Source: a virus
Virus record (IMG/VR): IMGVR_UViG_3300017781_000007
Span: 1 to 59,509 of that record
Reading direction: 5' to 3' (one strand)
Length of the DNA: 59,509 nucleotides
The notes under the pieces: generated by a model
Seen by the model: only the letters and a program-made list of their open reading frames with translations
Told to the model about the DNA's origin: nothing
Database searches by the model: none
Position numbers and translations under genes: made by a program
In this document: in pieces, positions 1 to 59,509 of the stretch
Layout of the letters: every line of letters begins with the position of its first letter
Numbering within the stretch: the stretch's first letter is position 1

Positions 1-198
1 AAATCTTTGTAATACATTTAATTTTTCTTCAGCTTGTGCAATTTTATCTATTTGTTTGTCTACTTCATCAATATGTTGCGGATGTTCACCAATTCCGACT
101 GATTTACTCAGGTATATAGTTATTGTTGCATGAGCTTCTGATACTTGAGCATTATACTTATCTTCTAATGCTTTTATTATTAGATTTCTAAACTCCAC
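1..198 (-). CDS. Small conserved phage protein, cut by the window edge
   Basis: A GTG start at 198 overlaps the stop of the upstream PAPS-reductase-like gene, and 66 codons stay open to base 1. The peptide contains the segment SVGIGEHPQH and a charged, helical C-terminal half. I recognise this as a small conserved marine-phage protein of unknown function (about 65-70 aa). The C-terminus is missing here. If the window is circular, the frame continues for 13 more codons from base 59509 and stops inside the DNA polymerase start region. Family membership is from memory; the open frame is seen. Confidence 0.75.
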   Translation of the reverse strand, partial: MEFRNLIIKALEDKYNAQVSEAHATITIYLSKSVGIGEHPQHIDEVDKQIDKIAQAEEKLNVLQRF

Positions 199-994
199 AA
201 AGGCCTTCGCATTCTTGATTGAAGAGATCTGGCCCGTCATCATTTTTAAATTTAACTTCGTCTAAAGGTACACACTGTCTATGTACAAAATTTTTTACTT
301 TAGGATTATGCATACGCATCTTTTTATCAAATTCTACAGCAGATGCAAATTCTTTCGGTCTGTTATTTCTCATATCTATCCAAAAGTTGTCATCATGAAA
401 AGGACAGCCAATACACGCAGACTTAACTGGTATTTTAAATCCTTTACCTTCATACCATTTTAAACAATCTGTTCTTGACATCTTCTTATCAATTAATGGC
501 CATACATTTTTTTGCCACCAAAATCTAGATGGTTTCATACGCATGATTTCATCAGTTGATATACCAACCCAAACTTCTATGTGTTCAGTTTTTGGAAATC
601 TCTGTCTTGGTTTAAGTCCACATAGTTCTCTAATCTTTTTTGCAATTGGAGTTATCTTGTATTCTCTCGTGCATTGTCTACGACCCATACCTTTTTTACC
701 TTGATCATTTAAAGTATAAAACGGTGCGGAAGCAAATTGGTTACCGCCTGGTGCGAGAGCCGTGAGGATGTCATCTTGAATATTACCTTTCTTAACAATG
801 TGTACAGGGTAACTTAGAACGCTTCTAAGGTACTCAAGGTGTTTTATTACTGGTTCAGGTTCCCAACCCGTATCAGCAAATACAGCTGCATCAGGTTTTA
901 CACCAAACTCTCCAGCATCTGCCATCAAGGCCATTGTAGAGCTCTGTACGCCCGCTCCAAGGCTAAGAATTCTTAGTCTAGGTTCTTTTTCCAT
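188..994 (-). CDS. PAPS-reductase-like (PP-loop ATP pyrophosphatase fold) protein
   Basis: A 268-aa protein with an N-terminal PP-loop, SLGAGVQSS at residues 11-19, typical of the adenine nucleotide alpha-hydrolase/PAPS reductase superfamily. It also has GISTDE at 144-149 and a cysteine set (C108 in CTRE, C177, C194-x-x-C197 before PFH) that could bind a metal or Fe-S cluster. I chose the start at 994 because AAGGAG lies about six bases upstream; a longer reading from 1039 adds 15 unconserved residues and overlaps the upstream gene. Phage homologues are common, but the substrate is unknown. It follows the cytosine methyltransferase with one small membrane gene between, so a nucleotide or DNA-modification role is possible but not shown. 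Confidence 0.8.
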   Translation of the reverse strand: MEKEPRLRILSLGAGVQSSTMALMADAGEFGVKPDAAVFADTGWEPEPVIKHLEYLRSVLSYPVHIVKKGNIQDDILTALAPGGNQFASAPFYTLNDQGKKGMGRRQCTREYKITPIAKKIRELCGLKPRQRFPKTEHIEVWVGISTDEIMRMKPSRFWWQKNVWPLIDKKMSRTDCLKWYEGKGFKIPVKSACIGCPFHDDNFWIDMRNNRPKEFASAVEFDKKMRMHNPKVKNFVHRQCVPLDEVKFKNDDGPDLFNQECEGLCGV

Positions 995-1187
995 AACGTC
1001 TCCTTCCGAATAAAGTTCTCCAGCACCAGCTTCTGCCAATACTTATTACTGTAAATATAACAGCTATATGAAAACTCTCCCACACTGTTGGATACATACC
1101 AAAATATGGAAAGATCCAAAGCTGTATCAATGTTGATAGAATCAAACCGCTGCCAACATCTATACAAGTTTCAAATAAATTTCTCAT
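978..1187 (-). CDS. Small two-helix membrane protein
   Basis: A 69-aa protein. Its ATG overlaps the methyltransferase stop as ATGA, which suggests translational coupling. Two hydrophobic stretches (about residues 14-32 and 38-52) are followed by a basic tail, FGRRRYGKR. I recognise the general pattern of a small membrane protein common in phages, with a short N-terminal segment containing ETC. Function is unknown. Its end overlaps the start of the PAPS-reductase-like gene by 17 bases. Confidence 0.65.
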   Translation of the reverse strand: MRNLFETCIDVGSGLILSTLIQLWIFPYFGMYPTVWESFHIAVIFTVISIGRSWCWRTLFGRRRYGKRT

Positions 1188-2185
1188 GCTAATACTTTCA
1201 TTATTGATCTTCCAATTTCTTCTGCGATTTTCGGGACGATAGCATTCCCCAATCCTCTAAGTCTGTGTGCCCTGCCGGGTACCCCATTAACCACTCTACC
1301 CACATTGGGTTCAGAGAGCCAATTTGCCTCCCGCAATGTCCAGCTACTACTTCCTCTAGATTTGATTTGTTCCTGTTCGCTAGTTTCTCCCGGTTGTTCT
1401 CTGTAATATTTGGAAATACTTTGTTCGCTCTTGGTGTTGGCCACATTAGATGCGGATTCGCTACTTGATCGTTCAAACTTATTGGCATTTTCTTTTTTAA
1501 TTTCATCTTCATTCTTTTCTCTGACGCTGGACCTCTCATGCAATTTGCGTCTGGTGTTCTCCATAATCTCATTGTCTCTGGATCTACCTGCTCTCTCAGG
1601 TTTGAAGGTCGTGTCCTCCCTTTCCTCTGTCCTGTCATTAATTTTATTGTCCCCTCTTTTGATCTCGGAGGTAAGTGATCCATTGTGTTTGGAGTAGCCC
1701 ACAACCCAGAATCGCTCTCTTTTGTGCGGAGCACCGACGCCTGCAGCTGGAATAATAAACGTTTGGATTTCGAAGCCTTCACTTTCCAAGTCAGAGCATA
1801 CTGTTTCGAATACCATGCCGTCTTGGATGTTAATAATACCTCTGACATTTTCTGCAATAACGAAGGTGGGTTGGACTTCTTTAATGACTCTAAACATTTC
1901 AGGCCAGAGATATCTATCGTCTGCTGTGCCTTTTTGTTTTCCTGCAACGCTGTATGGCTGGCACGGGAACCCACCTGTGAGTATATCAACTCTTCCATAG
2001 GTTTCTTTAATCTCTTTCCCTTTACACTCTTTAATGTCATTGTATATCTTAACCCCTTTCCAATGTTTTTGCAGCAACATTCTGCAGTAATCTTCTTTCT
2101 CACAGAAGGCTATTGTATTAAAGCCAACCTTTTCTAATCCAATACTGAACCCACCAATACCACTAAATAAATCAAGATGGTTCAT
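1184..2185 (-). CDS. DNA (cytosine-5) methyltransferase
   Basis: A 333-aa C5-MTase. Motif I DLFSGIGG is at residues 5-12, catalytic motif IV GGFPCQPYS at 71-79 (nucleophile C75), motif VI ENV at 112-114, and a motif VIII-like PHKRERFWVV at 153-162. A charged, variable target-recognition region fills roughly 170-290, and the closing motif RLRGLGNAIVP is near 308-318. All catalytic elements look intact, so the enzyme is probably active and may protect phage DNA from host restriction. The start overlaps the helicase stop as ATGA. Much of the gene also carries a second open frame on the same strand (see the 1201-1848 entry), and it is more GC-rich than its neighbours, which suggests acquisition. 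Confidence 0.93.
   Translation of the reverse strand: MNHLDLFSGIGGFSIGLEKVGFNTIAFCEKEDYCRMLLQKHWKGVKIYNDIKECKGKEIKETYGRVDILTGGFPCQPYSVAGKQKGTADDRYLWPEMFRVIKEVQPTFVIAENVRGIINIQDGMVFETVCSDLESEGFEIQTFIIPAAGVGAPHKRERFWVVGYSKHNGSLTSEIKRGDNKINDRTEEREDTTFKPERAGRSRDNEIMENTRRKLHERSSVREKNEDEIKKENANKFERSSSESASNVANTKSEQSISKYYREQPGETSEQEQIKSRGSSSWTLREANWLSEPNVGRVVNGVPGRAHRLRGLGNAIVPKIAEEIGRSIMKVLA
1201..1848 (-). CDS. Putative overprinted frame inside the methyltransferase gene
   Basis: This is a second reading frame on the same strand, open from 2103 to 1201 (300 codons). The part that looks like a real family starts at M86 (base 1848). It carries LTWKVKASKSKRLLFQLQ, two copies of a W(P/R/A)TP-x-A/T-N type motif, and SLNPMWVEWLMGYPAGHTDL near the end. 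I remember this tryptophan-rich pattern ending in an LNPxWVEWLMGxP motif from phage proteins annotated as DNA methyltransferase or methyltransferase-associated. It overlaps the MTase almost completely, so it is either true dual coding or a relic of frame switching. No start signal is decisive. Low confidence as an expressed gene. Confidence 0.35.
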   Translation of the reverse strand: MSEVLLTSKTAWYSKQYALTWKVKASKSKRLLFQLQASVLRTKESDSGLWATPNTMDHLPPRSKEGTIKLMTGQRKGRTRPSNLREQVDPETMRLWRTPDANCMRGPASEKRMKMKLKKKMPISLNDQVANPHLMWPTPRANKVFPNITENNREKLANRNKSNLEEVVAGHCGRQIGSLNPMWVEWLMGYPAGHTDLEDWGMLSSRKSQKKLEDQ

Positions 2186-3825
2186 TTGTTGCCCTGTACA
2201 TATACTAAATAATCTTCACCAATTGGATAATGATATTTATAATCTGTGCTTAATAAATGTAAACTATCTCTTGCTCTTGTTACTCCTGTATACCAAACTT
2301 TTTTTTCATTTGATTTTTCACCCTTATCTTTGTGTCTGTAACTTGATGGCCAATTTGCTTTTGAGTACAACAATACATGATTTGCCTCGTCACCTTTGAC
2401 AGAGTGTATTGTATCTATAATAACATTTGGAGGTTGATCTAGTTTAGTTTGTTTATATCTTTTAAGTAGTCGTAAAAAGTAAATCACTTGCCTTGGCTTA
2501 AAGTTTCTTCTTAAGATCCACCACCAAGCTTTCTTTTGTGCTTCATCAGGTAAATCTAAACCACACCATTCTTTCAAAGCTGTAAAATTATATCGTTTAT
2601 AGTCTGGTTCCCTTGACCAAAATTTACTTGTTCTATAATCTGAATCAGTAACTTCTCTTATGTATTTGAACATAGCTTCAGCTTCTTTCTTCATAATTTC
2701 TCTACCATTAGATATTGCAGTCCATGATTTTATAGCTAACCATTGGTTTTGATCAAATGACTTTTGTCCTTTGTTGTCAGAAAAATATATACCTGCATCT
2801 TTAGCTAGAGCTTTTAATTCGTTTACTGATGTGTGTATTCTTCCTAATAAAAACCATTTACCTTTTTCTTTTTCGAATGGTATCTCTTTGAAGCTTAAAT
2901 ATCTTTTTACCAATCCCTCTTTGACTAATGGTTCAAATGATTTATCTACACTATCAAGAATTCCTTTACGAACAATTTGTGAGAACTGATGTATTGCTTG
3001 TCCAAATCTTCTTGTTTTACGCAGCACAACCTTTCTTCCTGGAAAGTACTTTGTAAAGTATCGTGTGTCAGCGCCATTCCATTGATAGATTGCTTGGTCA
3101 TCATCACCTGCTAAATAAATTCTTTTTACTTTGTCAGACATTTTATAAATCAAAGACCATTGCAACGGAGTAAAATCTTGTGCTTCATCAAGAATCAAAA
3201 CATCAAGCTCTGGAAATTCTACTTCATGCAAAGCTCTTTCAATCATGTCTGTAAAATCTAAAAAAGATCTTTCTCCTCCTGCAGTTTTGTAATGTTCATA
3301 TGTGCTTATCTTTCTGGTATAAACATCTAAGCTGTCTTTCTTTTGTGATTCTCTTTTGTAGACAAGAACAGGATCTTCTAATAAGTTTCTAGCCTTATCG
3401 TATATACCCAATGACCAGTCAGAATAAGTAAAGTTATCTTGTGATAATCTGTTGTCTGATCTCTTAACAAAGTTATTTGTCAGAGCATAGTCAATCATAC
3501 AATCTTTAGTATCAAATATTTCTTCTTCAAAATATCGTCTGCAATAAGAGTGTAGTGTTCTAAATCTTGAGAATGATTTATTATCTAAATGTGGAAAAGC
3601 ATCTAATGCTCTAAGCTTTGCAGTATCAACGGCTTTGTTTGTAAATGATACGAAGGCTATCTTCTCTGGGTCAACACCTTTTTTTAAATATTTTTTGACA
3701 ACCTTTTCAATTAATGTCCAAGTCTTACCTGTACCAGGTGGACCAAAGATTTTAATTGTTTTGTGGTGTATCTGTTTTTGTTTCTGGAGTCCTAAATTTG
3801 TTGTGGTACTCATCATCCATCTCAC
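2182..3825 (-). CDS. UvrD/Rep-like superfamily 1 DNA helicase
   Basis: A 547-aa protein with the SF1A helicase motif set: Walker A GPPGTGKT at 28-35, FTNKA at 61-65, motif II DEAQD at 213-217, motif III GDDDQAIYQW at 240-249, HSVKGDEA at 474-481 and motif VI TGVTRAR at 513-519. It is shorter than bacterial UvrD (about 720 aa), as is usual for phage versions. The likely role is ATP-driven 3'-5' unwinding in phage replication or recombination. The start overlaps the primase gene by about 74 bases; internal ATGs at codons 4 and 5 are alternatives. It is part of a continuous leftward replication operon. Confidence 0.92.
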   Translation of the reverse strand: MRWMMSTTTNLGLQKQKQIHHKTIKIFGPPGTGKTWTLIEKVVKKYLKKGVDPEKIAFVSFTNKAVDTAKLRALDAFPHLDNKSFSRFRTLHSYCRRYFEEEIFDTKDCMIDYALTNNFVKRSDNRLSQDNFTYSDWSLGIYDKARNLLEDPVLVYKRESQKKDSLDVYTRKISTYEHYKTAGGERSFLDFTDMIERALHEVEFPELDVLILDEAQDFTPLQWSLIYKMSDKVKRIYLAGDDDQAIYQWNGADTRYFTKYFPGRKVVLRKTRRFGQAIHQFSQIVRKGILDSVDKSFEPLVKEGLVKRYLSFKEIPFEKEKGKWFLLGRIHTSVNELKALAKDAGIYFSDNKGQKSFDQNQWLAIKSWTAISNGREIMKKEAEAMFKYIREVTDSDYRTSKFWSREPDYKRYNFTALKEWCGLDLPDEAQKKAWWWILRRNFKPRQVIYFLRLLKRYKQTKLDQPPNVIIDTIHSVKGDEANHVLLYSKANWPSSYRHKDKGEKSNEKKVWYTGVTRARDSLHLLSTDYKYHYPIGEDYLVYVQGNK

Positions 3826-5344
3826 TAAGTTCGTTAGTTTGTTGTTTTGGTTTTATCTTTTGGTGATTAACAAACTCAGGCATAGTTACATACCATACAT
3901 TTCTTTCACCTTCAAAGAAATCATGTTTCTCGCAATCCAAAAGCCTAACAGCTTGGTTTACGCTCTTAAATGGTGTCTTTCTTTTCTCTAAAAAATCATG
4001 CAAGGTATTACGTTTAAAGTAACAAATATTGTCTTTACTATCTAACACAGTGTAACCATCTTTGAGTTTGGTAAAATCGTCTTGCTCAATGGTGCTTTCA
4101 AAAAATATTTTAAGTGTATTGTATTTCTCTTCTTCTTTGGTATCTTCATATTTAAATGCGGTATTCTCTGTGGCAGATTCTAATAAGTGTTTCATCAGCA
4201 GCTCAAACGGACTTGGTCCTTTTTTTGGTCTTGGTAATGTTAACCAAAATATTCTGTATTTAGCTAGACAGACTCTCCAAGATTTTTCGTCTTTTGTATC
4301 TTCTGGTTTAAATGTAATGTGTCTATCTCTAAAGTCACATTCATAAATAATACCCTTTGAATCCTCAGTGTAAATTAAATTACCAAATTCATTTTTAATG
4401 TCTGGTGCCTGTACTCCAATACCTAACTTTCTAAGTTTACAAGTTTCCTTATCACATATTGAAGCTACAAAGTTATGCTTTGGTGGACAGAAATATTCGT
4501 AACCTTTATTGTGTACAGACTGAGCAGTGCCATCACTTTCATTTCTTTTTAATGGTCCCTTAGGATGTGTTGCAAAGATTGTCTTCTGTCTTTCCCAAGC
4601 AACGTCTTTCAGTTGTTTAACAGTTAGGTTACCTTCAGCTTTTTTCATTTCAGTAACACAAACATTGAATAGCATATTGTTTCTGTCTCCCGTCCATCCC
4701 TCTTGAATTACTTTCTGTACACAAGGTGGATAGTCTCTCCAATCTGTTTCTGCGTTGTATTCTGTAACTTTATATTTGTAGAATTCTTCTGGCTTTAGTG
4801 TTTTTTCTTTTGCTAATTGCAAAAAACCACCTAGCATCAATGGTGTATTAGTATCATCAAATGCATACTCAACTGCAGCATTGGCATTGAAGTATGGCAT
4901 ACCAACACCTTTGTTTAATGGAAATACTTCTTTTGATAAAAAATATTCTTTGTTAATCTCTTCTAACTTATCTTTTACTTTTTGTTTGTCAGCCCAATCG
5001 CTGAAGAAAATAAATAAATGTAATCCACCTGACTTTGATTTAACAGGTACAAGTGGTAATTCGAAATCTCTTATTATGTCTACGTATTTTTTAGATGTGT
5101 ATTCTTTGTAATTTGCTGGATCGATATCTATGCATGACCATTTTAACTTATCACCATTCTCTGGTCTGATACCTATTTGTGCTTTACCTTCAACATGTCC
5201 CTTCCACAGTTCCTCTGTGACTGGTTCGTGTATCGTGGAGTATGAAGCTTTTCTCTTGCCCCTCTCATCCATCTCTCCCGTCAGAGAGATGGACAAGTAT
5301 TGGGAAGAGTCTCCTTCAAATAATTGAAGTAGCTCTTTTTGCAT
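3752..5344 (-). CDS. AEP-type primase / primase-polymerase
   Basis: A 530-aa protein. An archaeo-eukaryotic primase-like core is suggested by CIDIDP (D73-x-D75, metal ligands) and KSKSGGLHLF (about 102-111, the conserved sGxH motif). The middle region (about 205-260, PPCVQKVIQEG, GDRNNMLFNV) resembles the C-terminal helical domain of phage primases, followed by an uncharacterised 250-residue tail. It would make primers or polymerise DNA for the family A polymerase. No DnaG-type zinc-binding primase or DnaB-type helicase is recognisable in the window. The start forms a TAATG overlap with the SSB-like gene. The subfamily assignment rests on motifs only. Confidence 0.75.
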   Translation of the reverse strand: MQKELLQLFEGDSSQYLSISLTGEMDERGKRKASYSTIHEPVTEELWKGHVEGKAQIGIRPENGDKLKWSCIDIDPANYKEYTSKKYVDIIRDFELPLVPVKSKSGGLHLFIFFSDWADKQKVKDKLEEINKEYFLSKEVFPLNKGVGMPYFNANAAVEYAFDDTNTPLMLGGFLQLAKEKTLKPEEFYKYKVTEYNAETDWRDYPPCVQKVIQEGWTGDRNNMLFNVCVTEMKKAEGNLTVKQLKDVAWERQKTIFATHPKGPLKRNESDGTAQSVHNKGYEYFCPPKHNFVASICDKETCKLRKLGIGVQAPDIKNEFGNLIYTEDSKGIIYECDFRDRHITFKPEDTKDEKSWRVCLAKYRIFWLTLPRPKKGPSPFELLMKHLLESATENTAFKYEDTKEEEKYNTLKIFFESTIEQDDFTKLKDGYTVLDSKDNICYFKRNTLHDFLEKRKTPFKSVNQAVRLLDCEKHDFFEGERNVWYVTMPEFVNHQKIKPKQQTNELSEMDDEYHNKFRTPETKTDTPQNN

Positions 5345-6168
5345 TAGAACGGTGTACTTTGATCTTGAACCTGCTTAGCATCAGCAGATCCTTCCTTACC
5401 GAAGTCAACCTTACCAAAGATGTCGCTTTTCTTAGCGGACTCATAAAACGCCTTTGTCGACTCTAATGTACTCGACAAACTTGGATCATCTAGATATCTA
5501 TCGAATTCGACGACCCAACCGTACCAAGAGTTCTGTGAGTTACTTTCTTTAGTGGTCTTTAGTCTATAGGCTGTAGCCCAAGACGGTGGTGTAAAGAAAC
5601 CTTTCTTACCTTTCATTCTACGACTCTGCATCATAGAATTCCAAGTCTTACTCTTTTTCTTCTGAGTAGATTTCATAGAGATTAGCGCAGTCTCAACTGG
5701 TGCATAATCTTTATCTAAGACATAAACAAAATGGTTACCTGTATCTTCTACATAGTTTCCATTCTCTAGTCTGTCTTTACCATCATCACCTCTACTTGTT
5801 GTAGACATGATTGCTGGATCCATATGGATACCAACTGGTCTTCCAGGACTATCGCCTCTGTCTTTCCACTCATTAAACGTGTTTATATATAAACATGGTA
5901 CAACGATTAATCCTTCTTTACCTTTAAAAAGATTTCCAGACGTTTCGTTGTAAATGTCTCCTTGTTTAGCAGACTCAATATACTTGCCGTCTGAGTCGTC
6001 AAGTACAGCTGAATTGCTATAAAGGATTTTTAAGATAGGGAGTTTAGTATCCCTTGCAGTTACGAACTCTTGTCCTTGTCCTGCTAACTCTTCCAAATTA
6101 AATTGCGTTGGAACACCCGCTTCTTTTTTAACAGCTACATTATTAGCTGCATCTTTTGCTTGTTGCAT
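5344..6168 (-). CDS. Conserved phage protein, candidate ssDNA-binding protein
   Basis: A 274-aa protein with no catalytic motif. A conserved-looking block near residues 180-225 has SRRMKGKKGFFTPPSW followed by WYGWVVEFDRY. The C-terminal tail is flexible and ends in TPF, with the final phenylalanine reminiscent of SSB-type and T7 gp2.5-type tails that recruit replication partners. It lies between the primase and a small conserved replication-region gene, which fits an SSB role. I recognise the protein as a conserved marine-phage family but cannot name it; the ssDNA-binding call is inference. Confidence 0.55.
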   Translation of the reverse strand: MQQAKDAANNVAVKKEAGVPTQFNLEELAGQGQEFVTARDTKLPILKILYSNSAVLDDSDGKYIESAKQGDIYNETSGNLFKGKEGLIVVPCLYINTFNEWKDRGDSPGRPVGIHMDPAIMSTTSRGDDGKDRLENGNYVEDTGNHFVYVLDKDYAPVETALISMKSTQKKKSKTWNSMMQSRRMKGKKGFFTPPSWATAYRLKTTKESNSQNSWYGWVVEFDRYLDDPSLSSTLESTKAFYESAKKSDIFGKVDFGKEGSADAKQVQDQSTPF

Positions 6169-6169
6169 G

Positions 6170-6715
6170 TTACTCCTTCGTTGTTAACTTTGTGCGTGTT
6201 GCTACATAAACACCGAATAAATCGGCAGGAACGTCTTTCCCCTTTTCTATTTGCTCTCTTACGAAAGCTTTAAGAGTCATCGGTTCTACCTTTTCGGCTT
6301 GCTTAACATTATGCCCTTTATTTCGTAAATCGTCAACTAGAGATTTCGCCATGTTGTCTTCATTACGACCAAAGGTTAATGTTACATTGTTTTTAATTAG
6401 ATCCGCATAATTATTTTCACGGAGCCAATCAAAAGCTTCTTCCGTTCGAGAGGCAGGTATTCTCGCACCATAATATGGTTTGATTTCTACTGCTGTACCG
6501 TCGGTTAGTTTGATAGAAGCTGCACCAGCTTTCTGCATTAAGTTTGGTATGTCTTGTTCAGAAAGTTTCAGCTCTTGTTCTTTTTTCTTTTTTAATTGAT
6601 CTTCTAACGCTGATACTTCTTTCTGAATGTCCAATAACTTATTACAGGCAGTGGCAATATCTTCCATCGCTGTTGTGTCGAGAGTAATATTCTTCGACAT
6701 TTGTTCTAAGTCCAT
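6170..6715 (-). CDS. Conserved phage protein with N-terminal coiled coil
   Basis: A 181-aa protein. Residues about 28-55 form a highly charged coiled coil (ALEDQLKKKKEQELKLSE), followed by a globular part containing KPYYGARIP and, near the end, KVEPMTLKAFVREQ. This family is common in replication regions of T7-like and other podoviruses and, to my knowledge, has no assigned function. The start has a very strong Shine-Dalgarno, AAGGAGG, five bases upstream. It is the first gene of the leftward replication operon, fed by the divergent promoter region at 6.75 kb. Confidence 0.7.
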   Translation of the reverse strand: MDLEQMSKNITLDTTAMEDIATACNKLLDIQKEVSALEDQLKKKKEQELKLSEQDIPNLMQKAGAASIKLTDGTAVEIKPYYGARIPASRTEEAFDWLRENNYADLIKNNVTLTFGRNEDNMAKSLVDDLRNKGHNVKQAEKVEPMTLKAFVREQIEKGKDVPADLFGVYVATRTKLTTKE

Positions 6716-6748
6716 AGTGACCTCCTTGATGCCATGTAATCTAATAAT

Positions 6749-6777
6749 TTGACATCGTCAAGAAAAAAATATATTGA
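6749..6777 (+). promoter_or_regulatory. Divergent promoter region with an inverted repeat
   Basis: In the 71 bases between the leftward operon and the rightward SNF2 gene, TTGACATCGTCAA (6749-6761) has TTGAC/GTCAA arms around ATC. It supplies a perfect -35 (TTGACA) rightward and a near-perfect one (TTGACG) leftward. Rightward -10 choices are TATTGA at 17 bases or TATATT at 15 bases. The symmetry suggests an operator that could control both directions. Predicted by eye; no binding protein identified. Confidence 0.45.
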
Positions 6778-6786
6778 TGGGATTAA

Positions 6787-8199
6787 ATGAAATTTCAATA
6801 TAAAACACAACCTTTCCAACATCAAAGGGATGCATTGATAGCAGGAGCTAAACATCGTGATTATGCATATTTTATGGAAATGGGTACAGGTAAAACAAAA
6901 GTTGCAATTGATAACGCAAATTATTTTTTTAGAAATTCTTGGATAGATTGGGCAATAGTAATTGCACCTAATTCAGTATATCGTAATTGGATAAAAGAAA
7001 TTCAAACACACAGTCATGGAGCTGTCATACACGTACACAAAGACAAAGAAGTATATGGTGATAAACGTCATCCTGAAAGACATTTAAAATGGTTTTTAAT
7101 AAACGTAGAAGCACTATCCCATAAGTCTGGTGTAGAAAAACTAAGAGATATACTTTCTAGAAAGAATGTTAATCATCTGATGATTCTAGACGAATCCACC
7201 ACGATAAAAAACAGATCAGCAAAACGAACACGAAACATTTGTAAACTAGGGAAACTAGCAAACTACCGAAGAATCCTAACAGGATCACCAATAACAAAAT
7301 CTCCATTGGATCTATATACACAATGTGAATTCTTAAGTCCACAGCTTTTAGGTTTCGATTCATATTTTACTTTTAGAGCTAGATACGCAGTAATGCAGCA
7401 GATTGAAATGGGTGGCAAACAAATGCTTTTCCCTAAATATTATACTAATCTTGAGGAACTAACAGATAAACTTAGACACTTTTCATTCAGAGTACAGAAG
7501 AAAGATTGCCTAGATCTCCCCGATAAACTCTACACAATAAGAAAAATACAGCTTACGCTTAAACAAGCAGAGGTATACAACAGATTAAAGAAGTTTGCAT
7601 ATGCAGTAATCAATGATGATGAGGTAAGCTTTCAAAATAAACTTACAGAGATATTAAGACTGCACCAGGTAGCAAACGGGTTTGTTAATGCTGACGATGG
7701 TTCTGTACAGGTATTTGATGATTGTCCTAAGATCAAAGAATTAATGACCATATTGGATGAGTCCGAGGGTAAGTTTATAATATGGGCTAATTATGTACAA
7801 AATATAAAAACTATTATTAACAAATTGAAGGAGAAGTACGGTGCTGACTCTGTGGTTTCGATTTTTGGAGAAGTTTCAACTAAAGATAGGCAACAAGCTG
7901 TCGCCCGTTTTCAGGATGATGATAGCTGCCGTTTTTTTGTTGGTAATCCTTCCACTGGTGGTTATGGCCTCACCCTTACATCTGCTTCTTACGTGGTGTA
8001 TTTCAGCAATTCGTATAACCTGGAAGTACGTGAACAAAGTGAAGATAGAGCTCATAGGATCGGGCAAGACAAGAATGTAACTTACATAGATCTTATAGCT
8101 GATAATACTATCGATGAATTTATTGTTGGTGCTTTAGATAAGAAGATGAAACTATCAGCTCAAACTCTTGGTGAAGAAGTTAAGAAGTGGATAAAGTAG
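6787..8199 (+). CDS. SNF2-family (SF2) DNA translocase/helicase
   Basis: A 470-aa protein, the only large rightward gene. Motif I MGTGKT is at 32-37, IVIAPNSV (Ia) near 57-64, motif II DEST at 135-138 (a DEAH variant), motif III LTGSP at 164-168, and motif VI QSEDRAHRIGQ at 417-427, diagnostic of SNF2-like ATPases. It is compact, with few extra domains, as in phage relatives of SWI/SNF helicases. Probable role: ATP-dependent remodelling or branch migration during phage DNA replication or repair. Its end overlaps the convergent nuclease gene by 20 bases, so the two 3' ends could form antisense RNA. Confidence 0.92.
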   Translation: MKFQYKTQPFQHQRDALIAGAKHRDYAYFMEMGTGKTKVAIDNANYFFRNSWIDWAIVIAPNSVYRNWIKEIQTHSHGAVIHVHKDKEVYGDKRHPERHLKWFLINVEALSHKSGVEKLRDILSRKNVNHLMILDESTTIKNRSAKRTRNICKLGKLANYRRILTGSPITKSPLDLYTQCEFLSPQLLGFDSYFTFRARYAVMQQIEMGGKQMLFPKYYTNLEELTDKLRHFSFRVQKKDCLDLPDKLYTIRKIQLTLKQAEVYNRLKKFAYAVINDDEVSFQNKLTEILRLHQVANGFVNADDGSVQVFDDCPKIKELMTILDESEGKFIIWANYVQNIKTIINKLKEKYGADSVVSIFGEVSTKDRQQAVARFQDDDSCRFFVGNPSTGGYGLTLTSASYVVYFSNSYNLEVREQSEDRAHRIGQDKNVTYIDLIADNTIDEFIVGALDKKMKLSAQTLGEEVKKWIK

Positions 8200-8902
8200 A
8201 ATAGTATTGTTCTACCTTTTTAAACCATTTATCTTCATACTCAGATAACTTTGCTTGATCCATTTTAAAACCTTGAAACAATAAATCCTTAGTGCATACC
8301 GCTATAAATCCTTGCAAGATCTCGCCATGTTGTTTCTTATGTGCTAAACTATATGCTGCAATTTGATAGAAATAGTCCTCTATCCACTCTTCTCTCTTAG
8401 GTTTATTTGATTGTTTGAAGTCAATTATTGTAGGTTTATCATCAAAGATACCTACTAAATCTGTAGATCCTGCCCATTTATCCTCGTATGCTAGGTTTAC
8501 CTCGCTCCCATATATGGTCTTTAAAGGCCCTAAGCCGTCCTCTATGACATGATGAGCCATTAACCTGGCCTGAGCACCCTCTTTGGACAAATTGAAGTAT
8601 CCTACGCCGTTTATGTAATTTTCTAGTACATAGTGCATTTCTGTGCCTCTAGTGGCTGCCTGATTCATGATTCGTTGAGCTTCTTGATGACCAACTCTTT
8701 CTCTCCATGCATCGAGTCCTGCTTTCTTTTCTGGGCTTTGTGTTGCTGAAAGTATTGTTGTAACTGATGGAACTTTCTTTTCGCCTACTTTGTAGGTTCT
8801 TGGTCCGTTATCATCGTCTCGAAAGTAATTGCTATAAGAGTATTTATTATCCCACTTATAATCTGTAATCGTAAACTTATTCTCTTCTCGGATTATCTTC
8901 AT
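8180..8902 (-). CDS. PD-(D/E)XK exonuclease (RecB/Cas4/MGME1-like)
   Basis: A 240-aa nuclease. RGTEMH at 85-90 precedes the core AGSTD (144-148), DFK (161-163) and Q180-xxx-Y184, the arrangement of metal-dependent PD-(D/E)XK exonucleases related to RecB, Cas4 and mitochondrial MGME1. It probably processes DNA ends in replication or recombination. It shares the replication block with the polymerase-associated genes and is convergent with the SNF2 gene. All active-site residues appear present. Confidence 0.85.
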   Translation of the reverse strand: MKIIREENKFTITDYKWDNKYSYSNYFRDDDNGPRTYKVGEKKVPSVTTILSATQSPEKKAGLDAWRERVGHQEAQRIMNQAATRGTEMHYVLENYINGVGYFNLSKEGAQARLMAHHVIEDGLGPLKTIYGSEVNLAYEDKWAGSTDLVGIFDDKPTIIDFKQSNKPKREEWIEDYFYQIAAYSLAHKKQHGEILQGFIAVCTKDLLFQGFKMDQAKLSEYEDKWFKKVEQYYSTLSTS

Positions 8903-8914
8903 CCGAGATCTATA

Positions 8915-9091
8915 CTACATATGATTTGAAAGTACAGCTAAAAGAATTGCACCTAATCCGCCTACAATAAACTTTTCCATTCTAGCGATTCGTGCTTCCA
9001 TTCTGTCTATTCTATCAAATGTTTGTTTTTGCATGTATCTGCAAATTTTTTCATGATGTTCTATCTTTTGTAATGCTGATTTTTTAGCCAT
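8915..9091 (-). CDS. Small tail-anchored membrane protein (58 aa)
   Basis: ATG at 9091 sits in a TAATG overlap with the end of the 1031-aa virion gene. The N-terminal two-thirds is basic and helical with heptad-like RIDRMEARIARME, and the C-terminus is a single hydrophobic segment (FIVGGLGAILLAVLS). I recognise similar small phage proteins beginning MAKKSALQKIEHHEK. The function is unknown; a holin- or pinholin-like role is possible from topology only. Confidence 0.65.
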   Translation of the reverse strand: MAKKSALQKIEHHEKICRYMQKQTFDRIDRMEARIARMEKFIVGGLGAILLAVLSNHM

Positions 9092-12000
9092 TATTGTTGT
9101 CCCCTTTCTGCTATTGCTGCACTTAATGCATCGTTAGGGAATAAACTTTGAAATTGTTGTTTTCGATTAGCTTGTGGTTGAAAAACTTGCGGTGCCATTT
9201 TTGTATATGCAGGTGAACCAAAATTAGGTGTTGTTGTATTAGCTACGTTTGGAACACTTACATTATTTTGTGCAGGTGGCACAAAATTAACAGTTTGATT
9301 CGCAACATTTACACCCTCATCAGATCCTTTGATATAATTTACACCACCAATAGCCGCTTCGTTTGTACCCTCTTTGACAGTTTTCAGTTCAGGATAAAAC
9401 CTATCTTTTAATTTTGAGTTTATTGCATTCATACTAAAACCATATTGGGGTATTAGAATATCTTTATTTAATAAGTAATCAGTAACTTCCTCAAAATCTA
9501 TTTTCTTAGGGTCAACTTGTGGAAAGTCTTTATCTTCTTGAGCTGCCCAATTTAGTAATTTGAACATAGATTTAGGAACATTTTGAGGTGTAGCTCTTCT
9601 CCCTAATTTTTCCATTCTTTCAAGATCTGTGTAAACATCTAATAAAAATTTTAAACTTTTAGGGTTTGCTAAATAATATCCACCTGCTGCAAGAATAAAA
9701 GTAAGAGGTATTGCACCCATAATACCACCAGACGCTGCGGCACCCGCAAACAATCCACCCGCAATGACCGATTGGCCAGGTCCTGAAAGCATAATTCTTC
9801 TCATTAGATATGAGTTTGAATCAGATATAACTTTACCATATTCTGCTTCCATCAAATCAATTAACTTACCAAGGTTTTGTGCAGCCTCTTTTCCTTGTCT
9901 GCCACCTCCGTACATTTCTGTCCACTTAGCAATAGACGCTTGTTTACTTGCGCTATCAAAATAACCCATGTTGTTTCTAAATTTTACTATATTAAATTGA
10001 CCTGCATCTTTTGCAGTCGCTTTAAGAGCTTGTGTATCTATTTCTCCAAGACCATATCGTAATGCTTTTTCGGGATCAAATCTTTTTACAGCTTCTAAAT
10101 TTTCTGTACCCGCAGCTTTAAATATATCTTTCATACCTTTAAAATCGACTACTCCTGTTTTCTTTGCATCATTTATGTATTCACCTAAAGTTTTTGCAAC
10201 ACCAGGTGGTTGTTGGTCGAAAGATTTAATTATTGATTCCCACAAGTAATTTGTTCGTGCTCTATTAAATAACTCTTGGCCTGCTTTGTTACCTTGATTG
10301 ACGCCTAATATAAATTTTAATTGTTCCATTGCTTGAGGAGCCATAGAATCATTTTGCGTAAATACATTTCTTATTGCATTTTCCCACATAGCACTCTCAC
10401 CTGTTCTTCCAGGGTTAAGCACACCTGCCATTGCTTTTGTTGCGAAAATATTAGCTTCAGAGTTTTTTAATTTTTTTGCTACAGGACTGTTAAAAGCACT
10501 TACTGTAGTTGAGAAATATTTATTAGCATAAAACAAAGAATCACCAAATTGTTTCATGTCGTTAACAGTTTTTGTCAAAAATTCATCTGCAGTTTGTTTT
10601 CCTGAGGATGCAATTAATTCATCATATTGTTCTTTGAACACTGGACTTTTCATATAGCCATCAATTGCTGCTGGATTACCTACTTTGTTAAAACCATTCT
10701 TCATATTAGTTTGTAAAGCCCAAAACATATTTAAAGGATCATCAAGTCCACTATTAGCAAAATCTCTCATAATTGTTTTCATCAAACCTTGATATTCAGT
10801 AGGTGTAATGTAGTCATCTATACCTCTAAGTTTGTTTATAGTATCTACAAAAGGATCTCCAAACTCAGAGCCTTTTTTAAAGGCTGCACCATATTCAGGT
10901 ATTCTAGCACCATCTTTAACTACCTTACCTGTAAATGGTTCTAATGAACTTTTTTCAAACCCTTCCATAATTTCAGTTGCTGCTTTTTTAACATCAGCTG
11001 TTGGTATGATTCTTGGATTACCCATTTTTTCAGTAAGTTTATCAACTACTGTGTAGTTAGCTCTTATACTTTCAAAAAATTGATTTAAATTATTTCTCAT
11101 TACTGGTAAGAATTGCAAATTCATAATACCAACATGTTGAATTGGTGCCTTATCAGTCACCTCTGCTAACATAGCCTCAAAAGCTTGTTTCTCAAATTTT
11201 TGTCTTTGTTTCTTTGCAAAGGTGTTAACGATAGGAATAACACCAAATATTTTTTCGTATGCAGTTATTATTCTTCCCCCAATTGATCCTGTCTTAGCTA
11301 CAGCTGGTATAGTCATTTCTATGTTTTTCTTTTGTGCAAACTCAGCTAATTCTTTTGACTCTTTACTTCCTAATCCTAATGGCCCTTTCATTCCTCTCAT
11401 TACAGTTCCTAATATAGGAGCAATTGATGAACCAATTAAATTATAGAACAAAGCATTCTGCATTGCTTCTGCTCCGTGAACAAATACTTGTTGTGCGTAA
11501 GGTAACTTTTTAATATCATTGTTAGATACCTCAGATAGATCTTGTAGAACTGCACCATTAAAATCCGTAGCCATGTTTGCAGCATCGTAGAGAACAGATC
11601 CAGCTCCAGCACCCGCAGAACTTACTAGTTGTGATTTTACTTCAGTTGCTAATAATTGAGAGGGAAACTTACTTAAATTTCTAAATCCATCAGCTACATT
11701 ACCAGCCACTCTTGCAGCACGATTTAATATTTTTACATTTTTTACAATAGGTAATTTGTTTGCAATAGCTTTAAAACCATCAAACTTATCTGCTGCCGCC
11801 ATGTACTTATTTGCACCATAACCCTGCATAGGATCTCTTCTAAACTCTTCAATAATTTTTGGCATGTCTTTTATATAAACATATCCTGCACCTGCAACGT
11901 CTCCAATTAATTCTAAATCTGATCTTTTAATTCCTCTATCTTCACTGGCGAACGGGATCATTCCTTTAGTTGCAGTAGTAAATGGTTGAGCCTTTTCTGT

Positions 12001-12186
12001 TTTTTCTTTTGCAATAAGCTTAGAACCGATTCTTCTTTCCTTTTCTATTTCAGTTACACTTGAGTAACCTTTAAGAACACCTTGTTGAAAAGCCATATCA
12101 ACTGCATCTCTTTGTGTGGCATTAAGCTCTTCTGGATTAAATGTTTTATTATCTAATCTTGTCTGTAATTCTTTGATACTTGCCAT
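9091..12186 (-). CDS. Large internal virion / ejection protein candidate
   Basis: A 1031-aa protein without enzymatic motifs. It is rich in Ala, Asn and Lys, largely helical, with a strongly hydrophobic Gly/Ala segment at about 810-842 (GGLFAGAAASGGIMGAIPLT and onward) and an Asn/Pro/Gln-rich, probably disordered C-terminus. It is last in a run of large genes (281, 736 and 1031 aa) after the tail genes, the order in which podoviruses encode proteins ejected with the DNA (P22 gp7/gp20/gp16, T7 gp14-16). A membrane-inserting segment fits an ejection protein. I see no lysozyme or transglycosylase motif. The role is inferred from position and composition. Confidence 0.6.
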   Translation of the reverse strand: MASIKELQTRLDNKTFNPEELNATQRDAVDMAFQQGVLKGYSSVTEIEKERRIGSKLIAKEKTEKAQPFTTATKGMIPFASEDRGIKRSDLELIGDVAGAGYVYIKDMPKIIEEFRRDPMQGYGANKYMAAADKFDGFKAIANKLPIVKNVKILNRAARVAGNVADGFRNLSKFPSQLLATEVKSQLVSSAGAGAGSVLYDAANMATDFNGAVLQDLSEVSNNDIKKLPYAQQVFVHGAEAMQNALFYNLIGSSIAPILGTVMRGMKGPLGLGSKESKELAEFAQKKNIEMTIPAVAKTGSIGGRIITAYEKIFGVIPIVNTFAKKQRQKFEKQAFEAMLAEVTDKAPIQHVGIMNLQFLPVMRNNLNQFFESIRANYTVVDKLTEKMGNPRIIPTADVKKAATEIMEGFEKSSLEPFTGKVVKDGARIPEYGAAFKKGSEFGDPFVDTINKLRGIDDYITPTEYQGLMKTIMRDFANSGLDDPLNMFWALQTNMKNGFNKVGNPAAIDGYMKSPVFKEQYDELIASSGKQTADEFLTKTVNDMKQFGDSLFYANKYFSTTVSAFNSPVAKKLKNSEANIFATKAMAGVLNPGRTGESAMWENAIRNVFTQNDSMAPQAMEQLKFILGVNQGNKAGQELFNRARTNYLWESIIKSFDQQPPGVAKTLGEYINDAKKTGVVDFKGMKDIFKAAGTENLEAVKRFDPEKALRYGLGEIDTQALKATAKDAGQFNIVKFRNNMGYFDSASKQASIAKWTEMYGGGRQGKEAAQNLGKLIDLMEAEYGKVISDSNSYLMRRIMLSGPGQSVIAGGLFAGAAASGGIMGAIPLTFILAAGGYYLANPKSLKFLLDVYTDLERMEKLGRRATPQNVPKSMFKLLNWAAQEDKDFPQVDPKKIDFEEVTDYLLNKDILIPQYGFSMNAINSKLKDRFYPELKTVKEGTNEAAIGGVNYIKGSDEGVNVANQTVNFVPPAQNNVSVPNVANTTTPNFGSPAYTKMAPQVFQPQANRKQQFQSLFPNDALSAAIAERGQQ

Positions 12187-14396
12187 TACTTAATACTTTC
12201 AAGGTTTGTATTCATGTTTTGAATAACACTTTCACCCGCCATTTGCATTGCTTGTTTATTTAAGTAAGAAGCCACCTCTGGCATAAATGAAAAGTTAGTT
12301 GTTAGATATCTTGTGTTACCACCCAAAGCTATAAATTGTTGTGCTTTGTTTTTAAATTGATCTTGAAGTTCTCTGTTAAGATCCTTGTACTGACTTCTAA
12401 TTTTCCTATCTGATGTAAGTACTTTAAATATTTCCGTACGATTCGCTGCATCTTCAATGTCAGCTCTTGTTAATCTATCTTCATCTTTGTTTGCGTTTGC
12501 AAGAATATATTTCATCCTTGTTTCGATTAATGCTGCTCTTGTTATTTCACTTAAAGTACCATCTGAAGTAACGTTATCTAAAATACCTCTTATTTCTTTT
12601 CTAAATTCTCCTACAAGCTCGTCTTGTTCTTTTTTTTCTTCTTCATTAAGAGATCTTATTTCACCACTCTGTTTATCTAAAGCATCACCCATAATCATGT
12701 CATTTACTATTATATCGTCAATTTCAGTATTTTGAGCTGAGCTTATATCGCCAAAGCCAAACATTTCAGCAAAGTTAGAAACCGCACCACCAAGATTTTC
12801 AACACCTAAAGATATTAAACCAGATCCACCAACTGCTTTGTTTGAAAGTTTTTGTATTTCGTTTGTCATCTTATAACCAAGTGCAATACTTCCTAATTGT
12901 GCTCTCTTTTTATCTAATCTAGTTGTGCTTGGTTTCACTACGTTATACTCAGCATATTTCATAGGAACATATTCTGTCCCTATTTCTTGACCTTGTTCAT
13001 TGTATTTTGGAATCATAATTGCATCTGTTCCAGAGTTCTTAAATACATCTTTGTCATACGCAACTCTTCCAAATAATGCATTTGGATCTTCAACAAGAAT
13101 TCTTTGTCTTGTACCTGTTACAGGACCAAAGCCTCTATTAATACCATCATCTTTACCTTTTTCTTTTGATTTTAAAAATGCAACAGCTAAATCATTTCTC
13201 CTGTCTGCCTCTTTTGAATACAATGCCATAGCAGTATCTACTGTTTCACCACCAGCTTTACCAAGAACATCTAAAAATCCTTTTATTCCTGACTCTGATG
13301 TTTTACCTTGCATCAATCCTGACGCTAATTTCATAAGAATTAAATCATTTGTTTTATCATTACCACCTGTAAGGTTTTGTATTCTGTCATAAAATCTATT
13401 GAATTGTTCTGCTTCTGCTGCATTTGCTTCTGATAATGCTTTATCTTTTAATTTTTTACCTGCTGAAGCAGCACCCTCTTGCATTTTGGCTGTGTCTGCA
13501 ATTTCATCATCAGACATAATTGTTCCTGATATTTGTCCGTTATCTTTAGGAAGTTTTGTTTCGTCAATAACATTACCTTTAAGATTTGGATCATTTGTTT
13601 GGAATGAGAATGTTTCAGCTATTTGGTCAGCAGTAATAGCTGATTTAATTCCGGCTTCATCTGCTTGTTCATAAGCCATTGTTAATATTTCTTGAGCTTG
13701 TTTTTTGTACTCAGGTTTTGTTGTATCAATGTTTGGATTTTTCTTATCATTTTCAATTGCATTAATAACAATTCTTACAGGATCATCACCAATTACTTGT
13801 GGTTCTCCCGCTTGTGCTCCGCCTGTTCTATCTCTAGTTAATTCTCCGCCGACTATTCCACCAAAACCAACAAGAGAAGTACCTGCTGGAATTCTGTCAT
13901 AAACTTGTTTACCTGTTTGTTTAAAAGCTTTGGCTGTTTCAGGGAATTTCTTTGCGAAAGTTCTTTGTCCTCCAGCCATTCTTAATCCTCTTGCTACTAA
14001 AGGTGTACCTAACAACACTGATCCTATTCCAGAAACCATTGCTCCCATATCTCCCTCTCTTGCACCTTCTATAATATCTGAAGTACCTTGTCCTGCTACT
14101 TGTAAACCAAACCCACCTTCTAAAGTACCTGTTGTACCTGGATTTCTTTTAGCAAATCTTGTTGCTAAACCTTGTAGGCCTGAGCCACTGCTTAAACCTT
14201 TTCCTCTTGAACCAATAATTCTTTGTGCTGCAGTTCCTTGATACCCTAATGGAAAACCACCTCCGCCTGCTTGAGCAGCTTTTGATGTACCTAGCCCACC
14301 AACTTGTCTAGCTTTTTTAAAAGTTTTATAACCTCTATATGCTGCCGGAGCTAATCGAGCTAGACCTGCGCCTATTCCGTAAATTATTGGTAGCAT
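12186..14396 (-). CDS. Internal virion protein candidate (736 aa)
   Basis: A 736-aa protein overlapping the start of the 1031-aa gene by one base. The first 200 residues are Gly/Ala-rich with amphipathic and hydrophobic stretches (MLPIIYGIGAGLARLAPAAY; MVSGIGSVLLGTPLVARGL). The remainder is charged and helical. No known catalytic motif. With its neighbours it forms a probable three-gene ejection-protein set. It could alternatively be a tail or core scaffold protein. Confidence 0.6.
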   Translation of the reverse strand: MLPIIYGIGAGLARLAPAAYRGYKTFKKARQVGGLGTSKAAQAGGGGFPLGYQGTAAQRIIGSRGKGLSSGSGLQGLATRFAKRNPGTTGTLEGGFGLQVAGQGTSDIIEGAREGDMGAMVSGIGSVLLGTPLVARGLRMAGGQRTFAKKFPETAKAFKQTGKQVYDRIPAGTSLVGFGGIVGGELTRDRTGGAQAGEPQVIGDDPVRIVINAIENDKKNPNIDTTKPEYKKQAQEILTMAYEQADEAGIKSAITADQIAETFSFQTNDPNLKGNVIDETKLPKDNGQISGTIMSDDEIADTAKMQEGAASAGKKLKDKALSEANAAEAEQFNRFYDRIQNLTGGNDKTNDLILMKLASGLMQGKTSESGIKGFLDVLGKAGGETVDTAMALYSKEADRRNDLAVAFLKSKEKGKDDGINRGFGPVTGTRQRILVEDPNALFGRVAYDKDVFKNSGTDAIMIPKYNEQGQEIGTEYVPMKYAEYNVVKPSTTRLDKKRAQLGSIALGYKMTNEIQKLSNKAVGGSGLISLGVENLGGAVSNFAEMFGFGDISSAQNTEIDDIIVNDMIMGDALDKQSGEIRSLNEEEKKEQDELVGEFRKEIRGILDNVTSDGTLSEITRAALIETRMKYILANANKDEDRLTRADIEDAANRTEIFKVLTSDRKIRSQYKDLNRELQDQFKNKAQQFIALGGNTRYLTTNFSFMPEVASYLNKQAMQMAGESVIQNMNTNLESIK

Positions 14397-14398
14397 TG

Positions 14399-15244
14399 TT
14401 ATTTCCCCCTGTTAGCTAAATTATAAGCGGCATATGCACTAATACCTGTTCCTGCAGCCTGAGCTAAAGGATTACTACCTGGTGCCGTGGTCGCTGTTAC
14501 GGCTGACTGTGATGTTGGCATATTTGTCATGATGCCTTTTAAGAATTCTAATCTTTGATATGGTTCGTAAGATCTAGATAAATCTGTTTGTCTTTGTGCA
14601 TCTAATGCTTGTTGGCCTAAAGCTCTTTGAACACCGCCTGCTTGTAATAAACTTGCAATGTCTGCTTGTTGCATGGCTTGTTGTTGACCACCCAAAGCAC
14701 CAAGAAGCTGTCCCCCAGCTTGTTGAATACCTTGTTGTTGAGCTGCCAAACCTGCAGCAGTTTGGAATCCTTGTGCCATAGATTGACCAATGTTTGCTTG
14801 TCTTGCTCTTTCTATCTCAGCTTGTTGAATACCTTCTCTTGCTCCACCAAAGGCACCTGCTCCTACTGCATTAGCTGATAATTGATTCGAAGCCATGTTT
14901 GCTTGTCTTGTAATCTCATCTGTTACATATGATTGATATGGATTTAAAAATTGATTTATGTTCGGAGCTTGCATTGAACCAAGCACTGAACCAATACCTG
15001 CAGCTGTAGTTTGTGCTCCAACTCCTGTCGCTCCTGCTTGTTGAAATCCTGCTTGTTCTAATCCTGTTGGAGCTGCAACTTGAAACGCAGGTAGACCTAC
15101 AGGTGTAGATGCTAACTTAGCTGCCTGATCGTAGAGTGCGAGTTTTCGGCTTTCTACTTCTGGTGCTTCTCTAGCAATTGAGACTTGTGTTCCTGAAGTG
15201 GAGCCGCCTCCGCCGCCACCTCCTCCTCCGAAGATGAAACTCAT
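14399..15244 (-). CDS. Gln/Ala/Gly-rich virion protein
   Basis: A 281-aa protein that begins with MSFIFGGGGGGGGG and is dominated by Gln, Ala and Gly in helical repeats around residues 130-215 (for example QQQGIQQAGGQLLGALGGQQ). This composition resembles DNA-injection or core proteins of P22-like podoviruses (gp7 class), but similarity may be only compositional. It is adjacent to the two larger internal virion candidates with 2-base spacing. The gene is slightly richer in GC because of Gly, Ala and Gln codons. Confidence 0.6.
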   Translation of the reverse strand: MSFIFGGGGGGGGGSTSGTQVSIAREAPEVESRKLALYDQAAKLASTPVGLPAFQVAAPTGLEQAGFQQAGATGVGAQTTAAGIGSVLGSMQAPNINQFLNPYQSYVTDEITRQANMASNQLSANAVGAGAFGGAREGIQQAEIERARQANIGQSMAQGFQTAAGLAAQQQGIQQAGGQLLGALGGQQQAMQQADIASLLQAGGVQRALGQQALDAQRQTDLSRSYEPYQRLEFLKGIMTNMPTSQSAVTATTAPGSNPLAQAAGTGISAYAAYNLANRGK

Positions 15245-15245
15245 A

Positions 15246-15707
15246 TTATTTTAGCTCCTTTGTATATAAATATCTTTTTACTTTCCATTCTTTCGTACCC
15301 AAAAATCCTTTCCAACCCGGTCTTGCATGCACTGCTATCTTCTTGCAACCCTCTGATCTCGCTAGATCCTCTATAGTTTCTGCAGCTTCGTCTTGCCATA
15401 GTTGTCTTTTTTCTCCTTTTAACAATATTACTTCACACTGTTTGTAGTTCGGTAAAACCATTATACGAGTGACAAATACACCGAACACTTTGTACTTCTC
15501 ACCATCGTCAGAGCCAAACATCATAAATAATTGAAAGGCTCCTTGTTCAATTCCTTCTTTAAGATCTTCAATACTCATGGGGTCTCCATCATATTTCAGA
15601 CCTTCTCTTAACATAAACTCTACAAGCGACCAGTACTCGTCGAGCTTTTTAGCTTCGATGTATAATACACCGACTTCTTTTTTAATTTGCTTTTTTTCTG
15701 GACGCAT
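15246..15707 (-). CDS. GNAT-like acetyltransferase-fold protein
   Basis: A 153-aa protein. An alternating beta/alpha pattern ends with IAVHARPGWKGFLGTKEW and RYLYTKEL, which resembles phage-encoded GNAT-fold proteins found beside internal virion genes. The acetyl-CoA binding motif is not clear, so it may be a catalytically dead structural relative. Its start overlaps the upstream gene by 26 bases. Assignment is tentative. Confidence 0.5.
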   Translation of the reverse strand: MRPEKKQIKKEVGVLYIEAKKLDEYWSLVEFMLREGLKYDGDPMSIEDLKEGIEQGAFQLFMMFGSDDGEKYKVFGVFVTRIMVLPNYKQCEVILLKGEKRQLWQDEAAETIEDLARSEGCKKIAVHARPGWKGFLGTKEWKVKRYLYTKELK

Positions 15708-16647
15708 CTAGCAAATCAAAAATTCTTTTAAACTTCGCCTGTTGGTCATAAAAGAATGCAGCACCTTTTTTACGCATATCTTTATAACTCTTAGGGTTAC
15801 CACCTTCCATGATACCTGCACCAAGTATAGCATCTGCTCTTGAAACAAACTCACCATCAGCTAGTTGTGCTAACATAGTATCTTCGTCTTTGTCTCCTAC
15901 ACCTGCTCCATCCTCTACATATCCAGAAGCTCTTATATAGTTATTTGTGTCTTGTTCATCGTGGTCAATTTTAGATGGTAAGTAATTTATACCACCTTCG
16001 TTAAATTTTCTTACTTCTGCAATTCCACCTTTGCTAAATGTATAAAGAGAATTACCTTGCTGATATGAATAAGGACTCATACCTGACTGACTCATTGCAT
16101 TTGAATCATCGTATTGATATGTATCTAAAAGATTTGCTAATTGATCATCAGCTTTTTTCTTTGCTTTCTCATAATCTTCAGGTCTTGTACCTTCAGGCAT
16201 TTCTGTAGGTTCGTCTTCACCTAATAAACTTGTTGCTGCTAAACCAACACCTAGTTTTCCACCTGTACCTAAGCTCATAAATCCAGATCCTTTCATCAAA
16301 GCTTCTTTACCACCGCCTGCTGCAATTTCTTCTGCCGACATTGCTTTTACTTGGTCTGTAGTCATAGGGCTTTTTCCAACTAAGCCTGATATACCTTGAC
16401 CTGCAAGTGTATTACCTAATTGAGATCTTAAAAGAGCTCCTCCTGTACCTTGGCCTGCTATCGTATTACCAATAGAACCAAAAGCTTGTGGTGCAAATGA
16501 TCCCATAGTTCCTTGACCTACACCTGCCATACCTGCAAATTGTCCAAGACCGCCTGCTATTGCTGCATCTCTTAATGATCTTTTTGTTGATTTACCTCTA
16601 AGCTTTTGTATGCCAAAGGTTGCTAATGCTATAGTAAATGGATCCAT
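15682..16647 (-). CDS. Virion-associated protein with Gly-rich N-terminus
   Basis: A 321-aa protein. Residues 1-150 are Gly/Ala-rich and hydrophobic (repeats of GQGTGG and AGQG type); 190-230 carry GGIAEVRKFNEGGI. The C-terminal block contains DTMLAQLADGEFVSRADAI followed by ILGAG and KSYKDMRKKGAAFFYDQQ. The 'LAxGEFVxxADA' motif is frequent in phage tail or internal proteins. It starts the internal-virion block, just downstream of a candidate promoter at 16.67-16.70 kb. Function unknown; probably structural. Confidence 0.6.
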   Translation of the reverse strand: MDPFTIALATFGIQKLRGKSTKRSLRDAAIAGGLGQFAGMAGVGQGTMGSFAPQAFGSIGNTIAGQGTGGALLRSQLGNTLAGQGISGLVGKSPMTTDQVKAMSAEEIAAGGGKEALMKGSGFMSLGTGGKLGVGLAATSLLGEDEPTEMPEGTRPEDYEKAKKKADDQLANLLDTYQYDDSNAMSQSGMSPYSYQQGNSLYTFSKGGIAEVRKFNEGGINYLPSKIDHDEQDTNNYIRASGYVEDGAGVGDKDEDTMLAQLADGEFVSRADAILGAGIMEGGNPKSYKDMRKKGAAFFYDQQAKFKRIFDLLDASRKKAN

Positions 16648-16671
16648 AATATTTTAACTAGTTATTATGGT

Positions 16672-16700
16672 ATTTTAACTTATATATGAGGTTTCTTCAA
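16672..16700 (-). promoter_or_regulatory. Candidate sigma-70-type promoter before the internal virion genes
   Basis: On the minus strand, TTGAAG (16700-16695), a 17-base spacer and TAAAAT (16677-16672) lie about 25 bases upstream of the 15682-16647 gene. The 10-mer AGTTAAAATA occurs twice on the minus strand in this gap. Predicted by eye from consensus. Confidence 0.35.
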
Positions 16701-16702
16701 TA

Positions 16703-17461
16703 TCAGTCGATTTTATAGAATTCGTCCTTAACTTTACCAGTATACTTATACTCTCCAATATGGCTTATTTCTTCGTCACATAGAGCAAAAATCTTACCAC
16801 CAATAGCTCTCCAAAGTTGGCAGAAATAAAAATCTTCACCCATATAAGTTTTCTTAGACGGACTCCAATATGTATCAAAAAAGTTATAATAGTTTGGTCT
16901 ATCTATAAGCTCACCATTCATTAGAGTTTTTTGTTTAATAACAAGCTCTTTGTAGTGTTCTTTAAGCTTTTCAAATACAGATTTCTTTATCATCATCATG
17001 CCTGTAGGTCCTTTAATAACTTCAATATACCCATCCACAGGTCTAATATCTTTTGTATCTGGTATCTCAATAGGAAACAAATGACCCATAGTATTTATGT
17101 CATCATCAGGTCTTGTTTCAAAATCTTTTCTAAACTTAGCATCAGTCTTTTGTTTTATAGGATAAGGTATCAAAGATACGTCATGTGGTGATTTCATTAA
17201 TCTCATGACAGATCTAGTTGTAAACTCTACATCAGAATCAATGAACAACATATACTCTGCATCAGAATTCATAAAAGCAGAAGCACATAAGTTTCTACCT
17301 TGAGTTACGAGAGAAGACTTCATTAATTGAAAAGTAATTTTAATTTTATTTAAAATACATTCTTTTTGTAGATCTAGACAAGCTTTCATATAATGTATCG
17401 ATACATCAGAATGCACAGGTGTGCATATCATAATATGATTTTTATTTGTTTCGTTTGACAT
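16703..17461 (-). CDS. GT-A fold glycosyltransferase
   Basis: A 252-aa protein. HIMICTPVHSDVSIHYM at the N-terminus and LFIDSDVEF with D75-x-D77 (metal/UDP-sugar binding DxD) mark a GT-A glycosyltransferase of the GT2/anp1-like kind. YMGEDFYFCQLWRAIGG near residues 205-223 resembles the acceptor or base (ED) region. It overlaps the second glycosyltransferase gene by 20 bases. It may glycosylate a virion protein or host/virion glycan, as seen in other marine phages, but the acceptor is unknown. Confidence 0.85.
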   Translation of the reverse strand: MSNETNKNHIMICTPVHSDVSIHYMKACLDLQKECILNKIKITFQLMKSSLVTQGRNLCASAFMNSDAEYMLFIDSDVEFTTRSVMRLMKSPHDVSLIPYPIKQKTDAKFRKDFETRPDDDINTMGHLFPIEIPDTKDIRPVDGYIEVIKGPTGMMMIKKSVFEKLKEHYKELVIKQKTLMNGELIDRPNYYNFFDTYWSPSKKTYMGEDFYFCQLWRAIGGKIFALCDEEISHIGEYKYTGKVKDEFYKID

Positions 17462-18380
17462 GAATTGCTCCTTTTAAAAAGTTTGCCCAACTATTTGCAA
17501 TATACTTCCAATCATAAAATCTTCTGTAATACTCTTGTTGAAATTTTAAATGGCTCGATAAATCATTAGATAATATTTTTTTGGTTTGTAAAATACATTC
17601 TACTAATTGTGTCGTTAGTTTATCTTTGTTTTGTGTAAACGGTATATATATTGGAAACTCACAACAAGTTTCAGGTAAAGCACCTAGATCTGTAGTAACT
17701 AACATCTGACCTGCAGCTAATGATTCCATAGCTGATATACAAAAAGTCTCTTCCCAAATACTAGGAAAACAATTTACATCGTAATCTTTTAGTTTAGTTA
17801 ATAATGTTTTGTGATCGCAATAACCCATGTAATTAACATTAGGTAAGCTTTTTGCTTTTTCATATAATTTTTCATAACTTTTGTCATTATGATCATGAAA
17901 TTGTTTACCGTATATAATAGTGCTTGAATAAACATCTAATGTAATATCAGGATCATTTATCTTCTCCATCGCATTTAGAGCTACCTCAAGACCTCTCCAG
18001 GGTGTTGAGATATAGCACATTTTAATTTTTTGTTTTGGTGTGAAATCTGTTTTTAATTGCAACTCATCATAATCAATAGCATTTTTAATTACAGTACATT
18101 TATCTTCAGGTATCTTAAAAAAATATCTATACTTCTCAAAACTCCAATGAGAATTAAATACATACCAATCATACTTCTCATGGTTGTCCTTGTTTTGAAA
18201 CCATGGTGCTAGATTAGGCTGATCGTAAGAATTTTTTAGCCAAAGAATATTAGGTTTTAATGGATCTAAAGGTTCTTTCTCTGGTATTGAAGTTGTTATT
18301 TGGACTGAAGAAAGCACACCTTCGTCAACGTACTTTTTAAGATATCCGAGTTGTATTTCAGTACCGCCTGCTGGTTGCAT
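17442..18380 (-). CDS. GT-B fold glycosyltransferase (GT4-like)
   Basis: A 312-aa protein. AGGTEIQ at 4-10 is the N-terminal acceptor-domain signature, and FPSIWEETFCISAMESLAAG around 205-224 is the C-terminal E-x7-E nucleotide-sugar motif (E211 and E219). It is shorter than typical GT4 enzymes (about 360-400 aa), missing part of the N-terminal Rossmann domain, yet the donor site looks complete. It is paired with the GT-A enzyme by overlap, suggesting sequential addition of two sugars. Confidence 0.85.
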   Translation of the reverse strand: MQPAGGTEIQLGYLKKYVDEGVLSSVQITTSIPEKEPLDPLKPNILWLKNSYDQPNLAPWFQNKDNHEKYDWYVFNSHWSFEKYRYFFKIPEDKCTVIKNAIDYDELQLKTDFTPKQKIKMCYISTPWRGLEVALNAMEKINDPDITLDVYSSTIIYGKQFHDHNDKSYEKLYEKAKSLPNVNYMGYCDHKTLLTKLKDYDVNCFPSIWEETFCISAMESLAAGQMLVTTDLGALPETCCEFPIYIPFTQNKDKLTTQLVECILQTKKILSNDLSSHLKFQQEYYRRFYDWKYIANSWANFLKGAIHVKRNK

Positions 18381-18610
18381 TATGATTTGGTTTTACCAAA
18401 TACTTCAAGAGATGCAACTGTTATTTTCTGATTAATTTGTAAATCATCTGAAGTAGTATCAGTACCGGGATCAGCAACATCAGAATCAAAATGATCTTTG
18501 CTATCATATTTTTGTCCTGTTCTTTTGTTTACGACCTCTTCTTCTGCTTTCGCTGGAAAAACTGGTACTTCTTCTCCATTGATAATTACTGTTTTTTGTT
18601 TTTCACTCAT
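18380..18610 (-). CDS. Hypothetical acidic protein (76 aa)
   Basis: A polar, acidic protein with VIINGEEVPVFPAKAEEEVVN near the start and an Asp/Ser/Thr-rich middle (SDVADPGTDTTSDDLQ). No recognisable domain. It ends at the start of the GT-B gene and begins in a TAATG overlap with a tiny basic gene. Probably expressed as part of the tail/glycosyltransferase operon. Confidence 0.55.
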   Translation of the reverse strand: MSEKQKTVIINGEEVPVFPAKAEEEVVNKRTGQKYDSKDHFDSDVADPGTDTTSDDLQINQKITVASLEVFGKTKS

Positions 18611-18738
18611 TATCGTCCTTGTCGGTTATATTTCTTATAACATCTTTTCTTGTGTTTGTTAAGAGTCTTAGTATGGCGACGTGGCCTTTTCCTAGGTTTT
18701 GGCCTAGGCACGAAGTGGGTAAATTTAACTCTAGCCAT
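18610..18738 (-). CDS. Tiny basic protein (42 aa)
   Basis: Reads MARVKFTHFVPRPKPRKR then RRHTKTLNKHKKR to the end; very rich in Lys and Arg. I recognise a small phage family with the signature HFxPRPKPRKRPxRH. Its stop forms TAATG with the next start and its own start overlaps the upstream stop, which supports real translation. Possibly nucleic-acid binding; unproven. Confidence 0.7.
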   Translation of the reverse strand: MARVKFTHFVPRPKPRKRPRRHTKTLNKHKKRCYKKYNRQGR

Positions 18739-19081
18739 TTTCCTGTGATCTATCTATTAGTGCATATGTTATAGCACCTTGGATTTTATTACTGCCTGTA
18801 GCTGCTTGAACTGTAACTGCATCACCAGCCTCTAAATTTAATGTTTGTGGTGTAGCATTTACTTGAGTTTTAGCTCCAACATCATCTCTAAAAAATTCGT
18901 ACTCAGCACTCGAATCAGAAGAATCTACTAAATTCATGTTTACAAGAATTGCTGAAGAAGCATCATTGTTTGCAACATAGATACTTTTTACAATAATTGT
19001 TGCATTTGCTGGACATGTCAGCACTGTCGTTTTTGTTGTGCCCGATTGTTTGTATCCTTGGTTTTTATATTGAATTGTCAT
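18731..19081 (-). CDS. Small beta-rich virion protein
   Basis: A 116-aa protein with alternating hydrophobic/Thr-rich strands (TTVLTCPANATIIVKSIYVA; LEAGDAVTVQAATGS), the pattern of small jelly-roll or Ig-like phage structural proteins. The similar layout in the 26995-27360 and 35502-35822 genes suggests related decoration or tail proteins. No enzymatic motif. Confidence 0.6.
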   Translation of the reverse strand: MTIQYKNQGYKQSGTTKTTVLTCPANATIIVKSIYVANNDASSAILVNMNLVDSSDSSAEYEFFRDDVGAKTQVNATPQTLNLEAGDAVTVQAATGSNKIQGAITYALIDRSQENG

Positions 19082-19242
19082 GATAAAAAATAATTAAAAG
19101 CTTCGCTATCGTTTTTTTGTTCTCTTTGGTAAGATGTATTTAATTGATTCTGTAATGTTTCCAAAGCCAAATTGATTTGTCTAAAAGAATCAGTGCTAAA
19201 CTCTATTGGCGGTTCAGGTAAAAATACTTGTACTTTAGCCAT
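19078..19242 (-). CDS. Small protein between tail genes (54 aa)
   Basis: ATG at 19242 overlaps the stop of the gp10-like gene (TAATG), and its TGA overlaps the next ATG (ATGA). It contains VFLPEPPIEFSTDSFRQIN followed by a Gln/Asn-rich helix. Linked overlaps at both ends are good evidence of translation. Likely a tail-associated small protein; function unknown. Confidence 0.6.
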   Translation of the reverse strand: MAKVQVFLPEPPIEFSTDSFRQINLALETLQNQLNTSYQREQKNDSEAFNYFLS

Positions 19243-21161
19243 TATCTTCTTCCATCAGGTTGTATGTCAAATCTAAATTGTCCAAATCTCCAACTTTGAT
19301 TAACTCCATCATTTTCTACTTTTACTGCTGCAAGCCTAGCTCTTGCTCTTGTGTCTACCTTACTCGTAGATGAGTTAACTGTAAATGGCCCTAAGGGTGA
19401 GCTAGCCTGTGTTTGAGATGGAAAATCTCTTAATGTAAGCGTTACTTTTGCATTGCCATTTATGTATTTAAAATCTGGTATAAATCTTCTTATCTTAATA
19501 AAGAACTCACCATCACCTTGAGAATCTAAATCAAAATCTCCAGAAAGAATAAATGCAGGAATTGCGTTAATAGTTCCATTCGCTAGAACTTCGTTTCTAC
19601 CAACTTCATGGTTAAATACCTGTGAGGAACCTTCAGAGACACCTTGAATTACAGGTGTTGTTGGTGCAACATTGTTTGTAAACTCTGTAGCTATTGGATC
19701 GTTAAATACTTTTGTATCAGTATATGTTGTTCTTGCTAAGGTGCTAGTGTACCAAGTTTGCTCAGCATAGTTATACGCAACTAATTTATTTACGAAATTT
19801 GAATTAGATGCTGCATAAAACCAATAGATTTCAGAGTACAAACTATTTTGTGAAGCATAGCAAAGTTCACTTCCACTAGCAAAATTAAATCCGGGTGCAT
19901 TATCTTCTGTAGTAAATACAAAATCTTCAACAAGTGATGGTAAAGCTTTTACCGTTCCGTCAAACATAAAGAAACCACCTGAGTTCCCTATCCAATATAC
20001 TGCACCGTTTGCATATACAATTGCGTGTTGACCGACACATCCACAATTAGAACCAACTTGTCGAATACTAAATGTAAATGGTGGACCTACAAACTGCATT
20101 AAGTATGCGGATGTATCTGTAAGAATTAGAGTATAGTCCTTACCTTTTACAGCACCAACAATTTTTGTTCCGCTGTCGATTCGCATCGAACCTGCAGTAT
20201 TTGTAGAAGTCGCTGTGTAGGTAGTAAGACTCTCTTGGTCTGAGAATCTTATGAACATTTTATCTTGTGTTGCTATATTACCAATTGTTGTTTCTGTTCC
20301 TAAATGTATTAGGTGTCTATCTTTGTCAGAAACCAAAGTCATTACAGATTTAGTTGGAGCTCCCGATAATACAACTGCTCTTGTATTAATACCGTTACCG
20401 CTATCTGGATCCCATTGTAATGTTACTCCATTCTTTACTGTTGCAATAAGCAACTCACCATAATTATCTAATGACCAAGAACCTGGATCTAAAACTGCAG
20501 ACGAAGTTGATCTAGGTGTACCCCAAGTTGATCCACCCCATAGTGCAGTTCCCCAACCAAAACCGAAACCTTGTAGTAATGGACCTATTTGAAAATAAGC
20601 TTTAAGATCTAATGTTCCGTTGTTTGTAGTGCCTGAACCTGATTCTGCACTAGGCATTAAAATTGTAAAAGTTGTAGATGTTGGAGCTAACTGTACTTCA
20701 AATAATACATTATCAAAATCAGATGCAACAAATCCTGTTTGTGCTGCATTGAAAGATCCAGCGTTAACAAACGATACGATGTCGCCTGGTTCGAGGTTGT
20801 GGGGCGCTGAAGAAGTAATCGTTACAGTTCTTGAAGCGCTAGTTGTTGTGATGTTACAACCTGACTGAGCCAAGGCTGTGTTGAAAGGTGTGATGTCATA
20901 ATAATCATCACCATTGTAAATGTACAAAGCTTTGTTTGTACCGATAGCAAGGTATCTTCTTCCTGCTAAATCTGACCAACTGTGAATATCTCTTCCTGCA
21001 CCTACTAGTTTAGAGTCTTTAATCTCATCCCAACCACCAATCTTTTCAGGCATTCCGTATCTAAATCTTACAAAGTCTCCGTCAACCCATTGGTTTTCGG
21101 CTCCTGACTCAGAAGCTTGTTTATTGAAACCAGGTGCAAAATTTACTTTAGTTAATGGCAT
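19242..21161 (-). CDS. P22 gp10-like tail hub / DNA stabilisation protein
   Basis: A 639-aa protein beginning MPLTKVNFAPGFNKQASE with GDFVRFRYGMPEKIGGW soon after, the hallmark of phage proteins annotated as packaged-DNA stabilisation protein (P22 gp10 class). The rest is beta-rich, Thr/Ser-heavy, as expected for a beta-propeller-like tail hub. In P22-type phages this protein closes the portal channel after packaging. Here it lies between the oxygenase cluster and the glycosyltransferases, which is unusual for a core tail gene. Confidence 0.8.
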   Translation of the reverse strand: MPLTKVNFAPGFNKQASESGAENQWVDGDFVRFRYGMPEKIGGWDEIKDSKLVGAGRDIHSWSDLAGRRYLAIGTNKALYIYNGDDYYDITPFNTALAQSGCNITTTSASRTVTITSSAPHNLEPGDIVSFVNAGSFNAAQTGFVASDFDNVLFEVQLAPTSTTFTILMPSAESGSGTTNNGTLDLKAYFQIGPLLQGFGFGWGTALWGGSTWGTPRSTSSAVLDPGSWSLDNYGELLIATVKNGVTLQWDPDSGNGINTRAVVLSGAPTKSVMTLVSDKDRHLIHLGTETTIGNIATQDKMFIRFSDQESLTTYTATSTNTAGSMRIDSGTKIVGAVKGKDYTLILTDTSAYLMQFVGPPFTFSIRQVGSNCGCVGQHAIVYANGAVYWIGNSGGFFMFDGTVKALPSLVEDFVFTTEDNAPGFNFASGSELCYASQNSLYSEIYWFYAASNSNFVNKLVAYNYAEQTWYTSTLARTTYTDTKVFNDPIATEFTNNVAPTTPVIQGVSEGSSQVFNHEVGRNEVLANGTINAIPAFILSGDFDLDSQGDGEFFIKIRRFIPDFKYINGNAKVTLTLRDFPSQTQASSPLGPFTVNSSTSKVDTRARARLAAVKVENDGVNQSWRFGQFRFDIQPDGRR

Positions 21162-21193
21162 AAGCGTATTTTACACCATTATGTAAGGTTTGT

Positions 21194-21751
21194 CTAAATG
21201 GTTAAAGAACTGATATTGTCCATAAATGTATTATTTATATTAAAATTTATAATACATCGTACAGATTTTGTTGGTTGGTAAGCTGTATGCAGGATAGACC
21301 CATCAAAGATAGCAACCCGCCCTTGTTTAGGCATAACTTTTTTAATGACCTTGTTTTTAGAGTTAAAAAATATTGTTTCTCCTTCTGAATCACATACATA
21401 ATATAAAACTATCGTATAAGGTTTGTCATATTTTGGCATGTCTATATGTGGAGTATCGTACTCCTTATACAAAGGATTTGGAAACTGTAAAAATGAATTA
21501 GCTCTCAATACAAGAAGATCTGATCTGTTAAACTTTTTGACAACAGGTAAAATATTTTCAAGATAATTAGAGTTTAAACCTTTTATATAATTAAAAAACT
21601 CATGTTGCACTGCAGGTCTATTTTGATCTCCTGCATTTGTTACATCCTGAATGAAGAACCAAGGAAATATTCTTTCTCTACCAATCATTAAATCTTTCAA
21701 TTCGTTTTGTGTTTGTAATGGTATAAAATTATCTATTACTTTAATGTTCAT
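21194..21751 (-). CDS. 2OG-Fe(II) oxygenase-like protein A
   Basis: A 185-aa double-stranded beta-helix protein. The facial triad appears as H102-x-D104 (TPHIDMPKYDKPYTIVLYY) and H155 (GSILHTAYQP), with R165 placed to bind 2-oxoglutarate. It would hydroxylate (or otherwise oxidise) a still unknown substrate using Fe(II) and O2. It is last in a leftward run of five such genes that also contains a halogenase; the ATGA overlap with protein B suggests co-translation. Confidence 0.8.
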   Translation of the reverse strand: MNIKVIDNFIPLQTQNELKDLMIGRERIFPWFFIQDVTNAGDQNRPAVQHEFFNYIKGLNSNYLENILPVVKKFNRSDLLVLRANSFLQFPNPLYKEYDTPHIDMPKYDKPYTIVLYYVCDSEGETIFFNSKNKVIKKVMPKQGRVAIFDGSILHTAYQPTKSVRCIINFNINNTFMDNISSLTI

Positions 21752-22365
21752 GATAATTTGAAATCTAAGTTAAGAGTTTGTCTTGTGCCCTTAGTTTGTG
21801 GATATGATCCATGCCATAACCATATAGGAAATATAATAAGATCTCCTATTTTTGGTTTGTATGAATAATATTTTATGTATTCATTATTTAGAACGCAATA
21901 AAAATTGTTGGCATCTTTATGTTTCTTCTCATACTTAGGCACGTCTAAATAGACTACAGAGGCTACCTCTAAATTTTTCTTTTCAACACTTATTTTGTTT
22001 TTGTAATTATGTTTGTGCAAAGTATGATATGTATGCTCTTCTCCTATTACAGTCCAACCTGAAATATATTGTAAGTTAAAATTATGGTTGAATTTTAAAT
22101 GTAAAGCTTTTTGTACTTCATCTCTAATGTAGTGAAAATATTTTTGTGATGGTGTAGGTAACCCTGCATTATATTTTATTTGTGAAAAGATATCGTATTG
22201 TTTTGATAATCCTCCCGAAGTAGATCGTTCTCCAACATTTACTTCGATTGATTTTTTTGTAAGTTTATTAATTTGTGTCTTCAAACCTTTTACATTTATA
22301 TTACTTATAATTATCCAATCTGTGCTAAATGTAGAAGAGATTGAAGGATAATGCGTATTTGTCAT
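21748..22365 (-). CDS. 2OG-Fe(II) oxygenase-like protein B
   Basis: A 205-aa protein. THTLHKHN-type histidines (H114, H117, H119) precede VASVVYLDVP, and GDLIIFPIWLWHGSYPQ gives H185 with R195 in the expected position. This HxH... arrangement resembles the putative 2OG-Fe(II) family in which the usual HxD is replaced by a different spacing. Iron binding is likely but less certain than in A and E. It overlaps protein C by 41 bases. Confidence 0.7.
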   Translation of the reverse strand: MTNTHYPSISSTFSTDWIIISNINVKGLKTQINKLTKKSIEVNVGERSTSGGLSKQYDIFSQIKYNAGLPTPSQKYFHYIRDEVQKALHLKFNHNFNLQYISGWTVIGEEHTYHTLHKHNYKNKISVEKKNLEVASVVYLDVPKYEKKHKDANNFYCVLNNEYIKYYSYKPKIGDLIIFPIWLWHGSYPQTKGTRQTLNLDFKLS

Positions 22366-22831
22366 TTGATTTATTCCTGGTTGTGTAATGGCTTAAAAGA
22401 CCAGAGAACAATACTAACAAACCCTTTTGAGGTTTGATAACCTGATCTATTTGATCAAAATGTAATTCTTGATCACAATCATCTAAATAGACAACACCTG
22501 AAGCAAAGCTTGGTCTGTGATTATGATCTATTGTTCTCTCATCGTAGCATTGTTTTATTCCCCATGCATTGTGTAATTTCCATTTACCTTCATTTGTTTT
22601 CTTTTCTATTATGTCTCTTACAGGACGAAAAATTTGTTTGGTGAATACCTCATCATCACAGAAAAAATTCCAAGCTGTCATTTTAGATTGAACGTTTGAT
22701 TGATAATTTCTATTTGATTTGTGTGCAATACCTTCTTCAATTCTATGCTTAAAATATTTAATATCAATTTTTATTTTATCTACAAATAAAAATACAGGTT
22801 GTTCAATATAAGTTTTAATCTCTTTTTGCAT
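22325..22831 (-). CDS. 2OG-Fe(II) oxygenase-like protein C
   Basis: A 168-aa compact protein. IDHNHRPSFASGVVYLDD supplies D102, H103 and H105, and LLVLFSGLLSHYTTRNKS supplies the distal H148 and R152. The beta-strand pattern of a cupin-like double-stranded beta helix is visible. It is shorter than its neighbours and diverged, so substrate and even activity are uncertain. Overlaps the halogenase gene by 17 bases. Confidence 0.65.
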   Translation of the reverse strand: MQKEIKTYIEQPVFLFVDKIKIDIKYFKHRIEEGIAHKSNRNYQSNVQSKMTAWNFFCDDEVFTKQIFRPVRDIIEKKTNEGKWKLHNAWGIKQCYDERTIDHNHRPSFASGVVYLDDCDQELHFDQIDQVIKPQKGLLVLFSGLLSHYTTRNKSNDKYALSFNLFYI

Positions 22832-24341
22832 GTATTTTTGTTAGCACATCAATTAATTTTGGTTTAGTCAATGCAACTTCTTTCCATCTTTTTATTGCTC
22901 GTTCTCTTTCTGTTATATCTTTACCATATTTATCTACAAGCCAATCATTAGTTTTTTCTTTCAAATAATTTTCTGCAGCTAATGCAATATCATCTGTTGG
23001 AAATCTATACATACCAGTCGCAATACATTGCAGTCCTGTTTCACTATAATAGTTATAATTATTTTTATGTTCAATTAATCTTTCAATATCATAGCTACCC
23101 ATCTTTTCTTTAGCTATAGATTTGTTTGTAAGATCTCTCCAATATTGAGTATCATCTCTTGCTGACATGTAATAATGCACAGCTACAAATTCTGCAAAAC
23201 GATCAAAGGTACCTTTACAGCAATGGTTAAACTCATCTCTATCTAATTGATTTACATTAGGTCTTCTTAATGTTCTTGCTAATTCAATAAGAAATTCATG
23301 TACAGTAAACAAACCATTACTTTCTAACGGTTCAATGAAACCTGCAGATAATCCTATTGCAACTACATTTTTTACAAAAATCTTTTCATGCATACCTATT
23401 CTCATTTTAATATTGTTAGCTTCTATATCTTCTTTACCTAAATGTTTTTTAAATTGTGCCAAAGCATCTTCATCACTTATGTATTTATCCGAATAAACAT
23501 AACCTGTGCCAATTCTATTCCAACTTGGTATTGTCCAAATCCAGCCGTTCTCTACAGCTTTGCAATTTGTATAAGGCACTAATTGTTTTTCTTTATCCTC
23601 GTAAGGTATTCTTGTAGCCCATGCGCTATTGTTTGGTAAAAGGTTTTCATAACTTTTAAAAGGTACTTTTAAATTTTCTCCGAGTAATAATGATTTGAAA
23701 CCTGTGCAATCAATATATAAATCAGCCTTGTATTTATTGTTTAGAGATACAACACCATTTTCATCTTGTTCTACAGAATCAATATCATCGATTATGTGCT
23801 CAACGCCTTCAGGTATACATATTTTTTCTTTAAGCCATTGTCCAAACTTTGTTGCATCAAAATGATAAGCCGTATCGTCGGCAAATGAAAAATTACCAAG
23901 TTCTCCATCTTTGTTTATACCTATTCTATTATATTTAACTAATTGCATTTGTGGATATAAAAAGTTTGCATAATTCGAAACCATTGTGTTTCGTTTTAAC
24001 ATTTTTTTAAAATACCAAGTGTTCTTTCCAGACCATAAATTATCTTCGCAAGGTAGTCCAAACGGATAATGAAAACTCTCGTCCTTCCTATAGAAGTCTT
24101 CAAACCTTATACTTAGTTTATAACTTCCATCTGTATATGGTAAAAAATCTTTATCTTTAATTTTAAGTAAAGATAACCATTGGTTTATTGTTCCTAATGT
24201 GCTCTCTCCTACACCAACTATTTTATGATTTTTAGATTCTATCAATGTAATCTTTTTACTAGGAAACAATTTAATAAGGGTTGCAGCGGTCATCCATCCA
24301 GATGAACCACCTCCTACGATAACAATTTTATTAATCTTCAT
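22815..24341 (-). CDS. Flavin-dependent halogenase (tryptophan-halogenase family)
   Basis: A 508-aa protein. The FAD motif VIVGGGSSGWMTAA is at 7-20, SYKLSIRF contains K75 in the place of the catalytic lysine that makes the haloamine (K79 in RebH), and GWIWTIP at 266-272 is the family hallmark that excludes monooxygenation. GLSAGFIEPLESNGL at 330-344 is the conserved flavin/halide region. I chose the ATG at 24341 rather than 24389 because the FAD motif then sits at the normal distance. A viral member (VirX1, from a cyanophage) halogenates varied small substrates, so free tryptophan need not be the target. A partner flavin reductase is not seen here. Confidence 0.9.
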   Translation of the reverse strand: MKINKIVIVGGGSSGWMTAATLIKLFPSKKITLIESKNHKIVGVGESTLGTINQWLSLLKIKDKDFLPYTDGSYKLSIRFEDFYRKDESFHYPFGLPCEDNLWSGKNTWYFKKMLKRNTMVSNYANFLYPQMQLVKYNRIGINKDGELGNFSFADDTAYHFDATKFGQWLKEKICIPEGVEHIIDDIDSVEQDENGVVSLNNKYKADLYIDCTGFKSLLLGENLKVPFKSYENLLPNNSAWATRIPYEDKEKQLVPYTNCKAVENGWIWTIPSWNRIGTGYVYSDKYISDEDALAQFKKHLGKEDIEANNIKMRIGMHEKIFVKNVVAIGLSAGFIEPLESNGLFTVHEFLIELARTLRRPNVNQLDRDEFNHCCKGTFDRFAEFVAVHYYMSARDDTQYWRDLTNKSIAKEKMGSYDIERLIEHKNNYNYYSETGLQCIATGMYRFPTDDIALAAENYLKEKTNDWLVDKYGKDITERERAIKRWKEVALTKPKLIDVLTKIHAKRD

Positions 24342-25005
24342 TAGTTTTTCTGTAGAATGCTGGAAAACCTGGTGCAGGTCTGCCATCAAATTTATTAGCT
24401 AAACCTCTTTGTGTATTTTCCTGGTAATGTAAAAATACTTGACCACATTTCTCTCCTTTGAACTCTTCTCTCCAATGCTCACAATCAATACCATTATAAA
24501 CCAACATATCCCCAGGTGCTAAATTAACTTTTACACCTTTACTATCACTCATAATATATTTACCTTCAGGTGATTTATTTCCGTAAGTGCTATCAGGCTC
24601 AATGTATATTGGCCATGGATCCCCACCAAGATTGAGTGTAGTTGATATACCACAACTAAATCTGTCTTTGTGTTTAGGTAAGATAGACCCCCTTCTATAC
24701 AATCTTGTGTAAGAATAATTAGGTATTAGTTGAAGCTTTGTAAGCTTTTCCATTTTACCTTTTAATTTTAGTAATAATGTTTCCATTACAAAATCACCAT
24801 AACAACAATATGTCTCTGGTATATTCACTTGTTCGTTAGTACCAAAGGTACCTAAATCTGTATTAAATGGTTCAAGGTATTTATCCTTAAATAGATTATC
24901 TACAACGTTTGATTTTAGAACAAGATAGTTATAAATAAATTCTGCAAACTCTTTGCTTATTGCTTTCTTAATTACAAAATAATTTTTTTGTTTAAATTGG
25001 TTCAT
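24331..25005 (-). CDS. 2OG-Fe(II) oxygenase-like protein D
   Basis: A 224-aa protein starting at an ATGA overlap (25005-25002). LPKHKDRFSCGISTTLNLGG gives H112-x-D114, and APGDMLVYNGIDCEHWREE gives H177. The usual 2OG-binding arginine is not obvious (Lys/Gln follow), so this member may differ in co-substrate. A proline-rich C-terminus (GRPAPGFPAFYRK) follows. The last 11 bases overlap the halogenase start, suggesting coupled expression. Confidence 0.75.
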   Translation of the reverse strand: MNQFKQKNYFVIKKAISKEFAEFIYNYLVLKSNVVDNLFKDKYLEPFNTDLGTFGTNEQVNIPETYCCYGDFVMETLLLKLKGKMEKLTKLQLIPNYSYTRLYRRGSILPKHKDRFSCGISTTLNLGGDPWPIYIEPDSTYGNKSPEGKYIMSDSKGVKVNLAPGDMLVYNGIDCEHWREEFKGEKCGQVFLHYQENTQRGLANKFDGRPAPGFPAFYRKTNED

Positions 25006-25616
25006 TTGAATGGCCATCCTACACTCCACATTACTAGAGAGTATCTTGTTCCATGTGTTACAGGTCTTATCTTGTGTAATAAATCAGCTGGAAACACTAC
25101 AGCATCTCCTGCGTTTTGCATTTCATAAACAGTTCTTGTAGGTTCTTTTCTATTGCCGAAGTCCACTTCGAACTCTCCACCTTTGTATTCATTGAAATCA
25201 CTTAATAACACTGACATAGATAATTTTCTAGCCTTACCGTTTAAATAAGGTTTGTCTTGTTTTTCATAAGCACCTACAAAAGCATCTTCATGCCAATCAT
25301 AATGCATACCTGGTTTATAGATTGTAAATTGTACAGGTTCAGCAGAATCAATTTGAAAATTCCAATTTGCTAATCTGTTTGCATTTTCAATAATTCTGTA
25401 AAGTTTAATATTTAACCATTTCTCTTCAAGCCAATCTACATTGCTTTTTCTTATTACAGGATTGACAACCTTACCCCGTTTATTATCCCCAACTTCAGCA
25501 TCATGAGATTGCCCTTTTGCTAAACCATATTTAATTATGTTTTGACAAAGATGTTTAGGAAATGCGTTTCTAAAATAGATATATTTGTGCTTTAAGACCA
25601 TGCAGAACTTTAGCAC
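25002..25616 (-). CDS. 2OG-Fe(II) oxygenase, PKHD/P4H-like (protein E)
   Basis: A 204-aa protein and the clearest of the five. YKPGMHYDWHEDAF gives H105-x-D107, ARKLSMSVLLSD and YKGGEFEVDFG are the core strands, and GDAVVFPADLLHKIRPVTHG gives H181 with R191. This is the canonical layout of PKHD-type (Fe,2OG) hydroxylases, many of which hydroxylate prolyl or other protein residues. First gene of the oxygenase/halogenase run, 27 bases downstream of the glycine-rich fibre gene. Confidence 0.85.
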   Translation of the reverse strand: MLKFCMVLKHKYIYFRNAFPKHLCQNIIKYGLAKGQSHDAEVGDNKRGKVVNPVIRKSNVDWLEEKWLNIKLYRIIENANRLANWNFQIDSAEPVQFTIYKPGMHYDWHEDAFVGAYEKQDKPYLNGKARKLSMSVLLSDFNEYKGGEFEVDFGNRKEPTRTVYEMQNAGDAVVFPADLLHKIRPVTHGTRYSLVMWSVGWPFK

Positions 25617-25642
25617 TTATACTAAAGTTAATCAAACAACAA

Positions 25643-26506
25643 TTAACTGCTTGACCAATTACCTGCTGCAACTAAATCTAAAACTTCAGATAAAGTCCAT
25701 ACTCCAGAAGCTCCAGCAAATCCACCTGGTTCTTTGAATACTGCATATCCACCTTGGCCTGAATAAGATCCTGACCTTACAGGTCCGTGGCTTCCTCCGC
25801 CACCGCCTTGGTTGTTACCACCCGCTGCAGTTGAGCCTCCTCCAGGAGTTGGGGGACCTGATCCTCTTCCGCCTGCTCCTCCAGAAGCATAGTGTGTTTG
25901 TGATGGTGAATCTGTTGGACTCGCTATATCAAATTGTTTTCCTTGGCCTCCTGTGTTTCTAGGAGAGGCTGTACCGCCTGATCCGCCTCCTCCAGCTCCG
26001 GGGTCTCCACCCGATCCGCCTGGATTTCCGTGTCCTGTAAAAGGACCACTTGGACTTTGTTGACCTGGACCTGGAGATCCTGGACCTCCTGCGTGTCCTG
26101 CTCCTCCGCCCGATCCTCCAGCGCCGCCACCAGAGTTTCCTCCGTGTCCCGCACCGAAACCACCGCCAAGTGCAGTGTGTCCATCAAATGTAGATTGTCC
26201 TCCAGCTGAACCTGGAAAGTTTTGTGGGCCGCCACCGCCGCCTCCGCCACCGCCTCCAATTGAAACTGGATAAGGTGATCCATTAAGTGGGTGCTCAGGA
26301 GAGTGCAATAAGCCTCCCGCTCCGCCTCCACCACCTCGGTTTGGGCCTGCTCCACCGCCACCGCCAATTAATAAAACTTCGGCAGTTGCTGCAGATGGGT
26401 TAAAAGTACCTGATGAAGTAAAAGTTGTAATTTGTTCTGCTGATACTTGTGGATCGTTGTTTGGACCAATGACACCACCATTATTAAAATATTGTCTATT
26501 TGGCAT
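25643..26506 (-). CDS. Glycine-rich fibre/adhesin-like protein
   Basis: A 287-aa protein. TTFTSSGTFNPS and AEVLLIGGGGGAG near residues 28-55 form the N-terminal motif of phage glycine-rich domain proteins. Residues about 50-250 are mostly Gly with Pro, Ser and Asn, and the last 40 residues return to ordinary sequence (GVWTLSEVLDLVAAGNW). Poly-Gly regions of this type build the receptor-binding tip of T-even gp38 adhesins, so a receptor-binding role is plausible. It precedes the oxygenase genes directly. Confidence 0.7.
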   Translation of the reverse strand: MPNRQYFNNGGVIGPNNDPQVSAEQITTFTSSGTFNPSAATAEVLLIGGGGGAGPNRGGGGGAGGLLHSPEHPLNGSPYPVSIGGGGGGGGGGPQNFPGSAGGQSTFDGHTALGGGFGAGHGGNSGGGAGGSGGGAGHAGGPGSPGPGQQSPSGPFTGHGNPGGSGGDPGAGGGGSGGTASPRNTGGQGKQFDIASPTDSPSQTHYASGGAGGRGSGPPTPGGGSTAAGGNNQGGGGGSHGPVRSGSYSGQGGYAVFKEPGGFAGASGVWTLSEVLDLVAAGNWSSS

Positions 26507-26976
26507 TATTCATTCTCCCATGTGTTACTTGAAGTATTATACACTTGAACTACTTCAGGTGTAATAATATCTCCTTCTGAATCTATTTGCTTTCTAATCA
26601 GTCTCATTGGATCTTCTTCCCAAGTAACTTCGTATTCATTTCCGCTTTCATCAGTTGATAATGATTGGTCGATTAATGGCCATGGTTCTGGTGGACCATA
26701 AATCAAATCAGTTCCATCTAACTTCCAAGTGTTTGGAAAAGTATTGACGTTTGCAAACTTGGACATGGCAGGAATATAAAAACCATTTATCCAATGTTTA
26801 CCTTCTTCTGCTTCGATGTATGAATGTCCATCATTTTGGAAAGATTCAACAAACTCAACTGTAGCGTCATCCTCAAATAAGACACTATTAAGCACTTGTT
26901 TACCAGTAATAGAACCTGTGTCCCTTAAAGGTAATGTAGTTTCGTTGTTGTCTATCTTAACAAAGATTTTGGCCAT
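26506..26976 (-). CDS. Hypothetical tail-module protein (156 aa)
   Basis: An acidic, Trp-containing protein with GPPEPWPLIDQSLSTDESG in the middle and VVQVYNTSSNTWENE at the end. No known domain recognised. Its stop overlaps the start of the glycine-rich fibre gene by one base. Likely a fibre accessory or chaperone; inference from position only. Confidence 0.55.
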   Translation of the reverse strand: MAKIFVKIDNNETTLPLRDTGSITGKQVLNSVLFEDDATVEFVESFQNDGHSYIEAEEGKHWINGFYIPAMSKFANVNTFPNTWKLDGTDLIYGPPEPWPLIDQSLSTDESGNEYEVTWEEDPMRLIRKQIDSEGDIITPEVVQVYNTSSNTWENE

Positions 26977-26994
26977 AACGATTACGACCTCCTA

Positions 26995-27360
26995 TTAACT
27001 TAATTCTTCGTAATTAATAGTGATCACTAAATCTGAGTTTGCTCCTGCGCCTGCTTCAATGTTATCGCCTTCTTCAAGATAAAGAGAAGTGTTTTTATCG
27101 ATAACTGTTAAAGTAGAGTCTGCTGGTACAGAAATTGTAGAAGCAATTGCTATTGGTGATCCACCTGACTTTGTAATAAATACAGATGCATCAGCAGCAT
27201 TTGTTCCATCAATGTTTGCTACTAAGATATTGTTAATTTTAAACACTTTGTTTGAAGATCCTGCATTAGCAAGAATCTCAGTTGTAAGTGTTGTATCCAA
27301 CGCAGCTTGTTTTGATTTCGCTGTGATCGTTGCTACGTTTACTAGGTTTGGTGCCGCCAT
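26995..27360 (-). CDS. Small beta-rich virion protein
   Basis: A 121-aa protein with Thr/Ala/Ile-rich strands (KVFKINNILVANIDGTNAAD; LYLEEGDNIEAGAGANSD). The 'LxxGDxIxAxA' pattern recurs in the 18731-19081 gene, so the two may be paralogous tail or capsid decoration proteins. No enzymatic motif. Confidence 0.6.
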   Translation of the reverse strand: MAAPNLVNVATITAKSKQAALDTTLTTEILANAGSSNKVFKINNILVANIDGTNAADASVFITKSGGSPIAIASTISVPADSTLTVIDKNTSLYLEEGDNIEAGAGANSDLVITINYEELS

Positions 27361-27385
27361 GTTTTATACTCCTTTATTATTAATA

Positions 27386-28036
27386 TTAACCAAAAACTAA
27401 AGCCATTGCAATGGCTTTACCTGTTGTTGCGACGTCGCCGAAAGATAAATTTCCAGCTCCATCTGTTTTTAAACCATTTCCTGATGAACCATCAGCAGTA
27501 GGTAGATTTAAAGTAAAGCTTGATCCGACAGTTGCCGCAGCTCTTAGGCCAACATACTCACCACCTGTAGCGTCTTCAAATCTCACTTCATTTCTGTTTA
27601 CTAGATTTACTCCAGACGATTTGCTTAAGATATCATTTACATTTGTACCATCAGCAAAAAGAATTTTAGTTCCTTTGTCTGTTGTAGAAAAAGTTGGACC
27701 TGTTCCTGATACAGTTTTAAACTGAACCGTGAAAGCTCCTGTTGTTCCATTCTCAACGATGTAAGTTTTTTCAATTGAATCTGGAATAGTTACAATTTGG
27801 TTTCCTGTAATAGTACCTGTTAATTTAATAACTGCATTTCTTGCGTTTGAAATCGTTCCATTAGTCATCACTAAGGCAGTAGTTTGAGCTCCACCTGCAA
27901 TTGATATTGATTCAAATCCAGCAACTGCTTGTTGTACTAGGTTTAAGTTTGCGTTAGTTTTATCTCCCCATGTTCCAGAGTTTTCCCCTGTTACCATTAG
28001 TTCGAGTTTTAAATCTGTCGAATAACTTGATGCCAT
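27386..28036 (-). CDS. Tail fibre-like protein
   Basis: A 216-aa protein beginning MASSYSTDLKLELMVTGENS then GTWGDKTNANLNL, a start I recognise from many marine-phage fibre-like proteins. The rest is Thr/Ser/Gly beta-rich. Likely a trimeric fibre or baseplate-associated shaft segment. Adjacent to the WG-repeat protein. Confidence 0.65.
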   Translation of the reverse strand: MASSYSTDLKLELMVTGENSGTWGDKTNANLNLVQQAVAGFESISIAGGAQTTALVMTNGTISNARNAVIKLTGTITGNQIVTIPDSIEKTYIVENGTTGAFTVQFKTVSGTGPTFSTTDKGTKILFADGTNVNDILSKSSGVNLVNRNEVRFEDATGGEYVGLRAAATVGSSFTLNLPTADGSSGNGLKTDGAGNLSFGDVATTGKAIAMALVFG

Positions 28037-28074
28037 AATTTATATCCTTTATTAAATACTTAATTTTATTTGCC

Positions 28075-29592
28075 TTACGCTGCCTTGTCAACTACCGTCC
28101 ATGTTGGACTCGCTCCAGGGTCAACAACAGCCCATGCATTTATCCCCATTATACCAGCTGTTACTGTTCCTGTCACTCCTGTTGGAGTTGCAGTAATACT
28201 TATTCCTGCTAAATAATCACCAATAACTATAGGGCCTAATGCTTGACCTGTTACAGAAACCCTTACATTAGTAAATGCATCTTCGTCACCTAATGCTGTT
28301 TGTAATAATCCAGCAGTTGTAACAACAACATTTGCGTCTGCTTTAATTGATTCCTGACCAACACTGATTGCAAGAGTTACTGGTGTAACATCTACTTCTA
28401 CTGATGGGACAGCTACTTCCTCACCACCTTGTGAAATATCAGTTCCTACACCTTGACCCCATTCTCCTACGCCCCAAATTTGTTCACCCCAACGTGAAGC
28501 TGATGCAGTTGTAACAGGAACAATTACTAACTCTCCACCAAATGCACTATTTTGAGCAACGGTTGCTTGAGCTCCTGTAAATTCATATATTGAAGCTTGA
28601 CCTAGAGTTCCTAACGATCCTGTTGCCGATACTCCAGTTGGTGAAGCTGTTGCTGCACCCGTTTGAACTGTATCTGTTCCAACAAATATTGTGATTCCGT
28701 CTCCAACTCCCCAGAAACCTTGACCCCAAGATTCAGTGCCCCATTCATCATTAACAGGACTTGTTACTTCAACTACAACTAACTCACCTGCAAAAGCACT
28801 TGTTTGTTGTGCAGCAAGAGTTACTCCTGTGATGTTTGGATCTACCGAAGTTCCTGCAACAGCGTTAGTTAATGCAATGGTTCTACCGATACCTGTTACA
28901 CTAACATTTGCGTCTGCCGTGTTTGATTCATCTCCTAGTGAAACTGATAATTGTCGACCTGTGACACCGACAGTAGGGTTAGCTAAATCTCCCCAATTGT
29001 TTGCACCCCAAGTTAATCCACCCCAACCAATATTAATTTCATTTGTAATAGAAACTGAAGCGAGTGTTAAAGTTAACGCTTGGCCTGTTGCTTCAGCATC
29101 AGGTTCAGGATCTGCATTACCTTGAGTGATTGTTAAATTTTGACTTGCAGCGACTACAGCTACATCGATCTGAACACCTTCGTTACCAACCGAAGAAGCT
29201 ATTGAAAGCGCTGTTGGACTTATGTCTGCATCTGCAGTTGTAGTTACACTTTGAACAGCAGATTGAATTAATTGTGAACCTGCAAGAACATCACCAAATA
29301 TACCCCAACCATTTTCGCCCCAAGCACTTCCGCCCCAACCAGCATTGATTTCACCTGTTACGGATTCGTCTCCTTGAGATATAGTTAATTGGACTCCTGA
29401 AGGTTGTCCGAAAGCATCTGTTAGGTTACCCCAAACGTTAAATCCCCACGTTTGTCCACCCCAACCATCAACGTTGAAGGCGTCTTCTGTTCCTATTGAT
29501 AAAGATATGACGTTGCCACTTGGGGCTACAGAGTTAACATCACTCTGCCATGAGTTCGATCCCCATACATTAGTCCCCCAAGTAGACGCCAT
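28075..29592 (-). CDS. Trp-Gly-repeat fibre-like protein
   Basis: A 505-aa protein with six WG triads separated by Thr/Val-rich beta segments: residues 5-15, 44-55 (GWGGQTWGFNVWGN), 86-97 (GWGGSAWGENGWG), 190-201 (GWGGLTWGANNWGD), 284-295 (EWGTESWGQGFWG) and 368-379 (RWGEQIWGVGEWG). It lacks enzymatic motifs and is rich in Val, Thr and Ala, as expected for a fibre. Clustered exposed tryptophans are unusual and may bind glycans or be modified. Tail-module context supports a virion role. Confidence 0.65.
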   Translation of the reverse strand: MASTWGTNVWGSNSWQSDVNSVAPSGNVISLSIGTEDAFNVDGWGGQTWGFNVWGNLTDAFGQPSGVQLTISQGDESVTGEINAGWGGSAWGENGWGIFGDVLAGSQLIQSAVQSVTTTADADISPTALSIASSVGNEGVQIDVAVVAASQNLTITQGNADPEPDAEATGQALTLTLASVSITNEINIGWGGLTWGANNWGDLANPTVGVTGRQLSVSLGDESNTADANVSVTGIGRTIALTNAVAGTSVDPNITGVTLAAQQTSAFAGELVVVEVTSPVNDEWGTESWGQGFWGVGDGITIFVGTDTVQTGAATASPTGVSATGSLGTLGQASIYEFTGAQATVAQNSAFGGELVIVPVTTASASRWGEQIWGVGEWGQGVGTDISQGGEEVAVPSVEVDVTPVTLAISVGQESIKADANVVVTTAGLLQTALGDEDAFTNVRVSVTGQALGPIVIGDYLAGISITATPTGVTGTVTAGIMGINAWAVVDPGASPTWTVVDKAA

Positions 29593-29607
29593 TCATAACT
29601 CCCTCGA

Positions 29608-30039
29608 TTACGCGATTCTTAAAATAGCTGCTGAGGAAGTAAAGTTTGGAAATTGAATTGTAAAAGTTCCAGAAGTCGCTGTTTTATCTGCTCCGAAGTC
29701 CAAAGCACAAACTGCTTTGTTAGCTTCTGTTGAGTTGTAAATAAGCGCTCCTCTAGCAGTTAACGTTACACCTGTAAAAGATAAATCTGCAAAATCTACA
29801 ATCGCTACTCCACCTGTTGCTAATGAAGTTTGTTGTGATGCTAAAGTTCCACCTTTAGCCGCGTATTGACCTGACGCCGATACTTCACCTGTTGCTGTGT
29901 ATGCTGCCGTTGCAGCATTGATTGTTGCTGTAGATTTGTATAATGCTAATTTAAAAACGTCACCACCATTTTCTAAGTCGTGAACTCCTTCAAGAATTTC
30001 TTTCTTAAAGCTGTTGCAAACTGCTTGTGTTATTGCCAT
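29608..30039 (-). CDS. Conserved virion structural protein (143 aa)
   Basis: Begins MAITQAVCNSFKKEILEGVH followed by FKLALYKSTATINAATAAYT. I recognise this as a frequently found conserved phage structural protein next to the tail adaptor genes. Beta-rich with Thr/Ala repeats. Role not established; probably tail or head decoration. Confidence 0.65.
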   Translation of the reverse strand: MAITQAVCNSFKKEILEGVHDLENGGDVFKLALYKSTATINAATAAYTATGEVSASGQYAAKGGTLASQQTSLATGGVAIVDFADLSFTGVTLTARGALIYNSTEANKAVCALDFGADKTATSGTFTIQFPNFTSSAAILRIA

Positions 30040-30062
30040 GTTATTTCTCCTTAATTAAATCT

Positions 30063-30767
30063 TTAATTATTTGGTGAAGGCGAAGGAATTTTGACCCTTG
30101 GCACTCCATCCATATACTCGTCTCTACGTCTTCTGCCCATTTGCTCCAACGCAAAACTTTGTATAGCTACATTATACTTGTCTGAATAGATTTTGTACAT
30201 ATCCATCGGGCCTTTTAAGAATTCATAAGCTTGTTGCATAACCGCATAAAATAGTAGGTCAGGCACATTTAAAGATAAGTATGTAGTAGTATTTGTAGAT
30301 GTAAGAGCATCTGGCGTGTAGATATAGCTCAACTGCACTAGGTATTGTTTATCTGGAGCAGGAGCCATTATCAAAGTTGTTTCTTTCCAATTTGCATAAT
30401 ATTTAGGAAGACCTGTAGCTGATGTGCTGTTGTATTCAAATATGAATGTCGAATCTCTCTTATCTAAAAAATCTTTAGTTGTTGAGTTTGTTGTAGATGT
30501 ATTATCATAAACCAAGAATGATCTAACGATTATTGATCTTCTAGTCGTAGAGCCTCCAGATGTGCCGGGTGCATTTGGAAGATCGAGGTAAGGTGATCCA
30601 GTGTTCAAGTTTGCTGTTGCATACTCTCTTGTGTAATCAGCATCTACTTCTCTAAATATACGAAGCTCAGCATCTCTAATCATGCTTCCAATAATAGAAT
30701 CTGTTAAAACAGTAGAATCTACCTCTGTATAATCTCTTACCTTTTGTACTAATTCTGCAAACGTCAT
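30063..30767 (-). CDS. Phage adaptor protein (head-tail connector candidate)
   Basis: A 234-aa protein. The N-terminus MTFAELVQKVRDYTEVDSTV and the DAELRIFREVDAD segment match the class of phage adaptor proteins that join the portal ring to the tail. The middle is beta-rich and the C-terminus is a long helix with basic MGRRRRDE. It overlaps the upstream small gene by 4 bases. Confidence 0.7.
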   Translation of the reverse strand: MTFAELVQKVRDYTEVDSTVLTDSIIGSMIRDAELRIFREVDADYTREYATANLNTGSPYLDLPNAPGTSGGSTTRRSIIVRSFLVYDNTSTTNSTTKDFLDKRDSTFIFEYNSTSATGLPKYYANWKETTLIMAPAPDKQYLVQLSYIYTPDALTSTNTTTYLSLNVPDLLFYAVMQQAYEFLKGPMDMYKIYSDKYNVAIQSFALEQMGRRRRDEYMDGVPRVKIPSPSPNN

Positions 30768-31108
30768 GATATTGTTATTGTAACACCTCCTGAGCTTACT
30801 CGTAACTCTCTTTTCTTATTTTCTTCATTGGCATTTGTAGATGGCTGCATATTATTACTTGTAAATTGACCAGGCCATAATGCAGGATCAAGATCGACTA
30901 CAACAGGTGCACTTCTCATTGGTCTTGAGTTGTACAAAGCAATAGGATCTGCTCTATGTGGTTTTGGATCTAATTGTGGATGTTTCTTTTCAAATTCTGA
31001 AATATGTACTAATGAACCATTCCATTCTTTTACCATTTCTCTATACGGAAATTCTTGTCCTGATCTGTCAGATATTGACTTTGCGAATTTTCCTCTTGCG
31101 TATGCCAT
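30764..31108 (-). CDS. Conserved neck-region protein (114 aa)
   Basis: Contains MVKEWNGSLVHISEFEKKHP then QLDPKPHRADPIALYNSRP. I recognise the 'VxEWxGxLVHxxEFExKHPQL' signature as a small conserved podovirus protein near the tail adaptors. Function unproven; candidate head-completion protein. Confidence 0.65.
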   Translation of the reverse strand: MAYARGKFAKSISDRSGQEFPYREMVKEWNGSLVHISEFEKKHPQLDPKPHRADPIALYNSRPMRSAPVVVDLDPALWPGQFTSNNMQPSTNANEENKKRELRVSSGGVTITIS

Positions 31109-31110
31109 AA

Positions 31111-31782
31111 TTATCCTTGTGGGTAATAAACATTAGGAGTGATATACACAGAGGTTCTTTGTCCATCTTCTTCTAATGCTCTTTTAAGTTCATCTTCATA
31201 TAATAGTTTCATTGCCTGTATTCTTTCAGGTGCAATTTTTTGTGCTAGGTAAAAAGCTAATCCAGATACCATACATGGAAAGAATCTAAATGGCATATCA
31301 GATGAGTTTGTATAAGCTCCAGCATCTTCAATTCTTGCAAGATAATAATAAAATATATTAGTCACCGCACTCGTATCAGGAGCTAAATATAAACTTATAG
31401 TTGGTGTTATTTGTCTATCAACATAATACTGAGAAGGAGTTCCTGCCTGTGTCTTGTTAGGAATCGCAATATACTCAGATCGAGATACTTTTGTTAAAGT
31501 TTGTTGATTGCCTCCAGAAACAGTTACAACAGCTTCAAGAACATCATTACAATCACTTGGTGTTGTATATGTTACCTGGTTGTTTACTAAAGTTTCTGTT
31601 TTAGATTTGACTTTCCAAAGGTTAATACCTCTGTTACCCCATTCAGAAAAAAGTAAATTTAAACTTCTTCTAGCTGACTTGATGTCATGACCAGAATTTA
31701 CTCTTACACCACATCTTTCGTAAGCTTCATTAATGACTTCATCAATTGTGATGTTAAAACTTGTAGTTCCTGAACTAGCCAT
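31111..31782 (-). CDS. P22 gp4-like tail accessory factor
   Basis: A 223-aa protein. ITIDEVINEAYERCGVRVNS and ARRSLNLLFSEWGNRGINLW near the N-terminus, with an AFYLAQKIAPERIQAMKLLY helix near the C-terminus, are typical of P22 gp4-class head-tail joining proteins. In P22, gp4 binds below the portal and carries tail parts. Fits the P22-like portal and gp10 genes seen elsewhere in the window. Confidence 0.75.
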   Translation of the reverse strand: MASSGTTSFNITIDEVINEAYERCGVRVNSGHDIKSARRSLNLLFSEWGNRGINLWKVKSKTETLVNNQVTYTTPSDCNDVLEAVVTVSGGNQQTLTKVSRSEYIAIPNKTQAGTPSQYYVDRQITPTISLYLAPDTSAVTNIFYYYLARIEDAGAYTNSSDMPFRFFPCMVSGLAFYLAQKIAPERIQAMKLLYEDELKRALEEDGQRTSVYITPNVYYPQG

Positions 31783-31789
31783 TTCATCC

Positions 31790-31978
31790 TTACGCTAAGA
31801 TTGCTTTTTGTAAATGTTTTGGTAGATTTTTTTGACCACCAACTAATTTACCTGTTTTTGCCATCATTGGTTTATTCATTTGTCCACCGCCCATTTTACC
31901 TTCAGCTTTTAATTTTTTAGTAGCACCCATAAGACCGCCACCCATTTTTGTATGTACTTTTATTCTTCCATTCTTCAT
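31790..31978 (-). CDS. Small Gly/Lys/Met-rich protein (62 aa)
   Basis: Contains two related repeats (KMGGGLMGATKKLKAEG and KMGGGQMNKPMMAKTG). Strongly basic; no known domain. Lies in the operon between the gp4-like gene and another small gene. It may bind DNA or associate with the virion; unknown. Confidence 0.55.
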   Translation of the reverse strand: MKNGRIKVHTKMGGGLMGATKKLKAEGKMGGGQMNKPMMAKTGKLVGGQKNLPKHLQKAILA

Positions 31979-31979
31979 A

Positions 31980-32135
31980 TTATTTTACTCCTTCAAATTT
32001 TCCGCCTTTGACAGCAATACCCATGCCACCACAAGCAAGTTCTTTTGGTTTTACTGGTTTAGGTTTTTTCTTACCCTCTTCAGTTGCTTTTTTTAAAGCT
32101 TCTAAATATTTTTTGTATTCTGTTGCTTCTTCCAT
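31980..32135 (-). CDS. Small Lys-rich protein (51 aa)
   Basis: ATG at 32135, stop at 31980-31982. Starts MEEATEYKKYLEALKKATEE, then KPKPVKPKELACGGMGIAVK and ends KFEGVK. No known domain. The ACGGMGIAVKGGKF segment resembles other short 'GG' tails in this genome. Reasonable spacing to both neighbours. Confidence 0.5.
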   Translation of the reverse strand: MEEATEYKKYLEALKKATEEGKKKPKPVKPKELACGGMGIAVKGGKFEGVK

Positions 32136-32143
32136 AGTATCTC

Positions 32144-32539
32144 CTAGTAATCTATCATACCACCATAGTATAATTTAGTAAACGCACCTTTCGATGCAAA
32201 AGTCTTAACATTTGTTGGTTTTCCGCCAACTCCTTGAGCTCTACTTCTTTTCCTCACAACGGCACTCCGTCTCTGGGAGTCTGTCATCCTTGCCGCTTTT
32301 GCAGCAGGGACGCACTTTGGATACTTCCGTTTCTTGTCCGCTTTGAGTTTTGAACGACCACAAGGTGCGTACGAACCATCTGCTCGTTTGCTTCCAATAT
32401 CTACCCATTTTTGTGAAAACCATTTTTTAAGTCCTCCCTCTTTCATACCTGCAGGAACACAATTAGGAACCATACGATTCCCTTTTTTCTTCATGCCCTT
32501 TTGGACATAACCTTCCCAACAAGTACCTCGTTCACTCAT
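32144..32539 (-). CDS. DUF5872-like basic protein
   Basis: A 131-aa protein. GGLKKWFSQKWVDIGSKRAD, then APCGRSKLKADKKRKYPKCV and AARMTDSQRRSAVVRKR match the DUF5872-type pattern I know from marine phages and algal nucleocytoplasmic viruses. The N-terminus has its own Cys motif (GTCWEGYVQKG..NCVPAGMK). The segment is more GC-rich than its surroundings. Possibly a virion-packaged DNA-binding protein; function not established. Confidence 0.7.
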   Translation of the reverse strand: MSERGTCWEGYVQKGMKKKGNRMVPNCVPAGMKEGGLKKWFSQKWVDIGSKRADGSYAPCGRSKLKADKKRKYPKCVPAAKAARMTDSQRRSAVVRKRSRAQGVGGKPTNVKTFASKGAFTKLYYGGMIDY

Positions 32540-33027
32540 TTTAATAAATCGCCGTAATAATTGACTAAGCTCTCATTGGACATCTTAATGCCTGCTGAGT
32601 CATGCTTAATAAATTTACCTTGATAAGCTTTAATTGATTCTAGTGTCTTTGCTTGTTTCTTATGTAATGCAGATGCTTTGTGTAATCCTTTTGCAACTTT
32701 ACTTATTTTTGCTTCTGCACCTTTATTTGCAGCAGTATATTTTAATTTTCCTTTTTTATCATATTCAGAAATTGGATTTTGAATATCTATTAGTTGTTTT
32801 CTTCTTTTGTTTGGATCACCCTCTACAATAGTTTTTTTCTTTTTTGTTTCAGCATGTAAACCTTTATTTGCAGGTTTAGGTCCTTTAAAGTCTTTTCTTT
32901 TTACACCTGAAGGATCTTTAATTTTACCTGCACAAATTTTACTAGCATATGCATTAGCATATGCACTTGGATATACTTTGAATTTTCTTTTTGCGGCCGC
33001 TTTGCCTCTAGCACATAGTTTTGTCAT
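32536..33027 (-). CDS. Lys-rich protein with viral KVYPSAYANAYA motif
   Basis: A 163-aa protein. LCARGKAAAKRKFKVYPSAY and ANAYASKICAGKIK at the start form a motif shared by small proteins of marine phages and large algal viruses (RGKAAAKRKFKVYPSAYAN). The rest is Lys-rich with a helical end. Overlaps the DUF5872-like gene by 4 bases. A packaged or nucleic-acid binding role is plausible; unproven. Confidence 0.65.
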   Translation of the reverse strand: MTKLCARGKAAAKRKFKVYPSAYANAYASKICAGKIKDPSGVKRKDFKGPKPANKGLHAETKKKKTIVEGDPNKRRKQLIDIQNPISEYDKKGKLKYTAANKGAEAKISKVAKGLHKASALHKKQAKTLESIKAYQGKFIKHDSAGIKMSNESLVNYYGDLLK

Positions 33028-33080
33028 TGTCTTTTAGCCTTTTTCGGTTGTACAACTTCTTCGATTGTATCACTTTGGGG

Positions 33081-33224
33081 CTAAACAGTAAATGTCCTAG
33101 CGAGAGGATTCTTTTTATTGGATTTTTTAGCGTATATTTTCTTTTTTTGTTTTTTCTTTTCATCTTTAGCACCACGTAATTTGCCATCAATTTGTTGTGT
33201 CATTTGTGATCTTGATATCGTCAT
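33081..33224 (-). CDS. Small Lys-rich protein (47 aa)
   Basis: ATG at 33224 overlaps the endolysin stop as ATGA, and the frame closes at 33081. It begins MTISRSQMTQQIDGKLRG, then a run of Lys (KDEKKKQKKKIYAKK) and NPLARTFTV. I prefer this frame over a competing 60-codon frame at 33008-33190 because of the coupled start and the family-like SRSQM motif. Function unknown. Confidence 0.65.
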   Translation of the reverse strand: MTISRSQMTQQIDGKLRGAKDEKKKQKKKIYAKKSNKKNPLARTFTV

Positions 33225-33697
33225 ACTATCTCCTTTGCACTTCCCATTATTGGTTTATATTTAGTTTTTCCTTCTGATTTATAAGCGTGTAAAAATGATG
33301 CTCTTGGTGTTCCCTCAATCCAGCTACAATGTATCCAACCGCTGTTTGGTTCACCCGGAGTGTAGAACTCAAGGATGAGCTGGTCTGGTGAAAGATTATT
33401 TTTAATCCAATCAAATAGTTCAGCGTTGTCTGTGCCAACACATTCGAAATCCGCCGCCTCAGCTTTTGCATGCTGGCTGTTTACTGAGCTACCGATGGCA
33501 GCACAAAGCTCAGGACTTCGATAGCCCGACGTTATCTTTACTCTGCCGAAATGATCACGGACAGGTTGCAAGATATTTTCACATAATGCTTTTAATTTTT
33601 CTATTTGTTCTGCATTAGGATTATTGTTTATACCCTTCCTAATTGCAGTATCTGATTTGGTAAGCTCAGACAAAGTGAAATTTCGTGAAAGATTCAT
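33221..33697 (-). CDS. Endolysin, M15 family peptidase
   Basis: A 158-aa protein. NFTLSELTKSDTAIRKGI at the N-terminus, SGYRSPELCAAIGS (57-70), zinc ligands H76 and D83 in SQHAKAEAADFE, and H123 in WIHCSW are the D-Ala-D-Ala carboxypeptidase/L-Ala-D-Glu endopeptidase M15 layout. It would cut peptidoglycan cross-links for lysis. No signal peptide, so release depends on a holin. Complete active site. Confidence 0.88.
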   Translation of the reverse strand: MNLSRNFTLSELTKSDTAIRKGINNNPNAEQIEKLKALCENILQPVRDHFGRVKITSGYRSPELCAAIGSSVNSQHAKAEAADFECVGTDNAELFDWIKNNLSPDQLILEFYTPGEPNSGWIHCSWIEGTPRASFLHAYKSEGKTKYKPIMGSAKEIV

Positions 33698-33699
33698 AA

Positions 33700-33915
33700 T
33701 TACTCCAATATTAGTTTTTTAATAGATAATGATCCATCTATATTTTTTTCAAGTTCTGCCATTGACTTGATGCAAGTATAATTTATGTTATTATTTTTAT
33801 TAGTTCTCATCGCGATGCGTTTCCCCTTAAGGCAATCTGACATAGATTCTTGTATTCTGTGTTCCTTGATCTCTCCGTTGACAATCATAAGTAAGGCAAT
33901 AATTAACTCTGTCAC
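33700..33915 (-). CDS. Small exported/membrane-anchored protein (71 aa)
   Basis: GTG start, coupled by GTGA overlap to the upstream small gene. N-terminus MTELIIALLMIVNG is a signal-anchor-like hydrophobic stretch; two cysteines (C28, C48) follow in a polar domain. Directly upstream of the endolysin in transcription order. Could be a spanin-like or periplasmic lysis accessory protein; inference from position. Confidence 0.55.
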   Translation of the reverse strand: MTELIIALLMIVNGEIKEHRIQESMSDCLKGKRIAMRTNKNNNINYTCIKSMAELEKNIDGSLSIKKLILE

Positions 33916-34079
33916 AATATCTTACCTTTGTTTTCACCTTTTTTAATAATATATTTTTGTGTACCATGTTTGCCGTGTTCAACAGACTTTTTTAAATTCT
34001 TAATAAAGTTCATTTGTTTAGCTTTCTTTTCCATGTCAGAAATATATTGCACAACTTGTCTAGTAATTCTTTGATCCAT
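33912..34079 (-). CDS. Small basic protein (55 aa)
   Basis: ATG at 34079, TGA at 33912-33914 overlapping the next GTG. Starts MDQRITRQVVQYISDMEKKA and continues with a Lys/His-rich stretch KKSVEHGKHGTQKYIIKK. No known domain. Overlaps the 34060-34440 gene by 20 bases. Coupled overlaps support translation. Confidence 0.6.
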   Translation of the reverse strand: MDQRITRQVVQYISDMEKKAKQMNFIKNLKKSVEHGKHGTQKYIIKKGENKGKIL

Positions 34080-34440
34080 TTTCTCTAACCTTATCTTTTA
34101 ATTTTTCAATATCTTCCAATGCTTTATCTAACTGTTCTCTTAAAAATTCTATATTAACTTTATTAGTCATATTCATTTCTTGAGTTTCTTCCATTTTTTC
34201 TACAGTCTTATAAAGATCCTCTATCAAAAAATGTTGTTCTTGATCCGTAGGGACTTGCTCACTTTTTTTAAGCAAATCATTTGTAAATAATTCTCTTGAT
34301 GTCTCTAACGATACCAACCTCGCCGTCAGCTCTGTGTAACCGAGCACGCCCATTCCAACAAGAATTATAAGGCTAGCAACCGTTTTCATCGGCATCTGTA
34401 CTGCAGCCGACTCCGATATATTTAAAGGTTTTTTACTCAT
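34060..34440 (-). CDS. Membrane protein with coiled coil (lysis candidate)
   Basis: Taken from the ATG at 34440 (126 aa) because earlier codons lie inside the upstream gene. One transmembrane helix (about 20-38, VASLIILVGMGVLGYTELTA) is followed by a long charged coiled-coil domain (about 75-122, EEFQ/KE-rich). The topology resembles i-spanins or class III membrane lysis proteins. It lies three small genes upstream of the M15 endolysin. Function inferred. Confidence 0.55.
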   Translation of the reverse strand: MSKKPLNISESAAVQMPMKTVASLIILVGMGVLGYTELTARLVSLETSRELFTNDLLKKSEQVPTDQEQHFLIEDLYKTVEKMEETQEMNMTNKVNIEFLREQLDKALEDIEKLKDKVRENGSKNY

Positions 34441-35083
34441 CTTTCTTTTTATGATACATCTCGTAAAACATATTGTCACTATCCTCGGTTACAAATTCCG
34501 AATCTTCTGCATCCCAATAAGTATTTTGGACTTTATAGTCAGGCCAGCTGTTATCAGTAGTATAGCTATTAATGTGCCACAAAAGGCGATTATTAGGCTG
34601 AGCTGCATAATTGCCGTTATCAAGCTCCAATATATGTGCACACTTATGTTCTTGAGGAATTTCAGAGTGTTCAGTATCCAATATGTTAACGTCTGGATGT
34701 GCCCAATCAATCGTAAATAAATATTTACCATGGTAAAATTTTTTATCTAAACCTAGGTATTTGCCCTTTACACCATCCAGCCAATCAAAACAAGTAACAC
34801 TAGGCCAATAACTAAAACAGTTCCACAGTTCCAATTCATGTACTTGCATATTCGGCACGTTGGATCTATCAAAAGTTTTTTGATAAAACGCTGATATAGG
34901 GAGACGCCAGTAACACGCACCGTTTGGTAACATGATATTAAATAAGAGCGCACGCCCTGATATTGATGTAAGACCGAAGATAACACAGTCTTCACTTTCT
35001 CCGTGATGTTTTTTAAGATCATAAAGATACTCCTTTCTAATTTTGCAATATATTGGTGGAAGGTTTGCGTTTAGATATGACAT
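34433..35083 (-). CDS. Conserved marine-phage protein (216 aa)
   Basis: MSYLNANLPPIYCKIRKEYL begins a family I recognise in T7-like and marine podoviruses, with SISGRALLFNIMLPNGACYW, LELWNCFSYWPSVTCFDWL and LDNGNYAAQPNNRLLW conserved in position. No catalytic motif. Function not known to me; it is usually found in the structural half. It overlaps the next small gene by about 8 bases. Confidence 0.7.
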   Translation of the reverse strand: MSYLNANLPPIYCKIRKEYLYDLKKHHGESEDCVIFGLTSISGRALLFNIMLPNGACYWRLPISAFYQKTFDRSNVPNMQVHELELWNCFSYWPSVTCFDWLDGVKGKYLGLDKKFYHGKYLFTIDWAHPDVNILDTEHSEIPQEHKCAHILELDNGNYAAQPNNRLLWHINSYTTDNSWPDYKVQNTYWDAEDSEFVTEDSDNMFYEMYHKKKDE

Positions 35084-35186
35084 GCTTATATTTTTCTTTC
35101 CAATATTTTTCTCTTTCTAAAACTCTAATTCTATATTCGATTTTATCAATACCTAATATTTTTTTCAACCAATTTAACATTTCCAT
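35037..35186 (-). CDS. Small basic helical protein (49 aa)
   Basis: Starts at 35186 (MEMLNWLKKILGIDKIEYRI) with a weak AAGAAG Shine-Dalgarno and ends at 35037, overlapping both neighbours (13 bases upstream, 47 downstream). Amphipathic and basic. The overlaps make it less secure than other small genes; a second ATG two codons in is possible. Confidence 0.45.
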   Translation of the reverse strand: MEMLNWLKKILGIDKIEYRIRVLEREKYWKEKYKHVISKRKPSTNILQN

Positions 35187-35494
35187 CTTCTTCTTGCTGC
35201 ACATATTCGTTTTTCAGGAGTCTTGCTACAATTGATATTGTGCATCTTCATCTGACCTTTTGATCTTCTACAATAAGAAGATCTTCTTTTTGCAGCTTTT
35301 GAACCTTTCTTAACTTTTCCTGTTACTGCTGTCTTAAGTTTAGAACCAGGATTCATTCGTCTGTATGCACGAACCCCTGCAGAAGTCATACCTGCACCTG
35401 ATTTAGTAGATCTAAAGTTTCTTTTATTCTTTGAAGGCATTCCACCTTTAGCGAAACCATCAATCTCTATACCTAGATCAGCATAGTAATCCAT
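35174..35494 (-). CDS. DUF6321-like basic Cys-containing protein
   Basis: A 106-aa protein. MNPGSKLKTAVTGKVKKGSK then AAKRRSSYCRRSKGQMK match the DUF6321-like signature 'NPGSxLKTAVTGKVKxGSKAAKRRxSxC' I know from marine phages. The C-terminus adds four cysteines (NCSKTPEKRICAARRRWKC region), possibly metal-binding. The same genome also encodes DUF5872-like and KVYPSAYAN proteins, all basic. Confidence 0.65.
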   Translation of the reverse strand: MDYYADLGIEIDGFAKGGMPSKNKRNFRSTKSGAGMTSAGVRAYRRMNPGSKLKTAVTGKVKKGSKAAKRRSSYCRRSKGQMKMHNINCSKTPEKRICAARRRWKC

Positions 35495-35501
35495 CTAAAA
35501 C

Positions 35502-35822
35502 CTATACTGTTAATCCAGGTCCTGAATACTTATCTGTAAGCAAAGTATAAGCAGTTACTTTAGTTTTGGTTTTACAAAAAAGTCCTTTTGGAAAAAGAAT
35601 TCCATCTTCAGGAAAGTTAAAATTAATAACATCTCCAGATGGTACATCAGCTTGAAACAAAGTTGCTCCAGCATTTGATGTAGTTGTAAGCTCCAAAGTT
35701 CCAGCTCCTGTGCCGTCAGATGCAACAATAATTCCTCTTAGTCTTATTGGTTGCTCTATAATAGCTGTGGCACCTGCCGCAGCGACAGATCTTGTTGCTT
35801 GTATATCACTTTTAAAACTCAT
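35502..35822 (-). CDS. Small beta-rich virion protein (106 aa)
   Basis: IRLRGIIVASDGTGAGTLEL and DGILFPKGLFCKTKTKVTAY suggest a small beta-sandwich. Similar small proteins in phage structural modules decorate capsids or tails. Good Shine-Dalgarno context (AGGAGAACAC before the ATG). No enzymatic motif. Confidence 0.6.
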   Translation of the reverse strand: MSFKSDIQATRSVAAAGATAIIEQPIRLRGIIVASDGTGAGTLELTTTSNAGATLFQADVPSGDVINFNFPEDGILFPKGLFCKTKTKVTAYTLLTDKYSGPGLTV

Positions 35823-35867
35823 GTGTTCTCCTAGTTCGTGGCTCCCGAAGGAGCCACTAATTATTTA

Positions 35868-36425
35868 TTAGCTCCAAGGGTTAGCGAATGTACCGTTACC
35901 GATTAGTTGTGCACTAACTTGCCAAATTAAACCATCAACTGCTTGACATTCAATTTGAGCACCCATTAGTCCACCTTTTGTAGTGGCTGTAAGTGTTAAT
36001 GTATCCGTGTTACTTCCGTTAAAAGCTGTTACAGCTCCTGGATCAGTTGCTGTATTATTATAGATAGCCATACCTTTAAATACATCAGCTGTGTTTCTAC
36101 CTGCTGCAGTTCCTGCGTTTAAAACAAAAGTGTTACCACCTGTTAGATTTGCAGTTAAAACAAAATGATACTTTATTCCTACTCTGTTTAAGTTAGCTGG
36201 ATCACTTGCACCTGCTGTAGCTCCGTTAGCCGTGTCTATGATTGAGGGTAAATTAAATACAGTGTTTGCGTTTCCTACCTGTATAATTTTTCCTTGATAT
36301 TGATCAATACCTGCAATGTCTGTTCCACCATCTACAGTTCCTGTAATTGATTGTGCCATGTTTGGACCTGTTCCTAAAAATCCATTTAAAGATCTTACTG
36401 GTCCATCAAACGTTGTTCTTGCCAT
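35868..36425 (-). CDS. Virion decoration-type protein (185 aa)
   Basis: A beta-rich, Gly/Asn/Thr-heavy protein (MARTTFDGPVRSLNGFLGTG start; LTANLTGGNTFVLNAGTAAG). This N-terminus occurs in phage structural proteins encoded beside the major capsid protein. It has its own promoter candidate at 36.46-36.49 kb and a strong AGGAG ribosome site, and lies just after the capsid terminator, so it may be made in a separate transcript. Confidence 0.6.
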   Translation of the reverse strand: MARTTFDGPVRSLNGFLGTGPNMAQSITGTVDGGTDIAGIDQYQGKIIQVGNANTVFNLPSIIDTANGATAGASDPANLNRVGIKYHFVLTANLTGGNTFVLNAGTAAGRNTADVFKGMAIYNNTATDPGAVTAFNGSNTDTLTLTATTKGGLMGAQIECQAVDGLIWQVSAQLIGNGTFANPWS

Positions 36426-36435
36426 AATGTTTCTC

Positions 36436-36490
36436 CTCTATAGCGGTTAAATTTTGTAGTCTCTATAGCGTCTGCCTAGCCAGTCTACAA
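36436..36490 (-). promoter_or_regulatory. Candidate promoter with duplicated CTCTATAGCG
   Basis: Between the capsid terminator and the 35868-36425 gene, the minus strand has TTGTAG (36490-36485), 17 bases, then TATAGA (36467-36462). The 10-mer CTCTATAGCG (plus strand) occurs exactly twice, at 36436-36445 and 36461-36470. The arrangement restarts transcription after a terminator. By-eye prediction. Confidence 0.35.
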
Positions 36491-36524
36491 AATTATAATT
36501 TTCTAGGTTGTTTACATTATATAT

Positions 36525-36557
36525 AAAAAAAGGGGCAGAGTAAACTCCGCCCCTTTT
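36525..36557 (-). terminator. Rho-independent terminator after the major capsid gene
   Basis: Read leftward, AAAAGGGGCGGAGT and its complement ACTC(T)GCCCC form a strong GC stem of about 12 bp with one mismatch, followed by eight T. It lies about 20 bases after the capsid stop and before the next gene. Confidence 0.85.
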
Positions 36558-36578
36558 AGATTGTTAGGTAATTAGATA

Positions 36579-37496
36579 TTACGCAGCACCTGGAGAACCA
36601 AAGATTCCTCTAGGGTCAGAGAAGCCGAAGCTGTATCTTTCTCTAGCTTTGAATCTAACGTTTCCTGTGTCGAAATCACCTTCAATCGCAGTTTTAATTG
36701 GCGATCTTACGAAGTGTTTCATACCATTTGGTGCGTCAGTCATAATGAAGAATGCATCAGTATCATTTAAGAAATGGTTAATTCTATAACCTTCTGGTAT
36801 CATTCCCATGTTTGCCATTGCGTTGATATCGTTATCTGCAGTTCCGACTCTTTGAGGTGATCTCATGATTCTCTCAGCAGTAAATTGTAATTCTTTTGGA
36901 ATTATTAATTTTCTACCTTGAAGAGCGATCTTTAATCCTCTTTCGTCTACGAACGCAGCGATGTCAATCAATGATTGTTCTAACGATGTTTCTGACAAGT
37001 CAGCAGCAGTAGATAATTCATTTCTGAATGTTCCACCGTTTGCTAATGGGTGGTCAGTAGTACAAAGTGCTTTACCGTCACCTCCATTAAAGCTTCCGCC
37101 TGTATCAAACGCATTGTTTAATACATTCGCCGCTGTGATTTGTTTTGATTGCGCCATTGATCTTGCAAGAGCTCTTGTGTATCTGCCTGCTAATCTGTCG
37201 TATAAGTTATCTTCAATTGCCTCTTCTGTGATAGCAAATGCTAACGCCACAGTATTGTGAGTGTATCTTGAAGTGTATACTTCAGAAGCTTGGTCAAAAG
37301 TGACCATAGCACCTTCAGCTTTATTTGCTGCTGTGCCAAAGCCAGATAACATTACTTCTTCTTCAAACGCTCTGTCTGAAGTTTCAGTATTGAATATCTC
37401 TGCATGCTCATTGTCGTATCTGTTGTATTCCAGGCCAAACAGTGCGTTTAATCCTGGCTCTAGTTCTTTAACTAGTTGTGATCGTGATATAGCCAT
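36579..37496 (-). CDS. Major capsid protein
   Basis: A 305-aa protein. MAISRSQLVKELEPGLNALF and the blocks EEEVMLSGFGTAANKAEGA, ITEEAIEDNLYDRLAGRYT and VDERGLKIALQGRKLIIPK match a widely distributed HK97-fold major capsid protein of marine podoviruses (Mu gpT-like). It follows scaffold and decoration genes in the usual head order and precedes a strong terminator, in line with high expression. Confidence 0.88.
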   Translation of the reverse strand: MAISRSQLVKELEPGLNALFGLEYNRYDNEHAEIFNTETSDRAFEEEVMLSGFGTAANKAEGAMVTFDQASEVYTSRYTHNTVALAFAITEEAIEDNLYDRLAGRYTRALARSMAQSKQITAANVLNNAFDTGGSFNGGDGKALCTTDHPLANGGTFRNELSTAADLSETSLEQSLIDIAAFVDERGLKIALQGRKLIIPKELQFTAERIMRSPQRVGTADNDINAMANMGMIPEGYRINHFLNDTDAFFIMTDAPNGMKHFVRSPIKTAIEGDFDTGNVRFKARERYSFGFSDPRGIFGSPGAA

Positions 37497-37499
37497 AAA

Positions 37500-38078
37500 T
37501 TATACTCCTGTTCCTTGGTCGTAGAAGTGGTTAACAATTCTAACCAAAACATCTACGTTAGCACTTCCAGCTTCGCTATTTTGCGTATCTTGCGAAATAT
37601 CAACTGCTTGAAGTACAGTACCACTTACTGTTAATCCAGAAACACTGTGATCCAATTGAACCTCAGATATTCCAGATAAAGTGTTACCTGTTACGTTTGT
37701 TATTGCAAAGTTCTTAAAGATGTCTGCTACCGCAAACGCTCCATCAGAATCTACTGAATAAACTACACTCGGGTCGTCGATGATGTTAGCGATAATATCA
37801 CTAGCAGCAACTCCACCTGGATAGTTGTTTCTAAAAGTAGGCTTCTGAGTAGTAGGGTCTGTGTAGAACACTCCGTTAAAAACGCCCACGACAAGATCAG
37901 AGGTATTTGCTACCGCTCTTTCGATCCCGCCACCAGTTACAGGTTTTACCAAGTCACCTTGGAAAATTGCAGTTGCGTATCCGCTTGCAATTCTGTATCT
38001 GTTTTGTGCGTTAATAAATGGAGAGCCATCTAACTTTCTTACTGGTCTTAGACCATATTTTTCAGCTACATTAGCCAT
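37500..38078 (-). CDS. Capsid decoration protein candidate
   Basis: A 192-aa beta-rich protein, MANVAEKYGLRPVRKLDGSP at the start, FQGDLVKPVTGGGIERAVAN in the middle. Placed directly upstream of the major capsid gene, where phages commonly encode a head decoration or stabilisation protein. No enzymatic motif. Good Shine-Dalgarno (AAGGAG). Confidence 0.65.
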   Translation of the reverse strand: MANVAEKYGLRPVRKLDGSPFINAQNRYRIASGYATAIFQGDLVKPVTGGGIERAVANTSDLVVGVFNGVFYTDPTTQKPTFRNNYPGGVAASDIIANIIDDPSVVYSVDSDGAFAVADIFKNFAITNVTGNTLSGISEVQLDHSVSGLTVSGTVLQAVDISQDTQNSEAGSANVDVLVRIVNHFYDQGTGV

Positions 38079-38133
38079 AGTTGTTTTCTCCTTTATTGTT
38101 TAACATTTACTTAGAGTGGTGATTACCAAAAAA

Positions 38134-38604
38134 TTAATTTTTGTTTCCTCCACCAAAAGTTACGCGAGATTGTCGACTAATATTCATCGGCATCTCAGGT
38201 CGTTGTTCCTTCAAGACATCGTTATCCACCGAGTCAACTTGATCTTGAGTAATTTTTTTAAAATACTCAGCACGGCTTTTTGCGATCTCTTCAGGTATCC
38301 TTCCCAACACAAGGCCAGCAACCCCGATCAAACCTGCGTAAGTTCCCTGAGCAATGATTGGATAAGCATGATCACCTAATTGATTTTTAATCTCTTCGGC
38401 TCTCACAAATTCCCAACCTTCTCTCATTTTTTTGGATACATTAGCTGTATCCTGAAAACCCATACTCTCGGTTCTTATCCATCTATGAACAAAACCGTCT
38501 GGCGCAGGTGGTGCATCCAGAGATGATGGTGGCGTCCAAGGTTTAGTTCTAACCTCTTTTTTTTCTTCTGACGCGCGTGAAGTTCTATTTATTTTATCGC
38601 TCAT
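38134..38604 (-). CDS. Conserved head-region protein (156 aa)
   Basis: Contains APDGFVHRWIRTESMGFQDT and REGWEFVRAEEIK in the first half, and QGTYAGLIGVAGLVLGRIP, a hydrophobic stretch, in the second. I recognise this as a conserved gene between scaffold and capsid in marine phages; function not known. It overlaps nothing and is two bases from the scaffold stop. Confidence 0.6.
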   Translation of the reverse strand: MSDKINRTSRASEEKKEVRTKPWTPPSSLDAPPAPDGFVHRWIRTESMGFQDTANVSKKMREGWEFVRAEEIKNQLGDHAYPIIAQGTYAGLIGVAGLVLGRIPEEIAKSRAEYFKKITQDQVDSVDNDVLKEQRPEMPMNISRQSRVTFGGGNKN

Positions 38605-38605
38605 T

Positions 38606-39637
38606 CTATACCTCCTTCACGAATTTAGCGTATTCTTCTAGTGGCACCCCTAATTTTTTGGCAATCGCCACCTGTGATTTGGTGAGTCTCACAGATCTAC
38701 GTCCCTGCTGAGTTCTTCCAGCAGAAGCAACTTTTTGGACGGGTCTTCGTTGCTCTGTACTAGCAAAACGATGAGGGAAGTTATCCTTCATTCGCTTGTC
38801 TATTTCATTATAATACTCATCACTTTCTACATCAATACCCATGCCCACTAGATCTTCGTGCACAGTCATTGCTGCGTTTGTCATGATTTTATCGTTACCA
38901 AACCAAGCGTTTTTAGACGCCCAACCTCTAGCTCTTTCGCTAGGTTCTGATTGTGCAACCTGTTGTTCTTGAGTTGGTTCTTCTTTTGGTGCGTTTTTCT
39001 GCTCTTCAAGCTGTTTCAATCTAGCTTCTCTATCAGCCATTTTGATTCTAGCTTTTTCTTTTTCAACAGTTAATTGAGTAAGTTCGTCGTTCGCCTCCAT
39101 GATTTTATCTGCATCATTAGATTCAATCGCTTCTTTTAACTTACGCTTTACCTGCTCTCTTTGAGCATCTACTCTCGCATCAAACTCTTTCAGATATTTT
39201 TCATCTGTAGAGTCAAACTTAGTTTGAGTATCATCATATTTCTTCTGTAGACCTTTAGCAAAATCTAAAGCAGCTTGTTCTCTTCTCTCAGCTTCTCTAA
39301 ATTTCCTTGTCAGTTTATCTATTCTTTTCTTAACTGACTCAGATACTTGAGTAAGGTCTTCAGGATCTTCTCTCTTATCTAACTTAGTTTCTCTTTCGTT
39401 TTCGAAAGTTTTATCTTCCGCAGGTCGTTCGTCCGGGATCTCTTGTACATCGACTTCTTCTTTTGGTTTGTCTTTGTCATGATCCGCATAACCTAAATCA
39501 ACTTCACCAACATTTAAATTTGGTTCTTTTGACTCTTCCTTTTGTTGTTCTTCAACTTCGACTTTAGTTTCTTTTACATCGTCTAAATCAAGTTCAACTT
39601 CAGGTTGTGTTTTAGCTTGTTCTTGTGCATCAGCCAT
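38606..39637 (-). CDS. Scaffolding protein candidate
   Basis: A 343-aa protein. Residues 1-100 are extremely acidic and Lys/Glu-rich (VELDLDDVKETKVEVEEQQK and onward), 110-225 form a long coiled coil, and the C-terminus is basic (QRRPVQKVASAGRTQQGRRS). This acidic-helical-basic architecture just upstream of the capsid gene is typical for podovirus scaffolding proteins that bind capsid subunits through a basic C-terminus. Confidence 0.75.
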   Translation of the reverse strand: MADAQEQAKTQPEVELDLDDVKETKVEVEEQQKEESKEPNLNVGEVDLGYADHDKDKPKEEVDVQEIPDERPAEDKTFENERETKLDKREDPEDLTQVSESVKKRIDKLTRKFREAERREQAALDFAKGLQKKYDDTQTKFDSTDEKYLKEFDARVDAQREQVKRKLKEAIESNDADKIMEANDELTQLTVEKEKARIKMADREARLKQLEEQKNAPKEEPTQEQQVAQSEPSERARGWASKNAWFGNDKIMTNAAMTVHEDLVGMGIDVESDEYYNEIDKRMKDNFPHRFASTEQRRPVQKVASAGRTQQGRRSVRLTKSQVAIAKKLGVPLEEYAKFVKEV

Positions 39638-39649
39638 GATGTTTCCTCC

Positions 39650-40108
39650 TTAATATAAATGCAGAATATCTTCTGGTTTACTTATTGTTGCGATGATTTC
39701 ATCATCATTCAAAATACGGTGCTCACCATACTTTGTTTTAAATCTAGAACCGGCATATCTGCCGTAGATTACAAATTGACCTTTCTTACACCAAGGACCC
39801 TTTGGAAATTTATCTTTGTCTGCATAACACAGATCACCCATCTCAACGACAAGACCTACAACGGTTGTCATCTGAATAGTTTCAGCAGCGGTATCGGTAA
39901 AGATTATTCCACCTTTAGTTTTTTTAGGACCTGAATAAGGTCTTACTAAAAGTCTGTAACCAACAGGTTTTGGTATTAGATCAAGATATTTTTTAATACC
40001 CTCTGGGTCTGTGGGTATTGCTGTTTCTTGTGAATCAGGTGCAGCATCACCTTTTTTTGTTTTGACTCCAACTAATTTAGAGTCAGGTGTTATTATCGTC
40101 ATCGACAT
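39650..40108 (-). CDS. GroES-like co-chaperonin
   Basis: A 152-aa protein. PKPVGYRLLVRPYSGPKKTK and GGIIFTDTAAETIQ, then VGLVVEMGDLCYADKDKF and KKGQFVIYGRYAGSRFK, match the Cpn10/GroES core (bacterial GroES is about 97 aa; the extra N-terminal 50 residues are low-complexity). It probably caps host GroEL to enlarge its chamber for phage capsid folding, as T4 gp31 does. Located in the head operon. Confidence 0.8.
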   Translation of the reverse strand: MSMTIITPDSKLVGVKTKKGDAAPDSQETAIPTDPEGIKKYLDLIPKPVGYRLLVRPYSGPKKTKGGIIFTDTAAETIQMTTVVGLVVEMGDLCYADKDKFPKGPWCKKGQFVIYGRYAGSRFKTKYGEHRILNDDEIIATISKPEDILHLY

Positions 40109-40292
40109 TCTCCTCGTTTCTCTGCAGGTCTTTAAGATCCTGTAGCAGCGTTTCTAATGCGCTGAGTTTTCCTCTAGAATACGATAGGTTGTCGATTGTG
40201 TCTACATGGTACACCAGATCCTCTTTTGTCTTTTCGATCTGTTTTTTTATGTAGTGTCTAATTGATTGTAATGTATCTAAATCAAGATTCAT
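40083..40292 (-). CDS. Small coiled-coil protein (69 aa)
   Basis: MNLDLDTLQSIRHYIKKQIE and a Leu-heptad region (LSALETLLQDLKDLQ) form a single long helix with an acidic end (NVDDDNNT). Overlaps the GroES-like gene by 26 bases. Function unknown; similar small coiled-coil proteins occur in phage head operons. Confidence 0.6.
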   Translation of the reverse strand: MNLDLDTLQSIRHYIKKQIEKTKEDLVYHVDTIDNLSYSRGKLSALETLLQDLKDLQRNEENVDDDNNT

Positions 40293-40326
40293 TGAGCATT
40301 TATAGCTGATTGGGTCTTAGATGCAA

Positions 40327-40710
40327 CTACTTCTTACCCTTGAATATTTGCGTTCCCTTAATACCATAAACACTCGCTACGACGAGAATCCAGAGATTTG
40401 TGAACCAGCTCGGAAGCTGCCCAAAATATTCGAAGAATAATTTCACTTTGTCCATAGAAGTTGGATCATCACTTAGAACTGCCCAAGCCAGCACCAAAAC
40501 GGGGGCTGAGAGAATAATTAAAATAAATTCGTCCTTATAGTCTGCTTGACGAGCTTCTAACAGTTTGCCCTGGTAAGCTTCCTCTCCTGCTGCCATCTTT
40601 TGTGCATGCATCAGTTGTGCATCTGACATTGCTTGTTTTGTCTTCTGACGGTTCGAGTAAATATGCGTTGCCGTCTTTGCTGCCATCCCTAATAAGTTGA
40701 ACCATGCCAT
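40327..40710 (-). CDS. Two-helix membrane protein, holin candidate
   Basis: A 127-aa protein. N-terminal amphipathic helices (MAWFNLLGMAAKTATHIYSN) precede two transmembrane segments (about 62-80 EFILIILSAPVLVLAWAVL and about 101-118 FTNLWILVVASVYGIKG), with a charged loop and basic C-terminus (KGKK). Size, two TM helices and basic tail fit a holin; proof would need functional data. Its first half overlaps the LAGLIDADG-like ORF. Confidence 0.6.
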   Translation of the reverse strand: MAWFNLLGMAAKTATHIYSNRQKTKQAMSDAQLMHAQKMAAGEEAYQGKLLEARQADYKDEFILIILSAPVLVLAWAVLSDDPTSMDKVKLFFEYFGQLPSWFTNLWILVVASVYGIKGTQIFKGKK

Positions 40711-41029
40711 AATATTGTTCCTGTCTTCGTTTACATAGATAAGGTAACATTAAATGCAAAATTTTTAAACCCTTTAGCCCAGAAACCTTCCATCTATACG
40801 AAGTTTTATAGTGATTTTCGAAAGTTCGTACATAAACGTTACCTAAATTAAAATGTGTATGAAACAGATCAACGACATCCCTGTCAGTCATTTCAACAGA
40901 TACCTCTATCTTTCTTCTGACTCTACCATCTCTGTACAATCCTGCTTTGAAATTACCGAAGGTTCCTTCACCCTCAAATATACCTGAAAGAAAAATTAAT
41001 TTTTCTTTTTTAGATAGAAATTGAAACAT
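40535..41029 (-). CDS. LAGLIDADG-like homing endonuclease ORF with run-on tail
   Basis: A 164-aa ORF. LSGIFEGEGTFGN at 14-26 is a single LAGLIDADG motif with the catalytic acidic residue in place, followed by EVSVEMTDRDVVDLFHTHF and YRWKVSGLKGLKILH, the alpha-beta core of small monomeric LAGLIDADG proteins (about 105 aa). The remaining 55 residues are read through the holin gene in another frame and are Ser/Arg/Asp-rich, so the ORF may have lost its stop or recently invaded this gap. Cleavage activity is uncertain. Confidence 0.65.
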   Translation of the reverse strand: MFQFLSKKEKLIFLSGIFEGEGTFGNFKAGLYRDGRVRRKIEVSVEMTDRDVVDLFHTHFNLGNVYVRTFENHYKTSYRWKVSGLKGLKILHLMLPYLCKRRQEQYYGMVQLIRDGSKDGNAYLLEPSEDKTSNVRCTTDACTKDGSRRGSLPGQTVRSSSSRL

Positions 41030-41212
41030 TTACAAAAGATCGCTTGTATAACCGCCACCTTTTACTAATACAACTTCTGCTTCTTCTATTTCTCCACCTT
41101 TTGCTCTTTTTTCTTTAAATAGATCGCTTTCTATTTCTTTAACTTTGTCACTATCACCTTTTTCTTTTGCTTCTTCAAGCAATTGTAATAGTTGTTGATA
41201 TCTACTAGGCAT
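41030..41212 (-). CDS. Small helical protein with GGE...KGG tail (60 aa)
   Basis: Starts MPSRYQQLLQLLEEAKEKGD and ends in GGEIEEAEVVLVKGGGYTSD-LL. The C-terminal tail strongly resembles the end of the 47265-47516 protein (GGEVEVMKGGDYIKDLIK). Function unknown; the tail may be a shared sorting, packaging or cleavage signal. Confidence 0.55.
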   Translation of the reverse strand: MPSRYQQLLQLLEEAKEKGDSDKVKEIESDLFKEKRAKGGEIEEAEVVLVKGGGYTSDLL

Positions 41213-41351
41213 TTAGACTCCTACATGTTGGGCAACCCTTTTTGAAAACTTCATGTTTCCAACAAGGATCTGGTTTATAAGTTGGTTTTGATTCGTACAC
41301 TTTTTCTTTAAAAAGTAATGTTTTAATTAAATTAAATATCCATCTTAACAT
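41205..41351 (-). CDS. Small Cys-rich protein (48 aa)
   Basis: ATG at 41351 and stop at 41205-41207, overlapping neighbours by a few bases. An amphipathic N-terminus (MLRWIFNLIKTLLFKEK) is followed by DPCWKHEVFKKGCPTC, whose Cys/His spacing could bind zinc. Function unknown. Confidence 0.5.
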   Translation of the reverse strand: MLRWIFNLIKTLLFKEKVYESKPTYKPDPCWKHEVFKKGCPTCRSLNA

Positions 41352-41530
41352 TATCTGACTCCTATAAATTTAAAACCTTTTACTTGTATGTTGTTATTTC
41401 CAGGATAGACATTTTTATCTGTAGATTCTCTATGCGGACATGGCATTCCACCTGAACCAAACTTAACTGGTGGTATGCTTGAGTTAGGCCCCTTCTTTGG
41501 TGGTGGTCCTGATTTTTTACCTATCGTCAT
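41351..41530 (-). CDS. Small conserved phage protein (59 aa)
   Basis: ATG at 41530, TAA at 41351 (TAATG overlap with the next gene). Starts MTIGKKSGPPPKKGPNSSIP then KFGSGGMPCPHRES. I recognise MTIGKKSGPPPKxGP as a small marine-phage protein. Proline/Lys/Gly-rich, no known fold. Confidence 0.6.
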   Translation of the reverse strand: MTIGKKSGPPPKKGPNSSIPPVKFGSGGMPCPHRESTDKNVYPGNNNIQVKGFKFIGVR

Positions 41531-41603
41531 ATTCTCTTACCTTTAATAAAACATATAAAACAATTATGGAAAAAGGAATTCCTATAATAAATAAATCTAT
41601 CAT
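41517..41603 (-). CDS. Tiny single-span membrane peptide (28 aa)
   Basis: ATG at 41603 overlaps the upstream stop (ATGA); TAA at 41517-41519 overlaps the next gene. Sequence is nearly all hydrophobic (IDLFIIGIPFSIIVLYVLL) with a charged end (KVREYDDR). Coupled overlaps support expression. Function unknown. Confidence 0.45.
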   Translation of the reverse strand: MIDLFIIGIPFSIIVLYVLLKVREYDDR

Positions 41604-42262
41604 AGTAAACTTTTATCCACGTTAGATGATATCACAACTTCACCACCATCGTCATATGCTTGAAAACCAGATAGAAAAGTATTTGGTTTTGAAACTGGTT
41701 TTTTTATTTGAGTTACAGGAGTTTTACATGGTGGATAAGTTCCATCAGGACATAATTGTTGTCCACCTCCCCCACCAGTATTAGGTGTTGTTACTTTAGG
41801 TGGTTTAATTAATCCAGCATCTTTCATGTAGTTCACACCTGTTTTACTCATCACATCAAGTGGTTTACCTGTTGCTCTGTAAAAATCTCTTGTTGCAGGT
41901 AAATCTTTTGGTTTACCAAAAAAAGTTTCACCTTTTGCTTTTTGTTGTCTTGAACGTTTTACTAACGGATCAATTACTAATGCTTTTGCAAGCTGTAATG
42001 TGATAGGCATGAAAGTAGTCTTTGATCCTGTATTTGTATTTGTATTTTGACTGCCTGCAGGAGGCACATTTGTTTTAGTAGTTCCCGCACCGCCCTTATT
42101 TGTTACTGGTTCTCCATAATATCCAGAACCTGATTCGAATCTTGAATGCGAATGGTCGGATCCTTTGTTGGCAGTGTTTGTTGATGGGGAACTAAAGTCT
42201 GCTTTTGAGGCATCCATGCCTCCGCCTTTATAACCCTTAATTTTTCTTTTCTTGATTGCCAC
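41600..42262 (-). CDS. Hypothetical low-complexity protein (220 aa)
   Basis: Starts MAIKKRKIKGYKGGGMDASK, with a Ser/Asn/Thr/Gly-rich region to about 80, KPLDVMSKTGVNYMKDAG in the middle, a Gly run and a Cys pair (CPDGTYPPC) near 170-178, and a GGEVVISSNVDKSLL tail. It overlaps the portal gene by 26 bases. Likely a virion-associated protein; function unknown. Confidence 0.55.
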   Translation of the reverse strand: MAIKKRKIKGYKGGGMDASKADFSSPSTNTANKGSDHSHSRFESGSGYYGEPVTNKGGAGTTKTNVPPAGSQNTNTNTGSKTTFMPITLQLAKALVIDPLVKRSRQQKAKGETFFGKPKDLPATRDFYRATGKPLDVMSKTGVNYMKDAGLIKPPKVTTPNTGGGGGQQLCPDGTYPPCKTPVTQIKKPVSKPNTFLSGFQAYDDGGEVVISSNVDKSLL

Positions 42263-44570
42263 TTTGTTTCTCCCTATTTAAATCAATTTTTTCTTCAGCT
42301 ATTCTAATTCTTTCTCCAGCTTGTTCTTCAGCCGATTCTAATTTCATTTTATCTAGGTCGATTCTCTCTTCAAACTCACCAGTTTTTCTTTCTTCTTGCA
42401 TCATTGCTTCTTGAGCTTTTCTTTGCATATCCAAAGCTCTTAAATCTAATTCTCTTTGTTTCAATGCAACAAGAGGATCTTGTTTTTGTCCTTGTTCTTC
42501 TTGTGCTAATCTAGTTGTGATCTCTGCAATTCTTTTTGCAACCAATGAATCAAATAAAATTTTAAATCCTTGAGGATCCATTTGTGCTTGTTGTGCCATT
42601 TCAGGTGAATTTTGCACCATGTCACCTACTTCACCATGCGCCTGTAATGCAATGTGATCAGATATATGTCCTTGTAACAAAGCGTACACCATAGGATTGA
42701 TTTGAACCATTCTTGAAGCCATAAACGCTCTGTGTGCAGCAATATGTGACTCATGATCTTGTTCAGGAAACGCTTTTAGCATTTGCATTTGTAAAGCTTT
42801 TGCATTTTCAGTTGCAGGATCTTCAGGTTGTGGCATTGGCTCAGGTTTTAACAATGCATCGATATGTTTTGTACCTAAAGCTTCGTAAACTCTTCTATAT
42901 GCCTCTCTTAGATTGTGCATTTGTGGATTTGACATCGCAATTTTTAAATTTTCGTTTGCTAATGTAACTCTTTGAGCCATACTCATGATATTTGGGTCTG
43001 CAACAGGAATTACATCGACTCTATCGTCAAAATCTTTCAATTTTACAAATCTATCTGCGTTTGTAACAGCGTATGGATATACAGGAGGCAGATAATCTGC
43101 AAAAACTTTTGCTAAAAGTCTAAATTCTTGTCTCATTGCATAGTAACAACGCTTATGAATAGCACTCATCACCCTAGAACCACGTTCTAAGAGTGCAATT
43201 GTAGTTCCAACTGCTCTGTTTTGTGCATCTTCACCCATTTGCATGTCTGCAATAGCTGCAAAACGCTGTCCTGCTTGTACTACGAAACCTAAAAGTTGAA
43301 ATAAAGTTCCACTTGGCTCTTTGAAAGGTAAAATTTGGAACTGATCTTTAATATTTCCACCGGGTGCATCGACATCTCGGAACTCTCCAGGTTGAAAAGG
43401 TTGGTCATCGTCACGAATTCTTATACCTCTAGACTTAAACCCTGCTGGAAGGTTCGCTAAAGTACCTGCATCAAGCAATTGTCTTAATGCTTGTGTTGCA
43501 GATCTTGATAATCCACCGATCATATGTATTAAACCGAAGCCATAAAACCCTAAACCAGGTAAAAACTTGTAATGCACAAAGTATTCTTTTCTTGCTTCTG
43601 TATCATCATCTTGATTATAGTTTCTGTAGATAGATAAAATTTGTCCTGAGCCTTCATCAATTGAAATTATGTATGGAAGTTTAACTTTTTTCTCAGAGCT
43701 TTCCATTTCAAACTCTTCTAAGTTGCAATCTACATGCATCTCTAAAATATCATATTGGTATTCTTTGTTACCTGAAGGTTTGACACCTTCTAATTCATTT
43801 AGTTTATCTTGTATTGGACTTTTCTCTGCTTGTTTCGCAATAAGCTCTACGTCTCTATAGAACCCTGCTTTCTGTTGTTTAAGAACATCATTCTCTGACA
43901 TCTTAACAACATGTGTAATTCTTTCACAATCTTTTAAATCTGTTGCGTAATATGGTACAACTAAATCTTCCGCAGGTACAAACTTTGCAACTGCTCTTTG
44001 TTTGATTTCGTCAAAGTAAATTTTTTTAAATGCTGATCCAGCAAGTGGTAAGTAAAACAACAACTGATCTGTGTCTGGTGTGTACTCTTCCATTTGTTCC
44101 ATTAACATATAGTTCATGAAATCTTTTACACGTGTTGCTTGGTCTTCAACTTCTTTTGTTGATGAACCTATGATCGCTGTTCTTACAGGACCATCACTTG
44201 GTAATAATTCTTTGTAGGCTTGTGCCTGAAACTGAGTTACAGCTTCCGATAGTAACGGATGGGTAACACCACTTGCACCTTGAAAAGGTCTAGTAGCAGT
44301 TACATACTTAAATCCTAATAAATCTAGACCTTCTTTATAAGCCTGTTCCCAATCTGATCTTGAAACTTTATCTTTTTTGTAATCCTGAATTAGTTGAGCA
44401 GACATACGACCAAGAACACGGTCATCCATGTCTTCAGCTAAGTTTCTAAAGAAATCTTCTTCAGGTTGTTCTTCCTCAGGAGCTTGCTCCTCAGTACCCT
44501 CAACTTCTACGTCAACTTCTTCTGTCTCAACTTCTTCAGGAAGTTCATTTTGTTTTTCTACTTCAGCCAT
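42237..44570 (-). CDS. Portal protein (P22-like)
   Basis: A 777-aa protein with an acidic N-terminal tail (about 1-40), a conserved core starting at DMDDRVLGRMSAQLIQDYKK, then DILEMHVDCNLEEFEMES, IHMIGGLSRSATQALRQLLD and AGTLANLPAGFKSRGIRIRD, typical of P22-class portal proteins (P22 gp1 is 725 aa). The C-terminus is a long Glu/Lys/Gln-rich coiled coil (about 690-777), as expected for a barrel. It forms the dodecameric DNA channel. Downstream of the terminase as usual. Confidence 0.87.
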   Translation of the reverse strand: MAEVEKQNELPEEVETEEVDVEVEGTEEQAPEEEQPEEDFFRNLAEDMDDRVLGRMSAQLIQDYKKDKVSRSDWEQAYKEGLDLLGFKYVTATRPFQGASGVTHPLLSEAVTQFQAQAYKELLPSDGPVRTAIIGSSTKEVEDQATRVKDFMNYMLMEQMEEYTPDTDQLLFYLPLAGSAFKKIYFDEIKQRAVAKFVPAEDLVVPYYATDLKDCERITHVVKMSENDVLKQQKAGFYRDVELIAKQAEKSPIQDKLNELEGVKPSGNKEYQYDILEMHVDCNLEEFEMESSEKKVKLPYIISIDEGSGQILSIYRNYNQDDDTEARKEYFVHYKFLPGLGFYGFGLIHMIGGLSRSATQALRQLLDAGTLANLPAGFKSRGIRIRDDDQPFQPGEFRDVDAPGGNIKDQFQILPFKEPSGTLFQLLGFVVQAGQRFAAIADMQMGEDAQNRAVGTTIALLERGSRVMSAIHKRCYYAMRQEFRLLAKVFADYLPPVYPYAVTNADRFVKLKDFDDRVDVIPVADPNIMSMAQRVTLANENLKIAMSNPQMHNLREAYRRVYEALGTKHIDALLKPEPMPQPEDPATENAKALQMQMLKAFPEQDHESHIAAHRAFMASRMVQINPMVYALLQGHISDHIALQAHGEVGDMVQNSPEMAQQAQMDPQGFKILFDSLVAKRIAEITTRLAQEEQGQKQDPLVALKQRELDLRALDMQRKAQEAMMQEERKTGEFEERIDLDKMKLESAEEQAGERIRIAEEKIDLNREKQSGNQEKKN

Positions 44571-44574
44571 TTAT

Positions 44575-44955
44575 TTAATATAGTTTAGTTGGTTTCAAAC
44601 TTACAAGTTTTCCACCTCTAGCCTTTATCATTTTACCTGCTTTAGCTCCGTCCATTTCTCCTAAACCGAATGTATCTTTACCTAAAGTTGCAAGAGTATC
44701 AGTTTTTTTGATATTTGGACCTCTACCTAAATCAATATTTTCTCTAAATACTTTTTTTGTAGCTGCAATTGCCTTATCTTTAAAACTAGATTTTGCTTTT
44801 TTGGTAATGTAGTTTTTTTTCATATTACCGAAACCAAATTCTTTGGCTTCGTTATTTGCTATACTTGCAGCTCTTGCTTTGCCTGCTAAAAGTTTAGCTC
44901 CAGCTAATCCGACAACTCCTGCCATAATAGCTTTTTTAAGTTTTTTACTTGCCAT
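44575..44955 (-). CDS. Small basic protein with hydrophobic N-terminus (126 aa)
   Basis: MASKKLKKAIMAGVVGLAGA then KLLAGKARAAS resembles the N-terminus of the 47265-47516 protein (KKPIKAVLGVLALGALGAK). The rest is Lys-rich, ending GKMIKARGGKLVSLKPTKLY. Probably a paralogous small virion-associated protein. No known domain. Confidence 0.55.
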   Translation of the reverse strand: MASKKLKKAIMAGVVGLAGAKLLAGKARAASIANNEAKEFGFGNMKKNYITKKAKSSFKDKAIAATKKVFRENIDLGRGPNIKKTDTLATLGKDTFGLGEMDGAKAGKMIKARGGKLVSLKPTKLY

Positions 44956-44991
44956 GATAATTATCTCCTTTGTTATAACAGGATTATCTTA

Positions 44992-47265
44992 TCATGCAAA
45001 TATATTTACGACTAGACCACCACTCTGATATGCTTTGAAGGGTTTAGTAGCCATTTCAGGGCTTACTTTAATTGCAAAAGCATCAAGGTATAATCTAGTA
45101 TCACCCGCCTGCATTTCAATAACTTCACCACCATATCTAGATTTATAGTTCTCAGCTTCTTTTAATGTTCTGAAAGCAGCCATGTGTTCTGTACCTGCTT
45201 TGTCTGGATTAAGACCATAAACCTTTTTAGTATTGTCAACTTTACTTACTACTTTAAAAGGTTTGTTTGGGTCTGATTTTGCTACAGGAATCGTTTTTAC
45301 TTCTGAATTATATTGTTTTGAGAGTTTCTCCATAGCTGCAGGTAACGTCGCTTTTTTATTTGGATCCGTCATACCTTGTATGGGTTCCTCTACATCATTA
45401 CCTTTTTTTCTTACAACGCCTTGTCTTCCACCGTAACCTTTAAATCCTGCTTTTCCGAATCTGTTACCATAAAATTCTAAGTCACCTAAATATTTTGTTC
45501 TCTTCGCATGGTGTAGATATTCAACAGGAGATATAGCTACCCAATCAATACCTCTATCCGCTGCATCTTTAATTTGGTTTTTTAATGCGTGTGTTCCCCA
45601 ATTTTCTTTTCCATACAAAGGTAAAAAAGGTATACCATCTCCCGCTTGTGTTTTTGTAATATTAGCTAAGTTTAAAGAATTGTTTTTTAGCTCATCAAAG
45701 TCAGAAGATAATTTCTTAAATCGTGCAAGATCTTCTGCTGTTTTAGCTGTACCTCTTTTTGAAATATCCATCATCTCTTCTACAATCTTATCAAGCTTTC
45801 TGTTTGCAGAAAAAAATTCTATTTCATTACCAAAAGCATTTACAACTTTTTCTCTAGTAGGATTTACCTTTCTAAGTTTTTGATGATAGTCAGATTGTAT
45901 CTCATCAATCATCATTACTTTTTGATTTTGATTTGTACCACCTGCTCTTATACTTCCTCTTGTATGATACACCTGGTTCGGTATTGCTTTCGTAGCACCA
46001 TAGTCACTTGTGTAGTGTTTGTTATATTCTGATCCTAGTCTTTGACCCATTGGTAATGGTTTAGGGTAATACACAACGTTTTCAAAATATTCATCACCAC
46101 CTTTAATTCTATACTCGTTATAAGAACCATACTTAGGTAAGTAACCCTGTTGTTTTTGTAAACTAAATAATCTTGATAATTCTCTATCTTTGTTTGAAGC
46201 TAAACTTGTAATTCTTGTAACTTCATTTGCATCCACAGCAACCCCAAGTCCTCGTGCCTTTTGAGCTAAATTTTTATAAGCTTGAATATCACTTGCAAAT
46301 ATATTCGAAAAGTCATCATAGTCATCACCATCAACACTCCTGAATTGTTTTGTTAATCTAGAATTAATTTTTAAAAGAGAGTTCTGTGTAGCAGCAATAT
46401 CAGTAACTATATCACCTGCTTCGTCACCGCCTTTGGCAACAACCTTATCTCTTAAATCTTGTAAACCTAAATTCATTTGTCGAGTAACATCTTCAGCCTC
46501 ATCAACAAGTTTTACATTAGTTTGTAGTTTTCTCATTTTAAGATTATTAACAGGAGCCTTTTCTACAATGTAAAGTAAATCCATTTTACTTAGTGGCAAA
46601 CCTTTTTCAGCTGCTGTTTTAAGAAAGCCTCCTACTACTTCTCCTTGTTTATTAAGTTGAAGTAAATTTGAATCCCACATCTCTTCTTTCTTTACTGCTT
46701 GTGAAATATTTTTAAAGTCAGGGTTACCTGTTTTAAATGATCCGGGGCCTGTAGATTTTAAATCTTTGATCCACTCATCAGCTTTTCTTGAACCTGAAAC
46801 CGGGTGTCTTGCAATGTAATCATACAAAGATGAACCTATTCTGTTTGTCTTACCCCCTCTGGATAGAGGTTGTAGATAAGCAATTTTTTTTAATTCATTC
46901 GATCTTGCTATTGCTTCTTGTCTGATTTGTTCTTGTTGAGTTATCTGAGGTCTCTTCATCAATTGACCTCTTTCAATTTTTGTTGGAGCTATTGTTAAAA
47001 CTTCTTCTACTTCATCAACTGGTGCCGTGGTTCGTGATACGCTTAGCTTTGGTTTTCTTAGACCTACGAGTTTATTAAGAGCTCTTGCGATAGGGTTCCT
47101 AGCAGCCACAGCTCCAATACCCACGGCTGCCATCCCAGCAAAACCTTTTAGAGCAGATGGATCATATTTTTCTTTTTCAAAGCTGTTGTCATTATCTCCT
47201 GGAACTGAAGATGTCTTATCATCTTCAAACTTCCCTGAGTCGATTAATTCTTTTAGTCCAGCCAT
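44992..47265 (-). CDS. Polyvalent-type protein with EIQSD/W domain
   Basis: A 757-aa protein. The C-terminal third contains VMMIDEIQSDYHQKLRK (motif at about 455-462), then GKENWGTHALKNQIKDAADR with GIDWVAISP at about 552-579. This 'EIQSD[WY]HQ ... W-x-x-x-x-LK ... AaxxGxDxIAW' arrangement recurs in large phage and conjugative-element polyvalent proteins delivered with DNA. The first 400 residues are helical and charged, without known motifs. It sits between terminase and portal, consistent with virion packaging. Enzymatic activity is not identified; the domain assignment is from memory. Confidence 0.6.
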   Translation of the reverse strand: MAGLKELIDSGKFEDDKTSSVPGDNDNSFEKEKYDPSALKGFAGMAAVGIGAVAARNPIARALNKLVGLRKPKLSVSRTTAPVDEVEEVLTIAPTKIERGQLMKRPQITQQEQIRQEAIARSNELKKIAYLQPLSRGGKTNRIGSSLYDYIARHPVSGSRKADEWIKDLKSTGPGSFKTGNPDFKNISQAVKKEEMWDSNLLQLNKQGEVVGGFLKTAAEKGLPLSKMDLLYIVEKAPVNNLKMRKLQTNVKLVDEAEDVTRQMNLGLQDLRDKVVAKGGDEAGDIVTDIAATQNSLLKINSRLTKQFRSVDGDDYDDFSNIFASDIQAYKNLAQKARGLGVAVDANEVTRITSLASNKDRELSRLFSLQKQQGYLPKYGSYNEYRIKGGDEYFENVVYYPKPLPMGQRLGSEYNKHYTSDYGATKAIPNQVYHTRGSIRAGGTNQNQKVMMIDEIQSDYHQKLRKVNPTREKVVNAFGNEIEFFSANRKLDKIVEEMMDISKRGTAKTAEDLARFKKLSSDFDELKNNSLNLANITKTQAGDGIPFLPLYGKENWGTHALKNQIKDAADRGIDWVAISPVEYLHHAKRTKYLGDLEFYGNRFGKAGFKGYGGRQGVVRKKGNDVEEPIQGMTDPNKKATLPAAMEKLSKQYNSEVKTIPVAKSDPNKPFKVVSKVDNTKKVYGLNPDKAGTEHMAAFRTLKEAENYKSRYGGEVIEMQAGDTRLYLDAFAIKVSPEMATKPFKAYQSGGLVVNIFA

Positions 47266-47516
47266 TACTTGATAAGATCTTTAATATAATCTCCACCCTT
47301 CATAACTTCGACTTCTCCGCCACTATTCATCTTTGCAGTTTCTTGTTTTGTAGCTTTCTGATAAAGATCAGTAACCATATTTTTTTTATTACTTACATAT
47401 TCTGTATCGTTCGGTGTAGCTATAGCTGTTTTCTTTTTTGCTTTACTAAATGCTTTTGCTCCAAGTGCTCCTAGTGCAAGAACACCTAAGACTGCTTTAA
47501 TTGGTTTTTTATCCAT
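47265..47516 (-). CDS. Small hydrophobic-N, GG-tail protein (83 aa)
   Basis: Taken from the ATG at 47516, just past the terminase stop, rather than 47564. MDKKPIKAVLGVLALGALGA is hydrophobic; the C-terminus MNSGGEVEVMKGGDYIKDLI matches the tail of the 41030-41212 protein. Probable virion-associated or membrane protein of unknown function. Confidence 0.6.
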   Translation of the reverse strand: MDKKPIKAVLGVLALGALGAKAFSKAKKKTAIATPNDTEYVSNKKNMVTDLYQKATKQETAKMNSGGEVEVMKGGDYIKDLIK

Positions 47517-48987
47517 AATATTTATGCTCCTTTGGAATGTTATAACTTTCCTCCTCATAGTCACTTAACATATCTATGAAGTTTCCTTGTCGATATCTTA
47601 ACACAGCTTGTGTGGTGCTATCTACATAGTCGTCATTGGCTCCGTGAGGAAAGGCAGCGCATTCTTCAATAACTTCTTCTGCATATTTTTCACCCTCTGG
47701 ATAATAAATCTGACCCCCTTCAAAGACTGGGGCGGTAGCGTTGACCCGTGAGTGTTTGTCTTTTCCCCGTGATGGTACGAATGGAATGACAGGAATACCC
47801 ATTCGTCTGAACTCTTGCATGAGTGGTTCCCCTGTAGCCTTAGCCTCAATAATCACGGTCTCCGGCTCCCAGTATTTATATTGATCCATTGCAATTGCTT
47901 TAAGTTCTGGAAAATCATATTTACCCTTGATCGCATCAAGTAGAATCATTGCAGGTTTACCGTCTTCTTGTGGAAAAAATATACCCCATGTTGTGATAGC
48001 AGAATAGTCAGCAGTTTCTTTTGCACTAAAAGCAGTATCATATGATTGTATTACATGCTGCAGTTTTGGAATTCTTTCATGTTCCCATACTTGCCACCAT
48101 TCTCTTTTGAGAATAGCTCCTTCTTCAGATGTAGGGTTTTGCATATATTGAGCAGACCAGTTCCTGATCGGTAAAGATGCTTTTACTTTTTCTAATTCTT
48201 CTAGTTCCCAATACTCAGGCCAAACAGGATTCCCTGAATCTAGTATTGCAGGAAATGAAATTACATTCCATTTGTCAGCTTTAGGTTCTTTTTGAGACTT
48301 AATTAATCGACCTGTCAAATCATCCTCTGCCCATCTTGTCATTACAACAACAATTGAGCCTCCCGGTTGTAAACGCTGTCTCGGTCCTGACACATACCAA
48401 TCGAAAGCACGTTCCATTGCAGACTCAGACATCGCATCTTGTTCAGTATGTGGATCGTCGATAATAAGTAAGTCCGCCCCTCGTCCTGTGATAGAACCGC
48501 CTACCCCCGCTGCAAAATATTCTCCACCATGATTGGTCTCCCATCGTCCTTTGGCCTTACTATCTTCTCGTAGTTTAACATCCCCAAATATATTTTTATA
48601 CTCTTTCTGTTCCATTAGGTTACGAACCTTAGAACCGAACCTTGATGATAGTTCTGCGTTGTGTGATACCTGCATAATTTTTAAATTTGGATACTTCCCT
48701 ATCATCCAAGCAGGAAACAAATAGGATGCAAATTCTGATTTAGTATGCCTAGGAGGCATATTTATTATGAGCCTCCCTTTTTTCTTGGAAGAAATTTTTG
48801 TAAACTCGGCTGCTATGTGTTGATGGTGTCCCCATCTTTTTGGTTCAGGATCCAATCTACAAATGAAATCAGGCCAGACTTCTTTAACAAAATATATAAA
48901 ATTATCTTGGCACAACTTTATGTGTTCAATCCACTTAGCTTCGACTGCTAATCTTAGTTGTTCATTCGTTAGTAATTCTTTTTGCAT
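47509..48987 (-). CDS. terL: Terminase large subunit
   Basis: A 492-aa packaging motor. Walker A-like MPPRHTKSE at 77-85, Walker B LLIIDDPHTE at 173-182, coupling TRWAEDD further on, then the RNase H-like nuclease with SYDTAFSAK, VIIEAKATG and HGANDDYVDS carrying the acidic metal ligands. Complete ATPase and nuclease domains. First of the head operon and about 230 bases downstream of a stable UUCG hairpin. Confidence 0.93.
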   Translation of the reverse strand: MQKELLTNEQLRLAVEAKWIEHIKLCQDNFIYFVKEVWPDFICRLDPEPKRWGHHQHIAAEFTKISSKKKGRLIINMPPRHTKSEFASYLFPAWMIGKYPNLKIMQVSHNAELSSRFGSKVRNLMEQKEYKNIFGDVKLREDSKAKGRWETNHGGEYFAAGVGGSITGRGADLLIIDDPHTEQDAMSESAMERAFDWYVSGPRQRLQPGGSIVVVMTRWAEDDLTGRLIKSQKEPKADKWNVISFPAILDSGNPVWPEYWELEELEKVKASLPIRNWSAQYMQNPTSEEGAILKREWWQVWEHERIPKLQHVIQSYDTAFSAKETADYSAITTWGIFFPQEDGKPAMILLDAIKGKYDFPELKAIAMDQYKYWEPETVIIEAKATGEPLMQEFRRMGIPVIPFVPSRGKDKHSRVNATAPVFEGGQIYYPEGEKYAEEVIEECAAFPHGANDDYVDSTTQAVLRYRQGNFIDMLSDYEEESYNIPKEHKYYG

Positions 48988-49186
48988 TGAGTCCCCTTTT
49001 TTATCTTAACTCATAATAAAAATATAGTCACTACATCTATGCGATCGAGTTTTTAGCACGGCTCTTGCTATAATCAGTTTTTGTGTGCGTGGCATCTAAA
49101 TCTTGTGTATTTGTTTGAGTTTGGAACTAGATTTGGTACCTCTATTCAGGTGGTGAAGGTGGTGGAGATGGTGGAGAAGGTAGCGT

Positions 49187-49214
49187 CACCTGTAACCCCG
49201 AAGGGTTACAGGTG
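49187..49214 (-). other. Perfect 12-bp hairpin with UUCG loop (RNA on the minus strand)
   Basis: CACCTGTAACCC and GGGTTACAGGTG are exact complements around four bases. As leftward RNA the loop is C(UUCG)G, one of the most stable tetraloops. It starts 8 bases after the stop of the 49222-49485 gene and has no U tract, so it is either a U-less terminator, an mRNA 3'-end stabiliser or a processing site. The adjacent 49149-49180 stretch is a GGTGGTGGAG-type purine repeat. Confidence 0.7.
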
Positions 49215-49221
49215 TAGAACT

Positions 49222-49485
49222 TTACTGATTAAAGTCTTGATCTGGATTGTTTTGAATAATTTGTAAGATTGGTTTTAAATTATTCACTAACTTTTGTTTT
49301 AACTCATTCACGATAGGGTCATTAGGGTACTGAATAATAATTTCCTCAACAGCACTTTCTAATTGTTTATACATGAATTGATAGTTAAGAGTTGTTGCAC
49401 TTGAACTTGTACTTGCTTGTTCAACCTCATTTGAGTTTGCTTTGTTCTCAACTATCTCATTAACCATTTTGATTAAGTTGCTCAT
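49222..49485 (-). CDS. Hypothetical protein (87 aa)
   Basis: MSNLIKMVNEIVENKANSNE start, Ser/Thr-rich middle (QASTSSSATT) and a helical end (ELKQKLVNNLKPILQIIQNN). No known domain. It overlaps the next gene by one base. The MSNL(I/K)K start is shared with the 49485-49832 protein, suggesting duplicated N-termini. Confidence 0.55.
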   Translation of the reverse strand: MSNLIKMVNEIVENKANSNEVEQASTSSSATTLNYQFMYKQLESAVEEIIIQYPNDPIVNELKQKLVNNLKPILQIIQNNPDQDFNQ

Positions 49486-49832
49486 TAGTTTGTTCCTTTC
49501 TCTTGAACTTTGATTTTAATTTCTTTTGTGTCCATATCAACTAAAAACTCCTCATACAATTTAGGGTGCTTTTCTTTGAATTTAGATACATCAAATCTTT
49601 TCATTGTTCGTTTGATTAATTGAGCAAACCCCTCAATGTTATCAACTTTATTTATAATGATTAGATTTGTTTTCAAAGTTTCAAACAACTCAACATGACT
49701 TGGTTTAATCAAATCATTTGCTTTCTTTTGTTGCTTAACTTGTTCAACTGAATAATGATAATTCACTATTCCTTGTTGCTCTTGCTTGTTAGCTTTCTTA
49801 ATAAGTCTAGTGACTTTTTTTAGATTGCTCAT
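49485..49832 (-). CDS. Hypothetical protein (115 aa)
   Basis: Basic and helical: MSNLKKVTRLIKKANKQEQQ, then KFKEKHPKLYEEFLVDM near the C-terminus. No domain recognised. First gene behind the promoter at 49.87-49.90 kb, with a good AAAGGAAAA ribosome site, so these two small genes form a separate unit upstream of the terminase. Confidence 0.55.
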   Translation of the reverse strand: MSNLKKVTRLIKKANKQEQQGIVNYHYSVEQVKQQKKANDLIKPSHVELFETLKTNLIIINKVDNIEGFAQLIKRTMKRFDVSKFKEKHPKLYEEFLVDMDTKEIKIKVQEKGTN

Positions 49833-49869
49833 AACATTTTTCCTTTCATAAGTTAATTGTTATCCCATG

Positions 49870-49898
49870 AATATAAGAAATTAAAAAAGATAATTCAA
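49870..49898 (-). promoter_or_regulatory. Sigma-70-type promoter
   Basis: Read leftward: TTGAAT (49898-49893), 17 bases, TATATT (49875-49870), about 35 bases before the ATG of the 49485-49832 gene. AT-rich upstream tract supports it. Strong by-eye candidate. Confidence 0.55.
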
Positions 49899-50030
49899 CA
49901 AATAAATTAATTAATTTAAAAATAAATTTAGAACTTCATTACTTATAATTAACCCTTGACTTTGAGAAATCCGAAGCACGACTGGTGTCTGGTGCTGGGC
50001 AGCTTCTGTTCATGTTCAAGAACTGACGCA

Positions 50031-50073
50031 GGGCGTGGGCGTGGGCGTGGGCGTGGGACAATGCCCACGCCTC
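50031..50073 (+). repeat. (GGGCGT)n tandem repeat with G-quadruplex potential and hairpin
   Basis: GGGCGT is repeated four times plus a final GGG (50031-50057): five G3 runs with CGT loops, a canonical G4 motif on the plus strand. The last unit also pairs with CCCACGCC (50064-50071) around ACAATG to form an 8-bp hairpin ending 9 bases from the stop of the 50080-50583 gene. It may act as a terminator or as a replication/packaging signal. Confidence 0.85.
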
Positions 50074-50079
50074 AACAAC

Positions 50080-50583
50080 CTAACAGATTTTAAATCCGTT
50101 TGAATCTTCGCAGAATTTTATGAACTCCTCTACATTTTCCATAGTGAATGGATAGGAACTTCCGTAAGAGTATTTGGATTGTATCCAATCCCAAGTATCG
50201 TGGTCGTCTTTTGGATAGTCAGCAGGTGCTAGGTTTTCTTTTCCTTGTTCTTTCTCAACCTTACTTGCTAACATCTTATGACATCTATCAACGAACTTGT
50301 TGTTCTCTTCGGCTTCTTTCATTTCTTCTTCGGTCTTTCTTATGACCTCTGAAACTTTACCACTCTTGATGAGTGTCTTTAGTTGTTTGGCAATTTGTTT
50401 AGCTTGTTCTTCGCTGACCTCGTGTCCGTCGTTGTGTTGCCAACTCTTCTTATCTTCTTCTTCAACGCAACCTGTTTCTTCACATACGAAGTCGGCAAGT
50501 CGTCGCCACCACCAAACATTATTTCTGAAGTATTCGCCATTTGCGTTCTTGTGATTTCCTAGACTATATAAATCAAAGCCCAT
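50080..50583 (-). CDS. Conserved phage protein (167 aa)
   Basis: MGFDLYSLGNHKNANGEYFR then NNVWWWRRLADFVCEETG marks a conserved phage family of unknown function that starts 'MGFDLYG'. The middle is a charged helix (QIAKQLKTLIKSGKVSEVIR) and the C-terminus contains DHDTWDWIQSKYSYGSSYPF and ENVEEFIKFCEDSNGFKI. Good Shine-Dalgarno (AAGGAG). It lies at the edge of the GC-rich stretch. Confidence 0.7.
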   Translation of the reverse strand: MGFDLYSLGNHKNANGEYFRNNVWWWRRLADFVCEETGCVEEEDKKSWQHNDGHEVSEEQAKQIAKQLKTLIKSGKVSEVIRKTEEEMKEAEENNKFVDRCHKMLASKVEKEQGKENLAPADYPKDDHDTWDWIQSKYSYGSSYPFTMENVEEFIKFCEDSNGFKIC

Positions 50584-50852
50584 TTTGTTTCTCCTTTGTT
50601 AGTTGTTTTACCTTTCTTATCAAATCCCATGAGATATGCAAGAACTTTTTTTGGCAGGGCAGACCTGAAGAACTCCCGGTCTCGCCTGGCCAGCAGCTAA
50701 GTCCATTAGCTTTTTAATAACAGTCCGAGCTGTTTGCAGTCGTGGGCGTGGGAAACCCGTGCCTCTGACCAGCAGCCAGATCCCAGCCTGGCCAGCTCCT
50801 GATGCATGTCCAGCCACGTGGTGGTTCTGAGACGGCGGATGTGGGCGTGGGG
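50584..50852. other. GC-rich intergenic stretch with no convincing gene
   Basis: Contains GTGGGCGTGGG and two copies of CCTGGCCAGC, but no reading frame with a supported start. Part of the 50.0-52.0 kb GC-rich island. Confidence 0.5.
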
Positions 50853-51035
50853 CTAGAAGAGATAGGGAACTCCAGTGCATCCACGGACCAGCGCTGCCAG
50901 CAGGAAGATGTATATCCATCCTGCTGTTCTCGGAGCGAAAGCTAACGGGATTAGCAGCAATGCTATCCATAGCAATGTGTTACCATCATCGTCCCCATGT
51001 GATGCCCTCCTCGTCAGTTCTGAACTTAACGACAT
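50853..51035 (-). CDS. Possible small membrane protein (60 aa)
   Basis: An open frame from 51035 overlapping the end of the 50986-51282 gene. Two hydrophobic stretches (LLWIALLLIPLAFAPRTA and WIYIFLLAALVRGC) look like a hairpin membrane protein. The start is weak and the region is GC-rich, so chance openness is possible. Low confidence. Confidence 0.35.
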   Translation of the reverse strand: MSLSSELTRRASHGDDDGNTLLWIALLLIPLAFAPRTAGWIYIFLLAALVRGCTGVPYLF

Positions 51036-51282
51036 CTCGCAACTTAAGCTTCGTTAAGATCTGTGGTACGTTATCTAAGGTCCCTTCTCCCTTGAGTCTA
51101 GATCCTTTGGTGATTCGCACCCACATCTTTTCGCTACGAGCTCTGTGCTTAAACCATACGTATACGTAGTCACGCATGTTCACTTGCCGTTCGAGCTGCT
51201 TTATTTTAAAATATGTTTCTTTACCGTGGTCAGGACAGCTGTAGACAATGTTGTCCTTATCTTCTTGTACATTTGCTACCAT
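50986..51282 (-). CDS. Conserved phage protein (98 aa)
   Basis: ATG at 51282 (MVANVQEDKDNIVYSCPDHG), with VYVWFKHRARSEKMWVRITK in the middle and KLKLRDVVKFRTDEEGITWG at the end. A single Cys-His segment (CPDHG) near the start. The 51327 start adds residues shared with the membrane peptide frame, so I prefer 51282. Function unknown. Confidence 0.65.
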   Translation of the reverse strand: MVANVQEDKDNIVYSCPDHGKETYFKIKQLERQVNMRDYVYVWFKHRARSEKMWVRITKGSRLKGEGTLDNVPQILTKLKLRDVVKFRTDEEGITWGR

Positions 51283-51356
51283 GTTATCACTCCTGTCCAA
51301 ACCAAGAGTCCGAAGACAATTGTACATACAGTTACTTCTGGAATTATCGTATTCAT
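51276..51356 (-). CDS. Tiny membrane peptide (26 aa)
   Basis: ATG at 51356 with AGGAG five bases upstream, TAG at 51276-51278. MNTIIPEVTVCTIVFGLLVW then TGVITW is a single hydrophobic span. It overlaps the start of the next gene. The strong ribosome site and tight spacing support translation. Likely leader of the 51.3 kb unit. Confidence 0.5.
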   Translation of the reverse strand: MNTIIPEVTVCTIVFGLLVWTGVITW

Positions 51357-51474
51357 TTTTTCTCCTTAGTTAGTTAGTTCGCGGTAGTCAGGTACCAATC
51401 AGTTCATTCTTCTATCACCTGCCTTCAGACACCCAACGTGCACATCGGATATCAGTGGATCTACCGTACTAGTA

Positions 51475-51503
51475 TAGATAAGACATCATGGGATCTTTGT
51501 CAA
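51475..51503 (-). promoter_or_regulatory. Promoter with perfect -35
   Basis: Leftward TTGACA (51503-51498), 17 bases, TATCTA (51480-51475), about 120 bases before the 26-aa leader gene. The -35 is perfect; the -10 is weak, with TATACT four bases further on. By-eye prediction. Confidence 0.45.
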
Positions 51504-51748
51504 CGGCAAAAATTAAAAAGATTCATCTTTCTCCAGCAGCATCAGGTTGCTGCCTGGCGTCACCAGCTGGCCACTTTTAGTTCAAACCCGACCATTTCGG
51601 TCGGGAATGGTCGTGGGGGCGTGGGTCGAGAAAGGAAAATGAAAATAAACCATACCCACACCCTAGCCAATCGTACCACGCTTCACCGCTGCTGGCCAGA
51701 GACCTGGCGAGCCCAGCTCCTGAAGGTAAGTTCAGTAATCCTTATCGT

Positions 51749-51773
51749 GGGCGTGGGTGCGTGGGCGTGGGGG
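51749..51773 (+). other. G-quadruplex motif (plus strand)
   Basis: Four G runs of 3, 3, 3 and 5 with loops CGT, TGCGT and CGT. It lies in a non-coding stretch and repeats the GTGGGCGTGGG word found at 50.0 and 50.7 kb. Confidence 0.7.
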
Positions 51774-51848
51774 TAGGCAGCTTCACGGCCGCGTAACCTT
51801 CGGTTCGCGGTCCCAGCACGTGGTTGATAGTTTAGCTATTAACGACGT

Positions 51849-51871
51849 GGGGGTGGGAGCACGGGCGTGGG
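51849..51871 (+). other. G-quadruplex motif (plus strand)
   Basis: G runs of 5, 3, 3 and 3 with loops T, AGCAC and CGT, starting immediately after the VRR-NUC stop (leftward). It could stall a leftward RNA polymerase or fork. Confidence 0.7.
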
Positions 51872-51873
51872 CA

Positions 51874-52251
51874 TCAGGATCCCGGTGCAGGATGGCCAGC
51901 TGCTACGGTGATCAGTGTTTTAAGGTTCGTGTGGCGGGCAATGGGGGTCGGGGTTCGGGATTCCAGGCTCACGGCCAGAAGTTCATAAGGCTCGTGCAAG
52001 AGGGGCCTATTCAAGATATACGCTCTACCACCTGCTTTCAAGTATTTAATATGCCAATTGATTTGGTACTTCGATAGACCACAATTCTTGCTGGTGTTCG
52101 CTTTGAGTTCAAGCCAAAATACTTGCCTGTTTACTACACAATGCACATCAGGAATTCCATTAATTGTACTAGATTCTATGCGAGTAAAATGCCAATCTTT
52201 GTTAATATTTTTTATATCGTTCCACAGCTTTGATTCTTTGTTTTGAGCCAT
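51874..52251 (-). CDS. VRR-NUC domain nuclease
   Basis: A 125-aa protein. GIPDVHCVVNRQVFWLELK places the catalytic D35 and E48-x-K50, with Q63 in LSKYQINWHIKYLKAGG; these are the standard VRR-NUC (PD-(D/E)XK) residues. Phage stand-alone VRR-NUC proteins are Holliday-junction or flap nucleases. The last 30 residues fall in GC-rich DNA and contain a G4 motif (51936-51959), so the C-terminus may be extended by foreign sequence. Confidence 0.8.
   Translation of the reverse strand: MAQNKESKLWNDIKNINKDWHFTRIESSTINGIPDVHCVVNRQVFWLELKANTSKNCGLSKYQINWHIKYLKAGGRAYILNRPLLHEPYELLAVSLESRTPTPIARHTNLKTLITVAAGHPAPGS
51936..51959 (+). other. G-quadruplex motif inside the VRR-NUC gene
   Basis: G runs of 3, 5, 4 and 3 with loops CAAT, TC and TTC on the plus strand (template strand for the leftward gene). 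Within coding sequence for the last part of the nuclease. Confidence 0.65.
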
Positions 52252-52262
52252 TATTTAATCGG

Positions 52263-52475
52263 TCAAGAATCGCAAATGCAGCCAACGAATTGACCTGTAT
52301 CATCATTCATCAAATGCACATTCCAAGGTACATCATGATATGTTGTTAAGTGTAATCTAAGGATATCGCACAAGTCAAAGCAGTCTACCTCAGCCATAAT
52401 TTCTATGCCTTCCATCATTTCTTTCGTAACAGCCACAAGCTGATACAAACCATCGTTCAGTAATATAAGATCCAT
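52263..52475 (-). CDS. Hypothetical protein (70 aa)
   Basis: Acidic, hydrophobic-rich with several Cys (CFDLCDILRLHLTTYH; FVGCICDS). Starts in a TAATG overlap with the upstream gene, supporting translation. No domain recognised. Upstream of the nuclease in a small operon. Confidence 0.55.
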   Translation of the reverse strand: MDLILLNDGLYQLVAVTKEMMEGIEIMAEVDCFDLCDILRLHLTTYHDVPWNVHLMNDDTGQFVGCICDS

Positions 52476-52804
52476 TACAGCTTAACTATTTTTGTAATTA
52501 CTGAGTTCGGTATGATTGTTGTTCCACCAATTGTTTCGATATGACCTTCATCACCATCTCTTCCGTCCTTCAAGCCATAGTCAGCAAAGATTCTCGTAAT
52601 ACCTTTTTCACGGGAAACCATCCAACCTCTCGATATCATTCTACCAAGTTGTGACTTCTTCAGCTGCTCAAAAGTTTGCCAACCCGTCTCGCCTACGATA
52701 TCCAACCAATGAATCTCTACGAACGGATAGTGTTCTATCTTCTCTTTTGGAAATTTAATATTGACGTCTATGTGTTTTGTTTTTCTTAGTCTTCTGCTTT
52801 TCAT
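52475..52804 (-). CDS. Conserved phage protein (109 aa)
   Basis: EIHWLDIVGETGWQTFEQLK, GWMVSREKGITRIFADYG and TTIIPNSVITKIVKL are blocks I recognise from a marine-phage family of unknown function. First gene after the terS-region promoter. Basic start, globular, no catalytic motif. Confidence 0.65.
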   Translation of the reverse strand: MKSRRLRKTKHIDVNIKFPKEKIEHYPFVEIHWLDIVGETGWQTFEQLKKSQLGRMISRGWMVSREKGITRIFADYGLKDGRDGDEGHIETIGGTTIIPNSVITKIVKL

Positions 52805-52838
52805 TCTTAGTTCCCCTAGTTGTTATACTTACAGCACC

Positions 52839-52886
52839 GACTGATACAGTCAGAGTACTATTATGTACTTCGTTGAAAACTGTCAA
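52839..52886 (-). promoter_or_regulatory. Promoter with adjacent inverted repeat
   Basis: Leftward TTGACA (52886-52881) with -10 options CATAAT at 15 bases or TAATAG at 17. The palindrome GACTG-ATA-CAGTC (52839-52851) lies just downstream, around the expected start of transcription, so it may be an operator. By-eye prediction. Confidence 0.45.
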
Positions 52887-52902
52887 GAAATTCTTCCAAT
52901 CT

Positions 52903-53415
52903 CTAGTTTTCAGTAACTTCTTTTGGCGTAACGTCAATAATATTTTTGGCTTCGCCGATCTTTGATTCAAGCTCCTCAAGTCTCTTCTCCAATTGTTCTC
53001 TGTTCATACCTTCTAAACCAATATGGCTTATTTCTTTTCTGTCTACAAAATGCCCAGCCATTTGATCTCTTCTAAACTGCGCATTGATAGCTGCTGTCAT
53101 CTGGCCTTTCTGCTCAGACTTATCTCTCATCCTAGAATAATGTTTATAGGATAATAGTTTATCTTTTTCTTCTTTCTCTAATTCTCTAGCCATTTGTTTC
53201 TCATAGTATCGAACAATATGTGGATTCTTGTCAGGATTTAATAGCCTACTCGCTTGATCAGTAGGTCCATATTTATTAGTTGAAGTAAAACCTGCTTGCT
53301 TAGCTGCTTCAACCTTCGTTATTTCGCCATAATTAGCAACATAGATATCTACAAACTTACGCTGTCTAGGTGTAAGTTCGGATATAGTTTTCAATTGATT
53401 AGCTTTCTTTGGCAC
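52903..53415 (-). CDS. terS: Terminase small subunit
   Basis: A 170-aa protein. LTPRQRKFVDIYVANYGEIT then KVEAAKQAGFTSTNKYG is the N-terminal helix-turn-helix of the terminase_2/TerS family, followed by a long helical oligomerisation region and a Glu/Lys coiled coil (MNREQLEKRLEELESKI). It would recognise the packaging site. It is about 3.9 kb from terL, separated by the GC-rich island. Confidence 0.78.
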   Translation of the reverse strand: MPKKANQLKTISELTPRQRKFVDIYVANYGEITKVEAAKQAGFTSTNKYGPTDQASRLLNPDKNPHIVRYYEKQMARELEKEEKDKLLSYKHYSRMRDKSEQKGQMTAAINAQFRRDQMAGHFVDRKEISHIGLEGMNREQLEKRLEELESKIGEAKNIIDVTPKEVTEN

Positions 53416-53434
53416 TCAATTACTATATACCCTC

Positions 53435-53673
53435 CTCCTAGAAAAATAAATAGCAATAAGAAAATTCCCATAGTTTGCTCGTAAGGAGTACAAAACTCCT
53501 AGAAATTGCTAGGAGTAAAACTGGTTCTAGGAGTAAAACTAGGAGTAAATAAGTGTTGGTATATAAGGATAATATCTTAAAATTCCTAGACTCCTAGAAA
53601 AAAGGGCTTATTTTCCAAAAAAGTTTTTTTAAAAAATTATTTCTAAGCAATGGGTATATGCTGGTTCTAGGAG
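53435..53673. repeat. Iteron-like CTAGGAG array with AT-rich tract
   Basis: Seven exact copies of CTAGGAG or its complement lie within 240 bases: forward at 53509, 53527, 53539, 53667; reverse at 53435, 53496, 53591. Two of the forward copies extend to CTAGGAGTAAAAC, and TGGTTCTAGGAG occurs twice. A poly-A/T tract (about 53616-53645) sits between the array and the last copy, like a DNA unwinding element. Candidate replication origin or operator array. Confidence 0.75.
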
Positions 53674-53700
53674 CGTGTACCTTAGAACAATTCTAAACTG

Positions 53701-53908
53701 CACATTTTCCTTGCCTCACGCAGCCAGTTTGATAGGGTATCAAGGTGACTAATTCATTAAAAGCTCTCTTGAATCAACTAAGGAGGAAAAATGACTTGAC
53801 TACTCAATCATATTAAACTAATGGGAAGACTTGATTATGTTTCATAGTCAATCTTTCTAAGTTAGTTGGAAGAGGGCCAGACCGGGAGACTGAGCTGGCC
53901 CTTTTTTT
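53701..53908 (+). ncRNA. Candidate rightward small RNA with aborted ORF
   Basis: Between two leftward genes, the plus strand has a perfect AAGGAGG ribosome site (53780-53786) followed by ATG-ACT-TGA at 53791-53799, i.e. a two-codon ORF, then predicted stem-loops (TTGATTATG/CATAGTCAA around TTT at about 53831-53851; CAACTAA before the ribosome site can pair with TTAGTTG at about 53862-53868), and ends in a strong terminator. Start of the RNA is not defined; TTGATAGGGTATCAA at 53729-53743 lies upstream. A regulatory RNA or ribosome-decoy leader is suggested. Confidence 0.5.
53873..53908 (+). terminator. Rho-independent terminator (rightward)
   Basis: AGGGCCAG pairs with CTGGCCCT (8 bp, 14-base loop) followed directly by seven T on the plus strand. 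There is no T tract leftward, so the direction is rightward although both flanking genes are leftward. Confidence 0.9.
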
Positions 53909-53969
53909 ATGCATTAACTTCTCATGAGTATTACCCCCTTGATAGTTTAATACCCGCAACTTTTAATAA

Positions 53970-54401
53970 TTAAATAGCAGTAACTAAATTAGATATAAAA
54001 ATAGTGGTACACAGATCTACTGCGTGTCTTAGATGTTCTAAATGTTTTCGGTGATATTTTTTTGACTCAACTTCCCTACAATTACGATACTTTACGAATT
54101 GCTCTGAGTACTTCTTCCATGCAAAATTCCTAGGTGAGAACTGAATGTTTCCATCCATAATGGCTTTTTTATATTTTTCTTTTACATGCACAGGTTCAAA
54201 ACCTGCATAATAACAAACAGTATGGAAATCAGTAGTATTCGACATAATCCATGCATGAGCCTCGCATTTATATATTGAAGGTTTTCTCTCCTGGCTTTTC
54301 TGTCCTGCGTCTTCGATTGCATTGCACAGTACTCCTCTCCATAGTTTCTCTTCAGGTTCTACGTCTGTTGATAGTAACTGAGCTGCGAAACTAGTGCCCA
54401 T
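53970..54401 (-). CDS. Conserved phage protein (143 aa)
   Basis: ATG at 54401 (MGTSFAAQLLSTDVEPEEKL) is preferred; a GTG at 54431 is an alternative. EEKLWRGVLCNAIEDAGQKS then EAHAWIMSNTTDFHTVCYYA and GFEPVHVKEKYKKAI resemble a small helix-turn-helix-like phage family of unknown function that begins near LWxAVxxxAIxDA. The C-terminus is His/Arg/Lys-rich. Confidence 0.6.
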   Translation of the reverse strand: MGTSFAAQLLSTDVEPEEKLWRGVLCNAIEDAGQKSQERKPSIYKCEAHAWIMSNTTDFHTVCYYAGFEPVHVKEKYKKAIMDGNIQFSPRNFAWKKYSEQFVKYRNCREVESKKYHRKHLEHLRHAVDLCTTIFISNLVTAI

Positions 54402-54600
54402 AAGTTTTAATAAGGAAAGAGAGTAAGTCACGATAGTATATTGTTCCTTCTATTTCACTTCTGTCTTTTTTAGATCGTTCATAGTCCAGATGTACACTAT
54501 TGATAACTCCGTGTATATCCTCGCCACTATGTTTTTCTTGTTCAGGAACTTTGTGAAAGATATCTCTTGCCATTAGTCTATTATAGTTATTTTTCGACAT
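54391..54600 (-). CDS. Hypothetical protein (69 aa)
   Basis: ATG at 54600 with AAAGGTGG upstream; an in-frame GTG at 54609 exists. MSKNNYNRLMARDIFHKVPE and a charged C-terminus (ERSKKDRSEIEGTIYYRDLL). Overlaps both neighbours by about 11-14 bases. No domain recognised. Confidence 0.55.
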   Translation of the reverse strand: MSKNNYNRLMARDIFHKVPEQEKHSGEDIHGVINSVHLDYERSKKDRSEIEGTIYYRDLLSFLIKTYGH

Positions 54601-54856
54601 CTTTTCCACCTTTGACCAATTTAAATTTGTAAAGCTTAGCCTTCTTTTCTATCTTTTTTTCTTTCCTAAATTGCCACACAGCTGCAATGTCAGCCATAAA
54701 TTGCGGATCAAATGTATCTCTATAACCAAGCTTGTCCCCCATGTATAAGCGAAACATATTGTTGCTTACTAATTTATATTCTTTATGTGTTAACTTATCT
54801 GCTAACACATTTAAGCTTTGGATGAGTGGATTAATGAATCGTTCTTTTTTTGCCAC
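54587..54856 (-). CDS. Hypothetical basic protein (89 aa)
   Basis: MAKKERFINPLIQSLNVLAD, NNMFRLYMGDKLGYRDTFDP and a Lys-rich end (KKIEKKAKLYKFKLVKGG). Helical and basic; no domain recognised. Overlaps its neighbours by 14 and 26 bases in the early operon. Confidence 0.55.
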   Translation of the reverse strand: MAKKERFINPLIQSLNVLADKLTHKEYKLVSNNMFRLYMGDKLGYRDTFDPQFMADIAAVWQFRKEKKIEKKAKLYKFKLVKGGKDVEK

Positions 54857-55097
54857 GAATGAATTCCTCTAATATTTTTATTAGCGTTAAAACATAATCT
54901 GTTTCAATTACGTCTGGCTCGTGTTTCGTGGTTCTTTTTCCATGTTCAAAGTGACCTGCACCCTTACACTCTTTGCACGTTTGTGTCTCTGAATAAGGGA
55001 TAATTCTTACGTACCCATTACCATTACAATTCTTACAAATTTTATAAGGATCACCTAATTTCTGATTCATTTTCTTTTTATACTTCTTTTTTGGCAT
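54831..55097 (-). CDS. DnaJ-type zinc-finger protein (88 aa)
   Basis: From the ATG at 55097 (MPKKKYKKKMNQKLGDPYKI). Two CxxCxGxG motifs, C21-K-N-C24-NGNG and C41-K-E-C44-KGAG, form the DnaJ cysteine-rich zinc-binding module. No J domain, so it is a stand-alone zinc protein of a kind common in phage early regions, possibly binding nucleic acid or protein. Confidence 0.7.
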   Translation of the reverse strand: MPKKKYKKKMNQKLGDPYKICKNCNGNGYVRIIPYSETQTCKECKGAGHFEHGKRTTKHEPDVIETDYVLTLIKILEEFIRGKKRTIH

Positions 55098-55329
55098 GAG
55101 TAAAGGGTTTTGTTCTTGGGTTTTTATTTTTAGGCCATCTGCACATGAACTTCTGCACAACTGTATTCTTCATATCCTTCTCGTCACCAGTCACAATAAG
55201 AATATCATGGCCATTTTCATGAGCATGTACATGATGAGTGATATAGTTATTCACAGGAATTTCTCTCGTGTTGGTTCTTAAATCATCGAGATAGTTTTCT
55301 AAATCAATACAATCTTTATCGGACATCAT
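55078..55329 (-). CDS. Hypothetical protein (83 aa)
   Basis: MMSDKDCIDLENYLDDLRTN, then THHVHAHENGHDILIVTGDE (His-rich) and a basic end. Start coupled by ATGA to the 32-aa membrane gene. No domain recognised. The His cluster may bind metal. Confidence 0.5.
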   Translation of the reverse strand: MMSDKDCIDLENYLDDLRTNTREIPVNNYITHHVHAHENGHDILIVTGDEKDMKNTVVQKFMCRWPKNKNPRTKPFTHAKKEV

Positions 55330-55424
55330 CTCTTGCTCCTAATAATTTTTGCTTGTTTTCTCCATGCCCATGCACTTATTGATCCTGTTATACCCATGAG
55401 CCATATGTAAAATTTTAACTTCAC
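55326..55424 (-). CDS. Tiny membrane peptide (32 aa)
   Basis: GTG at 55424 overlaps the upstream stop (GTGA) and its TGA overlaps the next ATG (ATGA). KLKFYIWLMGITGSISAWAW then RKQAKIIRSKR: one hydrophobic span and a basic tail. Double coupling is good evidence for translation. Confidence 0.5.
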   Translation of the reverse strand: MKLKFYIWLMGITGSISAWAWRKQAKIIRSKR

Positions 55425-55750
55425 AGCTTATCTTTCCAACTATAATGTTTTTTAAGCTCCAATCTTTTCTGCTCAGTATAGTCTTCAGTATGCCCATACT
55501 CTTGTCCATCTCTCATAATTCGTAACATCTCTTCACAGGTAAGATTAACATTTTCTTTTAACTTCGCTAATTCTCGCTCTGTTTGGTTTAGTTTAGTTTG
55601 TATGTTCCTATTAATTTCTTTTAGCTTTCTGTTTTCTTGTTCTATACTAGGAAATACATCTATATTATTGAAAGCTTTTTCTAAATCTCCCATTGGATCC
55701 ATAGTGTCAGATTCTAAATCTGGTGTAAGTTTATCTTCTTGCATGACCAT
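55421..55750 (-). CDS. Coiled-coil protein (109 aa)
   Basis: An acidic start (MVMQEDKLTPDLESDTMDPM) followed by a long coiled coil (IEQENRKLKEINRNIQTKLN then QTERELAKLKENVN) and a charged end. Function unknown; typical early-region phage protein. Confidence 0.6.
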   Translation of the reverse strand: MVMQEDKLTPDLESDTMDPMGDLEKAFNNIDVFPSIEQENRKLKEINRNIQTKLNQTERELAKLKENVNLTCEEMLRIMRDGQEYGHTEDYTEQKRLELKKHYSWKDKL

Positions 55751-55970
55751 TCCTTCCTTTAATTTTAGTTGGTATAATACTTGTCTTTAAAATTTTCTTT
55801 TTATACGAATCGATAGTCATACCAGTTTTTTTCGCCTGGAATTCTACATACTCGTTTACTAATTTTGATATCATAGATGCAGGTGATCTAAATTTTTCAT
55901 TACAAAGTCCTTGTAACAAATCATAGTCTGGTTTTCTTACTGCAACAGATTTAAATTTATTTATATCCAT
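55731..55970 (-). CDS. Ribbon-helix-helix-like DNA-binding protein candidate
   Basis: A 79-aa protein. FKSVAVRKPDYDLLQGLCNE then KFRSPASMISKLVNEYVEFQ has the short strand plus two helices pattern of RHH regulators (like phage Arc/Mnt or CopG types). It may repress the early promoter at 56.45 kb or the TAGGGTATCAA sites; that is inference. Overlaps its neighbour by 20 bases. Confidence 0.55.
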   Translation of the reverse strand: MDINKFKSVAVRKPDYDLLQGLCNEKFRSPASMISKLVNEYVEFQAKKTGMTIDSYKKKILKTSIIPTKIKGRNGHARR

Positions 55971-56145
55971 GTTTCTTTAACTCCTTTTTCAATTGATCTT
56001 TGGTTTTAATACTCACCTTTGGTAAAAAGATGTAAGCTCTTTCAAAGTATGGATTGTTATCGCTAAAATCCCAACCCTTGCTTTTGCTCAATCTAGTTAT
56101 AGCTGCGTATTGTTTATCTTTCCAATCCATTTTTAAGAAAGCCAT
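55957..56145 (-). CDS. Hypothetical protein (62 aa)
   Basis: MAFLKMDWKDKQYAAITRLS, then YFERAYIFLPKVSIKTKDQL. Basic, mixed alpha/beta, no domain recognised. Overlaps the tiny membrane gene by 13 bases. Confidence 0.5.
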   Translation of the reverse strand: MAFLKMDWKDKQYAAITRLSKSKGWDFSDNNPYFERAYIFLPKVSIKTKDQLKKELKKHGYK

Positions 56146-56228
56146 ATTAAGGCTCCTAAAAATAATGTTAGTTTAGGAAACAAAATTGTAAAAATAATAA
56201 CAACTCCAAAAAATCTTAACCAAGCCAT
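56133..56228 (-). CDS. Tiny membrane peptide (31 aa)
   Basis: ATG at 56228 in a TAATG overlap. MAWLRFFGVVIIFTILFPKL then TLFLGALIW is almost entirely hydrophobic. Tight overlaps support translation. Confidence 0.45.
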   Translation of the reverse strand: MAWLRFFGVVIIFTILFPKLTLFLGALIWLS

Positions 56229-56425
56229 TATCTATTCTCCAATTCATTCTTAGCTAACTGAGTACATAGATCTGTTGGTAAAGGTTTGACATACTCATCT
56301 CCGATTTTGATGTGTACATTTTTTAGTTTACCTGCAACCTCATCAAAGCTTGTGCCCTCTGATAATGCAATATCTATCTTCTCAACTAGACCTTTAAACA
56401 TTTTTGATTTACTTTTTAAGTTCAT
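56228..56425 (-). CDS. Hypothetical basic protein (65 aa)
   Basis: MNLKSKSKMFKGLVEKIDIA, then KLKNVHIKIGDEYVKPLPTD. No domain recognised. First leftward gene behind the strong divergent promoter, with AGGAG upstream. Confidence 0.55.
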   Translation of the reverse strand: MNLKSKSKMFKGLVEKIDIALSEGTSFDEVAGKLKNVHIKIGDEYVKPLPTDLCTQLAKNELENR

Positions 56426-56446
56426 TGTTTTTTCTCCTGTCCCATT

Positions 56447-56474
56447 AATATAGGAATTGATACCCTAGTGTCAA
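56447..56474 (-). promoter_or_regulatory. Strong leftward early promoter (divergent region)
   Basis: TTGACA (56474-56469), 16 bases, TATATT (56452-56447), about 25 bases before the first leftward gene. The spacer holds TAGGGTATCAA, which also occurs at 53.73 kb, so a regulator could act here. The opposite strand offers TTGATA and TATTTT for the rightward genes. Confidence 0.65.
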
Positions 56475-56501
56475 CAAGTATTTTTGGTGCTATATTTAAT
56501 T

Positions 56502-56732
56502 ATGAAAGAATTCTTTATGATGGGTATGTTATGCCTAATTAACCCAATGACAGGCCAGGAGCACTGCGCTATGCTGCATGAGGATCCAATAATATTTTAC
56601 CGGGAAGAAGTCTGCAAAGTCGAGGCAAGCAAAAAAGTCAATGAAATAGCGGTTCAAATGACCGAAAAAGGGTTTTACGTTACAAGAATTTTTATGAACT
56701 GCGTTGTTGACAAAGATAAACTAAACACTTGA
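56502..56732 (+). CDS. Small conserved-type protein (76 aa)
   Basis: MKEFFMMGMLCLINPMTGQE has a hydrophobic, possibly signal-like N-terminus with two Cys; the remainder has EEVCKVEASKKVNEIAVQMT. ATG at 56502 preferred over 56484. First gene of the rightward set. Function unknown. Confidence 0.55.
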   Translation: MKEFFMMGMLCLINPMTGQEHCAMLHEDPIIFYREEVCKVEASKKVNEIAVQMTEKGFYVTRIFMNCVVDKDKLNT

Positions 56733-56763
56733 TTTTACACCAAATAGTTGATAAGATTATCCT

Positions 56764-57027
56764 ATGAAGCAATATCGCTTTCAATGTTATGTGGCTGGAC
56801 TATATATTACTAGTGTCGTAAACGCCAATGACGATGAAGCTGCGATCAATGGCTTTGTACAGAATCTGAATGATAAACAGTATTCTGTTAAACCTGATGG
56901 ATTCGGTCGTGGTATGCGTCGATTCCATATTACTTATGAGGAGCTAGACAATGGCACTACAGGAGTTAATATCGAAGAAGCTTCAGTTGGAGTCCAAATG
57001 GGCAACACAAGCGTTAGCACAGGGTAG
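56764..57027 (+). CDS. Hypothetical protein (87 aa)
   Basis: MKQYRFQCYVAGLYITSVVN, then GFGRGMRRFHITYEELDNGT. Its last 25 codons overlap the start of the next gene in another frame. No domain recognised. Rightward operon. Confidence 0.55.
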   Translation: MKQYRFQCYVAGLYITSVVNANDDEAAINGFVQNLNDKQYSVKPDGFGRGMRRFHITYEELDNGTTGVNIEEASVGVQMGNTSVSTG

Positions 57028-57136
57028 GGTTACACCTGATATGAAGTGGATCGATATTGAAATCAAAGGTCTTAGAGTTAAGATCAACGAGCAAAGCGTA
57101 GAAGACGCTGAGCGACTTTTTAAAAAAACTGGTTAA
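56951..57136 (+). CDS. Hypothetical protein (61 aa)
   Basis: MALQELISKKLQLESKWATQ, then KWIDIEIKGLRVKINEQSVE. Overlaps the preceding gene by 77 bases and ends beside the terminator. Both frames look protein-like, so the overlap may be real. Confidence 0.55.
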   Translation: MALQELISKKLQLESKWATQALAQGRVTPDMKWIDIEIKGLRVKINEQSVEDAERLFKKTG

Positions 57137-57158
57137 TTACTAGTTTTTATATTTTTTT
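57124..57158 (+). terminator. Rho-independent terminator (rightward)
   Basis: AAAAACTGGT pairs with ACTAGTTTTT (10 bp with one G-U) around TAATT, followed by ATATTTTTTT. It closes the rightward operon just after the last stop. Confidence 0.75.
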
Positions 57159-57197
57159 CAAAAATCATTGATTTGGTACGGGGACTCTTGCTCTCTA

Positions 57198-57644
57198 TTA
57201 TTTTGGAACTACAGTTCTGACGTTTTCTGTAAATAAGTGAGTAACTTTTTCTGTGTATTTTTTCATTTTACCTTGCCACAGCTTCTCCATAAATCTCAAC
57301 ATGTTAGGATGTTCATCCCAAGTAAGATCATTTAATTTTTTAAAAAAAATTTTTTCATCTTTGTTTCTTGCTTTGTAAAAAAAGCTGCCTTTGATGTCTG
57401 CCTTCTGAAGTATTCTAAACCTATCACTGCCATCAGTTAGTTGATCATTCTCATCAATTACCATTGGACATAACAGACCATTCTTTTCTATGTCCTTTTT
57501 TAATAAGTCAGCATTGAATGCTATTTTCTTTTTTACATCATCAAATTTTTTTAAAACTAATCTTTCTTTGAAGATCATATATGTAGGCCAGGCTACAGAT
57601 CCAATACCTGCTACTTCGTTTTTATGAAGCTTGTCCAAAGTCAT
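57198..57644 (-). CDS. ParB-like domain protein (148 aa)
   Basis: ADLLKKDIEKNGLLCPMVID then LTDGSDRFRILQKADIK (71-82) resembles the ParB/Srx nucleotide-binding fold, where GLxxPixV ... DGxxRxxxxK positions the phosphate. It is much shorter than ParB and lacks the helix-turn-helix. Overlaps the polymerase gene by 23 bases. Possible nuclease or CTPase-like accessory; inferred. Confidence 0.6.
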   Translation of the reverse strand: MTLDKLHKNEVAGIGSVAWPTYMIFKERLVLKKFDDVKKKIAFNADLLKKDIEKNGLLCPMVIDENDQLTDGSDRFRILQKADIKGSFFYKARNKDEKIFFKKLNDLTWDEHPNMLRFMEKLWQGKMKKYTEKVTHLFTENVRTVVPK

Positions 57645-59493
57645 CTCCTAAAGCTACATCTACTTTACTTGGTACTTTAAATTCCATACAAGTTTCCATT
57701 GTTTCCTTGATGTTCTTTATATCATCATCTGTTTTAATATCAAAACATAATTCATCATGTATTTGCACTTTTGGTAAATAACCTATTTCATTACAACTTA
57801 TAATTGCTTGCTTTGTTTGATCAGCTGCGGATCCTTGTATTAATCTATTCAAAGCTTTATAAGTGAAAGCTCTCTTAATATTGTTTTTACCATATTTTGC
57901 AACGGCGTTTTCAAATGTTTCTGGTGAATGAATACCAAAATCTTTAGGTTCCCACATGTCAAATCGACACTTCCTACCTTTTTTTGTTCTAATTACACCT
58001 TCATCATTTGCTTTTTTCATACATCTATCAGATAATAACTTCACAAATGGAACTTTACGATTATACTTGGATATTAGTGCCGATGCTTCTTCTGTGGACA
58101 ATCCAAGTGATATACCTAATTTATTTTTACCCATTCCATACATCAATCCTAAGCCTATTGTCTTGGCTTGTTTTCGCTCTATTCCTGCTAGATCTGCTAC
58201 TGTTTGGTGAAAGTCGGTTTCTGAATTAGCGTAAGCCTCTACAAGTTCGTTAGAACCTTCGTATCCGTCGCCTATAGAGGCTGCATAATGTACTACCATT
58301 CGTGGTTCTTGTTGACTATAGTCAAAGCTTCCCCATCTACAACCTTCTTCTGGTAAGAAGAGACCTCGGATTTTTGGTCCAAAATCTTTGTTACGTGCTG
58401 GTAACTGTTGAAGATTAGGATTAGCCATAGACAAACGGCCGCTGACAGTCCCACCACTGTCACTACGTAACTGATTGATCTCGCCATGTATTCTCCCATT
58501 GTGTTCGTATTTTAAAATTGAGTCCAGGAATGTACCATGAAACTTGTTGATCTCTCTAGCCTGTGCTATATATTTTGATATTTCGTGTTTCGAATTAGCT
58601 AACCAATTGGATGTAAAAGATGGCTCATGAGTTTTGTCAGTACGTGGATAATCTATGCCGAGTCGGTCGTAGGCTTCTCCTATTTGTCGTGCTGCCCATA
58701 TGTCTACTTCTTTGCCTGCTAATTGTTTTATTTTTATTAAATACTGCTTCTCCTGAGCTTGGAAGTCTTTTTTTAGTTGATGCGCCTTATCTACATCAAC
58801 TTTTACACCCCTCTCTCTCATCTTAATTAATATTGGAAGTAGTTTAGTTTCCATTCTCCAAACTGTTTCTAAATTTTGATTATGTAATTCTGGTTTAAAT
58901 CTCTGCCATAACAAATATGTTAGACGTGCATCTTGCTCAGCATAAAAACCAACATGCTCTGCAGGTAACCTCCACATTTCTCCTTTGGGATCAATGCCAT
59001 GATCCTTCGCAGCTTCTTTTAAATCGGTTTCGGACTTTAGCTCACCAAGATAATCTTTAGCTAATGCGTTTAGACTGTAAGACCATCTGTTTTCATCAAT
59101 TACTGCAGCTGTAATCATTGTATCTATTATCTCACCATTAACTTCAATACCCATTTGTCTCAACCACCCAATATCATACTGTGCATTATGAAATATTTTT
59201 CTACATGGTAACTTACAAACATCTTTCATGTAGTTTAAAACTTGTTCAGGTATCATGTTGCCACCACCCTCATGTTTAAATGGGTAGTATCCTTGCCAAC
59301 CTTCTACAGCTACAGCGAAACCAATAACATACCCATTACCAGTTGCCCAACCTGCACCAAGTTTATTATTAATACCTTCGTCTCTAGTTTCTAAATCTAT
59401 TGCTATCTCATCATAAGCACTTAAATCTTTATACTCTGATGGACAAGACCAAATATGTTTTTTAAAATTAAATGTAAATTGTAAACCCGTCAT
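57622..59493 (-). CDS. polA: Family A DNA polymerase
   Basis: A 623-aa protein. Exonuclease motifs: D33-x-E35, D107 in FHNAQYDIGW, and YAEQD at 184-188. Polymerase motif A SFDYSQQEPR with D391, motif B RKQAKTIGLGLMYGMG at 440-455 (K444, Y452), motif C QIHDELCF with H579-D580-E581. All catalytic residues are present. The residue equivalent to E. coli Phe762 is Leu448. It is T7-like in size, lacking the 5'-3' exonuclease domain. Leading gene of the replication block. Confidence 0.95.
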   Translation of the reverse strand: MTGLQFTFNFKKHIWSCPSEYKDLSAYDEIAIDLETRDEGINNKLGAGWATGNGYVIGFAVAVEGWQGYYPFKHEGGGNMIPEQVLNYMKDVCKLPCRKIFHNAQYDIGWLRQMGIEVNGEIIDTMITAAVIDENRWSYSLNALAKDYLGELKSETDLKEAAKDHGIDPKGEMWRLPAEHVGFYAEQDARLTYLLWQRFKPELHNQNLETVWRMETKLLPILIKMRERGVKVDVDKAHQLKKDFQAQEKQYLIKIKQLAGKEVDIWAARQIGEAYDRLGIDYPRTDKTHEPSFTSNWLANSKHEISKYIAQAREINKFHGTFLDSILKYEHNGRIHGEINQLRSDSGGTVSGRLSMANPNLQQLPARNKDFGPKIRGLFLPEEGCRWGSFDYSQQEPRMVVHYAASIGDGYEGSNELVEAYANSETDFHQTVADLAGIERKQAKTIGLGLMYGMGKNKLGISLGLSTEEASALISKYNRKVPFVKLLSDRCMKKANDEGVIRTKKGRKCRFDMWEPKDFGIHSPETFENAVAKYGKNNIKRAFTYKALNRLIQGSAADQTKQAIISCNEIGYLPKVQIHDELCFDIKTDDDIKNIKETMETCMEFKVPSKVDVALGDDFGQAS

Positions 59494-59509
59494 AATTTCT
59501 TTGGTTGAT

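Follow-up and report, generated by a model that had tools for sequence, protein, structure and literature searches.

The cytosine-C5 methyltransferase gene analysed here lies in a virus sequence of 59,509 nucleotides (IMG/VR record IMGVR_UViG_3300017781_000007, positions 1 to 59,509), the whole of which we call the window. On the same strand, a second long open frame runs across most of this gene, which raises the question of whether that frame encodes a protein and, if so, what the protein contributes to the methyltransferase. Among proven bacterial and phage genes, long same-strand overlaps with selection on both frames are, to our knowledge, rare. A sequence-only reading had proposed dual coding here by a 300-codon frame, and its coordinates and quoted C-terminal sequence proved exact.

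Two overlapping frames in one gene

The methyltransferase frame (frame A) matches PF00145 (E 5e-53) and TIGR00675 (9e-47), and its motifs I, IV, VI, VIII and X occur in the correct order for a C5-methyltransferase (PF00145). Motif IX is absent from the frame A chain. Similarity to M.HhaI is restricted to residues 3-164 of A, and EPNVGRVVNGVP occupies the expected place of motif IX. The second frame (frame B) is +1 relative to A and open for 302 codons. The tryptophan-rich blocks claimed for it are present as three W-x-T-P blocks at W135, W181 and W221 of B, and a suggested likeness to phage methyltransferase-associated proteins is borne out by a match of B residues 28-282 to PHROG_1008 (E 4.7e-24), a family also matched by all 60 B relatives scanned. 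Downstream of the methyltransferase, after about 140 bases, comes a phosphoadenosine phosphosulfate reductase-type gene (window 188-1039, minus strand; PHROG_424, 2.5e-49). Two large ORFs elsewhere on the minus strand of the window (9091-12186 and 12186-14396; 1031 and 736 aa) have no PHROG match at 0.001.

Table 1. Features of the overlapping methyltransferase frames, in window coordinates.
Feature	Position	Strand	Basis
Frame A, cytosine-C5 methyltransferase catalytic subunit, 333 aa, motifs I-VIII and X	1184..2185	-	PF00145, TIGR00675
Frame B ORF as listed (GTG to stop), 300 aa	1201..2103	-	ORF list, synonymous shuffles
Alternative in-frame ATG of B (residue 22)	2038..2040	-	sequence
Alternative in-frame ATG of B (residue 36)	1996..1998	-	sequence
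Motif IV GGFPCQ with catalytic Cys, A residues 71-76	1958..1975	-	sequence, M.HhaI alignment
Site just 5′ of the B head: ATG in 77/119 loci, 66 with a Shine-Dalgarno-like match; window reads CAG-ACG	1918..1923	-	
Conserved head of B (SGLKCLESL...LTWKVK...RLLFQLQAS), B residues 66-134; B-specific constraint begins	1702..1908	-	divergence, rates
Motif VIII region GAPHKRERFW, A residues 151-160	1706..1735	-	sequence, M.HhaI alignment
A linker, codons 166-290, over the B cassettes; 166-245 neutral as A protein, stop-free	1316..1690	-	substitution rates, stop counts
B cassette 1 (WATPNTMDHLPPRS...), putative target-recognition cassette	1564..1701	-	first-position cassette of same type in 50 loci
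B cassette 2 (WRTPDANCMRGPAS...)	1444..1563	-	cluster of 31 loci
B cassette 3 (WPTPRANKVFPNITEN...)	1315..1443	-	cluster of 9 loci
B motif IX-like segment LNPMWVEWLMGYPAGHT	1264..1314	-	M.HhaI alignment, IX scan, IX/X frames in relatives
Motif X (RGLGNAIVP), frame A	1232..1258	-	sequence; third-position divergence climbs again here

Selection on the two frames

Frame B could in principle be a shadow ORF, open and similar among relatives merely through the conservation of A and its biased codon usage, and the +1 frame of A is indeed intrinsically stop-poor, with 12.5 stops expected. Against this, synonymous shuffles of A, conditioned on its protein and codon usage, matched the 302-codon +1 open run in 0 of 5000 cases (mean 94, maximum 277), in agreement with the earlier view that so long a second frame is unlikely by chance. 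Divergence by codon position between the window and 28 relatives also argues against a shadow. In codons that belong to A only, it is 0.142/0.084/0.481 at the three positions; in the overlap it is 0.233/0.122/0.192, and the most variable site there is the first position of A, which is the third position of B. Two neighbouring genes have the ordinary pattern (0.09/0.035/0.337 and 0.125/0.075/0.348).

Rates for four substitution classes were obtained from 243 pairs using a simplified, purpose-made estimator that is uncorrected for the shared ancestry of pairs, and gave a dNN/dNS for B of 0.21 over A codons 91-312 (95% bootstrap interval 0.16-0.28), so that purifying selection extends beyond the methyltransferase frame. 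Within codons 166-245, substitutions that leave the B protein unaltered are frequent (dNS 0.92), and those synonymous in A form the rarest class (dSN 0.055). By these rates the shadow explanation is refuted, and we give it next to no weight. Dual coding is supported by this purifying selection together with the homologues of B, which keep the frame open and have no random stops.

Selection is not uniform along the gene. By A codon, it acts on A only at 1-90, on both frames at 91-165, on B only at 166-245, on both again at 291-312 and mainly on A at 313-330. Constraint on B begins abruptly at A codons 91-93, and a broader sample of 1,721 pairs has the same onset. The sequence-only reading, in which both frames looked conserved, holds only in part. 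B-specific selection starts only at about residue 64, residues 1-63 behaving as a shadow of A, and over codons 166-245 the A frame stays open while its protein sequence is essentially neutral. Across 124 loci, the A frame over the cassettes has 9 stops in 19,552 codons, where synonymous shuffling of B predicts 731, and is stop-free in 122 loci (2.4 expected). Eight of the nine stops fall in one locus. This locus (L163) is the only one in which the A frame is broken over the cassettes, and its B frame is still open. Over codons 166-245 A is therefore an open, neutral linker, and the protein selected there is B.

Cassettes and a motif IX-like segment in the second frame

B proteins are composed of the head, 2-7 tandem cassettes (median 40 residues) starting with W/F/Y-x-T-P, and a final LNPxWVEWLMGxPxGWTDL segment. 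We counted 277 cassettes in 86 B proteins. The same cassettes reappear at different positions and with different neighbours, and 193 cassette pairs are at least 70% identical in genes with A halves less than 50% identical, so that divergent genes share cassettes. Because the cassettes lie between motifs VIII and IX, are several per protein, are exchanged and are under constraint, we consider them to be putative target-recognition units, each of which would read DNA. In six loci (L046, L052, L060, L068, L079 and L038) B has an extra domain of ~120 residues (TTIDHWLRSDHCFAYP...YWNMIKPYL), which follows motif IX or stands between cassettes and has no Pfam match.

The final segment of B (LNPxWVEWLMGYP) fits the motif IX that is missing from A. 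If B were instead an unrelated overprinted protein, such as a regulator or inhibitor of the methyltransferase, this likeness would be due to chance; the motif IX match is short, and B has no detectable database relative outside its own family. However, A has no motif IX, and the best IX-like segment of B is the LNPxWVEWLMG segment, at one same place, in 116 of 120 loci. Moreover, in actinophages the corresponding segment lies directly before motif X of one chain, and phmmer aligns RLSARFVEWMMGLPDGH of one such relative (L182) with KLHPRECARVMGYPDSY of M.HhaI in register with motif X, the segment alone being below threshold. We regard an unrelated protein as very improbable.

The actinophage relatives partition the motifs in other ways. 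In L174-L178 and L185, a catalytic gene with motifs I-VIII is followed by an overlapping +1 gene with the cassettes, IX and X. In L182, L183 and L188, A carries I-VIII, a linker, IX and X, and the +1 frame has cassettes only. In L179 and L184, the last cassette, IX and X are in frame with A. The second genes of these phages have no Pfam or NCBIfam match above threshold. A model of the L182 A chain superposes on M.HhaI over 1-312 (Z 15.9, 216 residues, rmsd 3.7), with a disordered linker (pLDDT about 37) and a folded IX-X region (pLDDT 76-91). In L180 and L181 (about 1435-1590), the catalytic-subunit ORF has 785 codons, and an intein-like C-terminus (HSFIAAGIVVHN) directly precedes the catalytic Cys of a CQDLS motif.

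Known enzymes provide several comparisons. M.EcoHK31I is a split C5-methyltransferase of specificity YGGCCR. Its small chain, according to what Lee, Kam and Shaw reportedly described in 1995, is encoded in an alternative frame within the large chain's gene, and we know of no tandem cassettes described for it. The window family, as read from sequence, has the partition described for M.EcoHK31I, where the large chain carries motifs I-VIII and X and the small chain motif IX (PMC3404938). An overlapping frame for the predicted second chain is directly seen in the window family. Selection and cassette sharing place recognition in the overlapping frame of the window, unlike in M.EcoHK31I, whose small chain carries only motif IX and whose TRD is predicted in the large chain; this account conflicts with recognition in B (PMC3404938). 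M.AquI is likewise two-chained, its N-terminal half being catalytic and its other half carrying the variable region and IX-X (PMC3404938), a partition resembling that of L174-L178; unlike M.AquI, the window type keeps motif X on the catalytic chain, and its frames overlap over nearly their full length. The C5-methyltransferases of Bacillus phages SPR, phi3T and H2 each combine target recognition domains, in tandem, in a single enzyme (PMC8936443). B proteins, with 2-7 tandem exchangeable cassettes, would resemble them if each cassette reads a DNA target, but in the Bacillus phage enzymes the recognition domains are in the catalytic frame and chain.

Altogether, we propose, with a probability of about 0.8, that both halves of a single split, probably multispecific C5-methyltransferase are encoded at this locus in overlapping frames, A being the catalytic and B the specificity subunit. 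Frame A would provide SAM binding, the PCQ loop, motifs VI-VIII, a long unstructured linker and motif X, and frame B, initiated within A and translated as a separate chain, would provide the head, three tandem target-recognition cassettes and motif IX. Paired with each other, these chains would form an active enzyme methylating several sequences, which presumably shields the phage genome from host restriction. The cassette DNA would be selected for B, and A would need only to lack stops, letting ribosomes get to motif X.

Some results weigh against this proposal. The translation of B and the two chains are inferred from sequence. B has no Pfam, NCBIfam or PDB sequence match, including a search of its profile against PDB sequences, and the AlphaFold model of B alone is unreliable (pLDDT 68, pTM 0.35), with no significant match in a PDB structure search. 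The window lacks the ATG that most relatives have at the start of B, and that ATG is no commoner than the codon usage of A predicts (p 0.37). A codon choice favouring ATG at this site is not supported. In the window, the ATGs at residues 22 and 36 of B are possible starts. The lack of the onset ATG in the window and in about a quarter of loci, together with the abrupt onset of constraint on B, would also suit a +1 frameshift near codon 85-92 by a fraction of the ribosomes that start in A, by which B would be the C-terminal part of an A(1-90)-B fusion that pairs with full A. However, the ATG at the onset comes with a Shine-Dalgarno-like sequence in 66 of 119 loci, B is annotated as a separate gene in the actinophage relatives, and M.EcoHK31I has two chains (PMC3404938). 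We therefore judge such a fusion unlikely and favour a separately initiated B.

Distribution and implications of the proposed split enzyme

Using tblastn, we found relatives of B at 80 IMG/VR loci, kept from at least 589, and at 79 loci in bacterial genomes. Phages with a relative include those of Paenibacillus, Lacticaseibacillus, Vibrio, Xanthomonas and Escherichia (K1G and N15). Many prophages also have one, and the titles of the genome contigs concerned, most of them MAGs, name many bacterial phyla. B overlaps A in the +1 frame in 86 of the 87 loci where both frames were recognised, the sole exception being a Mycobacterium phage with a rearranged gene. Among the 79 genome loci no standalone B without an overlapping A was found, except at one locus truncated by the contig end. 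N15 gene 58 had no close match in E. coli genomes. Two Cheoctovirus phages (L088 and L089) have truncated or rearranged remnants, with IX and X in overlapping frames of short ORFs annotated as hypothetical or DNA methyltransferase.

Records for Bloom, K1G and PhiXhv-28 already label both ORFs DNA methyltransferase, and the PHROG_1008 name, 'DNA methyltransferase', covers frame-B proteins and says nothing of an overlapping half that bears motif IX. That a C5-methyltransferase can be split over overlapping frames is already known. As far as our searches reach, the breadth of the family, the second-frame cassette array, the neutral stop-free passage of A and the variable motif partition are new; the open-access literature searched contained no account of the frame overlap in phages, an absence that does not prove novelty.

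We consider it reasonably likely that these loci represent a very widespread class of methyltransferases in which the entire specificity apparatus, exchangeable cassettes and motif IX, lies in a second frame over the catalytic gene. In such a class A would supply a neutral but obligatorily stop-free linker, cassettes could shuffle only if open in both frames, and IX and X would have moved between frames by lineage. Genes that usually carry a single methyltransferase annotation contain this overlap in many phyla. Should B be the specificity subunit, targets cannot be predicted from frame A alone, annotation pipelines that drop the overlapping ORF miss one half of the enzyme, and B would be destroyed by codon-optimising A for expression. 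The locus is also a natural test of cassette exchange under two-frame constraint.

Follow-up and report, generated by a model that had tools for sequence, protein, structure and literature searches.

The window, meaning the whole 59.5-kb stretch of viral DNA analysed here, comes from a relative of the HTVC023P-type pelagiphages, with homologous tail and replication genes in a similar order. Its conserved tail/virion structural protein (TAIL; 19242–21161; phrog_3287, 3.7e-84) is 54% identical to that of HTVC023P and 51% identical to that of HTVC027P, and the gene order downstream of TAIL matches both phages, including the glycosyltransferases and a terminal helicase. A TAIL homologue is annotated as a 'stabilization protein' in one relative. 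No near-identical DNA was found among phage records. All ORFs named in an earlier sequence-only reading of positions 16703–25616 were recovered unchanged on the minus strand, which also carries the adhesin and its neighbours described below.

That reading had placed five 2OG-Fe(II) oxygenases around one halogenase in a leftward, overlapping block, and this was borne out by the ORFs, by Pfam and PHROGs assignments and, for OX4, by motif and fold model. The block comprises OX1 (21194–21751; Pfam 2OG-FeII_Oxy_3, 3.2e-6; phrog_274), OX2 (21748–22365; 8e-8) and OX3 (22325–22831; 1.6e-8), the last two matching Pfam 2OG-FeII_Oxy_5 above the cut-off, the flavin-dependent halogenase HAL (22815–24389; Pfam Trp_halogenase, 1.6e-103), OX4 (24331–25029; named 'ferrochelatase' by PHROGs, phrog_2954) and the PKHD/prolyl-hydroxylase-like OX5 (25002–25616; Pfam 2OG-FeII_Oxy_3, 1.1e-13). 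When profiles for every oxygenase and halogenase cluster were run over the window, these six genes proved contiguous and no further oxygenase or halogenase gene was detected.

Just outside 16703–25616 lie two genes that we judged to be important neighbours. The first encodes a 287-aa glycine-rich, putatively polyglycine-type tail adhesin (GLY; 25643–26506; Pfam Gly_rich_2, 1.2e-11). The second (c46; 26506–26976) adjoins it and encodes a chaperone-like protein of ∼156 aa, assigned from its position, a motif recognised by eye and island maps. By eye it is similar to the Trp/Pro-rich c11 proteins found alongside GLY in relatives, and it may have a chaperone or assembly role; the c11 relative had no convincing Pfam match. 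A 121-aa gene (c27; 26995–27360; island maps) separates this pair from FIB, a conserved fibre-like protein (27386–28036; phrog_31104) present in complete islands, where it is the left-hand anchor and TAIL the right-hand one.

Two glycosyltransferases lie beyond TAIL as seen from the oxygenase block. The first is a GT4 enzyme (17442–18380; Pfam Glycos_transf_1, 4.9e-13), and the second, GT2-like, is a weak assignment (16703–17461; Anp1 at 1.4e-4, below the Pfam cut-off; phrog_1574). The same reading had included both in one pathway with the oxygenases, and this was not supported. All 12/12 relatives whose sequence extended far enough downstream had both genes, irrespective of their enzyme set, and in 023Pt_psg01 and HTVC033P an oxygenase block occurs without annotated glycosyltransferases nearby. 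The glycosyltransferases are clade-core genes, and their membership of the cassette is not supported.

Oxygenases and halogenase of the block

The iron-binding triad HxD/E...H was present in the alignments of OX1, OX4 and OX5, and a double-stranded beta-helix was modelled for OX4 alone. In OX4, H120, D122 and H185 were invariant among 35 aligned homologues; in OX5, H109, D111, H181 and R191 were invariant among 31; and the HxD...H motif of OX1 was likewise invariant among its homologues. The simple HxD...H pattern was matched by only 28–44% of members of the OX3, OX2 and C0 clusters. Relatives of OX1 often carry the incorrect label DNA endonuclease V.

OX4 had no Pfam match, and hence none to a ferrochelatase domain. 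Its AF2 model (pLDDT 91.6, pTM 0.88) is a jelly-roll, for which the best Foldseek match was the Pseudomonas putida prolyl-4-hydroxylase 4iw3 (E 2.4e-8), with a Dictyostelium PHD also found; all 50 of the 50 matches listed were non-heme 2OG enzymes. A ferrochelatase identity was therefore rejected and, as judged by the modelled fold, the 'ferrochelatase' phrog_2954 (T4-GC 615 in cyanophages) is a misannotated 2OG oxygenase. Given the invariant HxD...H motif and the confident jelly-roll model, the count of five oxygenases stands. The OX5 profile matched the PKHD hydroxylase 3dkq (1.8e-14) in the PDB, and also PiuC, P4H and PHD2. Thus, protein-modifying prolyl hydroxylases and PKHD enzymes head both the OX4 fold matches and the OX5 profile matches. 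The top fold match, the bacterial prolyl-4-hydroxylase solved with EF-Tu (4iw3/4j25), is a small 2OG enzyme with a protein substrate, but it is only ∼13% identical to OX4 and has another substrate, and the activity of OX4 is a prediction.

The closest solved relative of HAL is VirX1 (PDB 6qgm; 1.6e-113). HAL alignments start at residues 17–20 and its true start is therefore probably Met17, near 24341. The protein keeps the catalytic K91 and E353, the GxGxxG FAD motif and the W(x)W(x)IP motif, and K91, E353, W283 and P288 were conserved in 59/59 phage halogenase sequences. Judged by these residues, HAL is an intact VirX1-like flavin-dependent (tryptophan-type) halogenase. HAL shares the motifs and the catalytic Lys and Glu with the cyanophage PrnA-like halogenases and VirX1, but those earlier examples came from large myoviruses, whereas HAL belongs to a small podovirus and to an adhesin-linked oxygenase block. 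Two halogenase lineages, mutually just 21–30% identical, were found in the same island and, on sequence grounds, represent separate entries by unrelated enzymes. A recent bacterial origin of HAL was rejected, since its bacterial relatives share at most 37% identity with it, apart from a single deltaproteobacterial MAG (50%), and lack the adhesin and oxygenase context: bacterial halogenase loci had an oxygenase in 6/58 cases and a glycine-rich ORF in 0/58.

Trp/Tyr content did not differ between halogenase-positive and -negative islands for the adhesin, the WG-repeat protein, the chaperone-like protein and TAIL. The WGxxxWG protein at 28075–29592, considered as a Trp-rich substrate of the halogenase, was rejected on this result. 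In halogenase-positive islands, adhesins contained more His and the WG protein less (uncorrected p 0.02–0.03 among many tests), a difference for which we make no claim.

The enzyme island in relatives and other phages

Related loci were fetched with the TAIL gene alone and not with the enzymes, making the query unbiased. In these loci, the site of the enzyme block is a fixed, hypervariable island between conserved tail genes, and oxygenases occupied it in 38/39 complete islands, although island and locus counts are inflated by shared ancestry. The islands hold 2–9 small oxygenases, frequently joined by a flavin halogenase and in some cases by a sulfo-, carbamoyl- or methyltransferase; catalytic residues are kept in the OX1, OX4, OX5 and halogenase alignments. 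The gene ahead of the enzymes encodes a glycine-rich adhesin in some islands and a tail-collar protein in others. Islands of the collar type occur on two separate branches, are without the glycine-rich adhesin and have the enzyme block inverted. A cargo census of 32 non-redundant complete islands of the HTVC023P type counted 176 oxygenases, 9 halogenases, and 5 sulfo-, 2 carbamoyl- and 5 methyltransferase genes (one methyltransferase tentative), together with 81 structural or chaperone-like genes, including adhesins, and 26 of unknown function. None of these 32 islands had a recognisable AMG of the photosynthesis, carbon or nucleotide kind.

Flanking tail proteins were 95–98% identical while adhesins were 43–71% and enzymes about 44–58% identical, indicating joint turnover of the adhesin and the enzymes while the backbone stays stable. 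OX4 and OX5 covaried in sequence (Mantel r 0.55, p 5e-4) and neither covaried with the tail gene. Sequence covariation between adhesin and enzymes was weak and not significant (Mantel r 0.17, p about 0.08).

We then compared loci across phages. A glycine-rich ORF lay within 6 kb in 44/78 viral halogenase loci versus 0/80 transaldolase control loci (Fisher 5e-18), and in 30/40 versus 0/29 when the count was limited to loci flanked by 9 kb or more; oxygenase density was 4.76 versus 1.25 per 10 kb. Among the named phages examined, blocks of at least three oxygenases adjoined fibre genes in 17/17 cases, which solitary oxygenases rarely did. A glycine-rich ORF was present in 15 of these 17 regions versus 1/10 of those with two or fewer oxygenases (Fisher 1e-4), and in the two exceptions the block adjoins a tail-collar protein (HTVC027P) or the gp12 short tail fibre (S-PM2). 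The arrangement is shared, in differing contexts, by HTVC023P-type phages, HTVC033P, T4-like cyanophages (at two positions), HTVC008M and Mosig. The predicted co-occurrence was thus found for the oxygenases at one fixed site in relatives, with or without a halogenase and with no scattering seen, and phages of other families likewise have co-occurring oxygenases next to their tail-fibre genes.

In P-SSM7, S-ShM2, S-CAM22 and S-P4, solitary OX4-family members belong to replication modules, with dam, clamp-loader and regA genes adjacent or close by, and halogenases lie away from fibre genes in S-H35 and S-MbCM6. These families are therefore not confined to an adhesin-linked role.

Proposed adhesin tailoring and alternative roles

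The location of the block beside tail-fibre genes suggests that these phages chemically decorate the protein with which they grip the host. The sequence-only reading had proposed modification of the virion or of a surface glycan; the virion part gained support, since co-occurrence at a fixed site and the fibre-side blocks of other families favour tailoring of the virion, specifically of its adhesin, over a generic metabolic role. We give an even chance to the proposal that the island serves as a swappable cassette whose enzymes tailor the tail adhesin post-translationally, with GLY the proposed candidate substrate.

In 24 GLY homologues, conserved Gly blocks alternate with hypervariable loops; the adhesin is rich in Gly and has few Lys and Arg residues. 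The GLY sequence had no match in the PDB, and its AF2 model (pLDDT 75.8, pTM 0.75) best matched the cyanophage Pam3 fiber 7ypx (Foldseek E 7.9e-6; moderate TM, 0.42–0.48) and then the Bxb1 tail tip, with TM about 0.4–0.5 overall. The gp38 polyglycine-II adhesins of T2-type phages, S16 and PP01 (PMC12892980) have glycine-rich blocks with hypervariable loops at the receptor-binding tip, a sequence pattern that GLY shares. By Foldseek, GLY is closest to the Pam3 fiber, and no gp38 match was found by sequence or by Foldseek against known structures; the accessible part of PMC12892980 describes no tailoring enzymes for gp38. Pro-Gly was not enriched in adhesins (317 observed versus 353 expected), so a simple collagen-like X-Pro-Gly target rule fails.

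Under the tailoring proposal, the cassette would be co-transcribed late with the virion genes and OX1–OX5 would act on the freshly translated adhesin, hydroxylating its side chains. The transferases, in phages that carry them, could cap some of the hydroxyls, and HAL, using host-supplied FADH2, could halogenate an aromatic residue or other electron-rich group. Decorated loops may then affect how the receptor is bound, as well as stability or recognition, and exchange of enzyme sets would add chemical diversity to a sequence-variable binding surface. Mimivirus offers an analogy only: in its collagen hydroxylation and glycosylation (L230 lysyl hydroxylase; PMC9546862), virus-encoded 2OG hydroxylases act on glycine-rich proteins and transferases act on the hydroxylated residues, but it belongs to another virus realm and has a single, biochemically shown collagen pathway without a halogenase. 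More tentatively, abundant marine phages of several families may chemically diversify receptor-binding adhesins through interchangeable enzyme sets, comprising hydroxylases, halogenases and sulfo-, carbamoyl- and methyltransferases, encoded beside the adhesin gene, placing chemistry that is not genetically encoded on the binding surface. If so, tails would have a second layer of diversification beside sequence hypervariability, and host recognition by ocean phages would involve adhesins with enzymatic modifications that host-range prediction from sequence cannot see. The data also give the phage halogenases a concrete candidate substrate.

The usual reading is that these genes are host-metabolism AMGs with a heme side-branch. 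In HTVC023P-type pelagiphages, a 2OG-Fe(II) oxygenase and 'ferrochelatase' were described as co-located partner AMGs (Wittmers et al. 2022, PMC9599517). The phage lineage, enzyme families and co-location are the same here, but we reassign the 'ferrochelatase' to the 2OG oxygenases. That paper does not mention a halogenase and, in its accessible part, does not link the block to an adhesin; in the accessible literature the co-location is thus already published, while the adhesin link, the halogenase and the tailoring reading are not. As AMGs, the oxygenases would use up or modulate 2-oxoglutarate or iron and in this way steer the nitrogen or energy metabolism of the host, as published for 2OG/NtcA modulation in cyanophages (PMC3037559), and the halogenase would make a protective halogenated metabolite, antibiotic protection having been raised speculatively (PMC2984593). 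Many family members do lie outside fibre loci. However, reassignment of the 'ferrochelatase' removes the heme link, a single enzyme would suffice as a 2OG sink yet islands hold 2–9 divergent ones, always by fibre genes, and the oxygenases are accompanied by sulfo-, carbamoyl- and methyltransferases. We consider this role unlikely, and the data point instead to the tail adhesin.

It is somewhat less probable again that the enzymes act together with the glycosyltransferases on a glycan, lipid or peptide of the host that is produced in the course of infection, for instance to block superinfection or weaken competitors. The island enzymes resemble natural-product or glycan tailoring sets, two glycosyltransferases are close by, and VirX1 is reported, in a title cited by PMC10452541, to halogenate diverse substrates. 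Nevertheless, the genes of the cassette are tightly packed and none was recognisable as a precursor synthase or peptide gene, the glycosyltransferases do not change with the enzyme set, and protein hydroxylases are among the nearest fold relatives of OX4 and OX5.

There is a small probability that the block is mobile passenger cargo, accumulating because adhesin regions are recombination hot spots and without serving the adhesin. The very rapid turnover at one site, where blocks are inverted and gene order is mixed, would fit, as would the weak adhesin–enzyme covariation, but random cargo should be mixed and all complete islands are almost purely of one functional kind; moreover, the arrangement recurs in unrelated phages and has recruited two halogenase lineages. 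Finally, TET- or AlkB-like oxidation of phage DNA bases is very improbable: it accords with the solitary OX4 homologues near dam and clamp-loader genes, a very weak TET-like profile match of OX4 (E 0.33) and a repair role proposed for syn9 (PMC2984593), but the multi-enzyme blocks accompany fibres and not replication genes, the halogenase and sulfotransferases do not fit, and by fold OX4 matches prolyl hydroxylases best.

The enzyme block and its neighbours

The window (59,509 bases) derives from a relative of HTVC023P-type pelagiphages. It carries genes for the portal, terminase, DNA polymerase and helicase, and the product of the tail gene (19242–21161) is 54% identical to that of HTVC023P and 51% to that of HTVC027P. 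All genes named in the sequence-only reading were found in place, and we confirmed that a flavin-dependent halogenase (22815–24389) is surrounded by five 2OG-Fe(II) oxygenases (OX1, 21194–21751; OX2, 21748–22365; OX3, 22325–22831; OX4, 24331–25029; OX5, 25002–25616; all minus strand). These six genes mutually overlap and lie only ∼30 bases from the tail gene and from a glycine-rich gene (25643–26506); oxygenase and halogenase profiles matched no further gene in the whole window. The enzyme genes are AT-richer (28–34% GC) than the structural genes (∼37–52%; genome 36%). Elsewhere in the phage genome are PAPS-reductase-like (188–1039) and ferredoxin-like (34433–35083) genes (PHROGs), and the virion region encodes a very Trp-rich 505-aa protein with WGxxxWG motif repeats (28075–29592).

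The enzymes look intact. The halogenase matched VirX1 (PDB 6qgm; 1.6e-113); the catalytic Lys and Glu are kept across the compared phage sequences, as are the FAD and WxWxIP motifs. OX5 falls within the PKHD/prolyl-hydroxylase group (PDB 3dkq, 1.8e-14; also PiuC, prolyl-4-hydroxylases and PHD2), and OX2 and OX3 are predicted 2OG-Fe(II) oxygenases by Pfam membership. OX4 is labelled ferrochelatase in PHROGs, a name repeated in many of the 154 phage records with a homologue. An HxD...H motif invariant across 35 homologues, a confident structure model (pLDDT 91.6) and structural neighbours among the prolyl hydroxylases and further 2OG enzymes, no ferrochelatase appearing among the matches listed, argue against that identity. 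The ‘ferrochelatase’ of phrog_2954/T4-GC 615 is thus a predicted 2OG-Fe(II) oxygenase whose misannotation has propagated widely. OX1 relatives are likewise mislabelled, as ‘DNA endonuclease V’ (phrog_274).

In homologues of the glycine-rich protein, hypervariable stretches separate invariant glycine blocks, a pattern also seen in the polyglycine-II tips of T2-type phages (PMC12892980). The protein's model (pLDDT 75.8) resembles, at moderate TM-scores, the fiber of cyanophage Pam3 (E 7.9e-6) and the tail tip of mycobacteriophage Bxb1. Sequence pattern, modelled fold and position point to an adhesin.

The island among relatives

Because 80 relatives were retrieved with the tail gene only, their enzyme content was not selected for. 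In these, an island of ∼4–8 kb lies between two conserved genes, the tail gene and a fibre-like gene (27386–28036 in the window). Counting cultured relatives and outgroups, 38/39 complete islands contain oxygenases (at most nine per island) and 13 a halogenase, five of these near-identical to the window. With near-duplicates, two outgroups and the four closest relatives (found by halogenase search) removed, 32 islands held 304 genes of at least 100 aa: 176 oxygenases, 9 halogenases, 12 transferases, 81 structural or chaperone-like and 26 unknown. The transferases are of carbamoyl-, sulfo- and methyl- types, backed by Pfam except for one weakly supported sulfotransferase group and one putative methyltransferase without support. 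Among the islands, NodU/CmcH-type carbamoyltransferases were noted in L023, L024, L025 and L036, sulfotransferases in L022, L024, L027, L036 and L043, and methyltransferases in L056, L063, L066 and L074.

Most islands begin with a glycine-rich adhesin; some instead begin with a tail-collar protein (PF07484, 1.5e-22) followed by an inverted enzyme block, an arrangement that appears twice, on distinct branches, in the tail-gene tree. Tail proteins 95–98% identical flank adhesins only 43–71% and enzymes ∼44–58% identical, so island content turns over fast. Adhesins are expanded in L064 (2424–7446; multi-domain glycine-rich proteins of 897 and 589 aa) and HTVC023P (four glycine-rich paralogues). 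An otherwise typical island, L029, encodes a very divergent halogenase-like protein (7412–8650; ∼21% identity to the window's).

Similar arrangements in other phages

Genes for a glycine-rich protein, one or more halogenases, several oxygenases and the ‘ferrochelatase’, often with a further gene of ∼150 aa after the first, also occur together in syn9, S-RIM44, P-RSM6, P-TIM40, S-CREM1, Sf-CH11 and Sf-FP1. Like arrangements lack an adjacent halogenase in S-SM1, P-RSM4, ACG-2014b, Mosig and HTVC033P, and in HTVC008M it lies a few genes away. When 27 named-phage regions were split at three oxygenases, a glycine-rich ORF was present in 15/17 with at least three (the other two having a collar or gp12 fibre) and in 1/10 with fewer. 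In an independent environmental sample, one lay within 6 kb in 44/78 halogenase loci versus 0/80 transaldolase control loci. Neither set of counts is independent, since phages share ancestry, though at least five different genomic contexts are represented.

Two halogenase lineages (21–30% mutual identity) both occur in HTVC023P-type islands. An environmental contig (L169) carries three halogenase genes within a single oxygenase block, which is convergent to a glycine-rich gene. A deltaproteobacterial MAG contig (JABDFK010000005.1, L261) has a single halogenase of phage type (50% identity); neither oxygenases nor obvious phage genes lie close to it.

A possible role in adhesin tailoring

Directly observed are a fixed site, close linkage to fibre genes, apparently intact enzymes and exchangeable enzyme sets that include transferases. 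We propose, at roughly even odds, that the block would be co-expressed late, that its enzymes would act on the adhesin and that this modification would affect host binding. Real evidence stands against adhesin tailoring: adhesin–enzyme covariation was not significant, halogenase presence brought no Trp/Tyr enrichment and Pro-Gly was not enriched. Solitary OX4 homologues in replication modules, next to or a short way from dam, clamp-loader and regA genes (P-SSM7, S-ShM2, S-CAM22, S-P4; loci L343, L345, L349, L350), also count against it and suggest a second, separate role for these.

Among the main alternatives, it is unlikely, though the best of the three, that the enzymes are host-metabolism genes. 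Somewhat less probable is tailoring of a host glycan or small molecule. It is improbable that the block is passenger cargo gathered where recombination is frequent.

Wittmers et al. 2022 (PMC9599517) reported 2OG oxygenases and ‘ferrochelatases’ co-located in this lineage, and a 2024 time series found the pairing again (PMC11561400). Cyanophage oxygenases have been tied to 2OG and nitrogen control (PMC3037559), and an earlier, speculative account linked them to repair and halogenases to antibiotic protection (PMC2984593). A proposal of adhesin tailoring was not found in the accessible literature, which took in few subscription papers, and we do not claim priority.

The sequence-only reading had joined two glycosyltransferases, GT4 (17442–18380) and a putative GT2-like gene (16703–17461; both minus strand), to the same pathway. 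This was not supported: both occur in 12/12 relatives whose sequence reaches far enough downstream, irrespective of enzyme set, and some oxygenase blocks in other phages lack annotated glycosyltransferases nearby. They may nevertheless share a target with the enzyme block.
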